Origin: Paraburkholderia fungorum
Lineage (GTDB): Bacteria; Pseudomonadota; Gammaproteobacteria; Burkholderiales; Burkholderiaceae
Direction: 5' to 3'
Assembly: GCF_900099835.1 (NCBI RefSeq)
Contig: NZ_FNKP01000003.1
Location: 186,001 to 250,000 of the forward strand
Length of the DNA stretch: 64,000 nucleotides
The position numbers and the translations under genes are program-made. The notes beneath the pieces were generated by a model. It saw only the letters and a list, made by a program, of their open reading frames with translations, was not told the origin of the DNA and made no database searches. Positions 1 to 64,000 of the stretch are shown here, piece after piece; position 1 is the stretch's first letter; every line of letters begins with the position of its first letter.

Positions 1-2442
1 GCCGATCAGATTGGTCAGAATCTGCCCCATGCATTTCTGGTCGGTACGCACGGTGGCGGGCAGGCGGCCTACGGTCTGCACATCGAAAGCGAGCGCTTTT
101 TCGAGCGCCTGCGGGCGCAGCATCGAGGTGACGTGTGCGACGAAATCCGCGAGTGACACGCGCGCAATGTTCAGTTCCAGCTTGCCCGCCTCGATTCGCG
201 CGACATCGAGCAGTCCATCGACGAGCGCAAGCAGATGTTCGCCGCTGCGGTGAATCGTTCGCACGGCGCTGTAGCGTGCAGGCGAAAACTCTTCTTTCGC
301 CTGCAATAGCAACTGCGCGTAGCCGAGAATGCTGTTCAGCGGCGTGCGCAACTCATGGCTCAAACCGGACACATAGCGACTTTTTGCCTGATTCGCCGAT
401 TCGGCGGCAGCCGTCGCGCGTTTGAGCGCGGCGTCGGTTTTCTGATGCGCGTCGATTTCCTGCATCAGCAATTCGTTTTGCCGTTGCGATTCTTCCTGCG
501 TGACGCGGCGGCTTTCGCGCTCCAGCACGAACCACCACGCTGCTATGCAGCCGACCAGAGACAGCGCGAAAAATATCTTCAGAAAGCTGTGGCCAATCGC
601 GCTGTCGATCGACGATCCGTCGGCGGCGAGCGAGGTCACGCTCTGTGACCAGATCAGATAAAGCACGCTCGCGAGCACGGCGAGCATCGCGCCCATGAGG
701 CTCGCATAGTGCATGAGACGCAGCGCGGCGGGGCCGAGCCGTGCGCGCGGAAACACGCGATGCAGCGCACGATCGGCTTGCGAGGAGAAGCGTGCATGCG
801 GCTTGCAGCGATCGTGGCAACGTGAGTCGAGCGAACAGCACAACGAGCAGATCGTGCCGCCGTAGGCGGGGCAGAAGGCGGTGTCTTCGGGTTCGAACGC
901 GTTCTCGCAGATCGCGCAGCGAAGCGAGGTGGCGTCGCCCGTGGGCTGCGCGGCGCGCGCGATGTAGTAGCGCCCGCGCGTGAGCATCGCGAGCACGGGT
1001 GCACAGGCCACCGCCATGCCGAACGCGATGAACGACGACATGGCTTGCGCCAGCAGGCCGAACATGCCGCTCTGGGCGAGCATCGCGGCGGCGGCGGCGA
1101 TCAGCATCGCACCGACGCCGACAGGATTCACGTCGTACAGGTGCGCGCGTTTGAATTCGATATGGCGCGGGCTAAACCCCAGCGGCTTGTTGATGACGAG
1201 ATCGGCGAACAGAGCGCCGATCCATGCGATGGCGATGTTTGCATAGAGCGACAGCACCTTGCCGATCGCCTCGAATACGCCCATTTCCACGAGCAGCAGC
1301 GCGATCATCACATTGAACACGAGCCACACTACGCGACCCGGATGACTGTGCGTCAGACGCGCAAAAAAATTCGACCACGCGAGCGAGCCCGCATACGCAT
1401 TCGTCACGTTGATCTTCAACTGCGAAACGATCACGAACAGCGTCATCGCGGGCAGCGCCCAGCTCGCGAGCCCAAACGGATCGAGCAGCAGGTGATAGGC
1501 GACGAGGTACATCTGCGTGGGCTGCGTGGCTTCCGTCGGACTGACTTCGTACTGGATCGCGACGAAAGCGAGGAATGCTCCGCCCAACATCTTGAGCGCG
1601 CCGGGCACGATCCAGCCGGGTCCCGCCGACAGCAGCGCAAGCCACCAGCGCTTGTGATTCTTTGCAGTCAGCGGCGGCAGGAAGCGAAGGTAATCCACCT
1701 GCTCGCCGACCTGCACGATCAACGCAAACACCACGGTCGAGGCCTGCCCGAACGCGATCACGCTGAACGCGCGGCCTTGCGGAGCGAAACCGGCGAAGGT
1801 CGTCCATTCGTGCACCAGACCGGGGTGACGCCACAGCACCGCCGCATACGGCAGCGCGAACAATATCAGCCACAGCGGCTGGGTCCAGCTTTGCAGCCGG
1901 TTGATCAGCGTGATGCCGAACATCACGATCGGAATTACGACTAGCGAACTCAGTACATAGGCGATCGCTAGCGAGATATGGAAATAGAGTTGCAGCGCGA
2001 GCGACATGATGGCCGCTTCGAGCGCAAAGAAAATAAACGTGAAGACCGCGTAGAGCAGCGACGTGAGCGTCGAGCCGATATAGCCGAAGCCCGCGCCGCG
2101 CGTGAGCAGATCCATGTCCACGCCGTGGCGCGCGGCGTAATAGCTGATCGGCAGACTGGTGAGCCAGATGAGCACCGACACGACCGCGATCGCCCAGACC
2201 GCATTCGTGAAGCCGTAGTTGACGACAAGACTGCCGCCGATTGCTTCGAGCACCAGAAAAGACACCGCGCCGATTGCCGTGTTGGCCACGCGCAGTTCCG
2301 ACCAGCGTCGAAACGAACGCGGCGTGAAGCGCAACGCGTAGTCCTCGAGCGTTTCGTCGCCGACCCACGCGTTGTAGTCACGCCGCACCTTGACGATGCG
2401 CTGGGTACTGGGCGTGCCCACTGACGGGTGACTCTGGGGCAT
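1..2442 (-). CDS. Hybrid sensor histidine kinase with NCS1-permease-like N-terminal domain (C-terminus cut off by window edge)
   Basis: The minus-strand frame from the ATG at 2442 stays open to base 1, giving 814 residues without the C-terminus. Residues about 30-480 form a multi-pass membrane domain resembling NCS1 nucleobase/cation symporters. A cysteine-rich stretch follows (C509, C512, C524, C532, C535, C536, then two more Cys), then two further membrane segments (about 560-610) and a HisKA dimerisation domain. The H-box LSHELRTPLNS places the phospho-accepting His at 696, and the start of an ATPase domain is reached at the edge. It is probably a substrate-sensing transporter-kinase (transceptor) controlling the divergent amide operon. 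The hybrid label (C-terminal receiver) is inferred from relatives; the receiver lies outside the window. Confidence 0.85.
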   Translation of the reverse strand, partial: MPQSHPSVGTPSTQRIVKVRRDYNAWVGDETLEDYALRFTPRSFRRWSELRVANTAIGAVSFLVLEAIGGSLVVNYGFTNAVWAIAVVSVLIWLTSLPISYYAARHGVDMDLLTRGAGFGYIGSTLTSLLYAVFTFIFFALEAAIMSLALQLYFHISLAIAYVLSSLVVIPIVMFGITLINRLQSWTQPLWLILFALPYAAVLWRHPGLVHEWTTFAGFAPQGRAFSVIAFGQASTVVFALIVQVGEQVDYLRFLPPLTAKNHKRWWLALLSAGPGWIVPGALKMLGGAFLAFVAIQYEVSPTEATQPTQMYLVAYHLLLDPFGLASWALPAMTLFVIVSQLKINVTNAYAGSLAWSNFFARLTHSHPGRVVWLVFNVMIALLLVEMGVFEAIGKVLSLYANIAIAWIGALFADLVINKPLGFSPRHIEFKRAHLYDVNPVGVGAMLIAAAAAMLAQSGMFGLLAQAMSSFIAFGMAVACAPVLAMLTRGRYYIARAAQPTGDATSLRCAICENAFEPEDTAFCPAYGGTICSLCCSLDSRCHDRCKPHARFSSQADRALHRVFPRARLGPAALRLMHYASLMGAMLAVLASVLYLIWSQSVTSLAADGSSIDSAIGHSFLKIFFALSLVGCIAAWWFVLERESRRVTQEESQRQNELLMQEIDAHQKTDAALKRATAAAESANQAKSRYVSGLSHELRTPLNSILGYAQLLLQAKEEFSPARYSAVRTIHRSGEHLLALVDGLLDVARIEAGKLELNIARVSLADFVAHVTSMLRPQALEKALAFDVQTVGRLPATVRTDQKCMGQILTNLIG

Positions 2443-2515
2443 GAGTGTGATCTGGATTGGTGCGGAAACGAGCGGAACGGTGTCTGATGCAAATTACATT
2501 CCAGTGCGACTGCGG

Positions 2516-2539
2516 GGAATACGTCAATCGACGTATTCC
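2516..2539. promoter_or_regulatory. Perfect palindrome in the kinase/urtA divergent promoter
   Basis: GGAATACGTC and GACGTATTCC form a perfect 10-bp inverted repeat around a 4-bp spacer. It lies between the divergent kinase (start 2442) and urtA (start 2622) genes. The position and symmetry suit a regulator operator for one or both promoters. There is no T-tract, so it is not a terminator. The binding protein is not known from the sequence. Confidence 0.6.
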
Positions 2540-2621
2540 GGTCGCCAATTTGGCTTCCTACATTGCATCCAACTCGAACCAGCCCTGGCAGAAAGCCGGG
2601 GCGACCGATAAGGAGAATGTG

Positions 2622-3896
2622 ATGTCCGCAGACGATCGAATCGAAGATGACGCACGCACACCGTCGCCGTTGCGCCGGAAACTGATTGGCGGCCTGGCCG
2701 CTGCGCCGTTGATGGCGCTGGGCTTGCCGCGCACTTCGTTCGCGCAAACGCCGCCTACCGCCAAGGTCAACACCACCGGACTCGCGGTGACGGATACCAG
2801 CGTGACGGTCGGCCAGTTGCATTCGGCGACCGGCACGATGGCGATTTCCGAAACCGGTTCGATCCAGGCCGAACGCCTCGCGATCGAGCAGATCAACGCG
2901 ATGGGCGGCGTGCTCGGGCGCAAGATCCAGATCATTCAGGAAGACGGCGCGTCCGACTGGCCGACCTTCGCGGAGAAGTCGAAGAAGCTGCTGGAGAACG
3001 ACCATGTCGCGGCCGTGTTCGGCTGCTGGACCTCGGCCTCGCGCAAGGCCGTGCTGCCGGTGTTCGAAAAGGACAACGGGCTGCTCTATTACCCGACCTT
3101 CTACGAAGGCCTCGAACAGTCGAAGAACGTGTTCTACACCGGCCAGGAAGCGACCCAGCAGATTCTCTGGGCGCTCGACTGGGCGTCGAACACGAAGAAA
3201 GCCAAGACGTTTTTCCTGATCGGCTCGGACTACATCTGGCCGCGTACGTCGAACAAGATCGCGCGCCGTCATATCGAGCAGCATCTGCACGCGAAGGTCG
3301 TCGGCGAGGAGTATTACCCGCTCGGCACGACCGAGTTCGCATCGCTGATGAACAAGATCAAGCTCGCGCGTCCTGACTGCATTTTCGCAAGCGTGGTGGG
3401 CGGCTCGAACGTCGCGTTCTACAAGCAGCTCAAGGCAGCCGGCATCACGCCGCAGAAGCAGTTCCTGCTGACACTGTCGGTCACCGAGGACGAAGTGCTC
3501 GGCATCGGCGGCGACAACTTCGCGGGCTTCTATTCGTCGATGAAGTACTTCGAGTCGCTCGATAACGAGAACAACAAGAAGTTCGTCGCCGCATTCAAGG
3601 CGCGCTACGGCCAGAAGTCGGTGATCGGCGACGTGACTCAGGCCGCGTATCTGGGCCCGTGGATCTGGAAGGCCGCCTGCGAGCGCGCCGGCAGCTTCGA
3701 CGTGGACAAGGTGGTGGCATCGTCGGCGGGCATCGATGTCGCCAATGCGCCGCAGGGCTATGCGAAGGTCGATGCGAATCACCACCTGTGGAGCCGCTCG
3801 CTGATCGGGCAGGGTCAGGCGGACGGTCAGTTCAAGGTCGTCGCGCAGTCCGACCAGCCGATCCAGCCGAATCCGTTCCCGAAGGGCTACATGTAA
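2622..3896 (+). CDS. urtA: Urea/short-chain amide ABC transporter substrate-binding protein (UrtA/FmdD type)
   Basis: This 424-residue periplasmic binding protein of the branched-chain amino acid/amide family would capture urea or short-chain amides for the permeases downstream. The N-terminus has a twin-arginine-like export signal (PLRRKLIGG, hydrophobic core, cleavage near SFAQ at about residue 42). The mature part carries the family features (EDGASDWPTF, a CWTSASRK segment, PLGTTEFAS). The start at 2622 is chosen because AAGGAG lies just upstream at 2610-2615; an in-frame upstream extension has no ribosome site and would bury the signal peptide. It is first gene of an operon with urtBCDE, formamidase and amidase. 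UrtA and FmdD cannot be told apart by sequence alone. Confidence 0.88.
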   Translation: MSADDRIEDDARTPSPLRRKLIGGLAAAPLMALGLPRTSFAQTPPTAKVNTTGLAVTDTSVTVGQLHSATGTMAISETGSIQAERLAIEQINAMGGVLGRKIQIIQEDGASDWPTFAEKSKKLLENDHVAAVFGCWTSASRKAVLPVFEKDNGLLYYPTFYEGLEQSKNVFYTGQEATQQILWALDWASNTKKAKTFFLIGSDYIWPRTSNKIARRHIEQHLHAKVVGEEYYPLGTTEFASLMNKIKLARPDCIFASVVGGSNVAFYKQLKAAGITPQKQFLLTLSVTEDEVLGIGGDNFAGFYSSMKYFESLDNENNKKFVAAFKARYGQKSVIGDVTQAAYLGPWIWKAACERAGSFDVDKVVASSAGIDVANAPQGYAKVDANHHLWSRSLIGQGQADGQFKVVAQSDQPIQPNPFPKGYM

Positions 3897-3912
3897 TCCG
3901 TCAACTGCAACT

Positions 3913-3939
3913 GCGCGGTGGTGCAATGCGCCACCGCGC
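3913..3939 (+). promoter_or_regulatory. Hairpin between urtA and urtB
   Basis: Arms GCGCGGTGG and CCACCGCGC (9 bp, perfect) enclose a 9-base loop in the gap between urtA and urtB. There is no U-tract after it and the urtB ribosome site follows at once. It is more likely an mRNA-stabilising or partial-attenuation hairpin that keeps binding-protein output above permease output than a full terminator. Confidence 0.45.
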
Positions 3940-3951
3940 GAGGAGCGCTCG

Positions 3952-4869
3952 ATGTCCGCTACCGATATTTTCAACATCACGCTGATGCAGGGCTTTGCCG
4001 GCCTGAGCCTGTTCAGCGTTCTGCTCCTGATGGGGCTGGGACTCGCCGTGATCTTCGGCCAGATGGGCGTGATCAACATGGCACACGGTGAATTCATGAC
4101 GATCGGTGCTTATACCGTCTACATGTTTTCGTGGTTTGCGCAGAACGTCTGGCACGCGATTACGCCGGTGTACTTCTTCTTCGCGATCATCGCGGCGTTC
4201 GGTCTCGCGTTCGCGGCGGGCTGGCTCGCCGAGTGGGCATTGATCCGTCATTTATACCGGCGTCCTCTCGACACGCTGCTCGCGACCTGGGGGCTGAGTC
4301 TCGGCATGCAGCAGGTGTTTCGCTCGACGTTCGGGCCGAAGGAAGTAAGCCCGGCGCTGCCCGACTGGCTGATGGGTTCGTGGGAGCCTGCGCCGGGTCT
4401 CGATATTCCAGTTAGCGGCATGTTCGTGATGGGACTTGCGCTGGTCATGACAGGCGGCTTGCTGCTCGCGCTCTACCGCTCGCGCTGGGGCCTGCGCGTG
4501 CGTGCCACGGTCGCCAACCGGCCGATGGCGAACGCGGCCGGCATCAACACACGGCGCACCGACAGGATGACCTTCGCGATCGGCTGCGGCATCGCGGGGG
4601 TGGCGGGCGCGGCGTTCACGGCGATCGGCTCGACCGGTCCCACCAGCGGCTCGCTTTATATCGTCGATTCGTTTCTGGTCGTCACCTTCGGCGGCGCGGC
4701 GAGCCTGCTCGGCACCGTGGCCTCGGCGTTCGGCATCGCGCAGATGCAGTCGATCAGCGAGTTTTTCCTGTCCGGTTCGATTGCGCGCGTTCTGACGCTG
4801 CTGACGGTCGTCGTGATCCTGATGCTGCGTCCGCAGGGACTCTTTGCGTCGAAAGTCCGGCGCGTGTGA
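3952..4869 (+). CDS. urtB: Urea/amide ABC transporter permease (UrtB/FmdE type, LivH family)
   Basis: A 305-residue inner-membrane permease with about eight hydrophobic segments, LivH-like. Family signatures include the N-terminal QMGVINMAHGEFMTIGAY segment and GAASLLGTV near the C-terminus. The start is the ATG at 3952 preceded by GAGGAG. Many proteobacterial UrtB proteins carry a long extra N-terminal domain, which this one lacks. That makes it closer in layout to LivH or FmdE of short-chain amide systems. It pairs with urtC and the two ATPases downstream. Confidence 0.87.
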   Translation: MSATDIFNITLMQGFAGLSLFSVLLLMGLGLAVIFGQMGVINMAHGEFMTIGAYTVYMFSWFAQNVWHAITPVYFFFAIIAAFGLAFAAGWLAEWALIRHLYRRPLDTLLATWGLSLGMQQVFRSTFGPKEVSPALPDWLMGSWEPAPGLDIPVSGMFVMGLALVMTGGLLLALYRSRWGLRVRATVANRPMANAAGINTRRTDRMTFAIGCGIAGVAGAAFTAIGSTGPTSGSLYIVDSFLVVTFGGAASLLGTVASAFGIAQMQSISEFFLSGSIARVLTLLTVVVILMLRPQGLFASKVRRV

Positions 4870-4921
4870 GTGCGCGCGCCGTGCACGTCTCATTCACTGA
4901 TTCATTCGTATGGAGATGGAC

Positions 4922-6088
4922 ATGGAACCCATCCAACCCGTAGCGGGGAGTGTTTCCCCGCGATCCGGTCCCGGCGCGCCGGGAGGCTGGCGCGCGCTAG
5001 CGATGCGGCTCGACGCGTCGGGTTACGTGGGCATCGCGATACTCGCGGTGCTGATCGTGGTCGTATTTCCACTCGCGCTGGATACGTTTCGCCTGAACCT
5101 GATGGGCAAGTACCTGACCTACGCTTTCGTGGCACTAGGTCTCGTGATCGCGTGGGGATACGGCGGCGTGCTCAGCCTCGGACAAGGTGTGTTTTTCGGC
5201 CTTGGAGGTTACGCGATGGCGATGTTCCTCAAGCTCGAAGCGTCCGATCCGGTTGCCACGCATACGCAGACCACGCCCGGCATTCCCGATTTCATGGACT
5301 GGAATCAGATCACCGCGTTGCCGACATGGTGGAGACCGTTTCACTACCTGCCGTTTTCGATCCTTGCGGTGCTCGTCGTACCGACGGCTCTCGCGTTCGT
5401 CATCGGCTATGCGATGTTCAAGCGGCGCGTGGGCGGTGTGTATTTCGCGATCATCACACAGGCGGTCGCGCTGATTCTCTCGGTGCTGATCATCGGCCAG
5501 CAAGGTTATACGGGCGGCGTGAACGGCATTACCGATCTGCGTACGCTGCTCGGCTGGGACATCCGCACCGATCACGCGAAACTGGTTCTTTACTTCGTCA
5601 ACGCGGTGCTGCTGATCGGCGCGCTGCTCGCCTGTCGCTGGGTCCAGCGCAGCAAGCTCGGCACGCTGCTGCTCGCGATGCGCGACAAGGAGGACCGCGT
5701 GCGCTTCTCCGGCTACGACGTCGCGATGTTCAAGGTGGTCGCGTTCTGTCTCGCGGGGATGCTGGCGGCTGTCGGCGGCGCGATGTTCACGTTGCAGGTG
5801 GGTTTCATGTCGCCGTCGTTCGTCGGCATCGTGCCGTCGATCGAGATGGTGATCTATGCGGCGATCGGCGGGCGTATGTCGCTGGTCGGTGCGGTGTACG
5901 GCGCGATTCTCGTCAACCTCGGCAAAAGCTGGTTCTCGGAGAGCCTGCCGAATCTTTGGCTCTACCTGATGGCAGCGATGTTCATCGGTGTCGTGATGGC
6001 GTTCCCGAACGGGCTCGCGGGTCTCTACGAAGAACATGCCCGGCCGCGTATCCGGCGCTGGCTCGGCGCAGCGAACAAGGGAGCATGA
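4922..6088 (+). CDS. urtC: Urea/amide ABC transporter permease (UrtC/FmdF type, LivM family)
   Basis: A 388-residue second permease of the LivM type, with hydrophobic segments along its length and the typical YGGVLSLGQGVFFGLGGYAM motif near residue 85. Three in-frame ATGs lie at 4910, 4916 and 4922. Only 4922 has a well-spaced ribosome site (GGAG at 4912-4915, 6 bases away). It forms the heteromeric membrane channel with urtB; urtD starts 3 bases after its stop. Confidence 0.87.
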   Translation: MEPIQPVAGSVSPRSGPGAPGGWRALAMRLDASGYVGIAILAVLIVVVFPLALDTFRLNLMGKYLTYAFVALGLVIAWGYGGVLSLGQGVFFGLGGYAMAMFLKLEASDPVATHTQTTPGIPDFMDWNQITALPTWWRPFHYLPFSILAVLVVPTALAFVIGYAMFKRRVGGVYFAIITQAVALILSVLIIGQQGYTGGVNGITDLRTLLGWDIRTDHAKLVLYFVNAVLLIGALLACRWVQRSKLGTLLLAMRDKEDRVRFSGYDVAMFKVVAFCLAGMLAAVGGAMFTLQVGFMSPSFVGIVPSIEMVIYAAIGGRMSLVGAVYGAILVNLGKSWFSESLPNLWLYLMAAMFIGVVMAFPNGLAGLYEEHARPRIRRWLGAANKGA

Positions 6089-6091
6089 CGC

Positions 6092-6835
6092 ATGAGCAAC
6101 ACTGACTTTCTGCTCGCGGTCGAAGACCTGAGTGTGTCGTTCGACGGCTTCAAGGCGATTGATTCGCTGAATCTCTATCTGGAGCGCGGTGAATTGCGCG
6201 TCGTGATCGGGCCGAACGGCGCGGGCAAGACGACGCTGCTCGATCTGATTTGCGGCAAGACGAAGGAAACCGCCGGCAGCATCAAGTTTCGCAACGAGGA
6301 AATCACCAATCTCGCCGAGTTCCGTCGTGTGCGCAAAGGCATCGGCCGCAAATTCCAGACGCCGTCGATCTACGAAAACCTGAGCGTCGCGCAAAACCTC
6401 GAAGTGTCGTTTCCGCGCGGCCGCAGCGTGTTCGGCGCGCTCGCCTATCGCCAGGATGCCGAGGTGGCCGACCGGGTGCGTGCGGTCGCCGACGAGATCG
6501 GTCTTGCCGCTTCACTCGATCTCGAAGCCGGGCTGCTGTCGCACGGTCAGAAACAGTGGCTCGAAATCGGCATGTTGCTGATGCAGGACCCCGAACTTCT
6601 GATGCTGGACGAACCGATTGCGGGCATGAGCGTGCGCGAGCGCGAAGTCACCGCGGAACTGCTCGATCGCATCTGCCGCAATCGCTCGATGATCGTGATC
6701 GAACACGACATGGCCTTCGTCGAGCGGATCGCACACAAGGTCACGGTCATGCATCAGGGCAAGATCCTCGCGGAAGGGCCGATGGCGCAGGTGCAGTCCG
6801 ACCCGCGCGTGATCGACGTCTATCTCGGCCACTGA
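6092..6835 (+). CDS. urtD: Urea/amide ABC transporter ATP-binding protein UrtD
   Basis: A 247-residue cytoplasmic ATPase of the LivG/UrtD type. It has Walker A GPNGAGKTTLLD (about residue 37), Q-loop FQTPSIYENLSV, signature LSHGQKQWLEIG (His in place of the first Gly, as is normal for UrtD), Walker B LLMLDEPIAGMS and the switch His in IEHDM. It starts directly after urtC in the same operon. Together with UrtE it powers import of urea or amide. Confidence 0.9.
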   Translation: MSNTDFLLAVEDLSVSFDGFKAIDSLNLYLERGELRVVIGPNGAGKTTLLDLICGKTKETAGSIKFRNEEITNLAEFRRVRKGIGRKFQTPSIYENLSVAQNLEVSFPRGRSVFGALAYRQDAEVADRVRAVADEIGLAASLDLEAGLLSHGQKQWLEIGMLLMQDPELLMLDEPIAGMSVREREVTAELLDRICRNRSMIVIEHDMAFVERIAHKVTVMHQGKILAEGPMAQVQSDPRVIDVYLGH

Positions 6836-6855
6836 ATCTATACGGAGAACACATC

Positions 6856-7545
6856 ATGCTGGAAGTCGACGACCTCGTGGTCAGCTACGGCCAGAGCGAA
6901 GTGCTGCACGGCATCGGATTTTCCGTGGCGAACGGCGAAAGCGTCGCGGTGATGGGCCGCAACGGCATGGGCAAGACGACGCTTTTCAAGGCGCTGATCG
7001 GCATGCTGCCTGCCAATCGCGGCACGGTGCGCGTGGGCGGCGCCGACGTATCGAAAGACGAAAGCTACCGGCGCGTCGCGAAAGGCATCGGCTATGTACC
7101 GCAAGGCCGGCAGATCTTCGCGTCGTTGACCGTGGAGGAAAACATCCAGACAGGTCTCGAAAACGCCGCGACGACACTCGTTCCCGACGATCTCTACGCG
7201 CTCTTTCCCGTGCTGTTCGACATGCGTCGGCGCAAGGGCGGCAACCTGTCGGGCGGTCAGCAACAGCAGCTTGCGATTGCCCGCGCGCTCGCCACCGACC
7301 CGAAAGTGCTGTTGCTCGACGAGCCCACGGAGGGCATTCAGCCATCCGTCATCAAGGACATCGCGAAGGCGCTCAACGAGATTCGCACGAGCCGCAACAT
7401 CGCGATCGTGGTGTCCGAGCAGGTGTTGAGTTTTGCACTCGACGTCGCCGACCGGCTCTTCGTGATCGAAGGCGGCCGCTTCGTGCATCAAAGCACACGC
7501 GATGCGGGCGACACCGACCGCATCCGCGAATACCTCTCCGTATGA
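6856..7545 (+). CDS. urtE: Urea/amide ABC transporter ATP-binding protein UrtE
   Basis: A 229-residue second ATPase, LivF/UrtE type. It has Walker A GRNGMGKTTLFK, signature LSGGQQQQLAIA and Walker B LLLDEPTEGIQPS; the EGIQPS wording is characteristic of UrtE. The start ATG at 6856 follows CGGAG. It lies 20 bases after urtD, last gene of the transporter block and immediately before formamidase. Confidence 0.9.
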   Translation: MLEVDDLVVSYGQSEVLHGIGFSVANGESVAVMGRNGMGKTTLFKALIGMLPANRGTVRVGGADVSKDESYRRVAKGIGYVPQGRQIFASLTVEENIQTGLENAATTLVPDDLYALFPVLFDMRRRKGGNLSGGQQQQLAIARALATDPKVLLLDEPTEGIQPSVIKDIAKALNEIRTSRNIAIVVSEQVLSFALDVADRLFVIEGGRFVHQSTRDAGDTDRIREYLSV

Positions 7546-7597
7546 GTGCGGCTCACCGCACCGCATTTACCGACCCTCGAACCAAGGAGCGAACGCA

Positions 7598-8836
7598 ATG
7601 CCCGACACTCTCATCAAGGTAGACCTGAACCAGTCGGCCTACGAAAACACGCAGGTGCACAACCGCTGGCACCCGGATATTCCGATGGCTTGCTGGGTCA
7701 AGCCAGGCGATGACTTCGTCCTCGAAACCTACGACTGGACCGGCGGCTTCATCAAGAACGACGACAGCGCCGACGACGTGCGCGACATCGACTTGTCGAT
7801 CGTCCATTTTTTGTCCGGCCCGGTCGGCGTACACGGTGCGGAACCGGGTGACCTGCTGGTGGTGGACCTGCTGGATATCGGCGCCAAATCCGATAGCCAG
7901 TGGGGCTTCAACGGGTTTTTCTCGAAGTCGAATGGCGGCGGTTTTCTCACCGATCAATTCCCTAGCGCGCAGAAATCGATCTGGGATTTTCACGGCCTCT
8001 ACACCAACTCGCGCCACATTCCAGGTGTGAATTTCGCGGGTCTGATTCACCCGGGCCTGATCGGCTGCCTGCCCGATCCGAAGCTGCTCGAAACATGGAA
8101 CGCACGCGAAACCGGCCTGATCGCGACGGCGCCGGAGCGCGTGCCGCCGCTGGCGAATCCGCCGTTCGCGGCGACCGCGCATATGGGGCAGCTCACCGGC
8201 GACGCGCGCGACAAAGCGGCGGCGCAAGGGGCGCGCACCGTGCCGCCGCGCGAGCACGGCGGCAATTGCGACATCAAGGATCTGTCGCGCGGCTCGAAAG
8301 TGTTTTTCCCTGTCTATGTCGATGGCGCGGGACTCTCCGTCGGCGATCTGCACTTCAGCCAGGGCGACGGCGAAATCACGTTTTGCGGCGCGATCGAAAT
8401 GGCGGGCTGGGTGCACATGCGCGTGAACCTGATCAAAGGCGGCATGGCGAAATACGGCATTCGCAATCCGGTCTTCCAGCCGAGCCCCATCACGCCGAAT
8501 TACAACGATTACCTCATTTTTGAAGGCATTTCTGTCGACGAGCACGGTGGTCAGCATTATCTCGACGTGACGGTTGCTTACCGGCAGGCGTGTCTGAATG
8601 CGATCGAATATCTGAAGAAGTTCGGTTACTCGGGCGCGCAGGCGTATTCGTTGCTCGGTTGCGCGCCGGTGCAAGGGCATATCAGCGGCGTGGTCGATAT
8701 TCCCAACGCATGCGCGACCTTGTGGCTGCCGACGCAAATATTCGACTTCGACATTCGCCCGAATGCCGATGGCCCGATCCAGCACATCAAGGGCGGCGTG
8801 GATTTGCCGTGCTCGCCGGATCTGGCGACCGTCTGA
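7598..8836 (+). CDS. fmdA: Formamidase (FmdA, acetamidase/formamidase family)
   Basis: A 412-residue cytoplasmic amidase hydrolysing formamide (and less well other short amides) to ammonia and the acid. The N-terminus (MPDTLIKVDLNQSAYEN) and the blocks FLSGPVGVHGAEPGD, GLIHPGLIGC, REHGGNCDIKDLSRG and GAIEMAGWVHMRV match the FmdA family, and length is as expected. AAGGAG sits 8 bases before the ATG at 7598. It is cotranscribed with the transporter, so uptake and hydrolysis are coupled. Confidence 0.92.
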   Translation: MPDTLIKVDLNQSAYENTQVHNRWHPDIPMACWVKPGDDFVLETYDWTGGFIKNDDSADDVRDIDLSIVHFLSGPVGVHGAEPGDLLVVDLLDIGAKSDSQWGFNGFFSKSNGGGFLTDQFPSAQKSIWDFHGLYTNSRHIPGVNFAGLIHPGLIGCLPDPKLLETWNARETGLIATAPERVPPLANPPFAATAHMGQLTGDARDKAAAQGARTVPPREHGGNCDIKDLSRGSKVFFPVYVDGAGLSVGDLHFSQGDGEITFCGAIEMAGWVHMRVNLIKGGMAKYGIRNPVFQPSPITPNYNDYLIFEGISVDEHGGQHYLDVTVAYRQACLNAIEYLKKFGYSGAQAYSLLGCAPVQGHISGVVDIPNACATLWLPTQIFDFDIRPNADGPIQHIKGGVDLPCSPDLATV

Positions 8837-8861
8837 GCCAACGCGACCAGGAGAACTTGTC

Positions 8862-9197
8862 ATGCCGATCTACGACTTCGAATGTGCGAGTTGTGGCCCG
8901 TTTTCTGTCATGCGGCGCATGGCGGACCGTGAAAAACCCTGCCGATGTCCCGATTGCGGAGGCGAGAGCGGCCGGGTGATCAGTGCGCCTTCGCTGGCTC
9001 TGATGACGCACGCGCGCCGCTCGGCACACGCGACGAACGAGCGTGCGTCGCATGCGCCGCGACAGTCCGGTGACGGTCCGCCGTTGCGTCATCGTGCGGG
9101 ATGCAGTTGCTGCTCGGGTGGCGGCGCGAAGCTCGCCGGGACGGCTTCGGACGGACTCAAACGACCGGCAGGACGACCCTGGATGATCAGCCACTAG
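8862..9197 (+). CDS. fmdB: FmdB-family zinc-ribbon protein
   Basis: A 111-residue small protein. The N-terminal MPIYDFECASCG with a second CPDCGGE pair makes the Cys4 zinc ribbon of the FmdB regulatory-protein family. The C-terminal half is basic and low-complexity and carries a further cysteine cluster (GCSCCSGGG). FmdB was proposed as a regulator of formamidase expression in Methylophilus; its biochemical role is not settled. It sits between formamidase and amidase in the operon, preceded by AGGAG. Confidence 0.85.
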   Translation: MPIYDFECASCGPFSVMRRMADREKPCRCPDCGGESGRVISAPSLALMTHARRSAHATNERASHAPRQSGDGPPLRHRAGCSCCSGGGAKLAGTASDGLKRPAGRPWMISH

Positions 9198-9211
9198 GGC
9201 GATGGTGCTGA

Positions 9212-10297
<1,086 letters not shown>

Positions 10298-10360
10298 GGG
10301 GGCGGGCGCGGTCATCCGGTTGCGGCGCTGCGCGGCGCTGGATGATCTGACACGGCTGGA

Positions 10361-10402
10361 TCGCGGAATGGTCTTTACAGAACGGACCATCCATTCCCGC
10401 GA
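10361..10402. repeat. Imperfect inverted repeat downstream of amiE
   Basis: TCGCGGAATGGTC and the opposing GACCATCCATTCCCGCGA form an interrupted stem around a short A/C-rich loop, about 65 bases past the amiE stop. It may help end amide-operon transcription, but it lacks a U-tract. Confidence 0.3.
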
Positions 10403-10441
10403 ACCAGGAGTCGCGATATCCCGTTCAACAGCCGATTCAGG

Positions 10442-11014
10442 TCAGAGCGTGACGATCTGCTGTAACAGTGCCAGCGCTTTCACTTCGTCAAGACGGCCAG
10501 TCCGCGCTTTGCCCGCGAGCGTCTTGATGAGCGCCTCTGCGATCGGCGCGATACCGACCAGATCGTCCAGGCTGGTGACAGGCGCAGAACGACGCGGCTC
10601 CGCGACGATCTCGGTGAAAGAGGCTGGTGCGGGCTGCGGTTGAGAAGCGGGCGTGGGCGCATCGTTGTCAGCAGGTTGCGGGATTGCCAGATCAGAGCGA
10701 GCCGCGCGGGCTTGGTTCTGCTGCTCCACGACTTGCTCCGTCACGGTGGTAACTTTGTCCTGCTTCGCCTCAGACGATAGAGCGCGCCGATCGCTCGTGG
10801 TCGTCGCCTTCCTGTTTCCGGACTTTCCTGCCACCGCCTTCTCCGGTGTTATCGCTGCAAGCGGTTCCTGCTGACTGGATGCAAGCCGACCCGATGGCGG
10901 ATCGAGCAGAGCCGAGACCGATTCGGGAACATCCGTGACCAGCCGCGGAACGTCGAGCCAGCCGGTTGGCAATCCAAGGCGTTCAGTGAAGCGTTGTGCT
11001 TTGAAATAACTGAA
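10442..11014 (-). pseudogene. Truncated gene resembling the C-terminal part of an XRE-type regulator
   Basis: A minus-strand frame ends at 10442 with about 190 readable residues. Its beginning (QRFTERLGLPTGWLDVPR) resembles the end of the helix-turn-helix domain in Burkholderia XRE proteins, where an 'xxGxPxGWLD' segment is typical. A Pro/Ala/Gln-rich linker and a compact tail (LDDLVGIAPIAEAL onward) follow. No start with a ribosome site is present; the only nearby candidate is a TTG at 10972, inside the conserved segment. The expected DNA-binding N-terminus is missing exactly where the dehydrogenase module at 11097 begins, which suggests truncation by rearrangement. The family call is from pattern only. 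Confidence 0.4.
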
Positions 11015-11096
11015 CGTCGAATTCCGTATTGGACGACGTTGCTCCGTACTTCGTATAGTTCGCTGCCAGGAGGACAGACTACGAGGAGGAGTGACG

Positions 11097-12575
11097 GTGA
11101 TAACCCAATATCAACTTTATATCGACGGCCGCCGCGTGGATGCGACGGACCGCCGTATGTTGCAAAGCATCAATCCCTACACCGCAGAAGTGTGGGCCGA
11201 AATTCCCGATGCCAGCGCAGCCGATGTCGCCAGTGCAGTCGCTGCCGCCAATCGCGCATTCACACAAGGCTGGCGTAACAGTTCGGGCGTGTCGCGAGCC
11301 GCGCTGATGCATCGGCTGGCGACACTGATCGAAGGCGCTGCCGATCGCATGTCGCTGATCGAAACCGCCGACAACGGCAAGCTCGTGCGCGAGACCCGTC
11401 CGCAAATGTTGTGGGTCGGGCGGCAACTGCGTTATTTCGCGGGCTACGCCGACAAGTTGTTCGGTCAGCATGTCCCCATCGATCAGCCGGATACGCTCGA
11501 CTATGTGTCGATGGAGCCATATGGAGTGGTCGGCCTGATCACTGCCTGGAACTCGCCATTGGCATTGCTAGCGAACAAACTCGCGCCTGCTCTCGCGGCT
11601 GGTAACTGCGTCGTCGTGAAGCCGTCGGAACATGCTTCCGCTTCGACACTCGAGTTCGCGTCGCTGGTCGAAGAGGCGGGTTTTCCTCCGGGCGTGTTCA
11701 ACGTGGTCACGGGTGGCGCGGAGACGGGCCGCGCGCTGGTCGAAGATCCGGGTGTGGCACTGATCAGCTTTACGGGCAGTCCGCAAGTGGGCCGCCACAT
11801 TGCAGCTGCAGCGGGGCGGCGTCTCGTACCGGTCAAACTCGAACTCGGCGGCAAGTCACCCAACATCATCTTCGACGATGCGAGCCTCGATCACGCGGTC
11901 GTCGGTGCGCTCGCAGGTATTTTCGGTGCGACCGGACAAACCTGTGTCGCGGGCTCGCGCCTGCTGGTGCAACGCGGCGTCTATGACGAGGTGGTGGATC
12001 GCCTCGTCGAGCGAGCCCAGGCGATCCGCATGGGTGATCCGACCGACCCGCGCACGGAGATGGGCACGGTGGCCAATGAGCCGCAATATCGCCGCATCCT
12101 GTCGATCATCGACGAAGCGCAAAGCGCGGGCGCGCGTCTGGTCACAGGTGGACGGCGCGCGCGGGGACCGGGCCTCGAACAGGGCTATTTCATCGAGCCG
12201 ACCATCTTTAGCGACGTCGACAATCGCAGCGCACTCGCACAGGAGGAGGTGTTCGGACCGGTGCTCGCCATCATTCCCTTCGACACCGAAGCTGAAGCCA
12301 TCGCAATGGCCAACGACAGTCGATACGGCCTCGCCGCCGGCATCTGGTCGCGCGATATTTCCCACGTCATGCGTGTCTCCAAAGCGTTGCAATGCGGCAC
12401 TGTGTGGGTCAACACCTACCGGGCGTTGGCTGCTCAGGCGCCGTTTGGCGGCTTCAAGGAATCGGGTATCGGTCGCGAGCGCGGCGACGCTGGGCTGCGC
12501 GAATATCTCACCACTAAAAACGTCATGATCGATTTCTCGGATTCCGTGCGCGATCCGTTTGCGATCCGGACATGA
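11097..12575 (+). CDS. NAD(P)-dependent aldehyde dehydrogenase
   Basis: About 492 residues, a soluble aldehyde dehydrogenase oxidising an aldehyde to its acid. Visible motifs are the general-base Glu249 in ELGGKSPNI, catalytic Cys283 in GQTCVAGSR, the EEVFGPVL segment and PFGGFKESGIGRE near the end. GTG at 11097 is preferred because AGGAGG (11083-11089) is properly spaced from it; an upstream in-frame GTG at 11091 abuts the ribosome site. It opens a plus-strand set with the 3-hydroxyisobutyrate-dehydrogenase-like enzyme and an MFS importer. The substrate cannot be read from sequence. Confidence 0.88.
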   Translation: MITQYQLYIDGRRVDATDRRMLQSINPYTAEVWAEIPDASAADVASAVAAANRAFTQGWRNSSGVSRAALMHRLATLIEGAADRMSLIETADNGKLVRETRPQMLWVGRQLRYFAGYADKLFGQHVPIDQPDTLDYVSMEPYGVVGLITAWNSPLALLANKLAPALAAGNCVVVKPSEHASASTLEFASLVEEAGFPPGVFNVVTGGAETGRALVEDPGVALISFTGSPQVGRHIAAAAGRRLVPVKLELGGKSPNIIFDDASLDHAVVGALAGIFGATGQTCVAGSRLLVQRGVYDEVVDRLVERAQAIRMGDPTDPRTEMGTVANEPQYRRILSIIDEAQSAGARLVTGGRRARGPGLEQGYFIEPTIFSDVDNRSALAQEEVFGPVLAIIPFDTEAEAIAMANDSRYGLAAGIWSRDISHVMRVSKALQCGTVWVNTYRALAAQAPFGGFKESGIGRERGDAGLREYLTTKNVMIDFSDSVRDPFAIRT

Positions 12576-12621
12576 CAGCAACCCAGCCAGTGTGCGTACT
12601 TTCTAATCTTGTGGAGCAGTC

Positions 12622-13515
12622 ATGAATCAGGAATGGAGCCTCGGATTTGTCGGGCTGGGCGTAATGGGCGAACCGATGAGCACGAACCTCGTGCGCAAGT
12701 CGTCGTTGCCGGTGCATGTGTTCGACATGTCAGCAGAAGCCGTCGCCCGGGTGGTCGAGCACGGCGCGTTGGCGGCGGATTCGATCGAAGCGCTTGCGCA
12801 GCAGGCAGATATTGTGTTTCTCTCGCTGCCTTCCATCGAGCAGGTGAAAGAGGTGTGCGCGGCGCTGGTGGCGTCGCACGGCCGGGCGAAGATGATCGTG
12901 GATATGAGCACTAGCGATGTAGCCGGCACGCGTGAACTGGCCGCCACGCTCGCGGCGAAGGGCATCGATTTCGTCGATGCACCGGTTGCCCGCACGCGCG
13001 AAGCGGCGGTACAGGGTACGTTGTTCATCACCGTCGGCGGCACTGAGAAGCACGTGAGCATGCTGCGGCCTTTGCTCGAATGCATGGGTTCGGACGTGCT
13101 TCATTGCGGTGATATCGGCAGCGGTCAGACGGTGAAGATCCTGAACAACATGATGGTTTTCATGACCGTCAACGCGTTGTCTGAAGTCCTAACGATCGGC
13201 AGGCGCGCGGGGCTCGACGGCGAGGTGCTGTTCAACCTGCTGTCGAAAGGCTCGGCCGACAGTTTCGTGCTGCGCAATCACGGCATGAAGTCGCTGATGC
13301 TGGACAAGTTTCCGGAGAAGGTTTTTCCGCTGGTGTATGCGATCAAGGATGCCGCGTTGGCACTCAACCTCGCCAGGCAAGGCGAATTCGCGCCGCACAT
13401 TGCGCAATACACCTATGACCTGATGTGCCGGACGCGCGATGCGGGTTTTGGACAGAACTATCACCCGGCCATTGTGCAAATGGTGGATGGGCGCATCACC
13501 GCATCCAGCGATTGA
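12622..13515 (+). CDS. NAD(P)-dependent 3-hydroxyacid dehydrogenase (HIBADH family)
   Basis: A 297-residue beta-hydroxyacid dehydrogenase with the N-terminal Rossmann motif GFVGLGVMGEPM and the catalytic Lys172 in GSGQTVKILNN. The usual substrate-loop DAPVSGG is replaced here by DAPVARTREAAVQGTL, so the substrate is probably not 3-hydroxyisobutyrate itself. It follows the aldehyde dehydrogenase by 46 bases, so the two may process consecutive alcohol/aldehyde intermediates. Confidence 0.87.
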   Translation: MNQEWSLGFVGLGVMGEPMSTNLVRKSSLPVHVFDMSAEAVARVVEHGALAADSIEALAQQADIVFLSLPSIEQVKEVCAALVASHGRAKMIVDMSTSDVAGTRELAATLAAKGIDFVDAPVARTREAAVQGTLFITVGGTEKHVSMLRPLLECMGSDVLHCGDIGSGQTVKILNNMMVFMTVNALSEVLTIGRRAGLDGEVLFNLLSKGSADSFVLRNHGMKSLMLDKFPEKVFPLVYAIKDAALALNLARQGEFAPHIAQYTYDLMCRTRDAGFGQNYHPAIVQMVDGRITASSD

Positions 13516-13661
13516 ACGACTGCCGGTTGATGGACGGCGAAGTAATCGTCGTCCCGTTTTTCTGAAAGGCCAGACGAATAACGAAACGGCACGGGACAGA
13601 TCGCTGATCTTCAGCACAGCGCGTGTGACTGCATCCGATGCCGAATAAAGGAGACGAATCC

Positions 13662-14960
13662 ATGACAAGCATCGAAGCCAGTACTATCCGCAAGGTTCGC
13701 CTGCACATTGTTCTGCTGCTGATGGTCTGTTACTTCGCGGCCTATCTGGATCGCGTCAACCTGAGTTTCGCCGCACTCTCGATGAATCATGATCTCGGCC
13801 TGTCGCCGGCGATATTCGGCGCGGGGGCCGGCATCTTCTTTCTCGGCTACGTGCTGTTCGAGGTACCGAGCAACCTGATGTTGCGGCGCTTCGGCGCACG
13901 TCGCTGGTTCGCGCGGATCATGCTGTCGTGGGGCGTGATATCGCTGCTGTTCGCGTTCGTTCACAACACCGCCGGTTTTCTTGGTTTGCGATTCCTGCTC
14001 GGTGCCGCCGAAGCCGGCTTCTTCCCAGGCGTGATGCTGTTTCTGACGGACTGGCTGCCCTCCGCTTATCGCGGGCGCATGGTCGCGTGGTTCGCTGTCG
14101 CGCTGCCGATGTCTGCGGCGCTCGGCGCGCCGATCTCGGGATGGATTCTCAATCTGCATGGTGCGCTGGGACTGCATGGCTGGCAGTGGTTGTTCCTGCT
14201 TGAAGCGCTGCCTTCGCTCGTGCTTGGCATAGTGGTGCTGCGCGTGCTGGCCGATTCTCCGGCCAACGCGCGTTGGCTCGAACCGCAGGAGCGCGCGTGG
14301 CTGGAGCAGACACTGGCCGTCGAGCGCCGCGCGTTGCCGCCCTCGAGTTCACACGGCGCGTGGCATGCGCTGTGCAATTCGCGGGTGTGGCTGCTGGGTT
14401 TCATCTATTGCGGCATCGTCGCGGCAAATTATGGAGTCAGCTTTTTTCTGCCGCAGATCGTGCAGGCGTTCGGCGTGAGCGTGAGCCAGGTGGGACTGAT
14501 GTCAGCGCTGCCGTTCGTGGCTGGCGCAGCGGGATTGATCTGGTGGGGCGCGCGTTCAGATCGTAAGCGTGAACGGCGCTGGCATCTGATGATCCCCGGT
14601 ATCGTCGCGGTGCTCGCATTGAGTGCGGCGGCGCTGACCGAACAACCCGTGCTCCGCCTCGGCGCACTCACGGTAGCAGGCTTCGGCGCGTTCGCCAGCA
14701 TCTCGGTTTTCTGGACAATTCCCGCGGCGATGCTGTCTGAAACGGAAGCACCTGCGGGCTTCGCCGTGCTGAGTTCGATCGGTAATGTAGCGGGATTTTT
14801 CGCGCCGTTTGCGGTGGGCGTACTCAAGCAGATGACGGGTACGTTTTCGAGCGGGCTGCTCGCATTGGCGATATTTATCGCGTTGACGGTGGTGGTGGCG
14901 TCGTCGGTGGTGAGGCCTGTTGTTCGGGCGACGCCGGAGCTGGTGAAAGGGGAAGCCTGA
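13662..14960 (+). CDS. MFS transporter (anion:cation symporter type)
   Basis: A 432-residue major-facilitator permease with twelve predicted membrane segments. The YFAAYLDRVNLSFAAL opening and FEVPSNLMLRRFGARRW in the 2-3 loop are typical of the ACS (tartrate/phthalate/glucarate-like) family, which imports organic anions by proton symport. The ATG at 13662 follows AAAGGAG; an earlier in-frame ATG at 13638 lacks a ribosome site. Likely importer of the carboxylic substrate of this island. Confidence 0.88.
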   Translation: MTSIEASTIRKVRLHIVLLLMVCYFAAYLDRVNLSFAALSMNHDLGLSPAIFGAGAGIFFLGYVLFEVPSNLMLRRFGARRWFARIMLSWGVISLLFAFVHNTAGFLGLRFLLGAAEAGFFPGVMLFLTDWLPSAYRGRMVAWFAVALPMSAALGAPISGWILNLHGALGLHGWQWLFLLEALPSLVLGIVVLRVLADSPANARWLEPQERAWLEQTLAVERRALPPSSSHGAWHALCNSRVWLLGFIYCGIVAANYGVSFFLPQIVQAFGVSVSQVGLMSALPFVAGAAGLIWWGARSDRKRERRWHLMIPGIVAVLALSAAALTEQPVLRLGALTVAGFGAFASISVFWTIPAAMLSETEAPAGFAVLSSIGNVAGFFAPFAVGVLKQMTGTFSSGLLALAIFIALTVVVASSVVRPVVRATPELVKGEA

Positions 14961-15019
14961 ACTGCGCGTGGGCGATGACTGTCTACATGCCGCATGTCGG
15001 CGCAATGTTTGCCTGCGAG

Positions 15020-15928
15020 CTACGGGGCCACCGCCTGCTGCAACGACTCAGTCAGTTGCGGCAGGATTCGCTTCGTCACCTGCAGCGTCAGCGCCGACGC
15101 CCGTTTGTCGCTCCAGATGGCTTCCATTCGTACGCGACCTTCGGTTGGTCGCAGTTCGCGGAAACAGAGTCCCGGGAAAGCACTGTGCGCATAGGAGAGC
15201 GGCACCACGGACACCCCGAAACCCAACCGCACCATCTGAAAGATGATCAGCGGATTGCGCGCCATGTGCTTGAACTCGGGACTGAAACCCGCATCGATGC
15301 ACGACGCGACGACCGCATCGAACACCGCCGGCCCGTGTTCGCGCGAGAGTGCGATCATCGGCTCAATCGCGAGGTCGGACAGAGAGAAGTCGGTGGAATC
15401 GGCCAGTCGATGGCCTTCGGGGAGCACGGCTGCAAGAGGTTCGCTAAAGATCGGCATGTGATGCAGTTTCATCCGGTCGGGCTGAACGTGAACGATGCCG
15501 ATGTCGAGCGTCCCCTGCGCGACGGCAATGACCTGATCTTTCGACTGCATATCGCTGACCGACACATCGACGTGCGGGAAAGTCGTGCGCATCAGGTCCA
15601 GAAATCGCGGCATCACGCCGAACAATGCCGACGTGGCGACCCCCAGCCGCAATACACCCGCATCGGATTGTGCGGTTCGGACAGTGGCATTGATAGCGAC
15701 GCGCAACTGGCCGAGCAGAACCCGGCTCTCCTGGAGAAAGACCGCGCCCGCGTCCGTCAACCGGACCTCGCGACGGGTACGCGCCAGCAGCGTCACCCCC
15801 ATCTCCTCTTCGAGCGATTTGATGTGTTGTGAGAGAGGAGGCTGGGACATGTGCAGCCGCTCCGCGGCCCGGCTGAAACTCAGTTCTTCAGCAACTGCGA
15901 CGAAGGAGCGAAGGTGCCTCATGTCCAT
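15020..15928 (-). CDS. LysR-family transcriptional regulator
   Basis: A 302-residue regulator. The N-terminal winged helix-turn-helix spans about residues 1-60 (MRHLRSFVAVAEELSFSRAAERLHMSQPPLSQHIKSLE region), followed by a co-inducer domain of the CatR/BenM-like class. It is the last gene of the minus-strand set amidohydrolase-MmgE/PrpD-LysR, and is a candidate regulator of that set and of the divergent flavin operon at 18948. Confidence 0.92.
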   Translation of the reverse strand: MDMRHLRSFVAVAEELSFSRAAERLHMSQPPLSQHIKSLEEEMGVTLLARTRREVRLTDAGAVFLQESRVLLGQLRVAINATVRTAQSDAGVLRLGVATSALFGVMPRFLDLMRTTFPHVDVSVSDMQSKDQVIAVAQGTLDIGIVHVQPDRMKLHHMPIFSEPLAAVLPEGHRLADSTDFSLSDLAIEPMIALSREHGPAVFDAVVASCIDAGFSPEFKHMARNPLIIFQMVRLGFGVSVVPLSYAHSAFPGLCFRELRPTEGRVRMEAIWSDKRASALTLQVTKRILPQLTESLQQAVAP

Positions 15929-16058
15929 AGCACGGAGCCTTTTAGAATCAGCGGAAGGAGTCGATGCCGGCCGATCGGCGATGCGCCGCCCGGATGGGCG
16001 GCGGCCCCGGCCAGTCGTGGCTACTGAGCGCCGATTCTAGCAGGCACTGCGGCACGGA

Positions 16059-17462
16059 TCAGGCGAGCGCCCGCGTGATGCTTCGCACGGGGGTGTCCCG
16101 GGAAGCGCCCAGCAGGGTATCGAGCGCGGCATCGACCCGGCTGGCGGGCAAGCCGATGCTCGCGTTGCCGCGAAACTTGGCGACGATCTCCGTGAGACTC
16201 AACGCGCGCTCGCCGCTTCCGAGATTGATCGGCACCTTGACGCGCAGTGTGCCGCCGTCGACAAGCCGCACCGATACCGCACCGGAGAAGTACTTCGGGA
16301 ATTGCGACTCCGTTTCCGCGACACAGTCGACCTTCGCCGCGAGCATCAGGATGTCGGGGTCCCGCAAGCTCTCGTCGCTGAGTTCCGCCAACGTGAAGCG
16401 ACCGCGCAGCAGACAGGCCGCGATGACGAATTGCGCACTGAACTTGGCCTCGTAATCGCTTTTCGGCACGCGTTTGGCGGCAGCAGGCTCCGCGACGATC
16501 GCGAGGGTGGCGGCGGGCAACTCGCAGGTGATACCTGCTATGCGATCGATCGAACCTGTCTGTTCGCGCAATTGCAATGCCGCTTCGGCGCATCCGTGAA
16601 TGAAATGGCAAACCGGATATGGCTTGATCGACGTATCGAGCAGGGTCCACTGTCGACCCAGACCTTCGGCGATGGAATCGGCGTCGACTTCACCGGCAAG
16701 CGCTTGCAGGTGTGTATCGAAGAGTCCGAATTTACCTTCGTACGGCCGATCCGGTCCGGCGAATCCGGCTTGCGCCATGTGCGCCGCCGTGATACCCGAC
16801 AGCGCGCCCCAGCCCGGATGCATGCGCTTGGTCCACGCGCCGTTTTCCAGGAACACCTGGATGCCGGACGTCGTGCTCCCGGCAATGCCCTGCGCGGACA
16901 CGAGTTGATCGAGGCTCAGCTCGAGCAGCTTACCGGCGACGATCGCCGCACTAAAGTGCGAGACGATGCCGGTTGCGTGGAAGCCGACATGATGGAAGCC
17001 GCCTTTGACCGCCCGGCCCAGCCGGATGGCGGTCTCCATTCCCGCCGCGTAGGCGGTGATGAGCTCGCCCCAACTCATGTCGCGTGCTTCGGCGATGGCC
17101 AGTGCCGCAGGCAGGCAAGCCACGGTCGGATGCACGATGCTGGCCGGATGCGTGTCGTCGAAATCGAGGCCGTGCATCAGGTAGCCATTGGCGAACGCGG
17201 CGTCGCGAGGCGACAGCTTGTCGCCGCCGCCGATCACCGTTGAGTCGCCGGCGGCACCCGCGGCACGAATGCCCGCGAGACCCGCCTTCGCGAAGGGGAA
17301 ATTGTGCGACGCAAACGCCAGTCCGATCGCATCGACGATGTGATGGACCGACTTGTTCCAGACCGTATCTGGAATGGCCGCGAGCTGCAGATCGAGCGTG
17401 AAGCGCGCGAGGGATTGCGCGAGATTGCCTGACGGCTGGCGTAATACGGAGGTGCTATGCAT
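16059..17462 (-). CDS. MmgE/PrpD family protein
   Basis: A 467-residue protein of the MmgE/PrpD fold, which includes 2-methylcitrate dehydratase, iminodisuccinate epimerase and cis-aconitate decarboxylase. Seen are HGLDFDDTH, the HPTVACLPAALA block, the GFHATGI segment and HFIHGCAEA. The start is the ATG at 17462 with GGAG five bases upstream; the frame is open further upstream without signals. Likely a dehydratase, isomerase or decarboxylase acting on a polycarboxylate intermediate. It is cotranscribed with the amidohydrolase upstream. Confidence 0.85.
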   Translation of the reverse strand: MHSTSVLRQPSGNLAQSLARFTLDLQLAAIPDTVWNKSVHHIVDAIGLAFASHNFPFAKAGLAGIRAAGAAGDSTVIGGGDKLSPRDAAFANGYLMHGLDFDDTHPASIVHPTVACLPAALAIAEARDMSWGELITAYAAGMETAIRLGRAVKGGFHHVGFHATGIVSHFSAAIVAGKLLELSLDQLVSAQGIAGSTTSGIQVFLENGAWTKRMHPGWGALSGITAAHMAQAGFAGPDRPYEGKFGLFDTHLQALAGEVDADSIAEGLGRQWTLLDTSIKPYPVCHFIHGCAEAALQLREQTGSIDRIAGITCELPAATLAIVAEPAAAKRVPKSDYEAKFSAQFVIAACLLRGRFTLAELSDESLRDPDILMLAAKVDCVAETESQFPKYFSGAVSVRLVDGGTLRVKVPINLGSGERALSLTEIVAKFRGNASIGLPASRVDAALDTLLGASRDTPVRSITRALA

Positions 17463-17562
17463 GGTGTCTCCAGGATCAGGCATGGCGGAATAGGGTCCCG
17501 GCACTTGCGTGCGAGGGTCAGAAAGCGTTGCGACGCAATAGTCAGCGCGAGCTCGGTCAACG

Positions 17563-18633
17563 TTAGCGACCGGCGTCGCCGATCCGATACGTTCGCGCTG
17601 CGGTGTTATAGAAAAGGTCTTGTTTTTCCGACTCGCTGGCGTCAACGGCGAGTCTCTTGAAGGCGTTCCACACCGTGGCATAGCTCGCGGACGCCCGGTC
17701 GACCGGGAAATTGCTCTCGAACATGCAGCGGCTCGCACCGAAGGTTTCGATCACCTCGGTCACCGTGGGCCGCCAGGCATCGGCAAGCGTGGCCGACGAT
17801 GGCGGGTTCGGCTGACTGATGAAGTCGTAGCCGAACACCGTAGTCCCATAGCCGCCGATCTTCATCACGATATTGGGGCAGGCTGCGAGCGGCGCGAGCA
17901 GCGGCAACCATTCGTCGAACGCTGCCTTCTGGCGCTCCGCGTAAGGTCCAACCCCAAGCAGGCCGCCGATGTGATCGACCACGATCGTCGATTCCGGCAC
18001 GCTGCGCGCCAGCTCGATCACATCCTGAAGTTGCGTGTGATACACCCAGGCGTCGAACGTCAGTCCGAGTCGGGCGAGCTGCCGGACGCCCGCGCGAAAC
18101 GCATTATTCGCATAGAGCCCGACGGGCGGTCGCGGCAGCACGCCATGCTGAAACGATTCGTGCCGCGAGGCGGCAAAGCGGATACCGCGAAAACGTCCTT
18201 TGCCCGCGTCGATCTGTGCACCCAGCACCGGCTCGACCGCATCCCCGAGTAGCAGATCGGCGAAGCCGACGATCCCGGCTGCAACATCGGTATTCGCGCC
18301 GCGCGCTTTGGCCGCTTCGGCGAGCCGCACCACGGCGTCGGTTTCGCCCACGGGTTTCATCATTTCGTCGCCCGACTGACGGTATTCCCAGCCGCATTGC
18401 ACGTAGACCGTGCTTTCGATCCGGTGACCGGCGCCGGTATCGCGCAGCAGGTCGTCGAGTCCGTAGCCTCCCCAGTGATGCGAGAAGTGATGATGCGGAT
18501 CGATGATCCGTCGCTGCGGGTCCAGCGCGGGCTCCTGAGCGCTGCCGAGCCATGCGGCACTTGGGGAATGGGTTTGCAGAAGCGGCGGGTTGTTGTGGAC
18601 GGCGCCCGGCGTGGGCTGCGTTGACAGGTTCAC
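17563..18633 (-). CDS. Amidohydrolase (TIM-barrel metal-dependent hydrolase)
   Basis: A 356-residue member of the amidohydrolase-2 family (lactonases, decarboxylases such as 2-pyrone-4,6-dicarboxylate hydrolase relatives). The metal-binding motif IDPHHHFSHHWGG lies at residues 44-56, with later VDHIGG and the family's MFESNFPVD. GTG at 18633 is preferred because AGGAGGAGA lies seven bases upstream. It is first gene of a minus-strand operon and divergent from the monooxygenase operon. It probably opens a lactone or removes a carboxyl group in the same pathway. Confidence 0.82.
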   Translation of the reverse strand: MNLSTQPTPGAVHNNPPLLQTHSPSAAWLGSAQEPALDPQRRIIDPHHHFSHHWGGYGLDDLLRDTGAGHRIESTVYVQCGWEYRQSGDEMMKPVGETDAVVRLAEAAKARGANTDVAAGIVGFADLLLGDAVEPVLGAQIDAGKGRFRGIRFAASRHESFQHGVLPRPPVGLYANNAFRAGVRQLARLGLTFDAWVYHTQLQDVIELARSVPESTIVVDHIGGLLGVGPYAERQKAAFDEWLPLLAPLAACPNIVMKIGGYGTTVFGYDFISQPNPPSSATLADAWRPTVTEVIETFGASRCMFESNFPVDRASASYATVWNAFKRLAVDASESEKQDLFYNTAARTYRIGDAGR

Positions 18634-18721
18634 GAAACGTCTCCTCCAGGTAAATTGCCCGGACCTCGCAATGAATCTGTTCGACGCCCATTGCGGTTCT
18701 TCGGGTCTATTCGTCAAACGG

Positions 18722-18750
18722 ATGAATGCATGACCGATGCTCGCATTCAT
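18722..18750. promoter_or_regulatory. Inverted repeat in divergent promoter
   Basis: ATGAATGC and GCATTCAT, perfect 8-bp arms with 13 bases between, 90 bp upstream of the amidohydrolase start. A possible second operator of the divergent region 18634-18947. Confidence 0.35.
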
Positions 18751-18834
18751 TTGTCCGAGGCCGTGAAAGCATTGCGATTCAGGCCTGGCGACAAGCATAA
18801 CCGGATCGATGTGCGGCCCGAATAGCGTGATTCA

Positions 18835-18860
18835 TTCGATATGCCTATAGATCTATCGAA
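18835..18860. promoter_or_regulatory. LysR-type dyad upstream of the flavin monooxygenase operon
   Basis: TTCGATA and TATCGAA, perfect 7-bp arms 12 bases apart, centred about 100 bp before the monooxygenase start. Size and spacing suit a LysR-family binding box. LysR genes sit on both flanks (15020-15928 and 23631-24584), and either could bind. Confidence 0.45.
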
Positions 18861-18947
18861 CTGTGCAAATTGTCCCAGGTGGCCTCGTGGGAATACCTTT
18901 GCTTCCGTGCACACCGTTGCCAGAACCATCACAAGGACAATCACATC

Positions 18948-20312
18948 ATGAGTTCCAACAAGCCTCGACAAATGGCGCTGGTCGCTTTCCTTCAGGCGCA
19001 GAACTGCAGCAACTACGCGGGCTCGTGGCGGCATCCGTCGAGCATGACGGACTATCTGACTCCCGAGTACTACCAGCGCGTGGCACGTACCCTGGAAGAA
19101 GGCAAGTTCGACATGGCGTTCTTCGATGACCGTCTTGCGATGCCCGATATCTACGGCAATAGCCATCGCGAAACGGTCCGCTACGGCGTGCGTGCGATCA
19201 AGCTCGAACCGACCTCGGTGCTGATGGCGATGGGCATGGTCACCTCCCGTCTCGGTCTCGGTGCGACGTATTCGACGACTTACTACGAGCCGTATCACGT
19301 GGCGCGTCTGTTCGCCACGCTCGATCTGATGACGAAAGGGCGCGTGGCCTGGAACGTGGTGACGTCGATGAACGACTCGGAGGCCGCCAACTTCGGTGCC
19401 GACGAACATCTCGAACACGACGCCCGCTACGACCGCGCCGACGAATTCATGGAAGTGGTGATGGGCCACTGGGACACGTGGCGCGAAGGCGCGATCGTGG
19501 CCGACAAGCAGGAAAGCTATTTCGCCGATCCGTCGAAGGTGACGCGCCTCGATCACAACGGGCGCTTCTTCAATTCACGCGGACCGTTGACCGTACCGCG
19601 TTCATCGCAGGGGCATCCGGTGATCCTGCAGGCGGGGCAGAGCGGTCGCGGCCTTGCGTTTGCCGCCCGCTGGGCCGAAGTGGTGTTCGCCAAATATCCC
19701 ACGCTCGAGAACGGCATCAAACAGTACCAGGCGCTGAAGGCGGGCGCGGCAGCGGCAGGGCGCGATCCTGACTCGCTCAGGATTTGCGCGGAAGTGAAGA
19801 TCATCGTGGGCGCAACGGAAGCCGAGGCGCGCGAGAAGCACGATGTGATCGCGGCGCTGTCGCGGCCCATCGACGGTCTCACGATGATCGGCGAAACGTT
19901 GAATATCGACTTCGCGGGCCGCCCCTACGATCAGCCGTTCACCGACGAGGAACTCGCCGCCGTGTCATGGCAAAGCCTGCGCGACAAGGTGGTGCAGGTC
20001 AGCGGCAAAAAGAATCCGTCGGTGAAGGACTTCGTCGAGGCGTCCGGTCGCGGCACGCTGCGCGACGGACCGTGCTTTGTCGGCACAGGCGCGCAGGTCG
20101 CGGAGCAGATGATCGAATGGTTCGACAAGGCGTGCGATGGTTTTGTGTTGTCGGCGACCTATGTGCCGGGGACCTACGAGGACATCGTGCGTCTGGTGAT
20201 CCCCGAATTGCAGAAGCGCGGCGTGTTCCGCAAGGAATACGAGGACGACACGCTGCGCAGTCATCTGGGTCTGCGCAAACCGTTGGCGGGCGACTGGCGC
20301 AAGCCGTCGTGA
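18948..20312 (+). CDS. FMNH2-dependent monooxygenase (NtaA/SnaA/DszA, luciferase-like family)
   Basis: A 454-residue luciferase-like TIM-barrel oxygenase of the nitrilotriacetate/dibenzothiophene-sulfone monooxygenase subgroup. Seen are FFDDRLAMPD, GLGATYSTTYYEPYHVARLFATLDLM, GRVAWNVVTS, HDARYDRADEFMEVV and PVILQAGQSGRGLAFAARWAEVVF. It needs reduced FMN from a partner, which the reductase at 22897 can supply. The ATG at 18948 follows AAGGAC. First gene of the plus-strand operon; it probably performs the initial oxygenation of the unknown substrate. Confidence 0.9.
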   Translation: MSSNKPRQMALVAFLQAQNCSNYAGSWRHPSSMTDYLTPEYYQRVARTLEEGKFDMAFFDDRLAMPDIYGNSHRETVRYGVRAIKLEPTSVLMAMGMVTSRLGLGATYSTTYYEPYHVARLFATLDLMTKGRVAWNVVTSMNDSEAANFGADEHLEHDARYDRADEFMEVVMGHWDTWREGAIVADKQESYFADPSKVTRLDHNGRFFNSRGPLTVPRSSQGHPVILQAGQSGRGLAFAARWAEVVFAKYPTLENGIKQYQALKAGAAAAGRDPDSLRICAEVKIIVGATEAEAREKHDVIAALSRPIDGLTMIGETLNIDFAGRPYDQPFTDEELAAVSWQSLRDKVVQVSGKKNPSVKDFVEASGRGTLRDGPCFVGTGAQVAEQMIEWFDKACDGFVLSATYVPGTYEDIVRLVIPELQKRGVFRKEYEDDTLRSHLGLRKPLAGDWRKPS

Positions 20313-20349
20313 GCGTGAGTCGAGCATCTAGCCAGGAGAACCCGTCACA

Positions 20350-21714
20350 ATGACCAGCAAGACTGTACGCATGATGTCGGCGAGCGGCATCCTCGGGTAT
20401 GGCTTTCCCGAGGCATCGATTCGAGCGGCGATGGAGCGCAAGCCGCACATGTTCGGTGTCGACGGCGGCAGCTCAGACCCCGGTCCGTTTTACCTCGGCT
20501 CCGGCAAAACGCTGAACTCGCGGCTTGCGATGAAGCGTGATCTTTCGCTGCTGCTGCGCGCGGCGATCGCCTCAGGCGTGCCGATGATGGTCGGCACCGC
20601 GGGTGGCGCAGGCGGTGAGCCGCATCTTCAGGTCTGCGCGGAGATCGTGCGCGAAATCGCCCGTGAGCATGATCTGCATTTCAGAATGGCGCTGATCCAC
20701 GCGGAGCAACCGGCGGCCTATATCAAACAGCGGCTTGGCGAAGGCCGTATCAGAGCGCTCGACGACGCGCCGCACCTCGACGAGCAGGTGCTGGACGGCG
20801 CGAAACGGATTGTCGGCATGATGGGTCCGGAGCCTTATCGCGCCGCACTGGAAGCGGGCGCGCAGGTGATTCTCGGCGGACGCGGCACTGATCCGTCGCC
20901 GTGGGTCGCGCTCGCGATGCATCACGGCATGCCGGCTGCCTCGTCGTGGTACGCGGGAAAAATGCTGGAGTGCGCGTGCAACGCCGCTATTCCGAAGAAG
21001 CATGACTGCCTGCTCGTGACGGTCGGCGAAGACTATGTTGAAGCGGAACCGATGAATCCCGAGTTGCGCTGCACGCCGTTGTCGGTGGCCGTGCAGGCAT
21101 TGCACGAGACGTCGAGTCCGGTGATCCGTCATGAGCCTGGTGGCCTCATGGACACCACCGATTGCCGGATCGACGCCGTCACCGATCGCGTCGTGCGCGT
21201 GTCGGGCATGCGCTGGCAGCCGCAGCCTTACTCGATCAAGCTCGAGGGTGTGCGCAGCGTCGGCTTCAGTACCGTGACGTTTGCCGCGACCCGGGACCCC
21301 GGGCTGATCGCGCAAATCGAACCGTTTCTCGATTTCGTGCGCGAATCGACGCGCACGAAAGTGTCCGCACTCGGCATCAACGCCGACGATTATCAGCTTG
21401 TGCTGCGCACATACGGCCGCAACGGCGTGATGGGCGCTTGGGAGCCGGCGACGGGCGTCGTACCGATCGAGATGGCGATCATTGCGGAGGTCGTGGGCAA
21501 AACGCAGGAGATCGCCAACGCGGCGCTGTCGCTGGCGCGAGTGACCTTGCTGCATTCCGACTTCGCCGGCCGGATGTGCCGGGAAGGCAACATGGCGTTT
21601 CCATTCTCGCCGTCGGATATCGAGCGCGGCGAAGTCTACGAATTCATTCTGCAGCACGTCGTGTTGCCCGACGATCCGCTGGAAATGTTCCCGATCGATT
21701 ACGAGGAGGTGTGA
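20350..21714 (+). CDS. AtuA-like acyclic terpene utilisation protein (DUF1446)
   Basis: A 454-residue DUF1446 protein related to AtuA of citronellol/geraniol catabolism; its biochemical activity is not established. Seen are the N-terminal SASGILGYGF, GTAGGAGGEPH and GGRGTDPSPWVALAMHHG segments. It is followed after 2 bases by the DUF4387 gene, the usual partner of this family, suggesting a complex. The genomic setting here (luciferase-like oxygenase, RibB) is not the terpene cluster. Confidence 0.85.
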   Translation: MTSKTVRMMSASGILGYGFPEASIRAAMERKPHMFGVDGGSSDPGPFYLGSGKTLNSRLAMKRDLSLLLRAAIASGVPMMVGTAGGAGGEPHLQVCAEIVREIAREHDLHFRMALIHAEQPAAYIKQRLGEGRIRALDDAPHLDEQVLDGAKRIVGMMGPEPYRAALEAGAQVILGGRGTDPSPWVALAMHHGMPAASSWYAGKMLECACNAAIPKKHDCLLVTVGEDYVEAEPMNPELRCTPLSVAVQALHETSSPVIRHEPGGLMDTTDCRIDAVTDRVVRVSGMRWQPQPYSIKLEGVRSVGFSTVTFAATRDPGLIAQIEPFLDFVRESTRTKVSALGINADDYQLVLRTYGRNGVMGAWEPATGVVPIEMAIIAEVVGKTQEIANAALSLARVTLLHSDFAGRMCREGNMAFPFSPSDIERGEVYEFILQHVVLPDDPLEMFPIDYEEV

Positions 21715-21716
21715 CG

Positions 21717-22028
21717 ATGGTCCGTCTCAAAGACATTGCGAAGGCCTGCAAGAGCAAGAACGCGGGACCGTTCCATATCACGCTCGACATCATGTTCGAC
21801 GACCGTTCGCTGTTCGAGAAGGTCCGCGAGTCGGGCGTCATCACGGCGGAGCGAATTGCGGCGCTCTATCAGGTCGAGGTCGGGCAAGTCAGATTCACCG
21901 AGTATCCGCCCGCGCTCGCGTGGAAAGCGACGCTGCCGCGCCGGGTCGCCTCGGGTGCGATCGGCGACACGGACATTTACGGCGCGCAGCAGCATGCGCC
22001 TTTGCTCGATATCGAAGTGCCGCTGTAA
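21717..22028 (+). CDS. DUF4387 family protein
   Basis: A 103-residue small acidic/basic protein, DUF4387, which accompanies or is fused to AtuA-like DUF1446 proteins. Seen: MVRLKDIAKACKSKNAGPF, ITLDIMFDD, and RVASGAIGDTDIYGAQQHAPL. The start overlaps the upstream ribosome site (GAGGAGG) and lies 2 bases after the AtuA stop, so it is translationally coupled. Function unknown. Confidence 0.83.
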   Translation: MVRLKDIAKACKSKNAGPFHITLDIMFDDRSLFEKVRESGVITAERIAALYQVEVGQVRFTEYPPALAWKATLPRRVASGAIGDTDIYGAQQHAPLLDIEVPL

Positions 22029-22081
22029 CGAGCGCCTCGCTGACTTTCTGTTTGACGCAAATGGACGCAAGGGTAATCAAT

Positions 22082-22879
22082 ATGCAAGACGCTAATTCCA
22101 CGCTCGATGCACGCGCAGACGACGCATCGTACGACGCAGGCGAGGTCTGCAAGCGCAGCAGCTTTTTTATCGAGCCGGCCGACGAACGAAGCCGCCAGGG
22201 TAGCCCATTGACCGACCCGTTGACGCGCGCTGCATCGCTTCGACGCCGTGCCGATCCGACGGCCGCGTTCGACAGTGTGCCGGCCGCGATACGGGCGATC
22301 GAGCGTGGCGAGTTCGTCATCGTGGTCGACGACGAGGATCGCGAGGACGAAGGTGATCTGATCATCGCCGCCGACGCGATGACGCCCGAAGCTCTCGCGT
22401 TCATGGTGCGGCACACCAGCGGTCTGATTTGTATCTCGATGCCGGGCCGCGTGCTCGATCGCCTTCAATTGCCGCCGATGGTGCAGGAGAACGACGAGTC
22501 CTTTCGCACGGCGTTCACCGTCAGCGTGGATCTTCGCCACGGCGTCACCACGGGCATTTCGGCGGCCGACCGCGCCGCAACGATTAATGCGCTCGCGTCG
22601 ACGAAATCGGTGGCTGCCGACTTCGTGCGTCCCGGTCACGTGTTTCCGCTGCGCGCCCGCGAGGGCGGTGTGGTGGAGCGCCCCGGTCACACCGAGGCCG
22701 CTTACGACCTTGTGCGGCTGGCGGGGCGCGGCTACGCCGGTGTGCTTTGCGAACTGGTCAACGAAGACGGAACGATGGCGCGGCGAGCCGATCTGGTGCG
22801 CTTTGCGGTCGCGCATCGGATCGTGCTCGTATCGATTGAACAAATGGCCGCGTATTGCGCGGCGTTAGAAACAGCCTGA
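22082..22879 (+). CDS. ribB: 3,4-dihydroxy-2-butanone 4-phosphate synthase (RibB), N-terminally extended
   Basis: A 265-residue enzyme converting ribulose 5-phosphate to 3,4-dihydroxy-2-butanone 4-phosphate plus formate, a riboflavin precursor step. All catalytic blocks are present: DDEDREDEGDLIIAA, TSGLICISM, RHGVTTGISAADRA, RPGHVFPLRAREGG and HTEAAYDL. About 55 extra, low-complexity residues precede the catalytic domain. The start may be 22082 or the in-frame ATG at 22061. Its place between monooxygenase and flavin reductase genes suggests a dedicated flavin supply. Confidence 0.92.
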   Translation: MQDANSTLDARADDASYDAGEVCKRSSFFIEPADERSRQGSPLTDPLTRAASLRRRADPTAAFDSVPAAIRAIERGEFVIVVDDEDREDEGDLIIAADAMTPEALAFMVRHTSGLICISMPGRVLDRLQLPPMVQENDESFRTAFTVSVDLRHGVTTGISAADRAATINALASTKSVAADFVRPGHVFPLRAREGGVVERPGHTEAAYDLVRLAGRGYAGVLCELVNEDGTMARRADLVRFAVAHRIVLVSIEQMAAYCAALETA

Positions 22880-22896
22880 TTTTTTGGGGAAAAACC

Positions 22897-23394
22897 ATGA
22901 ACGCCATCGACAGCAAAATTTTGCGCAACACGCTTGGCGCATTCACCACAGGCGTGACGGTCATCACTACGCTGGGCGCCGACGGACGGCGTTACGGCGT
23001 CACCGCCAATTCGTTCAGTTCCGTCTCGCTCGCGCCACCTCTCGTTCTCTGGAGCCAGTCGACTACGTCACGCAGTCATCCTGCTTTCCGCGACACAGAA
23101 CGGTTCGTGGTCAACATCCTCGCCGTCGATCAGATTCACGTGTCGGATCGCTTCGCCAAGTCCGGCGACGACAAGTTCGACGGCGTCGAAATCGACGAAG
23201 GTGTCGCCGGTTTGCCGATCATTCGCGGCGCGTCTGCGTTCCTCGAGTGCCGGAAGATGGCGACGTACCCCGGCGGCGATCACGTGGTGTTTCTCGGCCT
23301 GGTCGAGAACGTGTTTCGCGGCGACCGCCCGCCGCTTGCGTTTCGTGACGGCAAATACCTGACCCGTCTGCTCCACGATCTCGCCGAAGCGTAA
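22897..23394 (+). CDS. Flavin reductase (HpaC/short-chain flavin reductase family)
   Basis: A 165-residue NAD(P)H:flavin oxidoreductase that hands FMNH2 or FADH2 to a partner oxygenase. It has the flavin_reduct fold: LGAFTTGVTVITT, GVTANSFSSVSLAPPLVLWS, FVVNILAVDQ and the C-terminal GDHVVFLGLVENV. The ATG at 22897 follows GGGGAA, 17 bases after RibB. It is the only flavin reductase gene in the window and the obvious partner of the monooxygenase at 18948. Confidence 0.9.
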   Translation: MNAIDSKILRNTLGAFTTGVTVITTLGADGRRYGVTANSFSSVSLAPPLVLWSQSTTSRSHPAFRDTERFVVNILAVDQIHVSDRFAKSGDDKFDGVEIDEGVAGLPIIRGASAFLECRKMATYPGGDHVVFLGLVENVFRGDRPPLAFRDGKYLTRLLHDLAEA

Positions 23395-23630
23395 GCCGAA
23401 GCTGGCTGATTCATCTCGACATGCGCCGGCTCCGGGATGGATGCCGGCGCTCGCGCATGCGAAGGCGAAACGGCCACGGCTGGTTGCAAACCTACGCGTT
23501 TTCCCTGGTCGAGCACGCATCCGCGACATCAATCTACAGCTTACGCTGCGTGCTACCATCGCCAGCACATCAACGATGCCGTATACCTCTCGCGTTCGAG
23601 CGTTCGTACTTCTCGATCCTTGCCGACCTC

Positions 23631-24584
23631 ATGGACAATCCCTCGTTTCGCTTTCACCTGCCCGAGCTGGAAACATTTCTGGTAGTCCTCGAAGAAGGGC
23701 AGTTCAGCAAAGCGGCTGAGCGTCTCTGCATCTCGCAGCCCACCGCGTCGAGTCGGGTCAAAAAGCTGGGATCCGTACTACGGGTGCAGCTTCTGGTGCG
23801 CACGACCCGGCGCGTCGAACCCACCGAAGAAGGCCGCTTGCTGCAAGCTGCGGCGATCGACGCGCTCGGCGGTCTGTATGACATTTTGCGTCAGTTCCGC
23901 GACCGCTCCGACGCCGCGCGCAATCGTGTCGTCGTTGCCGCGACGCCGATGATCGCGGCAACCTTCATGCCGCAGATCATTCATTCGTATTGCGAGCGCT
24001 TTCCGGACGTGAGTGTCCAGCTCAAGGACATGCCGTATGAAAACGTGCTCAAGGCGATCGCCGACGGCACGGCCGATCTCGGCGTCGCGGCGGTCGACGG
24101 TGACCACGACAACCTGCTGTTTCGTCCGCTGGCGGAGGAGCCGGTCGTGTTGATGGCGCCGTCCGCTCATCCGATTACGCAAGCGAAAGAGGTGACGATC
24201 GACATGCTGTTGCCTTATCGGCTGATTCTGCTGGCGCGTTACAGCGACCTGCGTCAGCGGCTGGCGATGGCCTTCGGCGAACGCGGCGCTGTGTTCGATG
24301 CGACGACGGCGGCGACGTTGCCGACGCTGCTCGGCATGATCGACACGGGAGGCTTTCTGACCTTCATGCCACGATCGCTCGCGGAGTCGAATGCGCGGCG
24401 CAATCGCGCCACGCTCGAACTAACGGACTTTCACGCCACGCGGTCTTACGGCAGCATCGTGACGCGCAAGGCGTTGCCGACTGCGGCGATCACGAGCTTT
24501 CGCGAGCATCTGCATCAGCAATTCGAGTCGTTGATTCCGGATGCCGGCGCGGTGCCGCTGGACGCCGGTCGCTCGGCTGCATGA
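23631..24584 (+). CDS. LysR-family transcriptional regulator
   Basis: A 317-residue LysR protein. The DNA-binding domain is FHLPELETFLVVLEEGQFSKAAERLCISQPTASSRVKKLG (within residues 7-48), followed by a substrate-binding domain. It lies 236 bases after the flavin reductase on the same strand and converges with the MHS transporter. The frame continues upstream of the ATG at 23631 without start signals. Likely a second local regulator of the flavin operon. Confidence 0.9.
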   Translation: MDNPSFRFHLPELETFLVVLEEGQFSKAAERLCISQPTASSRVKKLGSVLRVQLLVRTTRRVEPTEEGRLLQAAAIDALGGLYDILRQFRDRSDAARNRVVVAATPMIAATFMPQIIHSYCERFPDVSVQLKDMPYENVLKAIADGTADLGVAAVDGDHDNLLFRPLAEEPVVLMAPSAHPITQAKEVTIDMLLPYRLILLARYSDLRQRLAMAFGERGAVFDATTAATLPTLLGMIDTGGFLTFMPRSLAESNARRNRATLELTDFHATRSYGSIVTRKALPTAAITSFREHLHQQFESLIPDAGAVPLDAGRSAA

Positions 24585-24631
24585 CATCGCGTTGCCTTCC
24601 GATTTCGATTTCCCCAGCGTACTGAACAAAC

Positions 24632-24665
24632 GATCACGCCACCGCGATTGAACGGTGGCGTGATC
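24632..24665. terminator. Bidirectional terminator
   Basis: Perfect 13-bp arms GATCACGCCACCG and CGGTGGCGTGATC with an 8-base loop lie in the 112-base gap between convergent genes. On the minus strand the stem is followed by GTTTGTT, so it best terminates the MHS transporter, and may stop LysR transcripts too. Confidence 0.8.
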
Positions 24666-24696
24666 TGGAAGCGCGGCAGGAAGAGGCGTCAGCCCA

Positions 24697-26079
24697 TCAC
24701 ATAGGGCTACTGCCGATTACGGTCGCAGCAGGACTGGCGGCGTCGCTGACGGCGTGGCTGGACTCGCCCACGTAGCCCACCGGATGCACCTGACGACGCA
24801 GCTTCATGTAGCCGATGCCGCCCAGCGTCGCGATGAACCCGGCGACCGACACCATGCCCGCCAGATACACCCACGAACCCGTCTTGTGCATTAGCCATTC
24901 GGCGAGGAGCGGAGTGGGGGCGCTGAACAGAATCGACGCGATCGCTCCCGACACCGCGACGCCGGTATAGCGGTACTCGGCGGGGAACAGTTCGGCGCTC
25001 ATGCTGCCGACCACGCCATAGGTGGTGACCTGTCCGCAAACCATCGTCAACGAGAGTGCAAGACCGACCAGCACCGGACTGGCCGTATTGAGCGTCAGGA
25101 ATAGGGGAACACTGCACAGCACGGCAAACAGCGTGCCGAAGAAAAATACCCGATGTGCGCCGATCCGGTCCGCGTAGGAGCAGATGATCGGAAAGGCGAT
25201 CAGATCGATCAGCGAGGCAATCATCACGAGTCTGAAGGTGGTAGCCTGCGGCATCTTCAGATGGAACGTTGCGTACGACACGAAGTAGGTGGCTACCATG
25301 TAGAACACGACCGCAAACGACGCGGACATCGCGGTGGCCACCAGCGTGGGCAGCTTCGCGTGGCGCAGCACGTCCGCGATCGGCAGCTTCACGCGACGGC
25401 CGGCCGCCTTCATGCGTTTGAAGTCTTCGGATTCCGCGACGCCGAGCCGGATGAAAAGGCCGATCAGCACGAGCGCGAAGCCCGCAATGAAGGGCACACG
25501 CCAGCCCCATGCGAGGCGCGCGTCAGGGGGCAACAGGCCGACGAGCGCCATGGCTCCCGTCGACAGGAACAGCCCGAAGCCGCTGCCCATTTGCGGCGCC
25601 GCGCCGTAGAGCCGAACCTTGTGCCGTGGCGCATTTTCGACTGCCACCAGCACGGCGCCGCCCCATTCTCCGCCAACCGCGAGACCTTGCAGCAGACGCA
25701 GCGTGACCAGCAGAACCGGGGCGAGTACGCCGATCTGCTGGTAAGTCGGGAGTATTCCGATCGCGCCGGTGGCCGTGCCCATCAGCATGAGCGTGAAGAT
25801 CATCGTCGACTTGCGGCCGATGCGATCGCCGAGGTGGCCAAACACGAACGCGCCGAGTGGACGGGCGAGGAAGGCCACACCGAACGACGCGAAGGCGATC
25901 AGCCGTGCGATCGCGGGATCTTTGTTCGGGAAGAACAGCGGTCCGAAATACAGTGCGGCTGCGGTGCCGTAGATGAAGTATTCATACCATTCCACCGATG
26001 TCCCGACGCAACTGGAAATCAGTGCGCGCCGCGCCTGTCTGGCCTTGTCGACCCGGGTCCGGCTGTTCTGCTCTGCCAT
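24697..26079 (-). CDS. MHS-family MFS transporter (organic acid:proton symporter)
   Basis: A 460-residue permease of the metabolite:H+ symporter family (KgtP, ShiA, ProP relatives). Signatures are VGTSVEWYEYFIYGTAAALYFG near the N-terminus, GHLGDRIGRKSTM, RLLQGLAVGGEWGGA and LFPAEYRYTGVAV. The start ATG at 26079 has AGGAGACACC before it. It probably imports a carboxylate used by the neighbouring island, or the substrate itself. Confidence 0.9.
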   Translation of the reverse strand: MAEQNSRTRVDKARQARRALISSCVGTSVEWYEYFIYGTAAALYFGPLFFPNKDPAIARLIAFASFGVAFLARPLGAFVFGHLGDRIGRKSTMIFTLMLMGTATGAIGILPTYQQIGVLAPVLLVTLRLLQGLAVGGEWGGAVLVAVENAPRHKVRLYGAAPQMGSGFGLFLSTGAMALVGLLPPDARLAWGWRVPFIAGFALVLIGLFIRLGVAESEDFKRMKAAGRRVKLPIADVLRHAKLPTLVATAMSASFAVVFYMVATYFVSYATFHLKMPQATTFRLVMIASLIDLIAFPIICSYADRIGAHRVFFFGTLFAVLCSVPLFLTLNTASPVLVGLALSLTMVCGQVTTYGVVGSMSAELFPAEYRYTGVAVSGAIASILFSAPTPLLAEWLMHKTGSWVYLAGMVSVAGFIATLGGIGYMKLRRQVHPVGYVGESSHAVSDAASPAATVIGSSPM

Positions 26080-26153
26080 GGTGTCTCCTGATTTGAATAA
26101 TGGACGGTGAGCTGGGCGCCGCAATTACTACGGAGGCACCAGAGCCGATTACG

Positions 26154-26312
26154 TCATATTCTCGTCAAGTGACGGCGCGGCATCCATGCGATGAACAAAT
26201 ACACTGATTGGGTTTGCGGATGAATGAGCGGAAGATGCTCGGCGGAATACGGCTGGACCATCTTCAACCGGTCGAGTTCGCGCATGTTCAGTGTCACCAG
26301 TTCGGCTTGACG
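26154..26312 (-). mobile_element. Possible insertion-sequence transposase fragment
   Basis: A minus-strand piece reads MRQAELVTLNMRELDRLKMVQ, which resembles the N-terminus of ISNCY-type transposases that begin with an 'xELDRxxVIQAV' segment. After about 21 residues the match breaks off through frameshift or deletion. No terminal repeats or target duplication were seen. The rest of the 26080-26777 gap holds only short unassignable minus-strand fragments (about 26441-26650). Confidence 0.35.
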
Positions 26313-26777
26313 CATGCCAGCCTCCCGGAATCCGACCGGAAGCACCCAGCATCGCACCAGCAGCAAAACCCGACATCTGTATCTTGCTGAAACATGACAT
26401 TCTCATATTGCCGCTACAGATTTTCTGTTGATAATTTACGTTATGTCAAATTGAACCGAATGTAAAAGACCATCTTGCTAGCCAAACACCGCAGAAAATC
26501 AGCGCCGCCCTCAACTGACCGCGCGTGATTACTTTCCCAATGCCGCCCCAGCGGCCTCCGGCCGACCCGCTTGCGACCCGCCGAGCTTGCGCATGATAAT
26601 GCACACGGTATGCAACGTGGATCCGCACAGGACAAAGCACTCGAAGTTCCACCGCGTAAATCTTTGTTCTAAAGGGGCGACCCTCGCATCAGCAATTCAA
26701 CCTCAAACCATCAAATTTGAGCTCGCTTTTGCGTTCACCCTTGAAACCGCGTCGGGATAACGGCGATTGGAGATGTA

Positions 26778-27125
26778 ATGCAATTCGACAGGCAGCAGGA
26801 AAGGCTCGGACAGAACGGTGCAACCCTGCGTTCTCGACCGCCGGGCTTATTGACGAAGGTGCTGGCCGTAGTAATCGGCGCTGCATTGCTCGTCGTGGGG
26901 TTCGCCGTTTCGCTCGTGATGTTGGCAGTGCTACTTGGGGCTGCCATCGTGATTGGCGGCATCATCTGGTGGAAGACGCGCGATCTGCGCAAACAGCTTC
27001 GTGAGCAGGCAATACGCGCCAAGCAGACGCACGAACAGGAAGTACGCGAGCGCGCGGGCCAGCGTATGGATATCGGCGATGTGATCGAGGACGTCGAATT
27101 CCACGAGGAAAATCGACAGAAATAA
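26778..27125 (+). CDS. Small membrane protein of unknown function
   Basis: A 115-residue protein with a short basic N-terminus, two adjacent hydrophobic segments (about residues 27-65) and a charged, probably coiled-coil C-terminal tail (WWKTRDLRKQLREQAIRAK onward). GGAG lies five bases before the ATG. It stands alone between an insertion-sequence remnant region and the convergent argE operon. No function is suggested by the sequence. Confidence 0.65.
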   Translation: MQFDRQQERLGQNGATLRSRPPGLLTKVLAVVIGAALLVVGFAVSLVMLAVLLGAAIVIGGIIWWKTRDLRKQLREQAIRAKQTHEQEVRERAGQRMDIGDVIEDVEFHEENRQK

Positions 27126-27229
27126 GCGCTGCATCGTGACCGTGCCTGCGCGGCCGCGCTACCGGTTTTCAGGTCTGCCGCCGACAGACTCGATAGTGAA
27201 AGTGCGGCTACCTCACTCGCTCTCTCCGT

Positions 27230-28399
27230 TCAGCGACTCGCGCCTTCGCTCAGGTGTTGCGCGAGCCGCGCAAGCATTGCATCGCATTGCTGCAACTGCT
27301 CAACCGTGATGAACTCGTCCGGCTTGTGGCCCTGGTCCATGCTGCCCGGCCCGCACACCACGGTCGGAATACCCGCGTTCGTGAACAGCCCGCCCTCGGT
27401 GCCGAACGCCACGGTGCCGAAGTCATCCGATCCGCTTAGATGGGCGAGCAGACGCGCTGCGTCGCTGTCGGGCGATGTGGCGAGTCCAGGATACGCATTG
27501 AGCGGTTCCAGACGGATATCGGTATCGGCCTGCACCTTGCGCATTTTCGGTAGCAATTCGGTTTGCGCATAGGCCTGAAGACGCTCGGCGACCGTGTTCG
27601 CGTCGAAGCCCGGCACCGAACGCACTTCGAAATCGAATGCGCATTCGGCGGGCACAATGTTCAGCGCGCGTCCGCCTTTGATGACACCCGTCTGCACCGT
27701 CGAAAACGGCGGATCGAAACGCTCGTCGCAATACTGCGACTGCGTGAGTTCGTCGCCGATTGCTTCGAGCCGGTTGATGAGCCGCGCCGCGTACTGGATC
27801 GCGTTGACGCCATAGGGTGCATACGCCGAATGGCACGCCGCGCCTTTCACGTGACAGCGCATCGCGAGCTTGCCTTTGTGACCGAGCACCGGCTTCATTC
27901 CGGTCGGCTCGCCGATCAGGCAAACACGCGGCTTGTGCGCACGCTCCTGAATATCCGCGAGCATCGAGCGAACCCCGAGACAGCCTACTTCCTCGTCGTA
28001 CGAGAACGCCAGATGCACCGGCATGTCGAGCTTGCGCGCGACCAGCATCGGCACCGCGGCGAGCACCGCCGCGAGATAGCCCTTCATGTCCGCCGTGCCG
28101 CGTCCATGCAGACGGCCGTTCTTTTCGGTGACACGGAACGGATCGACGCTCCAAGCCTGGCCGTCGGTCGGCACCACGTCCGTATGACCGGAGAGCACGA
28201 TGCCGCCCTTGTCGCGCGGTCCGATCGTCGCGTAGAGATTCGCCTTGGTGCGCTCGTCGTTATGAAACAGCTCGGATTCGACGCCGTGATCGGCCAGATA
28301 TTGCTGAACGAACGCGATCAGTTCGAGATTCGGATCGCGGCTGACAGTCGCAAAACTGACAAGACGCTCCAGCACCGCGCGGCTCGATAGCTCACTCAT
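27230..28399 (-). CDS. argE: Acetylornithine deacetylase-type M20 deacylase (ArgE)
   Basis: A 389-residue M20 zinc peptidase/deacylase. Metal and catalytic motifs are SGHTDVVP (His ligand and Asp), GRGTADMKG, DEEVGCLG (catalytic Glu), GEPTGMKP and a C-terminal GPGSMDQGHKPDE. The sequence matches ArgE, but the gene is last in an operon with an FAD monooxygenase, RidA-like and DUF1028 genes. A catabolic N-deacylase role is more likely than arginine synthesis. The ATG at 28399 overlaps the DUF1028 gene by 8 bases. Confidence 0.88.
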   Translation of the reverse strand: MSELSSRAVLERLVSFATVSRDPNLELIAFVQQYLADHGVESELFHNDERTKANLYATIGPRDKGGIVLSGHTDVVPTDGQAWSVDPFRVTEKNGRLHGRGTADMKGYLAAVLAAVPMLVARKLDMPVHLAFSYDEEVGCLGVRSMLADIQERAHKPRVCLIGEPTGMKPVLGHKGKLAMRCHVKGAACHSAYAPYGVNAIQYAARLINRLEAIGDELTQSQYCDERFDPPFSTVQTGVIKGGRALNIVPAECAFDFEVRSVPGFDANTVAERLQAYAQTELLPKMRKVQADTDIRLEPLNAYPGLATSPDSDAARLLAHLSGSDDFGTVAFGTEGGLFTNAGIPTVVCGPGSMDQGHKPDEFITVEQLQQCDAMLARLAQHLSEGASR

Positions 28400-29069
28400 C
28401 GCCGGGCACTCCATAGCTCGGCGCCGTGGTCGGATCGAGTGCGCGCGTCACGTAGTCGTTCATCTGCGGGCGATACGCTTGCCACAGTGAATCGAGTTGG
28501 CCGATCGGATCGTGGTCGGCCCAATCTACCCGCAGATCGACCACCGGCCACACTTGCGTATCGGCGATCTTCAACGCGGCCGAATGTACCGGGCCTGCTT
28601 CCCCGCCTGCTTTCATCGCCGCGTGCAACGCCGCGAGCAGACGGTCGGCGAGCATGCCCTGCGCCGCTTCGAACGCTGTCGTCATCGCGTCGATCACATG
28701 CGGGCCGGCCAGCATGTTGCCCGCCGCGACGCACTGCTCGCCCGCCACCGCATGATGCACGCCGAGCGCTTGCTGGCCGGTGAATACCGCCGTGCGGCCT
28801 TGCGAATCGACCACCGTCACCTGACGATATTCGCTCCACGCCTGCTCGCTCAACGCCCGCTCGAGTGCGGCCTCGGGGCTCAGTTGCTCACGCTCGATCA
28901 GATCGAGAATCAACGGACCGAGCGCGGGCAGCGTGACATTTTGCGTCGCCACTGCGCCGACGCCCGCGCGCACCCACGGACAGCGCGCGCCAACCGAAAT
29001 ACTCGACGAACTGATGGCGATGCCGAGTTGACCCGTCTCACGGCAACGTCCGACGATCGAGAATGTCAT
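28392..29069 (-). CDS. DUF1028 domain protein (Ntn-hydrolase-like)
   Basis: A 225-residue DUF1028 protein beginning MTFSIVGRCRETGQLGIA, with the typical SISVGARCPWVRAGVGAVATQN and AVAGEQCVAAGNML blocks. The family has an Ntn-hydrolase-like fold, but its reaction is undefined. It lies between the RidA-like gene (11 bases apart) and argE (8-base overlap), so it is in the same operon and probably the same pathway. Confidence 0.85.
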   Translation of the reverse strand: MTFSIVGRCRETGQLGIAISSSSISVGARCPWVRAGVGAVATQNVTLPALGPLILDLIEREQLSPEAALERALSEQAWSEYRQVTVVDSQGRTAVFTGQQALGVHHAVAGEQCVAAGNMLAGPHVIDAMTTAFEAAQGMLADRLLAALHAAMKAGGEAGPVHSAALKIADTQVWPVVDLRVDWADHDPIGQLDSLWQAYRPQMNDYVTRALDPTTAPSYGVPGDE

Positions 29070-29079
29070 GCGTTGCTCC

Positions 29080-29511
29080 TTAGCTTTGCGACGGCGTCCA
29101 GTTATCGGGAATCACGGCGATTACGTCGATTTCCATCAGCCATTGCGGCTGCCCGAGCGCGCTCACGCACAGACCCGTGGAGATCGGAAAAACGCCCTTC
29201 AGCCACTTGCCGACTTCCTGATAAACCGGCTCACGGTAACGCGGATCGATGATGTACGTCGTCGTCTTGACGATGTGCGACATGTCGCTGCCCGCTTCTT
29301 CGAGCAGTTGCCTGACGTTCTTCATCGCCTGTTCGGCCTGTGCGCGCGGATCGCCCAGACCGACCAGGTTGCCGTCGAAATCGGTGCCGATCTGGCCGCG
29401 CACATACACCGTGTTGCCGGCGCGCACGGCCTGGCACAGGTCGTTGTCGAGCGTCTGATTCGGATACGTGTCTTTCGTGTTGAACATACGGATGCGGGTA
29501 TGGGTCGGCAT
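29080..29511 (-). CDS. RidA-like (YjgF/YER057c/UK114) protein lacking the catalytic arginine
   Basis: A 143-residue Rid-family protein. The core fold is visible (AVRAGNTVYVRGQIG, AEQAMKNVRQLLEEAGS, WLMEIDVIAVIP). Canonical RidA has an Arg in a PARS-type segment for imine deamination. Here the corresponding stretch at residues 109-120 is PISTGLCVSALG, without Arg. It therefore belongs to a divergent Rid subgroup, often found beside amine- or ring-cleaving oxygenases. ATG overlaps the upstream stop (TGATG), so translation is coupled. Confidence 0.88.
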   Translation of the reverse strand: MPTHTRIRMFNTKDTYPNQTLDNDLCQAVRAGNTVYVRGQIGTDFDGNLVGLGDPRAQAEQAMKNVRQLLEEAGSDMSHIVKTTTYIIDPRYREPVYQEVGKWLKGVFPISTGLCVSALGQPQWLMEIDVIAVIPDNWTPSQS

Positions 29512-30860
29512 CAGTTGACTCCCAGTTCGGTCGTGTTGGTGGTTTGCGTGTCGTTCCGCGCGGATTCAGCTTTCGCTGTGCGATCCGTGTCGGCTCGACG
29601 TTGGTCCGCGTCGCGATATTCGGCGTATTTGCGCTGCGTCGCGATGTGATCGGCGACATGCTTCGCGTCGTGCCACACGCCCCAGATGAATGACGAGCCG
29701 CGTCGTGACAGCCATGGCAAACCGAGGAAGTACACGCCTGGCTCCTTCGATACACCGCGCTGATGTTTCGGCTTGCCGTTCTCGTCGAAGGCGTCGACGT
29801 GCAGCCAGCTGTAATCGGTCGCATAACCCGTCGCCCAGATAATCGTGCGGATGCCTGCCTTCGCGAGATCCAGTTCGCGCAGCGGGTTCGTCACGCATGC
29901 GGGGTCGGACGGAATCACGCGCGCCAGCGGATCAGCGGGCAGATCGATACCGTTGCGTTCGATATAGGCGTCGGCGGCGTCGAGCAACGCGAACAGATTC
30001 TCGTCGCCGCGCCGGATGTTGTCGGCGAGATCCTGCTCGAATTGCACGGCACCGTCGTCGAACGATTTCGTCAGGCCGACGAGCGTGATGCCTTCATGCG
30101 CGAGGCGGCGGAAGTCGATGGTCTGACCGCCGTACGCGCCGCTGACGGCGATCGTCACGTGTTCGCGGCCGGGGCCGGCCTCTTCCTTGTCCCACTCGCC
30201 GAGCACGCCGAGCCACCAGCAGAAATCGCGATTGCGATACGCGCGCGGCGGACGGTCGTGTGCGCCGACCGACAGGTACACGTCGCGGCCCGCGCGATTC
30301 AGTTCGTCGGCGATCTGCGTGCCCGAGGAACCCGCGCCGATCACCAGCACCGCCCCTGCGGGCAATTGCGCGGGGTTACGATAGTCGGCCGAATGGATTT
30401 GCGTGAGGTTTGCGTCCTGCGGCGCGATCGGCGGAATCACGGGGCGCTGGAACGGCCCGGTCGCCACCACGACACGCTTCGCTTCGATCGTGCCTTCACT
30501 CGTTTCGACGATGAAGCCTGGACGCCCCTGCTGACGCTCGACACGCTTCACGTCGACACCGGTACGTACCGGCGCATTGAATTTTTTCGCGTAGGCGACG
30601 AAGTAATCCGCGACCTGCTCCTTGCCCGGGAACGCGTCCGGGTCAAGTGCTTCGAACTCCATGCCGGGGAACCGGTCATGCCAGGCGGGACCGTTTGCGA
30701 CCAGCGAATCCCAGCGGCCCGTGCGCCACCGTTCGGCGATCCGGTCGCGCTCCAGCACGAGGTGCGGAACACCTTGCCTGCTCAGGTGCTCGCTCGCTGC
30801 TACGCCGGCCTGACCGGCACCTACGATCACGGTGTCGATGGACAGTTTTTCAGCCGTCAT
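29511..30860 (-). CDS. FAD/NADPH flavoprotein monooxygenase (FMO/CzcO-like)
   Basis: A 449-residue flavoprotein. It has the FAD motif VIVGAGQAGVAASEHL (residues 11-26), a second dinucleotide motif VLVIGAGSSGTQIADEL (about 170) for NADPH, and the WATGYATDYSW segment typical of group B monooxygenases. Such enzymes oxygenate N or S atoms or carry out Baeyer-Villiger chemistry. The C-terminal 40 residues are charged and low-complexity. First gene of the operon with RidA-like, DUF1028 and deacylase; the combination suggests oxidation, then deamination or hydrolysis of a nitrogen compound. Confidence 0.88.
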   Translation of the reverse strand: MTAEKLSIDTVIVGAGQAGVAASEHLSRQGVPHLVLERDRIAERWRTGRWDSLVANGPAWHDRFPGMEFEALDPDAFPGKEQVADYFVAYAKKFNAPVRTGVDVKRVERQQGRPGFIVETSEGTIEAKRVVVATGPFQRPVIPPIAPQDANLTQIHSADYRNPAQLPAGAVLVIGAGSSGTQIADELNRAGRDVYLSVGAHDRPPRAYRNRDFCWWLGVLGEWDKEEAGPGREHVTIAVSGAYGGQTIDFRRLAHEGITLVGLTKSFDDGAVQFEQDLADNIRRGDENLFALLDAADAYIERNGIDLPADPLARVIPSDPACVTNPLRELDLAKAGIRTIIWATGYATDYSWLHVDAFDENGKPKHQRGVSKEPGVYFLGLPWLSRRGSSFIWGVWHDAKHVADHIATQRKYAEYRDADQRRADTDRTAKAESARNDTQTTNTTELGVN

Positions 30861-30986
30861 GGCTGCCTCCTATGAAAAACGACTTGATCCGTTATGGTCG
30901 GGGTGCGCTGCGCAACCCTCTTCCGACGACGACATAGCGACAGACTCTACGCGGCACGGACCTCAAACTAAAATACATTCAAAAAA

Positions 30987-31011
30987 TGCCATGCATTGTT
31001 TTTACCTATGC
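30987..31011 (+). promoter_or_regulatory. 25-bp regulator motif, copy A
   Basis: TGCnnTGCATnGTTTnTACCTATGC. It matches 21 of 25 bases with the copy at 33658-33682 and has the same orientation relative to the minus-strand gene it precedes (127 bp from the monooxygenase start). It holds an imperfect dyad GCATTG-N7-CTATGC. Probably the binding site of the LysR encoded at 31068. Confidence 0.6.
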
Positions 31012-31067
31012 AAGCTGCCGCGCGACGGCGGATAATGACGCTCTGCACGTCTTCACTGGAGATCTGG

Positions 31068-31997
31068 ATGGAAGGCTATCCGGTACGTTATTCGCTGCGT
31101 CAACTGCGCTACTTCGTCGTGACCGCAGAAACACTGTCGTTCACTGCCGCTGCGAAGCGTCTGCATATTTCGCAGCCGTCCATTTCCACGGCGCTCGCCG
31201 ATCTCGAAGAACTGTTCGGCGTGCAGCTCTTTATCCGCCATCACGCGAGCGGACTGTCGCTCACGCAGCCGGGCCGCGATCTGCTCGGCCACGCGCGCAA
31301 TCTGCTGAAAAACGCCGAAGAACTGCAACTCACCGCGCAGGAACTGGACGGCGGCATGTCCGGGTCCATCGCGCTCGGCTGCATGGTGTCGCTGGCGCCG
31401 CCGCTGTTGCCGGGCATCATCAGCCGCTTCGTTCAGGATCATCCGGGCATCACGTTCCGCACCACGGAGGCGCATCAGGACACGTTGCTGAGCGGTCTGC
31501 TGGACGGCTCGCTGGATATCGCGCTGACCTACAGCCTCGATCTCGCCGACGGCGTCACGTTCAATCCGCTGCTGACACTGCCCCCTTACGCGATCCTGCC
31601 GGGCACGCACCGCCTCGCGCGTGCGCGCAAGGTGTCGTTGCAGGATCTGCTTTCCGAGCCGTACGTGATGCTCGATCTGCCGCACAGCCGCGAGTATTTC
31701 TCGTCGCTGTTCGACGCGGTGGGCGGCCGGCCCATGCCGGCGTTCCGGTCGTCGCAGCCGGAAGTGGTGCGAGGCATGGTCGCGAACGGGCTCGGTTACA
31801 GCATTCTCAACTTCCCGCTGAAGTCGAACCGCACCGTCGACGGCGAAGGCTTCGTGATCAAGCAGTTCAAGGAGAGCGTGAACGCGACGACGCTCGGCAT
31901 CGCCATGTCGAATTCGATGAAGCCGCGCGAGGTGGTCAGGCGATTCTCAGCTTTCTGTGAGAGCTATATCCGGCGCCTGCACATCGGCCAGGGATAA
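31068..31997 (+). CDS. LysR-family transcriptional regulator
   Basis: A 309-residue LysR protein, divergent from the FAD monooxygenase operon. The winged helix is YSLRQLRYFVVTAETLSFTAAAKRLHISQPSISTALADLE (within residues 7-48); the effector domain follows. The ATG at 31068 has GGAG six bases upstream. Earlier in-frame starts at 31011 and 31035 lack one, and 31011 falls in the proposed operator. Likely regulator of the monooxygenase operon and, through the shared motif, of the NCS1 permease gene. Confidence 0.92.
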   Translation: MEGYPVRYSLRQLRYFVVTAETLSFTAAAKRLHISQPSISTALADLEELFGVQLFIRHHASGLSLTQPGRDLLGHARNLLKNAEELQLTAQELDGGMSGSIALGCMVSLAPPLLPGIISRFVQDHPGITFRTTEAHQDTLLSGLLDGSLDIALTYSLDLADGVTFNPLLTLPPYAILPGTHRLARARKVSLQDLLSEPYVMLDLPHSREYFSSLFDAVGGRPMPAFRSSQPEVVRGMVANGLGYSILNFPLKSNRTVDGEGFVIKQFKESVNATTLGIAMSNSMKPREVVRRFSAFCESYIRRLHIGQG

Positions 31998-32013
31998 GTT
32001 CGAGGCGGATGGC

Positions 32014-32052
32014 AAAAAGCCCGTCGGCAACGCAGGTTGCCGACGGGCTTTT
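32014..32052. terminator. Bidirectional intrinsic terminator
   Basis: Seventeen-bp perfect arms AAAAGCCCGTCGGCAAC and GTTGCCGACGGGCTTTT around a GCAG loop, with A-tract and T-tract at either end. It separates the convergent LysR and NCS1 genes and works in both directions. Confidence 0.95.
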
Positions 32053-32102
32053 CTGTTTGAACATCAGACGAATGTCACAACGCGCAAGGCGCGCCGCACT
32101 GA

Positions 32103-33512
32103 TTATCGCGCCGAAGCCACCGGTTGATTCTGGCGACGGCGATACGCGGTGTCGCGTGTAGCGAGCCACAGGTACAGCGGCGTCGTCACGACGATGCCCA
32201 CCAGCCACGACAGGTCCGCGCCATCCAGATGCGACGAGAACGAACCCACGTAGATCGGCGTATTCATGAACGGAATCTGCACCACGATACCGATTGCGTA
32301 AGCGATCAGCGCCTGCGGATTGAAGCGTCCGTAGATGCCGCCGTCCACGCGGAAGATCGATTCGATTTCGTACTGGCCTTTGTGGATCACGTAGAAGTCG
32401 ATCAGGTTGATCGCCGTCCACGGTACCAGCACGACCAGCAGCGCGAGCACGAGATCGACGAAGTGACCGATAAAGTCCTTCGACGCACCGACCGCAGCAA
32501 AACAGCACGCCACGAGAATGACGATGGACAGCACCGCACGCGCTCGCGCCGTCGGAATCCACCGGTACGCGAACGTCTGCAGAGACGTAATGACCGACAG
32601 TACCGCGCCGTACAGATTCAGCGCGTTGTGGCTGATCACGCTCAGCAGGAACAGCACCAGCATGATCGGGCCGATCGCGCCGGTCGATGTCCTGACGGCG
32701 TCCATCGTGTCGGCACCGGCCGGCACCGCGAGCACGGCCACGGCGCCGAATACGAACGCGAGCGTCGAGCCCAGCGAGCAGCCGAGATAGGTCGCCCAGA
32801 ACGTCGACGCGACGCCCACATCCTTGGGCAGATAGCGTGAATAGTCGGACACGTACGGCGCAAAAGCGATCTGCCAGAGCGCGGACAGCGACACTGTAGC
32901 GAGCCAGCCGGCGATGCTGAAACCACCGCGAGTCAGGAAATCGTCCGACTGCACGTGCGTCACGATGTAGCCGAATCCCACCACGATACCGATTCCGAGC
33001 ACCCATGTGCCGATCCGGTTCAGCATGTGTATGAATCGGTATCCGATGATGCCGATCAGCCCCGAACCCACTGCGCCGATCACGATGCCGACGCTCACCG
33101 GAATCGACGATTCGATGCCGTGCAGTGATTTACCCGCCAGCACGATGTTCGACGCGAAAAAGCCCACATACATGATGCCGGCGATCACCGTCACGAGTAG
33201 CGCGCCCCATGAGCCGAACTGCGCGCGGCTCTGGATCATCTGCGGAATACCCATCTGCGGGCCCTGCGCCGAATGCAGCGCCATCAGGATGCCGCCCAGC
33301 GCCTGCCCGACTATGATCGCGACGATGCCCCAAAAGAGATTGAGGTGATAGATCTGCACGCCGAGCGCGCCGGTCACGATCGGCAACGGCGCGATATTGC
33401 CGCCAAACCAGAGCGTGAAGAGATCGCGAACCTTGCCGTGCCGCTCGTTTTGCGGCACGTAACCGATCGTGTGTTTCTCGATCAGGGGAACCGTCATGCG
33501 GTCTTGAGCCAT
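32103..33512 (-). CDS. NCS1-family nucleobase/hydantoin/allantoin permease
   Basis: A 469-residue membrane transporter of the purine-cytosine permease family with twelve predicted segments. Seen are the N-terminal TIGYVPQNERHGKVRDLFTLWFGGNIAPLP region, PYVSDYSRYLP, and SHNALNLYGAVLS. ATG at 33512 is preferred (GGAG six bases upstream); the open frame continues to 33599. NCS1 proteins import cytosine, purines, allantoin or hydantoins, which fits an oxygenase/deacylase pathway for a nitrogen heterocycle or its breakdown product. Confidence 0.9.
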   Translation of the reverse strand: MAQDRMTVPLIEKHTIGYVPQNERHGKVRDLFTLWFGGNIAPLPIVTGALGVQIYHLNLFWGIVAIIVGQALGGILMALHSAQGPQMGIPQMIQSRAQFGSWGALLVTVIAGIMYVGFFASNIVLAGKSLHGIESSIPVSVGIVIGAVGSGLIGIIGYRFIHMLNRIGTWVLGIGIVVGFGYIVTHVQSDDFLTRGGFSIAGWLATVSLSALWQIAFAPYVSDYSRYLPKDVGVASTFWATYLGCSLGSTLAFVFGAVAVLAVPAGADTMDAVRTSTGAIGPIMLVLFLLSVISHNALNLYGAVLSVITSLQTFAYRWIPTARARAVLSIVILVACCFAAVGASKDFIGHFVDLVLALLVVLVPWTAINLIDFYVIHKGQYEIESIFRVDGGIYGRFNPQALIAYAIGIVVQIPFMNTPIYVGSFSSHLDGADLSWLVGIVVTTPLYLWLATRDTAYRRRQNQPVASAR

Positions 33513-33657
33513 ACGTCTCTCCAGTGTCTCCGTCGTATCGCGTACGAGACGAAAATTGATCAACCGGGCTGGGACTTCGATTAGTGAAATGTCCCCCAAC
33601 CCACGATGCGTCCGAATTTACTGACGCCAAATTTCGTTGACCAACACTGTTTTACGA

Positions 33658-33682
33658 TGCTTTGCATAGTTTCTACCTATGC
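33658..33682 (+). promoter_or_regulatory. 25-bp regulator motif, copy B
   Basis: Second copy of the motif at 30987-31011, here 146 bp upstream of the NCS1 permease start. It contains a perfect dyad GCATAG-N7-CTATGC, a size typical of LysR boxes. Sharing it places permease and oxygenase operon in one regulon. Confidence 0.6.
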
Positions 33683-33809
33683 GTAATGGGAATGTGAACG
33701 GAGATCGAAGCGCGTGGCAGGTTGTTCTGGTGACGATTTTCCCGAGCCGTGCCTGCCCTTCCCCAACATATCGCCAATGCCCAATTCCTCATACGTTGAA
33801 TGCGCCACA

Positions 33810-33841
33810 TAATTGGCGCGTTTAGAATGAGGCGCCAATTA
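33810..33841. promoter_or_regulatory. Inverted repeat just upstream of LysR gene
   Basis: TAATTGGCGC and GCGCCAATTA, perfect 10-bp arms, 12 bases apart, 42 bp before the GTG at 33883. Probable operator for autoregulation by that LysR protein. Confidence 0.5.
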
Positions 33842-33882
33842 ATCGTAAGGCCGATAAGTCTGGATGCCGTCAAGGAGTCAAA

Positions 33883-34791
33883 GTGGAAGTCAAATGGATT
33901 GAGGATTTCATCGCACTCGCACAGCACCAAAGTTTTTCGCGCGCGGCAGAACTTAGAAATGTGACTCAGTCGGGCCTGAGTCGCCGCATTCAGGCTCTGG
34001 AACAGTGGATCGGCGCGGAACTGATCGACCGCAGCAGCTTCCCCCCTACTCTTACTGCCGCTGGCAGGCTTTTTCGCGAAGCCGCCGAAGACGTCATCGG
34101 CAAGTTGCTCGACACGCGTGCAATCATTCGCAGCGAGCAACGCATGCCGGGCACTGCGCTGCAAATAGCGGCTGGGCATGCAATCTCCGTGGGCTTTGTA
34201 CCGGACTGGCTTCAATCGCTGCAGAGCCGCTTTAATGTGCAGCGAGTGCGGATCATACCGACCAATGTTCACGACTCGATTCTGATGCTCGTGAACTCCA
34301 ACTGTGAACTGATGCTCGCCTACGAGCATCCCGAACTGCCGCTGCATCTCGACTCGACACGCTATCCGTATCTCACTGTCGGCCGCGATGTATTCCTGCC
34401 GGTGTGTTCGTCAGACCCGCGCCTGACTCGCGCATTCAGACTTCCTGGCACGCTCGCGCGCCCTATTCCGCTTATCGCCTATAGCGCGACGACCTATTTC
34501 GGCCGATGCTTCGACCTGTTACTGCATCGCGCGAGTAAGAAACCGATCCTTAATCCGCATTTCGAATCCGATATGGCGGATGTACTCAAACGTCTGGTTC
34601 TCAATGGCGAAGGTATCGCGTGGCTGCCAAAGAGTCTGATCGAATCGGAACTCAATGATGGCTCGCTCGTGCCGGCAGGCGACAAGACATGGCAACTCGA
34701 TCTCGAACTGCGCCTCTATCGCGACCGGAACAACGACATGCCGTTGATCAACGATCTCTGGGACTACCTTCAATCCCGCCCGGCGGCATAG
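33883..34791 (+). CDS. LysR-family transcriptional regulator (HypT/YjiE-like N-terminus)
   Basis: A 302-residue LysR protein starting with GTG (AAGGAG five bases upstream). The N-terminus, WIEDFIALAQHQSFSRAAELRNVTQSGLSRRIQALEQWIGAELIDRS (residues 5-51), is of the subgroup that includes the hypochlorite regulator HypT, though relatives also control dicarboxylate or racemase genes. It converges with the racemase-symporter operon and is divergent from the NCS1 gene. Confidence 0.9.
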   Translation: MEVKWIEDFIALAQHQSFSRAAELRNVTQSGLSRRIQALEQWIGAELIDRSSFPPTLTAAGRLFREAAEDVIGKLLDTRAIIRSEQRMPGTALQIAAGHAISVGFVPDWLQSLQSRFNVQRVRIIPTNVHDSILMLVNSNCELMLAYEHPELPLHLDSTRYPYLTVGRDVFLPVCSSDPRLTRAFRLPGTLARPIPLIAYSATTYFGRCFDLLLHRASKKPILNPHFESDMADVLKRLVLNGEGIAWLPKSLIESELNDGSLVPAGDKTWQLDLELRLYRDRNNDMPLINDLWDYLQSRPAA

Positions 34792-34821
34792 ACGGTCCGG
34801 TCCCACGATTCGCCGAGATAC

Positions 34822-36321
34822 CTAAGCGGAACTCAGCGAGGCTAACCCGACAACTTCCGCCTGCATGTCGCCGCGCGCATACGCGACGCAACGCCGCGCG
34901 AGAATGTCGGTCGGATCGGCGAGCATTGCAATGCGTCCGCTCGACCCGCGTATCTCGCCTTGCTGCAGCAGCAACGGCAATTCGGTGCAGCCAAGAATGA
35001 TGACTTCGATACCGCGCCCGATCAGATCGTCGACTGCCTGCGTGATTTCATCCACGCATTCGCCGGTGGTATAGCCCGCCTTCACGCCACGCGGCCCGTA
35101 GATAGCGTTCATCACGCGAGCCTGCAGCGCAGGTCCCGGCACGACCTGCGTGAGACCGTGCGCTTCCAGCGCCTTCTGATAAACGCCGCTGACAATCGTG
35201 CCCGATGTCGCAAGCAGACCGACCTCCCGTAACGCCGGAAACGACTCGCGCAGATACGCGACCGTCACAGTCAGCATGTTGACGATCGGCACCTTCAAAT
35301 AAGGCTGAATCCGTTCGACGTACGCATGCGCGGTGTTACACGGAATCGCGATGATGTCGGCGTCACCCGCTTCGAGTTTCTTGCACGTCGCGTAAAGCGA
35401 GACCGTGGGGTCGGGTCCGTCGCCGATCAGATTCTCGGTGCGGTCGGGAATCTGCGGGTTCTGCTCGACCAGCAGTTTGATGTGATCCTGATCGCGCGAA
35501 GCCGGTGTGTTGCGCACGACTTTCTGCATGAAATCGATCGTCGCCGCAGGTCCCACGCCGCCTACCACGCCGACCTTGAAAACACGTCCTGGATGACCGT
35601 ACTCGCCACTCACGACATACTGTGCATACACGAGGTTCGAATCCAGCAAAGGTACGGACGAACGGTCGAGCTGGTCCGCAACGAGGCCGATCTCGGTGAG
35701 GCCCGGCACGATCACGTCCACGCGCTGCGCGGCCAGATCTTCGCAGGCCGCGCGCAGCAACTCCACCGGCAATCCGCTGAGTGTGCCGCTTTTTATGCCG
35801 TTTTCTCCGTACACGGCGCTCGTCACCGGATCGAGACCGTCCGCCTCGAAAGGTCGCGGATGAATCACTTCGAACTCGGGCTGCGTGAAGTAACGCTCGA
35901 AAAGCCCTGCATCACGCACATAGTCCGACGTGAGCACGCCGATGCGCCGCGCGGAAGGAAAACGCCGCCGCACATGAGCGCGAATCCCTTCGAGCATATC
36001 GACGATAGGCAGCGGCGAATTCTCCTGCAACTGGTCAATAAACGTGTGGCTCAGGAAGCACGGCAACACCACGGAGGCAATGCCGCGCTTCTCGAATTCG
36101 CGAATGGTGTCGAAGATATACAGCATGCGTTCGACAGTCGCCTCCCGCGAGCGCCCCGCATTGCGATACGGATGCTGCTCGAACACCAGATCGAAATGCT
36201 CGGCATCGTTGCTCGCCGGGGTGGCCTTGACCAGCTTGTAGAACACATCGGCGCTCGCCAGCGGCCCAAGACCGCCGATGATGCCGAGAGACCGCCGGGG
36301 CCGGGCTAACGGTTCCATCAT
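34822..36321 (-). CDS. Tandem-domain Asp/Glu(/hydantoin) racemase family protein
   Basis: A 499-residue protein made of two racemase units (about 10-240 and 247-490), each starting with a GGxGP motif (IIGGLGPLAS; VVGGVGPAAT). The C-terminal unit has both catalytic cysteines: Cys328 in PCNTAH and Cys445 in LGCTE. The N-terminal unit has Cys88 (LPCFLSH), but the second site reads PGLTE with Leu208 for Cys, so it is probably not an active two-base racemase. The start ATG overlaps the symporter stop (ATGA), so the two are coupled. Likely substrate: an acidic amino acid imported by the symporter. Confidence 0.9.
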   Translation of the reverse strand: MMEPLARPRRSLGIIGGLGPLASADVFYKLVKATPASNDAEHFDLVFEQHPYRNAGRSREATVERMLYIFDTIREFEKRGIASVVLPCFLSHTFIDQLQENSPLPIVDMLEGIRAHVRRRFPSARRIGVLTSDYVRDAGLFERYFTQPEFEVIHPRPFEADGLDPVTSAVYGENGIKSGTLSGLPVELLRAACEDLAAQRVDVIVPGLTEIGLVADQLDRSSVPLLDSNLVYAQYVVSGEYGHPGRVFKVGVVGGVGPAATIDFMQKVVRNTPASRDQDHIKLLVEQNPQIPDRTENLIGDGPDPTVSLYATCKKLEAGDADIIAIPCNTAHAYVERIQPYLKVPIVNMLTVTVAYLRESFPALREVGLLATSGTIVSGVYQKALEAHGLTQVVPGPALQARVMNAIYGPRGVKAGYTTGECVDEITQAVDDLIGRGIEVIILGCTELPLLLQQGEIRGSSGRIAMLADPTDILARRCVAYARGDMQAEVVGLASLSSA

Positions 36322-37598
36322 CGAATTTCGCCTTGCAGTTGATCGAAGTGCTGCGCCTGCGCCGGAGCCGCCGAGCGTCGCGCTTCCCACCTGGCGATCA
36401 CGGCGGTCGCGATGCTATTGCCGATCACGTTGGTCATCGTGCGGCCCATGTCGAGAATCTGGTCGATTGCGAGCACCAGCACGACACCGGCGGTGGGCAG
36501 ATGGAACATCGGCGCGACCGCCGCGACCACCACCACCGACCCGCGCGGCACGCTCGCCATGCCCTTGCTGCTCAGCATCAACACCAGCAACATGATGATC
36601 TGCTGCGACAACGGCATGTCGATACCGAACGCCTGCGCGATGAAGATCGCGGCAAACGACTGATACATCATCGAGCCGTCGAGATTGAACACATAGCCGA
36701 GCGGCAGCGTGAAGCCGACCACTTTCTTGTCGACGCCGAACTCTTCGAGCTTTTCGGTCAGACGCGGATAAGCCGCTTCGCTGCTGGCCGTCGAGAACGC
36801 CAGCAGAGCCGGCTCACGCACCAGCTTGAGCAAAGTGCCGACGCGCTTGCCGAGGAACAGATAACCGACGCCGATCAGAATCGCCCACAGCAGCACCAGC
36901 CCCAGATAGAACGAGCCGATCAGCTTGCCGTATGTCAGGAGGACACCGAGTCCGCGCACCGTGACCGCCGACGCAATCGCCCCGAACACGCCAAACGGCG
37001 CGGCGCGCATCACGTAGTTGGTGAGCCGCAGCATCACCGGCACCATGCCGTCGATGGCATCCACCACGACCTTCACGCGCGGATCTTGCTTGAGCGCGCC
37101 AAGGCCGATACCGAAGAACAGCGAGAACACGAGGATCTGCAGGATGTCGTTGCGCGCCATCGCGTCGAGCAGACTGGTCGGGAACGCGTGCGTCAGGATG
37201 TTCTTGACGTTCAGGCCGTCGGTGTCGAGTCCGGTGGTGACCTCACCGGCGGGCGGCGTCAGATGCAGCGCAGCGCCCGGTTGCAGCAGGTTGGCGAGCG
37301 CCAGCCCGAGCGCCAGCGAGACCAGCGACGCCAGCACGAACCAGCCGACCGTGCGCAAGCCGATGCGGCCCACGTCCGAGCCGCTCTCCATGCCGGCAAG
37401 CCCCGACACGAGCGTCGCGAACACCAGCGGCGCGATGATCATCTTGATCAGCCGCAAGAAGATATCGGTGATGATCGAAAAGTAACCGGCGATCGCCTTG
37501 GTGGTCGCCGCATCGGCCGCCCCGGCGTGACACACATAGCCTGCGATGACGCCGAGCACCATGCCGGCGGCGATATATAGCGTGAGGCGGTTTTTCAT
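36318..37598 (-). CDS. Dicarboxylate/amino acid:cation symporter (DctA/GltP family)
   Basis: A 426-residue DAACS-family symporter importing dicarboxylates or Asp/Glu with H+ or Na+. It has the FSTASSEAAYPRL loop, the NLDGSMMYQS and SSKGMASVPRG segments of the reentrant core, and DQILDMGRTMTNVIGN with substrate and cation ligands. Start at the ATG 37598 (GAAGGG upstream). First gene of a two-gene operon with the tandem racemase, suggesting use of a D-amino acid. Confidence 0.92.
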   Translation of the reverse strand: MKNRLTLYIAAGMVLGVIAGYVCHAGAADAATTKAIAGYFSIITDIFLRLIKMIIAPLVFATLVSGLAGMESGSDVGRIGLRTVGWFVLASLVSLALGLALANLLQPGAALHLTPPAGEVTTGLDTDGLNVKNILTHAFPTSLLDAMARNDILQILVFSLFFGIGLGALKQDPRVKVVVDAIDGMVPVMLRLTNYVMRAAPFGVFGAIASAVTVRGLGVLLTYGKLIGSFYLGLVLLWAILIGVGYLFLGKRVGTLLKLVREPALLAFSTASSEAAYPRLTEKLEEFGVDKKVVGFTLPLGYVFNLDGSMMYQSFAAIFIAQAFGIDMPLSQQIIMLLVLMLSSKGMASVPRGSVVVVAAVAPMFHLPTAGVVLVLAIDQILDMGRTMTNVIGNSIATAVIARWEARRSAAPAQAQHFDQLQGEIR

Positions 37599-37777
37599 GT
37601 ATCGATCCCTTCGGGTTGATTCGACGCCCACGCGGCTCGTAAGCGGCGCGGGCGTCGATGAATATGACTGGTTGCAGATCGGGCTCCCAGCGACTCACGG
37701 GAGGTTCGGCAAATGCTAAGGGGGAAAAAAATATCGGTGATGCGGGTGTGGCATTGCGCTATGCGGCTGCCGCATAA

Positions 37778-37809
37778 CGCGCCCCGACGCCTTGCCGGCG
37801 CGGGGCGCG
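37778..37809. repeat. GC-rich hairpin upstream of the symporter gene
   Basis: CGCGCCCCG and CGGGGCGCG, perfect 9-bp arms, with a secondary CGCC/GGCG stem inside. A smaller ATGCGG-CTG-CCGCAT hairpin lies next to it at 37761-37775. There is no clear U-tract. It may be a relic terminator of the P450 remnant that ends at 37831. Confidence 0.4.
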
Positions 37810-37830
37810 GTGGTTCGGATCAATCCTGGA

Positions 37831-37914
37831 TCAGCGTTCGTATGCGGGATAGGGATTGCTGCGGAACTGGGTACTGGTCAGATCGACAGGAATGGAAGCG
37901 ATGCGTTTGCTCAC
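37831..37914 (-). pseudogene. Cytochrome P450 N-terminal remnant
   Basis: A minus-strand stretch from a GTG at 37914 reads IPVDLTSTQFRSNPYPAYER and then a stop. The 'DLTSxxFRxNPYPxYE' wording is the characteristic opening of bacterial P450 proteins, where several hundred residues should follow. Only about 27 codons remain. The rest of the gap 37599-38173 has no other recognisable gene; a plus-strand open frame across it has no family resemblance. Confidence 0.5.
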
Positions 37915-38173
37915 CGGCGTTTGAAGCGGGAGTGAGCGTAACGCGAGTCTTAATGCTACGAGAGGATCGAATGCGAAGACGTGTGCGATTTTCTGCAAAG
38001 ACTTCGCGTGACCTGGGCGCGTTGGTTTGTCTTTTTGCGAATAAACGCGAGTTCGCGACTCTTCTCTGGCGAAGTCAGTGTGGTGCGACTGGTCTGCCAG
38101 CGCGCGCCTGGTCAATGCGCGCTGGCAGAACCGAGGGTTCGACTGCGAACTTACTCACATTGAAAGCCGCGTG

Positions 38174-38479
38174 TCATGGCACTACCCGCACGCTCCGCGC
38201 GCCGGATTGCCCTGATCCGCCGATGGACGGTCCATAGCCACCTGACGAAGATTTTTGCGCACCAGCCCGTTGCGCGGCAAGGCGTGCTTCGGCCGCCTGG
38301 ATATTGCCGGGGAAATCGTAATCGCTCGCCGTACCGGGGCTATATCCCACTTTCTGAAGATCGATGACCTCGGCTCGCACCTGCTCTCGCGTGACTGAAC
38401 TGCTGGATTGGGCGAAAACAACGATCGGCGCGGCGGAACAGGCCGCGGCTATAGCTACGCAAATCAGCGATTTCATCAT
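38174..38479 (-). CDS. DUF4148 secreted protein
   Basis: A 101-residue small exported protein with a signal peptide (MMKSLICVAIAAACSAAPIV, cleavage near VFAQ at residue 24). The conserved VTREQVRAEVIDLQKVGYSPG segment is typical of DUF4148, an expanded family in Burkholderia and relatives with no known biochemical role. GAGGTGAG lies before the ATG. Confidence 0.85.
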   Translation of the reverse strand: MMKSLICVAIAAACSAAPIVVFAQSSSSVTREQVRAEVIDLQKVGYSPGTASDYDFPGNIQAAEARLAAQRAGAQKSSSGGYGPSIGGSGQSGARSVRVVP

Positions 38480-39098
38480 GGCTCACCTCTGAAGACTATG
38501 GATTCAGCCGCGATAAGCAATCCTCTATCCGGCTGATAAGCTTAGTCTAGTCAATGGAATGCCGGAAATTAACATCGATTTGAAAACTTATTATTGTCCG
38601 GTTCGCTTTTTCAGAATGTGATCGGAAAAGTGCAATGCTATGCATCGGACAATCTGTTTCAGCTTCGAATAGAGCGAGATAACAGCGATCAATTTTATTA
38701 AGAACGAAAAGCGCTGCTACAGGATGGCGATCCGTAATTTTTACGCGTCGGGTTGGTATCGCTTCTAAATGGCAGGGGACGAGAAAGTGGCTGGCTTTAA
38801 CAACGAAAGACCGGGGAAACCTCATCGGCCAGTCATCCTTTCGCAGGAGGTTTTTAGGCAGGCGGGAAGGATTTCGTTTTGATGGTCGCAGCGGACCCTG
38901 CCAGAAGTGAATTGCACACTATCTGTCATCGAGTAAGCGTAAGTTCAGATCCTGACGAGAGTCAGAACATTGCAAGCCTTGAACGACAGCACACAGCTAA
39001 AAGCACAACGCGCCACCGGCCCAGATAGGGCGGCAGCGCGTCGTCTCTCTGCGCAGCCGAACGCGATGCGCGTCTCGAAGAGCTAAAAATGCTCGCAA
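38480..39098. other. Gene-free AT-richer stretch
   Basis: About 620 bases of lower GC than the neighbours, between the DUF4148 and cold-shock genes. A minus-strand frame of about 90 codons (38547-38825) has no start signal, no family features and atypical composition, so it is not called. It probably contains promoter sequence for the DUF4148 gene. Confidence 0.4.
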
Positions 39099-39302
39099 TT
39101 ACAGCGGACGAATATCCGCGGCCTGCTTGCCTTTCGGCCCTTGCTTGACGTCGAAACTCACCTTCTGATTTTCCTGCAGCGACTTGAAACCTTCCGCGCG
39201 CACTTCCGAGAAATGCGCAAAAAGATCATCGCCACCGTCATCCGGCGTGATGAAGCCAAAACCTTTCGCGTCGTTGAACCACTTGACCGTACCTGTCGCC
39301 AT
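39099..39302 (-). CDS. cspA: Cold-shock protein (CspA family)
   Basis: A 67-residue single cold-shock domain binding single-stranded RNA/DNA. The RNP1 motif KGFGFITP (residues 13-20) and RNP2 motif DLFAHFS (26-32) are intact. AAGGAAG precedes the ATG. The long gene-free stretch upstream (39303-39735) could hold the extended 5' leader common in this family, but no specific cold-box was identified. Confidence 0.95.
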
Positions 39303-39735
39303 GAAGCTTCTTCCTTGCTGGTTGTTGGGCTGGACCACGGCGAAGGCGTTGCGCGCCCAAGGCGCTCCGTTGCTGCCGGATCCAGGTTGCGCCGGGGATG
39401 GTTGATCCAAGTGACGCGACCTTCACAATAAATGAATTCAGGGCTGCGCCAAACCAAGCAAATCTTCGATGGTTATCTCGTTGTGTCACTACCGGCTCGG
39501 TATGCCACGCAGAGTCGCGCCGCTGATTTTTCATCCAGTCCTGTTGTCTTGAAACGGAAGAAAAGAACTTTATTCGAATTGGCTTTCATCACAAGTAAGC
39601 CACTCCGCGAGTGATAAGTGTGCGAGAAGAATTCAGTTCAGTCGCGCAATGCGTGCAGATAAAATGGCCGGCGTCGCCCCAGATCCATCTGCTTTCAGAA
39701 CTCGGGCACTCACCTCTTTTTCCCCGGAGTAATCC

Positions 39736-40335
39736 ATGACAACTGAATCGAACTCACGTACGGCCGAACACGCGATCGACCGGCAATTTCTCGACCGCTG
39801 GTCGCCGCGCGCTTTCAGTGCCGACACGATCCCCGAAGCTACGCTGTTGACGCTCCTCGAAGCGGCTCGCTGGGCGCCGTCCTCGTATAACTCGCAGCCG
39901 TGGCGTTTCGCTTATGCACGGCGCGGCACGCCGCATTGGGAGCAATTCGTCGGCTTTCTCAATGAGTTCAATCAGAGCTGGGCAAAGCACGCGGCCGCTA
40001 TCGTGATCGTGCTGTCGAAGAACACCTTCACGCCTCCCGGCGCGGCAGCGGAAGTACCTGCACCGACGCATTCGTTCGATACCGGCGCCGCGTGGGCCTA
40101 CCTCGCGTTGCAAGCCACGCTGTCCGGCTGGCATGCACATGGTCTCGCCGGCATCGAGCGCGACAAGATTCGCCAGCAACTCGCGGTTCCCGACGGTTAT
40201 TCGATTGAAGCGGGTATTGCGATAGGTCGCGCGGGTGACAAGGCCACGTTGTCCGAAACGCTGCAGGCCCGGGAAGTGCAAAGCCAGCGCAAGCCGCTAG
40301 CCGAGATCGCGTTCGAAGGACGACTCGCGCTCTAA
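39736..40335 (+). CDS. Nitroreductase family protein
   Basis: A 199-residue FMN-dependent nitroreductase-fold oxidoreductase. Seen are the N-terminal FLDRWSPRAFS with FMN-contacting Arg and Ser, LLEAARWAPSSYNSQPWRF, and DTGAAWAYLALQATLSGWHAHGLAG. GGAG lies six bases before the ATG. It stands alone and is divergent from the cold-shock gene; the substrate is unknown. Confidence 0.9.
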   Translation: MTTESNSRTAEHAIDRQFLDRWSPRAFSADTIPEATLLTLLEAARWAPSSYNSQPWRFAYARRGTPHWEQFVGFLNEFNQSWAKHAAAIVIVLSKNTFTPPGAAAEVPAPTHSFDTGAAWAYLALQATLSGWHAHGLAGIERDKIRQQLAVPDGYSIEAGIAIGRAGDKATLSETLQAREVQSQRKPLAEIAFEGRLAL

Positions 40336-40355
40336 TCGCCACGCGAGATGCATAC

Positions 40356-40382
40356 GCTTCGCGCGTTCAACGCGCGCGAAGC
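40356..40382. terminator. Possible terminator hairpin between convergent genes
   Basis: Arms GCTTCGCGCG and CGCGCGAAGC, 10 bp, around a 7-base loop between the convergent nitroreductase and OsmC genes. No U-tract on either side. Confidence 0.4.
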
Positions 40383-40454
40383 CGCAAATCGCGCCCCGTG
40401 CAATCTCGCTGCGAGAAGCTCACCGCAACCACTCGCGCGGTAACTAGCAGCGAC

Positions 40455-40991
40455 TTAAACCGCCACGCTCACGTGCCGCAATTCGCCGACAATCATCTGC
40501 GGATTCTTCAGCAGATTGAAAATCGGGCACACCGCTTCCACCGCTTCATGCAACGCGCGAATCGCTTCGGGTGACTCAGGCGACACGATATCCAGCGTAT
40601 AGCGAATATTATGCGGATAGATCGGCACATTTTCGAAGCCCGGTTGTTGTGCAAGCGGATGCTGCTCACCGGTTACTTCCACCTCGATCGAATCGATCCT
40701 GAGCTGCCGCTCGGCGGCCTGTATCAGCGTGATGTGTGTAATGCAGCTTCCCAGCACGCCGAGTTGCAATTCCGGCGACGCGGGCCCGAGGTTGTATCCC
40801 GCGAAGTCTGCCGGGCTATCGCTAATCACCTGGAAATCGCGGATACGGATTTCCCGCACGCCACTGCGGCCTAATGCACGCACGTTGGCTTTCAGTCGGT
40901 TCGCTGCAATATTGGGATCGTTGCGCGCCGCTTCACGTTTGGCGAGCCACGCCGCGCGCTTCTGGACAAGGTACTCGTTGAGCGTCGTCAT
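40455..40991 (-). CDS. OsmC family protein
   Basis: A 178-residue OsmC/Ohr-fold protein. The catalytic Cys is in LGSCITHITLIQA, and the partner strand segment VTGEQHPLAQ is visible. OsmC proteins reduce organic hydroperoxides through a pair of cysteines. Only one Cys of the pair is obvious at the usual spacing (a second lies in AVCPIFNLLK), so peroxidase function is plausible but unproven. It precedes the sulfur locus on the opposite strand. Confidence 0.85.
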   Translation of the reverse strand: MTTLNEYLVQKRAAWLAKREAARNDPNIAANRLKANVRALGRSGVREIRIRDFQVISDSPADFAGYNLGPASPELQLGVLGSCITHITLIQAAERQLRIDSIEVEVTGEQHPLAQQPGFENVPIYPHNIRYTLDIVSPESPEAIRALHEAVEAVCPIFNLLKNPQMIVGELRHVSVAV

Positions 40992-41295
40992 GAGTCGATA
41001 GTTCTATTTCGAAGGTTCGATAAAAAAAACGCGATGAATAGCAAAGGCACACGCGCCCGCATGCTTCGGCTTTGCATCGAAGAATAACTACCCGCTCCAT
41101 TCGAACGAACCAAGCGATTCTGCTTTGCTTAAGTCAATCGATCATTTCTCCACGCTCTCGCGCAACGAATCAGATAAGAATAGAAATTATTGTTCGTTGT
41201 CCATGGCGTCTTCTCTCCGATAGATTTCTCATGCCCGGCGCATTGACGCGAGACTCGCTGCTGCGCGGTAAATTTTGTTGGTCAAAGCAACGGAC

Positions 41296-42117
41296 ATGTC
41301 TGCAAAAACCGAATTCCTGACGCCACACGCCTTTAACGAATCGACGCAACGCCGTCTTCCCTCTATTCGATGGCGTCGCGCGGTATCACCGATTGCATTA
41401 TTGTTCGCCTGGCAGATTGCCTGCTGGAACGGCTGGGTATCGACGCGCTTCATTCCCGCGCCGGTCACGATCGCCCAGACGTTCTGGGCGATGACCGTCT
41501 CCGGCGAACTCGCGCGCAATCTTCTCGTTTCACTCGGCCGATCCGCGAGCGGGCTAGCGATTGGCGCCACGATTGGCGTAGTGGCTGCGCTCGTTGCGGG
41601 GCTTTCTTCCAAAGGCGAAGACGCGATCGACCCGCCGATGCAAATGCTGCGCACGATGCCCCACCTTGCGTTGGTGCCGCTGTTCATTCTGTGGTTCGGC
41701 ATCGGTGAAGCGCCGAAGATTGCGCTGGTTGCATTGGGCTCTGCTTTCCCGATTTATCTGAACCTGTATGCGGGCATTCGCCATGTCGATCCCAAAGTTA
41801 TCGAGGCAATGACCACGATCGGGCTGACTCGCGCAGAAATGATCTGGCACATCATCTTGCCCGGGGCGCTGCCTTCGGCACTGGTGGGCTTGCGATACGC
41901 AATCGGTGTAGCGTGGCTGAGCCTGGTGGTTGGCGAGCAGGTGAATGCATCGAGCGGAGTCGGCTATCTCGTCATGAACGCACGCGAGTTCGTGCGAACC
42001 GACATCATTTTCGTCGGCCTGATCGTCTACTCGCTGCTCGGTCTTGCCGCCGATGCATTGGTGAGAAAGCTTGAAAGCGCCGCGCTTGTGTGGCGTCCAA
42101 CGGCGCAAAAAAAATGA
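41296..42117 (+). CDS. Aliphatic sulfonate/organosulfur ABC transporter permease (SsuC-like)
   Basis: A 273-residue inner-membrane permease of the SsuC/TauC class with six predicted segments. It carries the cytoplasmic EAA-type loop AMTTIGLTRAEMIWHIILPGALPSALVGLR that docks the ATPase, and the TMPHLALVPLFILWFGIGE segment typical of the family. Its stop overlaps the ATPase start by four bases (ATGA). No gene in the 304-base gap before it. First gene of the organosulfur locus. Confidence 0.9.
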   Translation: MSAKTEFLTPHAFNESTQRRLPSIRWRRAVSPIALLFAWQIACWNGWVSTRFIPAPVTIAQTFWAMTVSGELARNLLVSLGRSASGLAIGATIGVVAALVAGLSSKGEDAIDPPMQMLRTMPHLALVPLFILWFGIGEAPKIALVALGSAFPIYLNLYAGIRHVDPKVIEAMTTIGLTRAEMIWHIILPGALPSALVGLRYAIGVAWLSLVVGEQVNASSGVGYLVMNAREFVRTDIIFVGLIVYSLLGLAADALVRKLESAALVWRPTAQKK

Positions 42118-42914
42118 GCCACGCCGTGACAGTGACCCCGCCTTTACCCGCGTCAGAACCCGTGGTTCGTCTGCGCGGCCTTACTCGCGCATTCGATCAA
42201 CAGGTGGTGCTCGACTCACTGAACGTTGACATCGAACGCGGCAGTTTTACGGCTCTGCTCGGCCATAGCGGATCGGGCAAATCCACCTTGTTGCGCACTC
42301 TCGCGGGACTCGATACCGCGTCACACGGAGCCGTCACGGTCCCCACTCAACGGGCAGTAGTGTTTCAGGAGCCCCGGCTCGTGCTGTGGAAGCGGCTCGT
42401 CAATAACATCACACTCGGTTTGCGTAGCGCTAATGCACGCGATAAAGCAGTGGCGGCGCTAGCCGACGTGGGTCTTTCGCACCGGCTCGATGCGTGGCCG
42501 CTCACGCTCTCCGGTGGCGAGGCGCAACGGGCGGCGCTGGCTCGCGCGCTGGTACAGGACCCGCAACTGCTGCTGCTCGACGAACCATTCGCCGCGCTGG
42601 ACGCGTTGACGCGGCTAAAAATGCAGCAACTGGTTCTCGACCTGTGGCAACGCCGCCGCCCCGCTGTCCTCCTTGTCACTCACGATGTGGACGAAGCGCT
42701 GCTACTCGCCGATCGTGTCCTCGTGCTATCGAAGGGTCGTATTTCGCTCGATATTCCGCTCGATCTGGATCATCCTCGCGAGCCGGGTCATCCGAAGCTG
42801 AAGGAGTTGCGCCATTTGCTGCTCACGGAGCTCGGCGTGCCTTTGCCAGCGCCGAAGCACACGCCAGCTCCGGCTGCGTCCGAAATCGAAATCAGCACCG
42901 TCTCCCACTTCTGA
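42114..42914 (+). CDS. Aliphatic sulfonate/organosulfur ABC transporter ATPase (SsuB-like)
   Basis: A 266-residue ATPase of the SsuB/TauB class. It has Walker A GHSGSGKSTLLRTLAG, Q-loop VVFQEPRLVLWK, signature LSGGEAQRAALARAL, Walker B LLLLDEPFAALD and switch His in THDVDEAL. Start and stop overlap neighbours (ATGA with the permease, TGATG with an in-frame downstream start), so the block is translationally coupled. Confidence 0.92.
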   Translation: MSHAVTVTPPLPASEPVVRLRGLTRAFDQQVVLDSLNVDIERGSFTALLGHSGSGKSTLLRTLAGLDTASHGAVTVPTQRAVVFQEPRLVLWKRLVNNITLGLRSANARDKAVAALADVGLSHRLDAWPLTLSGGEAQRAALARALVQDPQLLLLDEPFAALDALTRLKMQQLVLDLWQRRRPAVLLVTHDVDEALLLADRVLVLSKGRISLDIPLDLDHPREPGHPKLKELRHLLLTELGVPLPAPKHTPAPAASEIEISTVSHF

Positions 42915-42970
42915 TGAACGAAGTGTCCCGCTTATCCCCCGGTCCTCAATGGACTGCCCCGGAGCCGTCG

Positions 42971-44212
42971 ATGACCGCCCAAGTTTCAAACCTCGCGTTC
43001 GCGGCGACCGCCCGAACGACACCACGGGTCTATGCACCAGCCCACATCATTGCGTCAGACGATGAAGCGTTGCGGATCGCGCGTGATCTCGCGCAGAACT
43101 TTGCCACCGACGCCGCGCGCCGCGACAGCGAACGCATTCTTCCCTTTGACGAATTGAATGCCTGTTCGAGCGCGGGACTGTGGGCGATGACCGTGCCGAA
43201 AGAATACGGCGGCGCACAGGTGTCGTACGCGACGGTCGGCCGGGTATTCGCGTTGCTCGCCGCGGCCGACCCCTCCATTTCGCAAATTCAGCAAAACCAC
43301 AACAGCGCGGTTTTCTGGATCTGGAAGACCGGCGACGAACGGCAACGAGCCTTCTTTCTCGGCGAAATTCTGCGCGGCGCCCGCTTTGGCAATGCGAATG
43401 TCGACGTGGGCGGACGACAGCCCAGCGGCTCGGCGATGACTATCACACCCGACGGCGAAGGCTTCCGCCTGTCCGGCACCAAGCTGTATTCGACCGGCGC
43501 ACTATTCGCCGACTACGTGTCCACCATCGGCCAGGATCAGGCGGGACGCCGCACGGTCGCCATCGTGCCCGCAGGCCATCCAGGCATGAAGATCGTCGAC
43601 GATTGGCAAAGCTTCGGCCAGAAAACCACCGCCAGCGGCACCGTGATTTTCGATGACGTGTGGGTGCCCGCTTTGAACGTGCTGCCGATTCACGAAAGCT
43701 ACGCACACTGGCCACAAAACGCGGTCACGCAGATCAGCCACGTCGGCATCGACGCGGGCATTGCACGGGCTGCGCTCGACGCGACGATCGCGTTCATCCG
43801 CGAGCGCGACGCGGCTTCGTCTGCGAGCACGATTCCGGCAATCGGAGCCGACCCGTACGTGATCCATCAACTCGGCGAGTTGACCACGCGTCTACACGCG
43901 TCCGAAGCGATGATGGAACGTGCAGGCCGCGAAATCGACCATTGTCTCGCCGACCCCGGCCCGGACACGATTGCCGCGGCATCGATCGCGGTGGCCGAAG
44001 CAAAAGCGTTGACCACCGAAATCGCCATCGACGCAAGCAGCAAACTGTTCGAACTGGCGGGTACCCGCTCAACGCATCCCTCATTCAATCTCGACCGGCA
44101 TTGGCGCAATGCACGGGTTCATACCGTGCACGATCCGGTCCGCTGGAAATACGCGGCAGTCGGCAACTTCTATCTGAACGGCGTGCGCCCTTCGCCTACC
44201 GGACAAACTTAA
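42971..44212 (+). CDS. SfnB/DszC-like flavin-dependent oxidoreductase (acyl-CoA dehydrogenase fold)
   Basis: A 413-residue member of the SfnB/DszC branch of acyl-CoA dehydrogenases, which use reduced flavin to oxygenate sulfur compounds. Seen are LWAMTVPKEYGGAQVSYATV, the IQQNHNSAVFW block, GTKLYSTGALFADY and the end RWKYAAVGNFYLNG. ATG at 42971 has GGAG six bases before it; an ATG at 42914 (TGATG with the ATPase gene) is an alternative without a ribosome site. It lies between ABC transporter subunit genes, as sfnB-like genes often do. Confidence 0.87.
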   Translation: MTAQVSNLAFAATARTTPRVYAPAHIIASDDEALRIARDLAQNFATDAARRDSERILPFDELNACSSAGLWAMTVPKEYGGAQVSYATVGRVFALLAAADPSISQIQQNHNSAVFWIWKTGDERQRAFFLGEILRGARFGNANVDVGGRQPSGSAMTITPDGEGFRLSGTKLYSTGALFADYVSTIGQDQAGRRTVAIVPAGHPGMKIVDDWQSFGQKTTASGTVIFDDVWVPALNVLPIHESYAHWPQNAVTQISHVGIDAGIARAALDATIAFIRERDAASSASTIPAIGADPYVIHQLGELTTRLHASEAMMERAGREIDHCLADPGPDTIAAASIAVAEAKALTTEIAIDASSKLFELAGTRSTHPSFNLDRHWRNARVHTVHDPVRWKYAAVGNFYLNGVRPSPTGQT

Positions 44213-44275
44213 GAGCGGCGCTGCATTACACGCTCGCCGCTTACGTATTCACCTCATTCTTCAGGAGATCCTCGC

Positions 44276-45232
44276 ATGCCGGGACGTCGTCAGTTTCTCG
44301 CCGCAGGCAGCGCGCTCGCCGCCGCGACTTTTATTGCGCCGCTATCTAAAGCTCTTGCCGCGACGCCCGATACGATCAGCTTCGGCTTTCAGAAAACCGG
44401 CATTCCGCTCGTGGCGAGACAACTCAAGGTATTCGAAAAGCGCTTCGAGCCGCGTGGGATAAAAGTAAATTGGGTGGAGTTTCCATCCGGGCTCACGCTG
44501 TTGCAGGCACTCGACATCGGTCAGATCTCGTTCGGCAATTCCGGCAACGTGGGCTGCATTTTTCAACAGGCGGCAGGCGGACATATCGATTACATCGCCG
44601 CGCAGCCTTCGGGGCCCAAGAGCGAAGGCATTCTGGTGAAGGCCACTTCCAGCATCCGCACGCTCGCCGATTTGCGCGGCAAGAAAGTCGGCTATGCAAA
44701 AGGCTCGAGTTCGCATGATCTGATTGCGGCGGCTCTGGAAAAAGCCGGCGTGAAGCTCGCCGATATTGACTCCATTTCGCTAGGCGCGGCCGATGCTGCC
44801 TTTGCATACGACAGCGGTGATACCGACGCATGGGTTATCTGGGACCCATACTTTACGATTGCGCAAAAGCGCACGCCTTCGCGAGTTCTCGCCTACACCG
44901 GAGACATCAAGCCGAGTTCGGGATTTCTGCTGGCGAATAGCGGCTTTGCTGCCGCGTATCCTGAACTGGTCCGTGAATATATCGACGGCTCGAAAGAAGC
45001 CGCAGCGTGGGCGAAGTCGCATCCCGCCGAAGTGACCAGCGCGCTTTCCGCCGCTACCGGCATACCCGCCGACGTAATGGCTCTCGTCACCCAGAACGCC
45101 AGCTTCGATGTAACCGCGCTAAGCACGCCGCTACTCGATGCACAGCAGAACACCGCCGACCGCCTGTATGCACTCGGCCTGATTCCGAAGAAGGTGAATG
45201 TGCGCGACATCGTCTGGAAATCGAACACCTGA
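44276..45232 (+). CDS. Aliphatic sulfonate/organosulfur ABC binding protein (SsuA-like)
   Basis: A 318-residue periplasmic binding protein of the SsuA/TauA (NMT1-like) class. The N-terminus PGRRQFLAAGSALAAATFI carries a twin-arginine-type signal, with cleavage near ALA at about 29. Body features are WVEFPSGLTLLQALDIGQISFG, the LRGKKVGYAKGSS segment and DAWVIWDPYFTIAQ. It partners the permease and ATPase upstream. An SfnB-like gene lies between them. Confidence 0.9.
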   Translation: MPGRRQFLAAGSALAAATFIAPLSKALAATPDTISFGFQKTGIPLVARQLKVFEKRFEPRGIKVNWVEFPSGLTLLQALDIGQISFGNSGNVGCIFQQAAGGHIDYIAAQPSGPKSEGILVKATSSIRTLADLRGKKVGYAKGSSSHDLIAAALEKAGVKLADIDSISLGAADAAFAYDSGDTDAWVIWDPYFTIAQKRTPSRVLAYTGDIKPSSGFLLANSGFAAAYPELVREYIDGSKEAAAWAKSHPAEVTSALSAATGIPADVMALVTQNASFDVTALSTPLLDAQQNTADRLYALGLIPKKVNVRDIVWKSNT

Positions 45233-45407
45233 AGTGCTTCGATTGACGCTAAATCGTTGCTGCAACAGCAGCGGCCATACAGTGTTGGAAGGCATCAAAA
45301 GAAAAGCAGAATTGATTGGTTTGCATTCCAGAACTCACATGATCTACTGCGTCGATGCGAGTCGAGTCGGCTTGCTGAGACAACTCTAACCGGCACGGAC
45401 TTTCACT

Positions 45408-46598
45408 GTGACTCACTCTCTTCTGGACGCTCAACCACAGGCCGCATCTTCATTCGTGCCGGTTCGTTCGCCTGCCACGTTCGCCGACAGCCCCGTGTCG
45501 CGCGCATTCGAACAACCGCTTCTGCTCGGCCTGTTCCTGCCGATTCAGGCGGGCGGCTGGAGCGCCTCGACGCTGCCGCGTTCCACCGACTGGAGCTTCG
45601 ACTACAACCTCGCGCTCGTGCAAAAAGCGGAAGCACTCGGTTTCGATCTGGTATTCGCGCTGTCGCAGTGGCTGCCAAAAGGCGGCTATGGCGGCGTATT
45701 CAACGGCGAGGCGCTCGACTCATTCATGTCGCTCGCTGCGATGACGGCGCGCACCGAGCGCATCATTCTGGTCGCCACCAGTCATGTGCTTTATGGACCG
45801 TGGCATCCGCTGCACTTCGCCAAATTCACCGCGACGCTCGATCATATTTCGAAAGGACGCTGGGGTATCAACGTCGTGACCGGTCATCGTGCAGTCGAGC
45901 ATGAAATGTTCGGCTGGCATCGCATCGAACACGATCGACGCTACGAACTGGCGGCCGAGTTTCTCGACGCCGTTCAGCAACTCTGGTCGCAGCCGGATAA
46001 CTTCAGCTTCGCACCTCCGCTCTCAAGCTGGAAACTCGACAAGGCTTTCGTTACGCCGAAGCCGAATTACGGCCGTCCGCTGCTCGTGAATGCAACCGGT
46101 TCGGACGCCGGTATCGACTTCGCCGCACGTTATTCGGACATTGTGTTCATCACAAGTCCCGCTGGTTCCGAAATCGAAGCTGCGCTGGCCGCGTTGCCCG
46201 CCCACACGGCACGCGTGAAAGCCGCTGCCGCGAAGCATGGGCGCCAGATCCGCACGCTCATCAATCCGATGGTGGTGTGCCGCGAGACCGAAGCAGAAGC
46301 ACACGCCTATCGCGATGCAATCGTTGCGCATGGTGACGAAGGTAGCTTCCACCGCTTCGAGAGCGATGCGCATGCGTGGCGCGGCAACGCTCCGCAACGC
46401 AACCAGGCCGCCGCGCGTGCGGTGGGCGGCAACATCTCGATAGTTGGCTCGCCACAGCAGGTTGCCGATTACATCGTGCGTCTGCATCAGGCGGGCATCG
46501 ACGGTGTGCAATTGAGCTTCTTCGATTTTCAACCGGACCTCGAATTCTTCGGCGAACGCGTTTTGCCGCTGTTACGCGAAGCCGGACTGCGCTTCTGA
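45408..46598 (+). CDS. FMNH2-dependent monooxygenase (SfnG/RutA-like luciferase family)
   Basis: A 396-residue luciferase-like oxygenase. The body has the SfnG/RutA look: GLFLPIQAGGWSASTLPRSTDWSFDYN, KGRWGINVVTGH, HDRRYELAAEFLDAV and the end DGVQLSFFDFQPDLEFFGERVLPLL. The first about 35 residues are weakly conserved. The start GTG at 45408 has no clear ribosome site and is uncertain. SfnG oxidises dimethyl sulfone to methanesulfinate and RutA opens uracil; the neighbours favour sulfur. Reduced FMN must come from elsewhere. Confidence 0.85.
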   Translation: MTHSLLDAQPQAASSFVPVRSPATFADSPVSRAFEQPLLLGLFLPIQAGGWSASTLPRSTDWSFDYNLALVQKAEALGFDLVFALSQWLPKGGYGGVFNGEALDSFMSLAAMTARTERIILVATSHVLYGPWHPLHFAKFTATLDHISKGRWGINVVTGHRAVEHEMFGWHRIEHDRRYELAAEFLDAVQQLWSQPDNFSFAPPLSSWKLDKAFVTPKPNYGRPLLVNATGSDAGIDFAARYSDIVFITSPAGSEIEAALAALPAHTARVKAAAAKHGRQIRTLINPMVVCRETEAEAHAYRDAIVAHGDEGSFHRFESDAHAWRGNAPQRNQAAARAVGGNISIVGSPQQVADYIVRLHQAGIDGVQLSFFDFQPDLEFFGERVLPLLREAGLRF

Positions 46599-46679
46599 GC
46601 GTTTCGCCAATGCGCGAAATGGCGGCGTCGCTAGCCGCCGCCGTATGGGTCCGACACCCTCCAACTTCAAGGTGATTCA

Positions 46680-47744
46680 ATGAGCCGACTCTGGTACACG
46701 CGCTGCCCTGCTCCCACTCCGTTCGGCATTGCCGCGCAGAAGGGCTGGCTGCAACAGGAATTCGCCGCCGACGGCATCGACGTCAAAGCGCTGCAGGATG
46801 CCGACGACGTGAAAATTCGCCGCTCGCATTTCACGCACACGCAGCCGTGGTCGTTTCGACAGGGCGGCAATATCCCCGCGCTGTGGGCGCGCGCCCAAGG
46901 CAGCGAAACGCGTCTGATCGGCCTGAGCTGGGTCGATGAGTTCCAGGCATTGATCACCCTTGACCGTCAGCTGGATGCGTCTCCAGAGGCGCTACAGGGG
47001 CGGCGCTTCGGCTTCCCGCTGAACACCCGGGCAAGCGTGGTCGATTTTCATCGCGCGACCGCCTTGCGGGGCTTCTCGTCACTGCTCGGCGCGATTGGCG
47101 TTCAACTCGAAGACATCGATCTCGTCGATTTGCCGCATACACCGCGCGGCCTGGAAGATGCCAAACCTTCCGTGGATGCATCACTCGCGGACTGGCTCGA
47201 CGCGCAACGCTCGCACGAATTCGCACGCGAAGCAGAAGCTTTGCTGCGGGGCGAAGCCGACGTTGTGTTCGTCAAAGGCGCGACAGGTCTCGACATCGCG
47301 AATCTGCTCAATGCGAAGATTCTGGTTGAAATCGGCGCGCAGCCCAACCGCGTGCTGCATGCAAATAACGGCACGCCGCGTCCGCTCACGGTCGATGCGC
47401 AATTGCTGCGCGAGCGCCCCGACCTGGTTGAACGGGTCGTGGCCCGCACGCTGGACGCCGCTGATTGGGCGCAAGCTCATCCGGGCGATGTCGCGCACTA
47501 CGTTGCCCGCGAAACACGCAGCGCAGAGCACTGGGTAGGCCACGCATATCCCGGCGGATTGCATCGTCAATTGACACTCGGGCTCGATCCGCGAGCACTC
47601 GCCGCGCTCGCTGACTTCAAGCATTTTCTGTTCACATGGGGCTTCATTCCCTCCGATTTCGATGTTGACGCGTGGGTCGATCCCGCGCCCTTGCGTGCCG
47701 CGCTCGCAAGACGGCAGCAGGCCGCCGCAACCGCCACGCTCTGA
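46680..47744 (+). CDS. DszB-like sulfinate desulfinase (periplasmic-binding-protein fold, cytoplasmic)
   Basis: A 354-residue protein that would normally be labelled a sulfonate binding protein, but it has no signal peptide (MSRLWYTRCPAP). It carries the DszB desulfinase triad: Cys9 in YTRCPAP (DszB Cys27, YSNCPVP), His50 in HFTHTQP (DszB His60, HFTYDQP) and Arg60 in FRQGG (DszB Arg70, TRFGG). The His-to-Arg spacing of 10 is identical. I infer a cytoplasmic desulfinase releasing sulfite from an organic sulfinate. It follows an SfnG/RutA-like oxygenase, the enzyme type that makes sulfinates. Confidence 0.75.
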   Translation: MSRLWYTRCPAPTPFGIAAQKGWLQQEFAADGIDVKALQDADDVKIRRSHFTHTQPWSFRQGGNIPALWARAQGSETRLIGLSWVDEFQALITLDRQLDASPEALQGRRFGFPLNTRASVVDFHRATALRGFSSLLGAIGVQLEDIDLVDLPHTPRGLEDAKPSVDASLADWLDAQRSHEFAREAEALLRGEADVVFVKGATGLDIANLLNAKILVEIGAQPNRVLHANNGTPRPLTVDAQLLRERPDLVERVVARTLDAADWAQAHPGDVAHYVARETRSAEHWVGHAYPGGLHRQLTLGLDPRALAALADFKHFLFTWGFIPSDFDVDAWVDPAPLRAALARRQQAAATATL

Positions 47745-47784
47745 ACCGGCTGAAATCTCCCCTTTCTTTACACACAATCCTACG

Positions 47785-49401
47785 ATGGCTTATGTCACAA
47801 CGCAGGCGGCGCTGCGCCGCCGCGCGCGCGTCTTTCATCGCGCGCTTGTCTTGTCGCTCTCGCTGGTCGCCGCACTCGGCGCATCGCATGCGCAGGCGCA
47901 AACGCGCGGCGGAACGCTCAATTTCATCGTCACGCCGGAACCGACCGCGCTGGTCGATCTCGCGACTACCGCGACCAACGTGCTGAAGGTCAGTCCGAAA
48001 GTGGTCGAAGGACTACTCGAATACGACTTCAAGTTTCAGCCGAAGCCTTCGCTCGCCACCTCGTTCGAAGTCAGCGACGACAGCCGAAAATACGTCTTTC
48101 ATCTGCGCCACGGCGTGAAGTGGCAGGACGGTCAGCCGTTCACTTCCGCCGACGTCGCTTACTCGATCGAGACGCTCAGGCAGGTTCATCCGCGCGCCAA
48201 AACGACCTTTGCCAACGTCACCGAGGTCGCGACCCCGGACCCGTACACCGTCGTTATCACGCTGTCGAAGCCCGCGCCGTATCTGATCAAGGCGTTCTCG
48301 TCGTCGGAAACGCCTATTCTGCCGAAGCATATCTACGAAGGCACTGACCCGCTCACCAATCCCGCCAACAATGCGCCGATCGGCACCGGTCCGTTTCGCT
48401 TCGTCAAATGGGTACGCGGCAGCTACATCGAATATGTGCGCAACGACGACTACTGGGACAAAGGCAAGCCGCTACTCGACCGCATCGTCGTAAAGGTGAT
48501 CACCGATCCGGCCGCGCGGACCGTTGCATTCGAAGACGGCTCCGCCGATCTGAGCGGCGACACCCCAGTACCGCTCTCCGACCTCGCTCGCCTGAAAGGC
48601 AATCCGAAGCTCGGACTCGACACACGCGGTTACGAATTTCAGGCCGGCGTATCGCGTATTGAATTCAATCTCGACAACCCGGTTTTAAAGAATCTGAAGG
48701 TGCGTCAGGCGATTGCATCGGCGCTAGACCGTGAGGTCATTCGCAAGGTGATCTTCTACGGTTACGCGACGCCGCTTGCCAGCCCGATCATTCCGTCAAG
48801 CCCTTACTACGATCCCGCGCCAACGCCGTATCCCTTCAACGTGGAGCGCGCCAACGCGCTGCTCGACGAAGCGGGATATCCGCGTAAGAGCGACGGCACG
48901 CGCTTTGCGCTGACGCTCGACCCGTTGCCGATTGGTGATCTGCCGGCGCGCACTGCTGCTTATGTGAAGTCGGCACTCGCGCGGCTCGGCATTACCGTGA
49001 CTGTTCGGAGCCAGGATCTGCCCGCTTATCTGAAGCGGATCTACACCGACCGCGATTTCGATTTCTCGGTCAACGGCATGAGCAATCTGTTCGACCCGGT
49101 GGTCGGCGTAGCGCGGCTTTATACGACCAATAATTTCCGGCGCGGCGTGCCTTTCACGAACGGCTCGCATTACAGCAATCCGCAGATCGATCAACTGTTC
49201 GCGCAAGTCGCCGAAGAAACCGACGAGGCGAAACGCAAGCAACTCTTCTCGGAGATTCAACGGATTATCGAGCGCGACCTGCCCGACATCAATCTCGTTT
49301 CACCGCAATACCTCACCGTTTATTCGCGCGCGGTACACGACCATACGACGGGACCCGACGGCGTATCGGGCAGTTTCGCCGATACGTGGTTGCAACGCTA
49401 A
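47785..49401 (+). CDS. Family-5 (oligopeptide/glutathione-type) ABC substrate-binding protein
   Basis: A 538-residue periplasmic binding protein of the DppA/GsiB/OppA family. The signal is Sec-type (RALVLSLSLVAALGASHAQAQ, cleavage about residue 39). Body features are the GVKWQDGQPFTSADVAYSIE signature, DPYTVVITLSKPAPYLIKAFSSSETPILPKH and GTGPFRFVKWVRGSYIE. It is clearly a paralogue of the gene at 50496. No matching permease or ATPase gene lies in the window. A bulky S-containing or peptide-like ligand is plausible. Confidence 0.9.
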   Translation: MAYVTTQAALRRRARVFHRALVLSLSLVAALGASHAQAQTRGGTLNFIVTPEPTALVDLATTATNVLKVSPKVVEGLLEYDFKFQPKPSLATSFEVSDDSRKYVFHLRHGVKWQDGQPFTSADVAYSIETLRQVHPRAKTTFANVTEVATPDPYTVVITLSKPAPYLIKAFSSSETPILPKHIYEGTDPLTNPANNAPIGTGPFRFVKWVRGSYIEYVRNDDYWDKGKPLLDRIVVKVITDPAARTVAFEDGSADLSGDTPVPLSDLARLKGNPKLGLDTRGYEFQAGVSRIEFNLDNPVLKNLKVRQAIASALDREVIRKVIFYGYATPLASPIIPSSPYYDPAPTPYPFNVERANALLDEAGYPRKSDGTRFALTLDPLPIGDLPARTAAYVKSALARLGITVTVRSQDLPAYLKRIYTDRDFDFSVNGMSNLFDPVVGVARLYTTNNFRRGVPFTNGSHYSNPQIDQLFAQVAEETDEAKRKQLFSEIQRIIERDLPDINLVSPQYLTVYSRAVHDHTTGPDGVSGSFADTWLQR

Positions 49402-49443
49402 AGCCTTTCTTTTCGACTCGTAATCTCACGGAATCAGACTGAC

Positions 49444-50493
49444 ATGGAATACAGACAACTCGGCCGCAGCGGCATCAAGGTCTCGACATTGACGCTCGGC
49501 ACAATGATGTTCGGCGGCCCCACCGACGAAGCGACCGCAGCCCGCATCATCGATCAGGCGCAGGAACAGGGCGTGAATTCGATCGATACCGCCGACGTCT
49601 ACGGCAAGGGCGAGTCGGAACGCGTGGTTGGCCGCGCAATCGCGGCACAGCGCGAACGCTGGGTACTGGCGACAAAATTTGCGAACCCGCTGCAAAGCGG
49701 CGACGTGAACGCGCAAGGTGCGTCGCGCAAATACATCGAGCGCGCCGTCGATGCCAGCCTGAAACGGCTCGGCACCGACTATATCGACCTGCTCTACATC
49801 CATCGCGAAGATCACGAAACGCCGGTTGAAGAAACGGTGCGCGCACTCGACGATCTGATCCGCGCAGGCAAGCTGCGTTACTACGGGCTGTCGAATCATC
49901 GCGCGTGGAAGATTGCGGAGTTCAGCCACACGGCGCAGGCGCTTGGACTCGCTGCGCCTATCGCAAGCCAGCCGCTTTACAACATCGCCAATCGTCAGGC
50001 CGAGGCTGAGCAATTGACTGCCGCGCACCGCTATGGGCTCGGCGTGATCTCGTATAGCCCGCTCGCGCGCGGCGTACTGACCGGCAAATACGAACCCGGC
50101 GCGACACCCGGTGCCGATACGCGCGCGGGCCGTAGCGACCGCCGCTTGCAGCAGACCGAATGGCGTCCCGAGTCGATCGAACTCGCGCGGCGCGTGCGGG
50201 AACATGCCGAGGCGCGCGGTTTGTCGGCGGGCCAATTCGCATTGGCGTGGGTGCTCAACAGCCGCTATATCAGTTCGACGATTGCCGGTCCGCGCACCGA
50301 GGCGCAATGGCAGGACTATCTGCCCGCGCTGCGCTATCAATTGAATGCCGACGACGAAGCATTCGTCGATTCGCTGGTGACGAGCGGCCATCCGTCAACG
50401 CCTGGCTTCAACGATCCGGGGCATCCGTTCTTCGGTCGGATTGCGCGTCACGGGGCAACTGAACACACAACGGCAAACGCGCTAAAAGGCTAA
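49444..50493 (+). CDS. Aldo/keto reductase
   Basis: A 349-residue NADPH-dependent oxidoreductase. The catalytic set is present: Asp and Tyr in IDTADVYGKGESE, Lys in LATKFANP, His in LLYIHREDH. The YRQLGRSGIKVSTLTLGTMMFGG opening and GVISYSPLARGVLTGKY segment are typical of the YghZ/YajO-like subgroup. It lies between two paralogous binding-protein genes, and probably reduces an aldehyde or ketone released from the substrate. Confidence 0.9.
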   Translation: MEYRQLGRSGIKVSTLTLGTMMFGGPTDEATAARIIDQAQEQGVNSIDTADVYGKGESERVVGRAIAAQRERWVLATKFANPLQSGDVNAQGASRKYIERAVDASLKRLGTDYIDLLYIHREDHETPVEETVRALDDLIRAGKLRYYGLSNHRAWKIAEFSHTAQALGLAAPIASQPLYNIANRQAEAEQLTAAHRYGLGVISYSPLARGVLTGKYEPGATPGADTRAGRSDRRLQQTEWRPESIELARRVREHAEARGLSAGQFALAWVLNSRYISSTIAGPRTEAQWQDYLPALRYQLNADDEAFVDSLVTSGHPSTPGFNDPGHPFFGRIARHGATEHTTANALKG

Positions 50494-50495
50494 CC

Positions 50496-52118
50496 ATGAC
50501 TGTAGATCGTCGGCGTTTCATGCAGACATCGCTGGCCGCTCTCTCCGCCGGTGCACTCGGCACATGGGCTGACCTCCCGACTGCGGCAGCCGCCAGCACG
50601 CAAGCGACCACGCCCGCGAAGGGCGGCACGCTCACCTACGCGGTCCAGCAGGAGCCGCCGTCGCTGGTTTCGCTGCTCGACACCAATACGGTGATCCGTA
50701 ACATCAGCGCAAAAATTACTGAAGGGCTGTTGCGCTACGACGCGCAGTTCAAACCGCAACCGCTCCTAGCCATTGCCTGGAGCACCAGTGACGACGGTCT
50801 GCGATACACGTTCAAACTGCGGCCCAACGTGAAGTGGCACGATGGCGAGAGCTTCACGTCCGCCGACGTCAGCTACTCGATCCTCACGCAAAAACGCCTC
50901 GGCCCGCGCGGACGCATCACGCTCGCCAATGTCGAGCGGGTCGAAACGCCCGATCCGTTGACGGCCATCGTGGTGCTCGGCAAGCCGACGCCCTATCTGA
51001 TCAAGGCTCTTTCGTCCGCGGAATTGCCCATCGTGCCGCAACACCGCTACGGCGACAGCGATCCTCTGACAAGCCCGAATCTCACCGCGCCAATCGGCAC
51101 CGGCCCGTTCGTCTTCGACCAATGGGTGCGCGGCAGTCACGTCAGCCTTCGCAGGAATCCGAACTACTGGCGGCCGGGCGCACCGAATCTGGACCATGTG
51201 ATCTACCGTATCGTGCCCGATCAGGCGTCCATTTCCGCCGCGCTCGAAACCGGTGAGGTCGATGCCGCAACCAACGTCGGCCTCGCCGATCTGAGCCGTC
51301 TTGCAAAGTTGCCGAATCTGAAAATCGACGACAGCTACGATGCGTATCTGAACAACGCGGCTTTCCTCGAATTCAACCTGGACAATCCAGTGCTTGCAAA
51401 GCCCGAGGTGCGCAAGGCTATTGCACACGCGATAGATCGCAACTTCATCAAGGACAACGTCTTCTACCAACGTTCGAGCGTGGTCGATTCGCCAGTGCCC
51501 GCCGTGTTGTCGAGCTATTACGACGACAGCACCTTTCGCTATCCGTTCGACGTGAACGAAGCGAATCGTTTGCTTGATGCGGCAGGTTATCCGAAACAGG
51601 CCGACGGCCAGCGTTTCGCGCTGAAGATCAACTACATCAGCGGATCGGATTTCCGGCGCGCGGCGGATTATCTGCGCGCTGCGCTCGCGCGCATCGATAT
51701 CAAGGCGAGCATTCTCGACGGCGATCTGCCGACCTATTTGCGTCGCGCCTATACGGCTCGCGAGTTCGATCTGAATCTGAACGGCCTCGGCCGTCTTTAC
51801 GATCCGACGGTTGGCGTGCAGCGCATTTACTGGTCGGACGGTGTCAGGCATCCGCTCATCTGGATCAACGCTTCGCACTATCAGAACCAGCAAGTCGACG
51901 ACCTGTTTCGAGCGGCCGCCGTCGAAACCGACGAGGGCCGCCGCGCGTCCGCGTTCCGGCAGATTCAGCAGATCGTCGGCCGTGACCTGCCGGTGCTGCC
52001 GCTGGTGACGGTGCCGTCGGCGTTGCAGGTGTATCACTCGCGGGTTCACAACCTGAACAACAGCATCGATCTGACGGCGGGCGATTTCTCCGACGCGTGG
52101 ATCGAACCGAAAGCCTGA
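50496..52118 (+). CDS. Family-5 ABC substrate-binding protein, Tat-exported paralogue
   Basis: A 540-residue paralogue of the protein at 47785, matching along its length (for instance VKWHDGESFTSADVSYSI, DPLTAIVVLGKPTPYLIKALSSAELPIVPQH, IGTGPFVFDQWVRGSHVSL). Its export signal differs: DRRRFMQTSLAALSAGALG is twin-arginine type, while its paralogue has a Sec signal. The start lies 2 bases after the aldo/keto reductase stop. Confidence 0.9.
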   Translation: MTVDRRRFMQTSLAALSAGALGTWADLPTAAAASTQATTPAKGGTLTYAVQQEPPSLVSLLDTNTVIRNISAKITEGLLRYDAQFKPQPLLAIAWSTSDDGLRYTFKLRPNVKWHDGESFTSADVSYSILTQKRLGPRGRITLANVERVETPDPLTAIVVLGKPTPYLIKALSSAELPIVPQHRYGDSDPLTSPNLTAPIGTGPFVFDQWVRGSHVSLRRNPNYWRPGAPNLDHVIYRIVPDQASISAALETGEVDAATNVGLADLSRLAKLPNLKIDDSYDAYLNNAAFLEFNLDNPVLAKPEVRKAIAHAIDRNFIKDNVFYQRSSVVDSPVPAVLSSYYDDSTFRYPFDVNEANRLLDAAGYPKQADGQRFALKINYISGSDFRRAADYLRAALARIDIKASILDGDLPTYLRRAYTAREFDLNLNGLGRLYDPTVGVQRIYWSDGVRHPLIWINASHYQNQQVDDLFRAAAVETDEGRRASAFRQIQQIVGRDLPVLPLVTVPSALQVYHSRVHNLNNSIDLTAGDFSDAWIEPKA

Positions 52119-52142
52119 CCATCGACCTGAGATCTAGCTACC

Positions 52143-53678
52143 ATGAGCGCACCTGAACTGGATGACCCGAAGTCCGCCGTACTCGATGCACTGACCTTTG
52201 CCAGTGCGCGGGAGCAGGCCGCAGCATTGGCCGAAGGCCGCGTGTCAGCGGTCGAATTACTGGAACATACGATTGCCCGCATTACACGCTTCGACGGCGA
52301 ATTGAACGCCGTGGTCGCGCGTGATTTCGACACCGCGCGAGCTGCCGCCCGTGATGCCGACGCGGCATTGGCGCGTGGCGACCGACGCCCATTACTTGGC
52401 GTGCCGATTACGGTAAAGGAATCATTCGATGTGGCGGGACTCGTGACCAGCGTCGGCAATCCGGCTTTCGCTGACAACGTCGCAGAGCGCGATTCGCTCT
52501 CGGTTGGCGCTCTGCGTGACGCGGGTGCGTTGATCATCGGCAAAACCAATGTGCCGCTCGCGCTTTCCGACCTGCAAAGCTACAACGAAGTCTATGGATT
52601 GACGCGCAATCCCTGGGATCATGAGCGCACACCCGGTGGATCGTCCGGCGGATCGTCGGCGGCGCTCGCGGCGGGTTATGTCGCGCTGGAACTCGGCTCC
52701 GATATCGGCGGTTCGATCCGCATTCCCGCGCATTTCACCGGCGTTTATGGCCATAAACCGAGCTACGGTCTCGTATCCCTGCTCGGCGCAGGTGCACCGC
52801 GCGGTCGCTTTTCCGCGCGCGATCTGAGTGTCGCCGGGCCGCTCGCGCGCAGTGCAGGCGACCTCGAACTCGCACTCGATCTGCTGCTCAACCGCGATCC
52901 GTTGACGAATAGAGCGTGGCATGTAACGTTGCCGCCCGCGCGTCATGCGCACCTCGCCGGATTCCGTGTGCTGATGATCGATACGTGGCCTGGCACCGAA
53001 AGAAGTGTATCGGAGCGCCTCGTGTCCGAACGCGTGGTCGAGCGATTGCGCACACAGGGCGTGCAGGTGAGCCGCCCTGCCGATCTTCCCGGCGGTCTGT
53101 TGCCCGATCTCACCCGCAGTCATGCGCTGTACCGGACCTTGCTGGGTTCGTCGCTGGCCGAGCCGCCCGCATTGAGCGAGGCGGCCCGCGAGCGCCTCGC
53201 CGCACTCGCCCCCGACGACGACAGCGCCGACGCCGCCTGGCTGCGCGCCCCCACGCTCGCCCATCGCGACTGGCTCAGGGCCGATGAACAACGACATGCA
53301 TTGCGTCATCAGTGGGAACGGCTTTTCGAATCGTTCGATGTAGTCGTGACGCCGGTCGCGCCGGTACCTGCCTTCCGCCACAACCAGCAGCAGCCGAAAG
53401 ACGCGCGCACCTATCCTGTAGCGTTCGAAGACGGCGTGCGCGAAGTGCGCTTCCTCGACTTCTTCTACTGGGCGGGGTTGCCTGTGCTGCCCGGATTGCC
53501 GGCCACCAGTTTCCCTCTCGGTCTGGACGATGACGGCTTGCCGGTCAGCGCGCAAGCCGTGGGGCCGTGGCTCGAAGACCGCACGCCGATTGCATTTGCG
53601 GCCCTGCTGGAAGAGGTTTATGGCGGATTTCTCGTGCCGCCGGGTTATGAAGCGGGCAATACACGCGCTACCCGTTAA
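52143..53678 (+). CDS. Amidase (amidase-signature family)
   Basis: A 511-residue Ser/cis-Ser/Lys amidohydrolase. The catalytic set is at the usual spacings: Lys92 (ITVKESFD), cis-Ser167 (PGGSSGG) and nucleophile Ser191 (SDIGGSIR). It hydrolyses an amide bond to acid plus amine. It is the last gene before a strong terminator in the transporter-reductase-transporter block, so it likely releases an amine from an imported amide conjugate. Confidence 0.92.
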   Translation: MSAPELDDPKSAVLDALTFASAREQAAALAEGRVSAVELLEHTIARITRFDGELNAVVARDFDTARAAARDADAALARGDRRPLLGVPITVKESFDVAGLVTSVGNPAFADNVAERDSLSVGALRDAGALIIGKTNVPLALSDLQSYNEVYGLTRNPWDHERTPGGSSGGSSAALAAGYVALELGSDIGGSIRIPAHFTGVYGHKPSYGLVSLLGAGAPRGRFSARDLSVAGPLARSAGDLELALDLLLNRDPLTNRAWHVTLPPARHAHLAGFRVLMIDTWPGTERSVSERLVSERVVERLRTQGVQVSRPADLPGGLLPDLTRSHALYRTLLGSSLAEPPALSEAARERLAALAPDDDSADAAWLRAPTLAHRDWLRADEQRHALRHQWERLFESFDVVVTPVAPVPAFRHNQQQPKDARTYPVAFEDGVREVRFLDFFYWAGLPVLPGLPATSFPLGLDDDGLPVSAQAVGPWLEDRTPIAFAALLEEVYGGFLVPPGYEAGNTRATR

Positions 53679-53736
53679 ACAGCTTTTCTACTCCTCGATA
53701 CGTGCCGCTCTATTGCGTCACCTAACACCAGATAGC

Positions 53737-53785
53737 CGACGTCGTTGCCCGCATATTCGTGTCGGCAACGACGTCGCTTTTTTTT
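53737..53785 (+). terminator. Intrinsic terminator after the amidase
   Basis: Perfect 13-bp arms CGACGTCGTTGCC and GGCAACGACGTCG enclose a 14-base loop and are followed by a run of T (53778-53785). It ends the plus-strand block 41296-53678. Confidence 0.92.
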
Positions 53786-54174
53786 ACGCTCTCGATAACC
53801 TGCTCGTTCTTTGACAACACTCGCCCCCAAAAAAGTGTCGTGAGCACGCGACATTCGTCCAGTTTCATACGCTTTCTCCTTACCAATCTTCTTCGTCATA
53901 CCCTCTTCCAAAGCTATTTTCTGCCGCTGTATCACGCGAATCTGTTCAATCAACCGACAGCGAATTACCCAAGGAATACTAATAAGTGTCGATGTCCGAT
54001 GCCATCGCCAATTTATTGAAGCTGTAGCGCCTCCCGGAAACAAATGACCGATATCCATATCGACTTTTATTGTTTGTTCCGTCGATTGCTTTTGCTTATC
54101 GTTCTCCCGGCATCGTCAGATGTTCTTCATTTAGTCACTTCCGCGACGCGCCCCTCGACATCGATTCAAACAAT
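53786..54174. other. Gene-free AT-rich promoter region of the porin
   Basis: About 390 bases, notably AT-rich, with no open frame worth calling. It must contain the porin promoter and leader. No operator-like dyad was recognised by eye. Confidence 0.45.
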
Positions 54175-55404
54175 ATGAAAAAACTACTTTTCGCATTCAG
54201 TATTTCTTCTCTGCTGGCCAGCACTGCAAACGCACAAAGCAGCGTCACGCTATACGGTATCGTGACCGGCAACGTTACTTACGTGAACAACGCGCAAACT
54301 GCAGCGACTTCCGCTTCGGGACGGCCAAAAGGCGGCACACAGGTTGCGCAATTCGACAGCGGCTCGTCCGGGCTGGCATCGAGCCGCTGGGGCCTGAAAG
54401 GCGTTGAAGATCTGGGTGGTGGACTGAAATCCATCTTCCAGATCGAGGGTGGCTTCAGCGTGAACAATGGCGCGCTAGGGCAAGGCGGAGCGATATTCGG
54501 CCGGCAGGCTTATGTGGGACTCTCCGCTCCGCAATACGGTACGTTCACGCTGGGTCGCCAGGGTGACGCGTCGGTCGAATTCGTTTCGCCGCTCATTTAT
54601 GGATGGTATTGGGGTAACCTCGCGATTCATCCCGCCGACTATGACAATCTTAACTTCACGCACCGTATCAACAATACGCTCAAGTATCTGTCGGACACTT
54701 ATAGAGGCTTCCGTTTCGGCGGCTTGTACAGCCTCGGCGGTGTGGCCGGCAATGCTACGCAGAACCAGTACTGGTCGCTGGGTGCGAACTATACGGGCGG
54801 AGCGTTCGCGATCGGCGCGTCGATCTTCAATGCGCGCAATCCGAACGTGTCGCTATACGGCACCAACCCGAATGCGACCACGACGGGAAATAACCTCGGC
54901 TCCGCAGGCTCGGCCACGACCGCCGAATCCAATCCGGCTATCGCGGGCTTTGCGTCGGCCAATTCGCAGCAGACGGTTTCCGTCGCGACAACCTATGCAG
55001 CAGGAGGCGCGATCTTCGGCGTGTCTTATTCGAATACGCAGTTCCGTGGTCTCGGGACGACCGCAGCGTTGAATACGTTGGGATATCACGGTTCGACGAG
55101 TCTGAATACGGTGGGCGCAAGCCTGCGTTATCAGGCCACACCGTTCCTGCGCTTCGGCACATCGTTCGACTATACGGAAGGCGGCAGCACGAGCGGCAAG
55201 GAAGGCGCGAAGTACGAGCAGGTCAACCTGGGCGCCGCGTATTCGCTGTCGAAAGCGACGGACCTGTATGTGACCGGTGCATTCCAGCATGCGAGCGGCA
55301 CCGACTCGCTCGGACGTCCGGCCGTGGCTGCGATTGGCTATCTCACACCGTCTGCGACCAGCAAACAGGTCGCGGTATCGGCTGGTATCAAGCATCTGTT
55401 CTAA
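54175..55404 (+). CDS. General outer-membrane porin (Burkholderia-type trimeric porin)
   Basis: A 409-residue outer-membrane beta-barrel. Signal peptide MKKLLFAFSISSLLASTANA with cleavage before QSSVTLYG, the standard opening of beta-proteobacterial porins. Further features are SRWGLKGVEDLGGGLKSIFQIEGGF, GRQAYVGLSAPQYGTFTLGRQ and the C-terminal GIKHLF ending in Phe. It is followed by its own terminator. Its position suggests it admits the substrate of the sulfur locus across the outer membrane. Confidence 0.95.
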   Translation: MKKLLFAFSISSLLASTANAQSSVTLYGIVTGNVTYVNNAQTAATSASGRPKGGTQVAQFDSGSSGLASSRWGLKGVEDLGGGLKSIFQIEGGFSVNNGALGQGGAIFGRQAYVGLSAPQYGTFTLGRQGDASVEFVSPLIYGWYWGNLAIHPADYDNLNFTHRINNTLKYLSDTYRGFRFGGLYSLGGVAGNATQNQYWSLGANYTGGAFAIGASIFNARNPNVSLYGTNPNATTTGNNLGSAGSATTAESNPAIAGFASANSQQTVSVATTYAAGGAIFGVSYSNTQFRGLGTTAALNTLGYHGSTSLNTVGASLRYQATPFLRFGTSFDYTEGGSTSGKEGAKYEQVNLGAAYSLSKATDLYVTGAFQHASGTDSLGRPAVAAIGYLTPSATSKQVAVSAGIKHLF

Positions 55405-55412
55405 AGCAGAAG

Positions 55413-55440
55413 ATCCCGGTCCGTCAATGGACCGGGATTT
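55413..55440. terminator. Terminator between porin and monooxygenase
   Basis: ATCCCGGTCC and GGACCGGGAT (10 bp) with a 6-base loop, followed by TTT, lie between convergent genes and probably end the porin transcript. Confidence 0.8.
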
Positions 55441-55477
55441 CGCTCTACCTTTTTTCCGACGGCCGCGTCATGGTGTT

Positions 55478-56800
55478 TTACCGGCGAAAGAATCGGTTCT
55501 CCGGCCGCGGTAAGCCAAGGTTCTCGCGCAGCGTCGCCCCTTCATATTCGCGGCGGAACAGGCCGCGTCTCTGCAACTCCGGCACGACCTTATCGACAAA
55601 GTCGTCGAGTCCGGCCGGAAGGTGGGAGAACATGACGTTAAAGCCATCCGAGCCTTCTCCCACGAGCCACTGTTCCATCTGGTCCGCGATCGATGCCGGC
55701 GTGCCGACCATTTCCAGCCCCGAGTAACCGCCAATGCGCTGCGCAAGCTGGCGAATCGTCAGACCGTCTTGCTGCGCCCATTCGAGCACCCGTTGACGCG
55801 CCGTGCGACTCGCGTTGGTTTCGGGAATCTCGGGCAACGGTCCATCCGGATCGAAACGGGAGACGTCGTGACCCAATGCAATCGATAACGACGCAATGCC
55901 GCTTTCATAGTGAACATATGTGTCGAGCCGCGCTCGCGTTTCCTGAGCCTGTTCCAGCGTGTCGCCCACTACGACGAATGCAGCCGGCAGGATCTTCATG
56001 TGATCGCGCTGTCGGCCGAGTTTTTCCATTCGCCCTTTAACATCGGCGTAAAAGCGTTGGCCGTCGGCAAGATTACTTTGGGCGGTGAACACCACTTCCG
56101 CAGTTTCGGCCGCAATCTGCCGCCCTGCTTCCGATGAACCTGCCTGCACGATCACCGGCCAGCCCTGCACGGGCCGCGCGATATTCAACGGTCCACGCAC
56201 CGAGAAGTTCTCGCTTTTATAGTTCAGCACATGCAGTTTCGCGGGATCAAAGTAGTCGCCACTCGCGGTGTCGCGGATAAAAGCGTCGTCGGCCCAGCTA
56301 TCCCACAGTCCGGTGACTACGTCGAAGAACTCGCGCGCGCGTCGATAACGTTCGTCGTGTTCCACATGCTCGTCGAGGCCGAAATTGAGCGCGGCGTCCG
56401 GGTTCGACGTGGTAACCAGATTCCACCCTGCCCGGCCGCCGCTAATGTGATCGAGCGACGCGAAGCGGCGTGCCACGTGATACGGCGCGTCGAACGTGGT
56501 CGATGCGGTCGCGACCAGCCCGAGCCGTTCGGTGACTGCGGCCAGTGCCGGCAGCAAGGTCAGCGGCTCGAACGACGTGACCGTGTGGCTGTGCCTGAGC
56601 GCGTCGAGCGGCATGTTGAGTACCGCGAGATGGTCCGCCATGAAGAACGCGTCGAAGCGGCCACGTTCGAGCGTCTGCGCGAAACGCTTCAGGTGCGTGA
56701 AGTTGAAGTTGGCGTCGGGATAGGCGCCGGGGTAGCGCCATGCGCCGGTGTGAATCGTGGTGGGGCGCATGAAAGCGCCGAGGCGAAGCTGACGGGACAT
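55478..56800 (-). CDS. FMNH2-dependent monooxygenase (NtaA/SnaA/DszA family)
   Basis: A 440-residue luciferase-like oxygenase of the nitrilotriacetate/dibenzothiophene-sulfone monooxygenase subgroup, the same family as the gene at 18948. Seen are FFMADHLAVLN, LGLVATASTTFDAPYHVARRFASLDHISGGRAGWNLVTT, HDERYRRAREFFDVV and PVIVQAGSSEAGRQIAAETAEVVF. ATG at 56800 follows GGAGATCAACCG. It is divergent from the SsuD-like gene across a 357-base promoter region. No partner reductase lies near it. Confidence 0.9.
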   Translation of the reverse strand: MSRQLRLGAFMRPTTIHTGAWRYPGAYPDANFNFTHLKRFAQTLERGRFDAFFMADHLAVLNMPLDALRHSHTVTSFEPLTLLPALAAVTERLGLVATASTTFDAPYHVARRFASLDHISGGRAGWNLVTTSNPDAALNFGLDEHVEHDERYRRAREFFDVVTGLWDSWADDAFIRDTASGDYFDPAKLHVLNYKSENFSVRGPLNIARPVQGWPVIVQAGSSEAGRQIAAETAEVVFTAQSNLADGQRFYADVKGRMEKLGRQRDHMKILPAAFVVVGDTLEQAQETRARLDTYVHYESGIASLSIALGHDVSRFDPDGPLPEIPETNASRTARQRVLEWAQQDGLTIRQLAQRIGGYSGLEMVGTPASIADQMEQWLVGEGSDGFNVMFSHLPAGLDDFVDKVVPELQRRGLFRREYEGATLRENLGLPRPENRFFRR

Positions 56801-57157
56801 CGGTTGATCTCCATCGCGGATACGGTCGTGCAAGTATATTTGCGCTTCGCTTCGTCTGCTTGCGGTCGCTGACTCTTCGACAATGCATAAACAGCGAACG
56901 CGACGACAGCACCCAACGACGTCATATGTGTGGGTTGCGTGACGCGCAGGCACCAAGCTCAGGCGCGTGGACGTGTAACGCGGCTACTAGCTTGCACCTC
57001 CATTAACATGCACATTCGATATCTTTAGCTGAATATACTATTTAGCCCTTGCATAACGCGATGTTAGCCTGAATGCGACAGGTTGATGGGCCACTCTCCG
57101 GCTTATCTGCTAAAGCATTCTTCTATCCACCCCAACGGATTTCCGCAAGGAGCTAAC

Positions 57158-58234
57158 GTGAGCGTCGAATTCATCGGCATGATTCAGCAACGTGTGACGT
57201 CGGAAACGCATCTTCCGCAAGGTCCCGCTATCGACACCGATTACGTGCGCGCCTTCGCCCAGGCACACGAGAATGCGGGCTTCGATCGCATTCTCGTGCC
57301 GCACAGTTCGACCAGCCCCGACGCGACGATCACGATTGCCTATGCCGCGAGCGTTACGTCACGGGTTCATTTCATGCTGGCGCATCGACCGGGCTTTGTC
57401 GCGCCGACGCTCGCAGCCAGGCAGCTTGCCACGCTCGATCACTTCTCCGGCGGGCGGCTCGCGGTGCACTTTATTTCCGGAGGCAGCGACGAGGATCAAC
57501 GGCGCGACGGCGACTTCCTGAGTCACGACGAACGCTATGCACGCACTGACGAGTACCTTGAAGTGCTGCGTCGCGTGTGGACAGAGGAAGAACCGTTCGA
57601 TCACGAGGGTCGCTTCTATCGCTTCGAGCGCGCGTTCTCCGAAGTCAAGCCGAAACAGACGCCCTATCTGCCGATATATTTCGGCGGTGCATCGGAACCT
57701 GCGCTCGCAGTCGCAGGCAAGCATGCCGACGTGTACGCGCTATGGGGCGAATCGAAACAGCAGGTGCTCGAGCAGGTCACCCGCGTACGCGCCGAAGCCG
57801 CCAAGCACGGCCGCACCGTGCGCTTCTCGGTGTCGTTCCGGCCGATCCTCGCGTCGACGGAAAAAGCCGCTTGGGAACGCGCCGAACACATTCTCGACGA
57901 GACGCGCCGTTTGCGCGCCAAGAAAGGTTTGCCGACAGGCGCTCCGCAGCAAAGCGAAGGCGCGCGGCGTCTGCTCGCCGCGTCGGGCGATGGCGTGCGC
58001 GCGGATGACCGTCTGTGGACGGCAGTGGCCAAGGAAATCGGCGGCCGCTCGAATTCGACCGCGCTGGTCGGCACGCCCGAACAGGTCGCGCAGACACTCG
58101 GCGAATACTACGAACTGGGCGTCACCACTTTCCTGATTCGAGGCTTCGATCCGCTCGACGACGCAATCGACTATGGCCGCGAACTGATCCCCGCCACCCG
58201 CGAGTTGACCTCTCGCGTGCGTCGCGCTGCATGA
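57158..58234 (+). CDS. FMNH2-dependent alkanesulfonate monooxygenase-like protein (SsuD family)
   Basis: A 358-residue luciferase-like oxygenase close to SsuD, which cleaves alkanesulfonates to aldehyde and sulfite. Seen are FIGMIQQRVTSE, HENAGFDRILVPHSSTSPDATI, VHFMLAHRPGFVAPTLAARQLATLDHFSGGRLAVHFISGGSDEDQRRDGDF and DERYARTDEYLEVL. GTG start at 57158 with AAGGAG five bases upstream. It begins an operon with the class II aldolase, thiol dioxygenase and rhodanese. Confidence 0.9.
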   Translation: MSVEFIGMIQQRVTSETHLPQGPAIDTDYVRAFAQAHENAGFDRILVPHSSTSPDATITIAYAASVTSRVHFMLAHRPGFVAPTLAARQLATLDHFSGGRLAVHFISGGSDEDQRRDGDFLSHDERYARTDEYLEVLRRVWTEEEPFDHEGRFYRFERAFSEVKPKQTPYLPIYFGGASEPALAVAGKHADVYALWGESKQQVLEQVTRVRAEAAKHGRTVRFSVSFRPILASTEKAAWERAEHILDETRRLRAKKGLPTGAPQQSEGARRLLAASGDGVRADDRLWTAVAKEIGGRSNSTALVGTPEQVAQTLGEYYELGVTTFLIRGFDPLDDAIDYGRELIPATRELTSRVRRAA

Positions 58235-58253
58235 CCGGACCCGAGAGAACCCC

Positions 58254-59069
58254 ATGAGCACCCCGACCGCCGACCACACTTCCCTCACGTTTCGCGAAAC
58301 GCCCGTACGCAAGTTCTGGTTCGATGACGACAACGTGCCGCAACGTTCGCTCGAACAGGAACGTCTTCACCGTCGGCAGCGACTTGCAGGCGCATTTCGC
58401 CTGTTTGCGCACAACGGTTTTGCACAAGGTCTCGCTGGACACATTACCGCGCGCGATCCCGAATGGACCGATCATTTCTGGGTCAATCCGCTGGGGCGGC
58501 ATTTTGGCCGCATACGGGTTTCGGATCTTCTGCTCGTCAATCAGCACGGTGAAATCGTGATCGGCGATGGTCCGCTGAATCAGGCGGCGTTTGCGATTCA
58601 TGCGGCGATTCACGAAGCGCATCCCGGGATCGTGGCGGCCGCGCATACGCATTCGCTTTACGGCAAGGCGTGGTCCACGCTCGGCCGCAAGCTTGATCCG
58701 CTGACTCAGGATTCGTGCGTGTTCTACGAAGACCATGAACTGTTCGACGATTTTCGCGGCGTGGTGCTCGACACCAGCGAGGGTGCGCGGATTGCCGACA
58801 CGCTCGGCTCACGCAAGGCGGTGATCCTGAAGAACCACGGCATCCTGACGGCGGGTCCGTCGGTGGAAGCGGCGGCGTGGTGGTACATCGCGTTAGAGAA
58901 CGCCTGCCACACGCAACTGCTTGCCGAAGCCGCAGGCACGCCACAGCCAATACCGCACGAGATGGCCGATCTGACCCATCAGCAGATAGGCCGCGCCAAC
59001 GGCGCACGGCATTCATTCGACAGCCTGTATGAAGGCTTGCTGGAAACCGAAAGGGATTTTCTCGACTGA
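58254..59069 (+). CDS. Class II aldolase/adducin family protein
   Basis: A 271-residue zinc-dependent aldolase/epimerase-fold protein. Metal-ligand motif AAHTHSLYGKAWSTLGR and the later LKNHGILTAGPSVEAAAWW are present, along with GLAGHITARDP near residue 65. The substrate may be a phosphorylated sugar, a hydroxy acid or an oxidised carbon fragment. The stop overlaps the dioxygenase start (TGATG), so translation is coupled. Confidence 0.87.
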   Translation: MSTPTADHTSLTFRETPVRKFWFDDDNVPQRSLEQERLHRRQRLAGAFRLFAHNGFAQGLAGHITARDPEWTDHFWVNPLGRHFGRIRVSDLLLVNQHGEIVIGDGPLNQAAFAIHAAIHEAHPGIVAAAHTHSLYGKAWSTLGRKLDPLTQDSCVFYEDHELFDDFRGVVLDTSEGARIADTLGSRKAVILKNHGILTAGPSVEAAAWWYIALENACHTQLLAEAAGTPQPIPHEMADLTHQQIGRANGARHSFDSLYEGLLETERDFLD

Positions 59070-59665
59070 TGTCCATTCATAAACTGCGAAGCTTTATCGG
59101 CGACATCGCGGAGTTGGTCGATTCGAATGTCGGGGAAAGCGCGCTGCTCGAACACGGCAAGGCCTCGTTGCACGGGTTGATCCGCACCGACGACTGGCTT
59201 CCCCATGCATACGCGCAACCGTCGCCCGAGCGCTATCAGCAATACCTGCTTTACGCCGATGCGCGTCAGCGTTTCAGCGTGGTGAGTTTCGTGTGGGGAC
59301 CGGGCCAGCAGACGCCGATTCACGACCATACGGTGTGGGGTCTCATCGGCGTGCTGCGCGGCGCCGAACTGGCCGCGCCGTATACGCGTCATGCCGACGG
59401 CTCGCTACAGCAGAGCGGCGCCGAACTGCGTCTCGACGCGGGCGATGTCGAAGCGGTGTCGCCCGTTATCGGCGATATCCATCGCGTACGCAATGCCTAC
59501 GACGATCGCACATCGATCAGCATCCACGTATATGGCGCGAACATCGGCGCGGTGCGCCGCGCGACCTATTCACCGGAGGGCGTGCCCAAGCCCTTTATTT
59601 CCGGCTACTCGAATCCGACACTCCCCAACCTGTGGGACCTCAGCAAGGAACAACCCCGTTCATGA
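59069..59665 (+). CDS. Thiol dioxygenase of the cysteine/3-mercaptopropionate dioxygenase family (Arg-type)
   Basis: A 198-residue cupin iron enzyme oxidising a thiol to a sulfinate. Iron ligands His85 and His87 (PIHDHTVWG) and His138 (DIHRV) are present. The Ser151-His153-Tyr155 set (SIHVY) and Arg164 (AVRRATY) match the spacing of Pseudomonas 3-mercaptopropionate dioxygenase, including Arg168 there, so it is an Arg-type enzyme. It overlaps both neighbours by 1 and 4 bases. A sulfinate product could pass to the desulfinase. Confidence 0.92.
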   Translation: MSIHKLRSFIGDIAELVDSNVGESALLEHGKASLHGLIRTDDWLPHAYAQPSPERYQQYLLYADARQRFSVVSFVWGPGQQTPIHDHTVWGLIGVLRGAELAAPYTRHADGSLQQSGAELRLDAGDVEAVSPVIGDIHRVRNAYDDRTSISIHVYGANIGAVRRATYSPEGVPKPFISGYSNPTLPNLWDLSKEQPRS

Positions 59666-61272
59666 CGTCATACCCGACCCGCACTTACGAAGACGTGCGA
59701 CAAACACTGCTGGCGCGCCGTGAAATCGCGCTGCTCGATACGCGCGAAGAAGATCCACACGCGCAGTGTCATCCGCTGTTCGCCGCCAATTTTCCGCTTT
59801 CGAAAATCGAACTGGATGCGTACACGCGACTGCCCCGGCGCGACGTGCCGATCGTTCTGTTCGATGCCGGCGAAGGCTTCGCGCAGCGAGCCGCCGACGT
59901 GCTGACGTCGCTCGGCTACACGCAGGTCGCGTTACTCGCAGGCGGACTCGACGGCTGGATTCGCGCGGGCGGCGAAGTGTTCCGCGATGTGAACGTGCCG
60001 AGCAAGGCATTCGGTGAATTCGTCGAAGCGCAACGGCATACGCCGTCGTTGTCGGCAGAGGCGGTCAACACTCTGCTTGCGAACGACGACGACGTGGTGG
60101 TGCTGGATGCGCGTCGCTTCGACGAATATCAGACGATGAACATTCCCGGCAGCGTCAGCGTGCCCGGTGCGGAACTGGTGCTGCGTGCGCGCGCGCTCGC
60201 GCCAGATCCGGCAACGCGTGTGATCGTCAATTGCGCGGGGCGCACGCGCAGCATCATCGGCGCGCAGTCGCTGGTTAATGCGGGCTTGCCGAATCCGGTC
60301 GCCGCGCTGCGCAACGGCACGATCGGCTGGACGCTCGCGGGGCAAACGCTCGAGCACGGTAGCCAGCGTCGTTTCGATCCGCAGGCCGGTCTCGCCGACA
60401 CTCATCTCGACGCGTCGCGCACCGCTTCGCGGGCGCTGGCCGACCGCGCCGGGGTTCATCGCACGACGCTTGCCGAAGCGGCCCGATGGGCAGCGGATTC
60501 CGCACGCACCACGTATCGCTTCGACGTACGCACGCCTGCCGAATACGAGCGCGCTCATGCGCCGGGTTTTCAGGGCGCTCAAGGTGGCCAGCTTGTCCAG
60601 GAGACGGAGATGTTCGCGCCGGTGCGCGGCGCACGCGTCGTGCTGTTCGACGACGACGGCGTGCGCGCGAATATGACCGCATCCTGGATCGCGCAGATGA
60701 ACGTCGACGTGTATGTCGTCGACGAAGCGTCGGCTGACGACCTCACCGATAGCGGCGCATGGCGTGGCTTAAAGCCCGAACCCACAGCGGCGACACCGGC
60801 TCTACGTGCCGACGAACTCGCTGTATTGCTCGCGGACGCATCGAGCGGGACGCTGGTGATCGACGTCACGTCGAGTGCGAATCATGTGAAGGCGCACGTT
60901 CCCGGCGCGTATTGGCTCGTGCGCTCACGCCTGTCGAATGGTGCCGACGACCTGCGCGCGTTGCCCGATGCAAAGCGCTATGTGGTCACGTGCGGCACCA
61001 ACGCGCTAGCACCGTACGTCGCGCCGGAAATCGCCGCGTTGACGGGCAAGCCGGTGCATGTGCTCGACGGCGGCACGACCGCGTGGATTGCAGCGGGCCT
61101 GCCCACCGAAACGGGCGATCACCGCCTGGCATCGCCGCGCATCGATCGATACCGTCGTCCGTATGAAGGCACCGACAATGCACGCGAAGCGATGAACGCG
61201 TATCTGGAGTGGGAGTACGGTCTCGTCGCGCAACTCGATCGTGACGGCACGCACGGGTTCTTTGTGATCTAA
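59662..61272 (+). CDS. Four-domain rhodanese-like sulfurtransferase
   Basis: A 536-residue protein with four rhodanese repeats. The active-loop Cys is present in repeat 2 (Cys191, VIVNCAGRTRS) and repeat 4 (Cys444, VVTCGTNAL). Repeats 1 and 3 carry FDAGEG (Asp68) and FDDDGV (Asp330/331) instead, and are probably structural. ATG overlaps the dioxygenase stop by four bases. The likely role is moving sulfane sulfur released from the substrate, or protecting against sulfide. Confidence 0.9.
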   Translation: MTSYPTRTYEDVRQTLLARREIALLDTREEDPHAQCHPLFAANFPLSKIELDAYTRLPRRDVPIVLFDAGEGFAQRAADVLTSLGYTQVALLAGGLDGWIRAGGEVFRDVNVPSKAFGEFVEAQRHTPSLSAEAVNTLLANDDDVVVLDARRFDEYQTMNIPGSVSVPGAELVLRARALAPDPATRVIVNCAGRTRSIIGAQSLVNAGLPNPVAALRNGTIGWTLAGQTLEHGSQRRFDPQAGLADTHLDASRTASRALADRAGVHRTTLAEAARWAADSARTTYRFDVRTPAEYERAHAPGFQGAQGGQLVQETEMFAPVRGARVVLFDDDGVRANMTASWIAQMNVDVYVVDEASADDLTDSGAWRGLKPEPTAATPALRADELAVLLADASSGTLVIDVTSSANHVKAHVPGAYWLVRSRLSNGADDLRALPDAKRYVVTCGTNALAPYVAPEIAALTGKPVHVLDGGTTAWIAAGLPTETGDHRLASPRIDRYRRPYEGTDNAREAMNAYLEWEYGLVAQLDRDGTHGFFVI

Positions 61273-61287
61273 CGACGCAGCGGGCAA

Positions 61288-61315
61288 CGCGAGCGGTCCA
61301 CCGAAGCCGCTCGCG
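61288..61315. terminator. Terminator hairpin between convergent genes
   Basis: Arms CGCGAGCGG and CCGCTCGCG, 9 bp, with a 10-base loop between the convergent rhodanese and LysR genes. No strong U-tract is seen. Confidence 0.55.
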
Positions 61316-61325
61316 CTTCAAGCAC

Positions 61326-62237
61326 TCAGGCTGCTCGCGACAGATGCGCCGCCTTGAAGCGCTGCTCGACGCTTTCCGCAAGCACCTGCAGCGCCGACTC
61401 GAACTTGCCGAGTGCGCGTGATCGCACGATCCACACCGCGATTTCGGGCTTGAAATCGCTGACCTGAATCACATCGAGTTGCGCGGCGTGAGTGCTGATG
61501 CGCAGCAGCGGCTGCGGCACCAACCCGAGGCCGACACCATCGGCCACCAGACCGAGTTGCAACTCCGTGCCCAGTGTTTCCAGATTGAGTTTCAGCGTAT
61601 GCCCCTGCGCTGCGAGCGTCTGCTGCAAACCCGCGCGAAAACCGCAGCCGTCCGGGTTCAACACCCATCCGTACGACTGGCACTCGGCCAGCGTATGTGC
61701 ACGCTTTTTCAGTGTGCCCTTGCGCGCGACCACGGCCATTTTCAACTCGCCCAGCATCTTGCCCGACAGCGCTTCCGGCAATACGCGATTGGCGGGCAGT
61801 AGAACAATCGCGGCATCCAGTTCGCCGTCTTCCACTCTTTGCAGCAGTGGATTGCCCCACCCCGTCGAGACCCGCGCCTGCAACTCAGGATGCGCGCCAC
61901 GCAGCGCGTGCAGTGCCTTGAGCATCGCGACATCGGCGACGGTTTGCGCGACGCCGAGCCGCAACACGCCTGCGAGCGGCGAATCGTCGGTAACGAGGTG
62001 TCTGAGCGCGTCCACTTCACGCACGATCGCGCGACACTGATCGTAGACCGCGCGACCCATTGCAGTGGTTTTCAGCGGCTTGGTATTGCGGTCGAGCAGT
62101 TCGACGCCGAGCGCTTCTTCGAAGTTTTGGATGCGGCGCGTGACGGCCGGCTGGGTCAGCGCAAGAGAGTCGGCTGCCTGACTGAGCGACTGACTGCGCA
62201 CGACGGCGACGAAGGCCTCGATGTCATCGAGTTTCAT
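61326..62237 (-). CDS. LysR-family transcriptional regulator
   Basis: A 303-residue LysR protein. Winged-helix DIEAFVAVVRSQSLSQAADSLALTQPAVTRRIQNFEEALG, then a substrate-binding domain. Divergent from the SsuA-like gene at 62452, so it is the candidate regulator of that gene and of the upstream convergent operon. The ATG at 62237 is used; the open frame continues upstream to 62291 without signals. Confidence 0.92.
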   Translation of the reverse strand: MKLDDIEAFVAVVRSQSLSQAADSLALTQPAVTRRIQNFEEALGVELLDRNTKPLKTTAMGRAVYDQCRAIVREVDALRHLVTDDSPLAGVLRLGVAQTVADVAMLKALHALRGAHPELQARVSTGWGNPLLQRVEDGELDAAIVLLPANRVLPEALSGKMLGELKMAVVARKGTLKKRAHTLAECQSYGWVLNPDGCGFRAGLQQTLAAQGHTLKLNLETLGTELQLGLVADGVGLGLVPQPLLRISTHAAQLDVIQVSDFKPEIAVWIVRSRALGKFESALQVLAESVEQRFKAAHLSRAA

Positions 62238-62451
62238 TGATTGGCTTTTGCGTGGAGTTGAGCGTGGAGTGTGAAATGACCGCGACGACACGGCACTGAC
62301 GCGAGCTTAGCGTGTTGTCGTGCTTCTGTTCAAGCGCGCCGTGCTTTTCTAACTTGCATCTTAAGAAAGCAGAACAATGCGTTTGCCTTATAAAAGACGC
62401 GTACGTATTGTGTGCTTTTGCATTGCTGCGCTTTCTACATACCGACATCTC

Positions 62452-63411
62452 ATGACCTATCCTGCCCTTCGTTTCACGCACCGGCTTCTCTCCGGCCTGA
62501 TGTTCGCCGCGCTGACCGTTGGCGCGGCTCAGGCCGCGCTCGCCGGCACGACATTGAAGGTAGGCGATCAGCAATTGCAGACGCGCGGCGTTCTGGAAGC
62601 CTCCGGGCAATTGAAGAATGTGCCTTACCAGATCGAGTGGTTCAACTTCCCCGCTGCGCAGCCGCTTGGCGAAGCACTCAACGCAGGCGCAATCGACGTC
62701 GGCGGCCTTGGCGACGCGCCTTTGATCTTCGCCTATGCGGCGGGCGCGAGAGTGCGCGCGGTGGCCGCGACGCGCTCTGCTCCGGTCGATCTCGCGATCA
62801 TCGTGCCCGACGGCTCGCCGATCCGGTCCGCCGCCGATCTGAAGGGCAAGCGCATCGCCACGACGCGCGGCTCGATTGGTCACTATCTGGCGATTGCAAC
62901 GCTGGAGCGCGCAGGCATCAAACAGTCGGACGTGTCGCTGCGCTTCATGCAGCCCGCCGACGCCAAAGCCGCGCTCGCGTCGGGCAATGTCGATGCATGG
63001 TCCACGTGGGACCCGTATGTCGCGCTGGCCGAGCAGCGCGATCACGACCGCAGCATTGCGAACGGCGTCAACCTGTCGTCGGGCCTTAGCTTCCAGGCGG
63101 CCACCGAAGCGTCGATCAAGGCAAAGCAAAGCGAGATCGCCGACTTCCTGAAGCGCGTCGCGGCAGGACAGCGTTGGGCGTTATCGCATCCCGACGAAGT
63201 GGCGGCGATGCAGTCGAAGGTCACCGGCTTGCCGCCTGACGTGTTGAAGACCATGTATCAGCGCGCGCAACTACATCCTGTCGCCATCGACGACGGTTTG
63301 ATTGCCGAGCAGCAGAAGACCGCCAATCTGTACGAACGCGCGGATGTCATCAAAACGCATCTGGACGTGACGCCGAGTTTCGATCGGCAATTCCCGCTTG
63401 CCGGGCAATAA
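62452..63411 (+). CDS. Aliphatic sulfonate-type ABC substrate-binding protein (SsuA-like)
   Basis: A 319-residue periplasmic binding protein with a Sec-type signal (LLSGLMFAALTVGAAQAALA, cleavage about residue 31). The body has VGDQQLQTRGVLEASGQLKNVPYQIEWFNFPAAQPLGEALNAGAIDVGGLGDAPLIFAY and DAWSTWDPYVALAEQ, the sulfonate/nitrate-binding class. It is the second SsuA-like protein with an export signal in the locus. An oxygenase gene follows. Confidence 0.9.
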   Translation: MTYPALRFTHRLLSGLMFAALTVGAAQAALAGTTLKVGDQQLQTRGVLEASGQLKNVPYQIEWFNFPAAQPLGEALNAGAIDVGGLGDAPLIFAYAAGARVRAVAATRSAPVDLAIIVPDGSPIRSAADLKGKRIATTRGSIGHYLAIATLERAGIKQSDVSLRFMQPADAKAALASGNVDAWSTWDPYVALAEQRDHDRSIANGVNLSSGLSFQAATEASIKAKQSEIADFLKRVAAGQRWALSHPDEVAAMQSKVTGLPPDVLKTMYQRAQLHPVAIDDGLIAEQQKTANLYERADVIKTHLDVTPSFDRQFPLAGQ

Positions 63412-63451
63412 GGTCGGCACACGTCTGCTCCAGTCTCTCCGAGTCACGCTT

Positions 63452-64000
63452 ATGACCAGCCGCCACCCCGCTACCTCCTTTGACGACGTGGAGCGCGACG
63501 CCGTTGCACTGCACGCGCTCGCCGACCTCGACGGCCCGCAAGCAGACGAATGGCTCAATGCCTTAACCGGCGAATTCGCCGCAGGCGCAGCCGCGCTCGA
63601 CAGCGGTCCCGAATTTCCGCATCACAACCTCGCGCGTTTGCGGCGCGCGGTCCTGCTATCGCTGACCGTGCCGCGTGCGCTCGGCGGCCACGAAGCGACG
63701 CTGGCACAAACGCTGAAGGTGGTCCGTGCAATCGCACGCGGCGAGCCTTCGACGGCGCTGATCTTCGTCATGCAGTGCCTCTATCATTTGCGCCTTCAGG
63801 CAAATCCGAACTGGCCCGTCGAATTGAAAGAGCGGATTGCGCGCGATGCGGTCGAGCGCGGCGGGCTGATCAATTCGCTGCGTGTCGAACCGGAACTCGG
63901 CTCGCCGTCCCGTGGCGGCCTGCCTGCGACGGTTGGGCAACGTCACGGCGATCATTGGCTACTGAGCGGCCGCAAGCTTTATTCGACGGGAAGTCCTGGC
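63452..64000 (+). CDS. SfnB/DszC-like acyl-CoA dehydrogenase-fold oxidoreductase (partial)
   Basis: The window ends after 183 residues. The visible part (MTSRHPATSFDDVERDAVALHAL, LSLTVPRALGGHEATLAQTL, GEPSTALIFVMQCLYHLRLQ, HWLLSGRKLYSTG) belongs to the acyl-CoA dehydrogenase-fold flavoproteins, most like the SfnB/DszC branch. It follows the SsuA-like gene by 40 bases and is a second enzyme of this type in the locus. Function beyond flavin-dependent oxidation is not certain from the fragment. Confidence 0.8.
   Translation, partial: MTSRHPATSFDDVERDAVALHALADLDGPQADEWLNALTGEFAAGAAALDSGPEFPHHNLARLRRAVLLSLTVPRALGGHEATLAQTLKVVRAIARGEPSTALIFVMQCLYHLRLQANPNWPVELKERIARDAVERGGLINSLRVEPELGSPSRGGLPATVGQRHGDHWLLSGRKLYSTGSPG

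Follow-up and report, generated by a model that had tools for sequence, protein, structure and literature searches.

A predicted cytoplasmic DszB-like sulfinate desulfinase in a sulfur-related gene run of Paraburkholderia fungorum

The gene at 46680-47744 of a 64,000-nucleotide stretch of Paraburkholderia fungorum DNA (the window) encodes a 354-amino-acid protein that, judging from its sequence, is probably a cytoplasmic, cofactor-free cysteine enzyme with the chemistry of DszB, which would desulfinate a polar, non-thiophenic sulfinate as the end of a 4S-like sulfur-scavenging route. We put the probability of this reading at about 65%, and likewise give about two chances in three to the narrower statement that the protein works like DszB. 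We infer catalysis, the order of the reactions and the substrate from homology, residue conservation, the absence of a signal peptide, gene linkage and co-occurrence.

The gene and its surroundings

The open reading frame is real: it starts with ATG, has an AAGGTG stretch immediately 5' of that codon, and is present in a single copy in the genome (search at E = 1e-3). An in-frame stop lies 15 codons 5' of the ATG, and the key cysteine, the sole cysteine of the protein, is already residue 9, so that no signal peptide fits; inspection of the N-terminus found no export signal of the kind expected for an SsuA-type periplasmic protein. The first-pass annotation had described a sulfonate-binding-protein fold without a signal peptide, and both parts of that description stand: the protein passes the NMT1/THI5-like model of Pfam (PF09084, a broad fold model; 28 bits against a cut-off of 20.5), and its N-terminus excludes export, which had been named as an observation that would speak against an enzyme. 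The protein misses the SsuA-family cut-off (NCBIfam TIGR01728; 52 against 163.5 bits). The gene lies within a run of ten genes on the same (+) strand, from 41275 to 53678, separated by gaps of -28 to 175 bases:

41275-42117, +, SsuC-like ABC permease (under the equivalog cut-off)
42090-42914, +, SsuB-like ABC ATP-binding protein (under the equivalog cut-off)
42914-44212, +, SfnB-family oxidoreductase (sulfur acquisition, DszC/MsuC-like), predicted S-oxygenase (TIGR04022, 560.5 against 430.9 bits)
44276-45232, +, SsuA-family sulfonate-binding protein (225.8 against 163.5 bits) with an export-signal-like N-terminus, judged by eye
45408-46598, +, LLM flavin monooxygenase, SfnG-like, predicted sulfinate producer (TIGR04021 not passed, 195.2 against 382.95 bits)
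46680-47744, +, predicted DszB-like sulfinate desulfinase, cytoplasmic, 354 amino acids, with C9, H50, R60, G62-G63 and T7 (the equivalent of DszB S25)
47785-49401, +, ABC substrate-binding protein, peptide-type (family 5), start picked from several candidates
49444-50493, +, aldo/keto reductase, co-inherited with the desulfinase candidate in the genus
50496-52118, +, second ABC substrate-binding protein, peptide-type
52143-53678, +, amidase

The SsuA-family protein is a true binding protein, in contrast to the 354-amino-acid protein. The SfnB start was set at 42914 (searches ran from 42908), and the nearest solved structures are a probable monooxygenase, DszC and MsuC. For the LLM monooxygenase they are SfnG (8t0u, E = 4.6e-53) and then RutA, with DszA further away (E = 8.5e-21), in keeping with the earlier description of an SfnG/RutA-like oxygenase directly before the gene; sulfur-related genes do surround it, as had also been claimed. 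These two proteins are the DszA- and DszC-superfamily enzymes of the run, the LLM monooxygenase being nearest to SfnG and the other to SfnB. SfnR uses sigma-54 promoters; a pattern for promoters of this kind, allowing at most one mismatch, had no match in the window, where 1.93 would be expected by chance.

Elsewhere in the window there is a second sulfur-type block, with an NtaA/DmoA-family monooxygenase that passes its cut-off (55481-56956, -), an SsuD-like monooxygenase below its cut-off (57083-58231, +), a class II aldolase family protein (58254-59066, +) and a multi-rhodanese-domain protein (59293-61269, +). At 34825-36390 and 36321-37631 (both -), an open reading frame with a C-terminal part that scores 369 bits, above the cut-off of 190 for cysteate racemase CuyB, lies beside a dicarboxylate/glutamate-type symporter; the two are possibly a cysteate-use pair. 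Upstream are a nitroreductase-like gene (39736-40335, +) and an OsmC-like gene (40455-40991, -), the latter found again near the desulfinase candidate in several Paraburkholderia loci.

Relation to DszB, active site and substrate pocket

Among solved chains, a single-sequence phmmer search with the protein matched DszB alone at a significant level (2DE2, E = 4.2e-15; 2DE3 and 2DE4, E = 1.4e-13; third match, E = 0.036). A profile of 76 family proteins matched DszB structures at E = 3.2e-29 and 1.9e-27, the next five matches (THI13 twice, a nitrate-binding protein, SsuA and PlsX) being insignificant, at E = 0.35 to 0.94. Profile-profile alignment of the family with the DszB clade, represented by 30 of 75 DszB-clade proteins, gave E = 8.4e-46 over 332 columns with 27% identity; against four SsuA-type proteins the family gave E = 6.4e-15 and DszB E = 1.2e-21, values that are not on equal terms with the family-DszB value because the SsuA set is shallow. 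In the opposite direction, DszB as a query against the P. fungorum genome found the 46680-47744 gene as its best match (E = 2.4e-14, 30% identity), with two weak matches behind it that include the SsuA gene of the run. A database search with DszB returned 78 proteins, 75 with 41-99% identity and another three with 27-28%, and the tree placed these three inside the new family. With a full-length alignment to DszB in hand, we rejected the notion of a chance motif.

This tree was built quickly by maximum likelihood from 58 of 354 rows, left after thinning at 62% identity, with SH-aLRT as its sole support measure; it has the DszB clade (15 rows, 99) as sister to the new family (24 rows plus three, 99) and 16 binding proteins outside both (100); the outgroup, selected for resemblance to the SsuA of the window, has several long branches, which drew a tool warning. 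In this quick tree the 354-amino-acid protein does not fall within the DszB clade, the two being sister clades with SH-aLRT 99 each.

The catalytic set of the first-pass annotation is borne out by three alignments (phmmer against 2DE2, the profile search and profile-profile), in each of which C9, H50 and R60 fall on C27, H60 and R70 of DszB with equal His-Arg spacing; the RxGG wording is kept as R60-Q-G-G. In the excerpted account of DszB (PMC6100217), C27 is required, H60Q cuts activity about 17-fold and mutation of R70 leaves the protein insoluble; the substrate appears to be hydrogen-bonded by H60 and R70, S25 hydrogen-bonds H60, and R70 is part of an RXGG motif. When 76 family rows and 30 DszB-clade rows were aligned together, by sequence only, the counterparts of DszB C27, R70, G72 and G73 (C9, R60, G62 and G63) are kept in 76 of 76 family rows, that of H60 (H50) in 75 of 76, and S25 is replaced by threonine (T7) in 75 of 76.

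The pocket around this core is different. Opposite W155 of DszB there is a gap in 76 of 76 family rows of the sequence alignment; F61 is kept as F51, and the F203 position is Leu in 45 of 76 rows and Phe in 20 of 76. The aromatic trio F61, W155 and F203, which are named active-site residues of DszB in the part of PMC6100217 cited here, is not conserved as a set in these 76 rows. Three further positions are changed in every one of the 76 family rows: Y63, at which DszB mutants have changed activity according to the excerpt of PMC11550978, is H53, N26 is R8 and W225 is K199. Because the DszB pocket is not kept (the gap at W155; invariant R8, H53 and K199), biphenyl sulfinate is unlikely to be the substrate, which is probably a smaller or more polar sulfinate. 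We take DszB residues 225-228 to line the substrate pocket, and regard R8, H53, K199 and R234 as candidates for contacting a polar or anionic part of the substrate. All that the first-pass annotation stated about the sequence was confirmed. The earlier label of a DszB-type desulfinase is supported, with the amendment that the protein belongs to a sister clade with an altered substrate pocket, not to the DszB clade.

Since pocket residues differ, the reaction of the family could also differ from that of DszB. THI5-type pyrimidine synthase is another enzyme of the same fold, and carries a multi-Cys motif. A kept core with a pocket remade from polar invariant residues would suit an enzyme of this fold that acts on a sulfonate, a thiosulfonate or another C-S substrate rather than a sulfinate, and the weak THI13 match in the profile search (E = 0.35) points the same way. 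We consider this quite unlikely: the set of Cys, His, hydroxyl residue and Arg-x-Gly-Gly is that of DszB, the neighbouring monooxygenase is of the type that produces sulfinate (SfnG; excerpt of PMC8234197), and a single cysteine excludes the multi-Cys THI5 motif. A THI5-type enzyme was rejected outright for having one cysteine in the whole protein.

A further reading makes the protein a genuine DszB orthologue of the thiophene type, with benzothiophene or dibenzothiophene sulfinates as its substrates and a use of thiophenes by its host bacteria that has gone unnoticed; we consider this very improbable. Such an orthologue would accord with the citation of the Gram-negative Sinorhizobium sp. KT55 as a benzothiophene desulfuriser (PMC3868597, in extract), with family members on Sinorhizobium plasmids, and with the proposal, in extracts of PMC9861168 and PMC11852219, that SfnB/SfnG act on dibenzothiophene in Gordonia; it fits poorly with a clade separate from DszB, with W155 in a gap and W225 replaced by invariant Lys, and with an LLM monooxygenase closer to SfnG than to DszA by the E-values given above.

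Conservation, spread and gene linkage

The family is large. At E = 1e-5, 730 database proteins matched among 8000 candidates scored, and the best 120 of the 730 were listed; among these, many of the proteins with names go under 'ABC transporter substrate-binding protein', a label that on the present gene is likely a misannotation. The nearest named relatives are from Paraburkholderia. Others among the matches listed are a 'putative desulfurizing enzyme' of P. xenovorans and a Burkholderia 'desulfurase', so annotators had already noticed the resemblance. Such names, and the size of the family, amend the earlier account of the gene. We recognised no description of a DszB-sister family in the open-licence literature on DszB, desulfinases and SfnB/SfnG. 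A pattern scan of species genomes gave 218 confirmed stretches, the best 80 of which are all from Pseudomonadota by their titles; a plasmid search found 91 records with family members, one Streptomyces among these; and of 398 genomes sampled evenly across the phylum, 7 gave a match at E = 1e-30.

In the first 121 rows, position 9 is occupied in 118, always by Cys. A wider alignment took in 306 of the 333 collected rows, dropping P0104 and rows shorter than 330 or longer than 719 amino acids; some organisms appear twice, and the rows are not independent. Its 239 family rows comprise 221 with C9 and H50, one with C9 and Asn50, 14 with Ser9 and Ile50 and three with Ser9 and His50, and all 239 have R60, Ser9 rows included. 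H50 therefore accompanies C9 in 221 of 222 rows and is missing in 14 of 17 rows without C9, the latter reflecting few independent events. The 67 DszB-clade rows have Cys and His in 65 cases; of the other two, one, a deposited sequence, shows Gly in place of the Cys, and one is without that end. A single cysteine, at position 9, is found in 99 of 115 family members of 330-410 amino acids. The 16 sulfonate-binding-type rows have neither the His (0/16) nor the Arg (0/16), with Cys in 3 of 16 in a poorly aligned column. A plain sulfonate-binding protein was rejected on the lack of a signal peptide and the difference at His and Arg.

The tree includes three Ser9 rows, a pair that clusters (99) and a third placed elsewhere, so Cys9 was lost on few occasions; inspected by eye, the Ser9 proteins likewise have no signal peptide when read from their likely starts. 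Because R60 and the fold persist in the Ser9 lineage, some family members may be binders and nothing more. Ser9 paralogs occur, all on the - strand, at 7196-8527 of locus L059, 7168 of L046, 7226 of L068, 3999 of L058 and 11111 of L049, in most cases next to SsuA/SsuC-type transporter genes and not far from intact paralogs; they are possibly former enzymes turned binders or regulators.

The same lineage, which retains Arg-x-Gly-Gly and adjoins transporter genes, bears on whether the P. fungorum protein is itself a cytoplasmic, non-catalytic binder or sensor of sulfonate or sulfinate, acting for example on the transporter, with Cys9-His50-Arg60 as its binding site. By fold it belongs with binding proteins (Pfam NMT1, and the profile-profile match to four SsuA-type proteins), and most named relatives, among the matches listed, carry the substrate-binding name. 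A binder is nevertheless unlikely, given a near-invariant single Cys that is paired with His in C9 rows, given that every comparison made puts the protein nearer to DszB than to binding proteins, and given that a true SsuA with a signal-like N-terminus is already present at the locus.

Gene linkage is consistent with the preferred desulfinase reading. The loci compared (L002-L090, n = 89, some ending at contig ends) have a member open reading frame in 88 cases, L033 being without one, and form 27 clusters at 80% identity. Within 10 kb of the family gene, 21 of 27 clusters have an LLM gene, 16 of 27 an SfnB/acyl-CoA-dehydrogenase-like gene, 23 of 27 either and 14 of 27 both; six have no LLM gene, and four have neither. 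In 20 evenly spaced 20-kb control stretches of the P. fungorum genome (contigs C1 and C2), an LLM gene was found in none and an SfnB-like gene in one. The neighbours are of several types: the LLM protein is nearest to SsuD at L059 (322 bits), SfnG-like and accompanied by an SfnB-like gene at L071, and NtaA/DmoA-type at L073, where a different family gives the acyl-CoA-dehydrogenase-like neighbour its best score. As neighbour types differ between loci, different family members may serve different pathways. We note that at L059 (8735-16924) a family member occurs with an SsuD-like monooxygenase and TonB and ExbB/TolQ-type genes, and at L041 (9923-15555) with a TonB-dependent-receptor gene, a hint that these members use different substrates with outer-membrane uptake.

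Within the genus, we surveyed 97 genomes, counting orthologs of the desulfinase candidate above 400 bits and of the LLM gene above 600 bits, thresholds that were set after viewing the lists. The candidate has an ortholog in 22 of 97 genomes, with a damaged copy in one of them (G405); three genomes that have 38-47% identical paralogs alone are left out of the 22. The LLM ortholog is found in 22 of the 22 genomes with the gene (damaged in G405) versus 4 of the 75 without it (Fisher p = 4e-18, kinship ignored), and the two genes lie less than 10 kb apart in 21 of 22 genomes and less than 2 kb apart in 14 of 22, the distance being 1.03 Mb in G424. The aldo/keto reductase is found in 18 of 22 genomes with the gene versus 4 of 75 without. 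In an uncultured Paraburkholderia symbiont (L035, 9746-10669), the DszB-like gene and the LLM gene, upstream at near 9 kb, are both fragmented; the two are decaying together, in a setting where relatives have intact copies.

Proposed pathway and comparison with known systems

We propose that an organosulfur compound would be imported by the SsuABC-like transporter and/or the peptide-type binding proteins, that the SfnB-family enzyme would oxygenate the sulfur of a sulfide toward the sulfone, and that the SfnG-like monooxygenase would then cleave a C-S bond to give a sulfinate and a carbonyl compound, the latter perhaps being reduced by the aldo/keto reductase. SfnG is described as converting dimethyl sulfone to methanesulfinate (excerpt of PMC8234197). 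Desulfination by the 354-amino-acid protein would be the final step, cleaving the C-S bond of the organic sulfinate and releasing sulfite. Cys9 may act as proton donor (or nucleophile), stabilised by His50, which would be held via the Thr7 hydroxyl, and Arg60 with Gly62-Gly63 may help to hold the sulfinate. If the enzyme follows the Cys-proton substitution computed for DszB (PMC6100217, as excerpted), the sulfinate should be of aryl, hetero-aryl or vinyl type, and a dimethyl-sulfone-like alkyl substrate would seem to fit poorly; attack of Cys on sulfur, an older proposal in the same source, would make alkyl sulfinates possible. To judge from the invariant polar residues, the sulfinate may carry an anionic or hydrogen-bonding group. 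From the peptide-type binding proteins and the amidase one might speculate about a mercapturate or glutathione-conjugate substrate.

More tentatively, and at somewhat less than even odds, DszB would be a thiophene-specialised offshoot of an older Cys-His-Arg desulfinase superfamily, and the new branch the general terminal enzyme of proteobacterial 4S-like routes that draw sulfur from sulfides, sulfones or amide-bearing organosulfur of non-thiophenic kind. The label 'ABC transporter substrate-binding protein' would have concealed this branch, which includes paralogs without Cys and mostly without His. If the desulfinase reading is true, a large sister family, mainly of soil- and plant-associated proteobacteria, adds a direct sulfinate-to-sulfite step to sulfur assimilation, and a systematic misannotation is corrected. 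It would also supply new starting enzymes for the DszB step, called the bottleneck of biodesulfurisation in the extract of PMC6100217, and make directly testable the reaction of the SfnB 'sulfur acquisition' enzymes, which the excerpt of PMC8234197 calls uncharacterised.

The protein is like DszB in its full-length homology, its Cys-His-Arg set, the hydroxyl residue before the Cys, RxGG and the lack of a signal peptide. It is unlike DszB in belonging to a sister clade at about 27-30% identity, in the gap at W155, in having His for Y63, Arg for N26 and Lys for W225, and in having no close dszA or dszC homologues beside its gene. Because it lies outside the DszB clade and lacks the aromatic pocket, we do not file it as DszB. 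DszB is itself described, in the part of PMC6100217 cited, as needing neither pyridoxal phosphate nor another cofactor, unlike other known desulfinases. With SsuA-type sulfonate-binding proteins the protein shares the fold superfamily (Pfam NMT1), but it has no signal peptide and misses the SsuA cut-off, and its His and Arg are absent from all 16 of the binding proteins compared. The operon resembles the sfn/msu pathway of pseudomonads (SfnG, MsuC, MsuD) in combining the SfnB family with an SfnG-like monooxygenase; in that pathway MsuC oxidises methanesulfinate to methanesulfonate, which MsuD cleaves (PMC8234197, in excerpt), whereas here a desulfinase would release sulfite directly. Lastly, it resembles a Gordonia SfnB/SfnG region without dsz genes, for which SfnB and SfnG are proposed as analogues of DszC and DszA (extracts of PMC9861168 and PMC11852219); unlike Gordonia strain 135, which those authors report as being without a DszB analogue, P. 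fungorum has a DszB-like gene next door.
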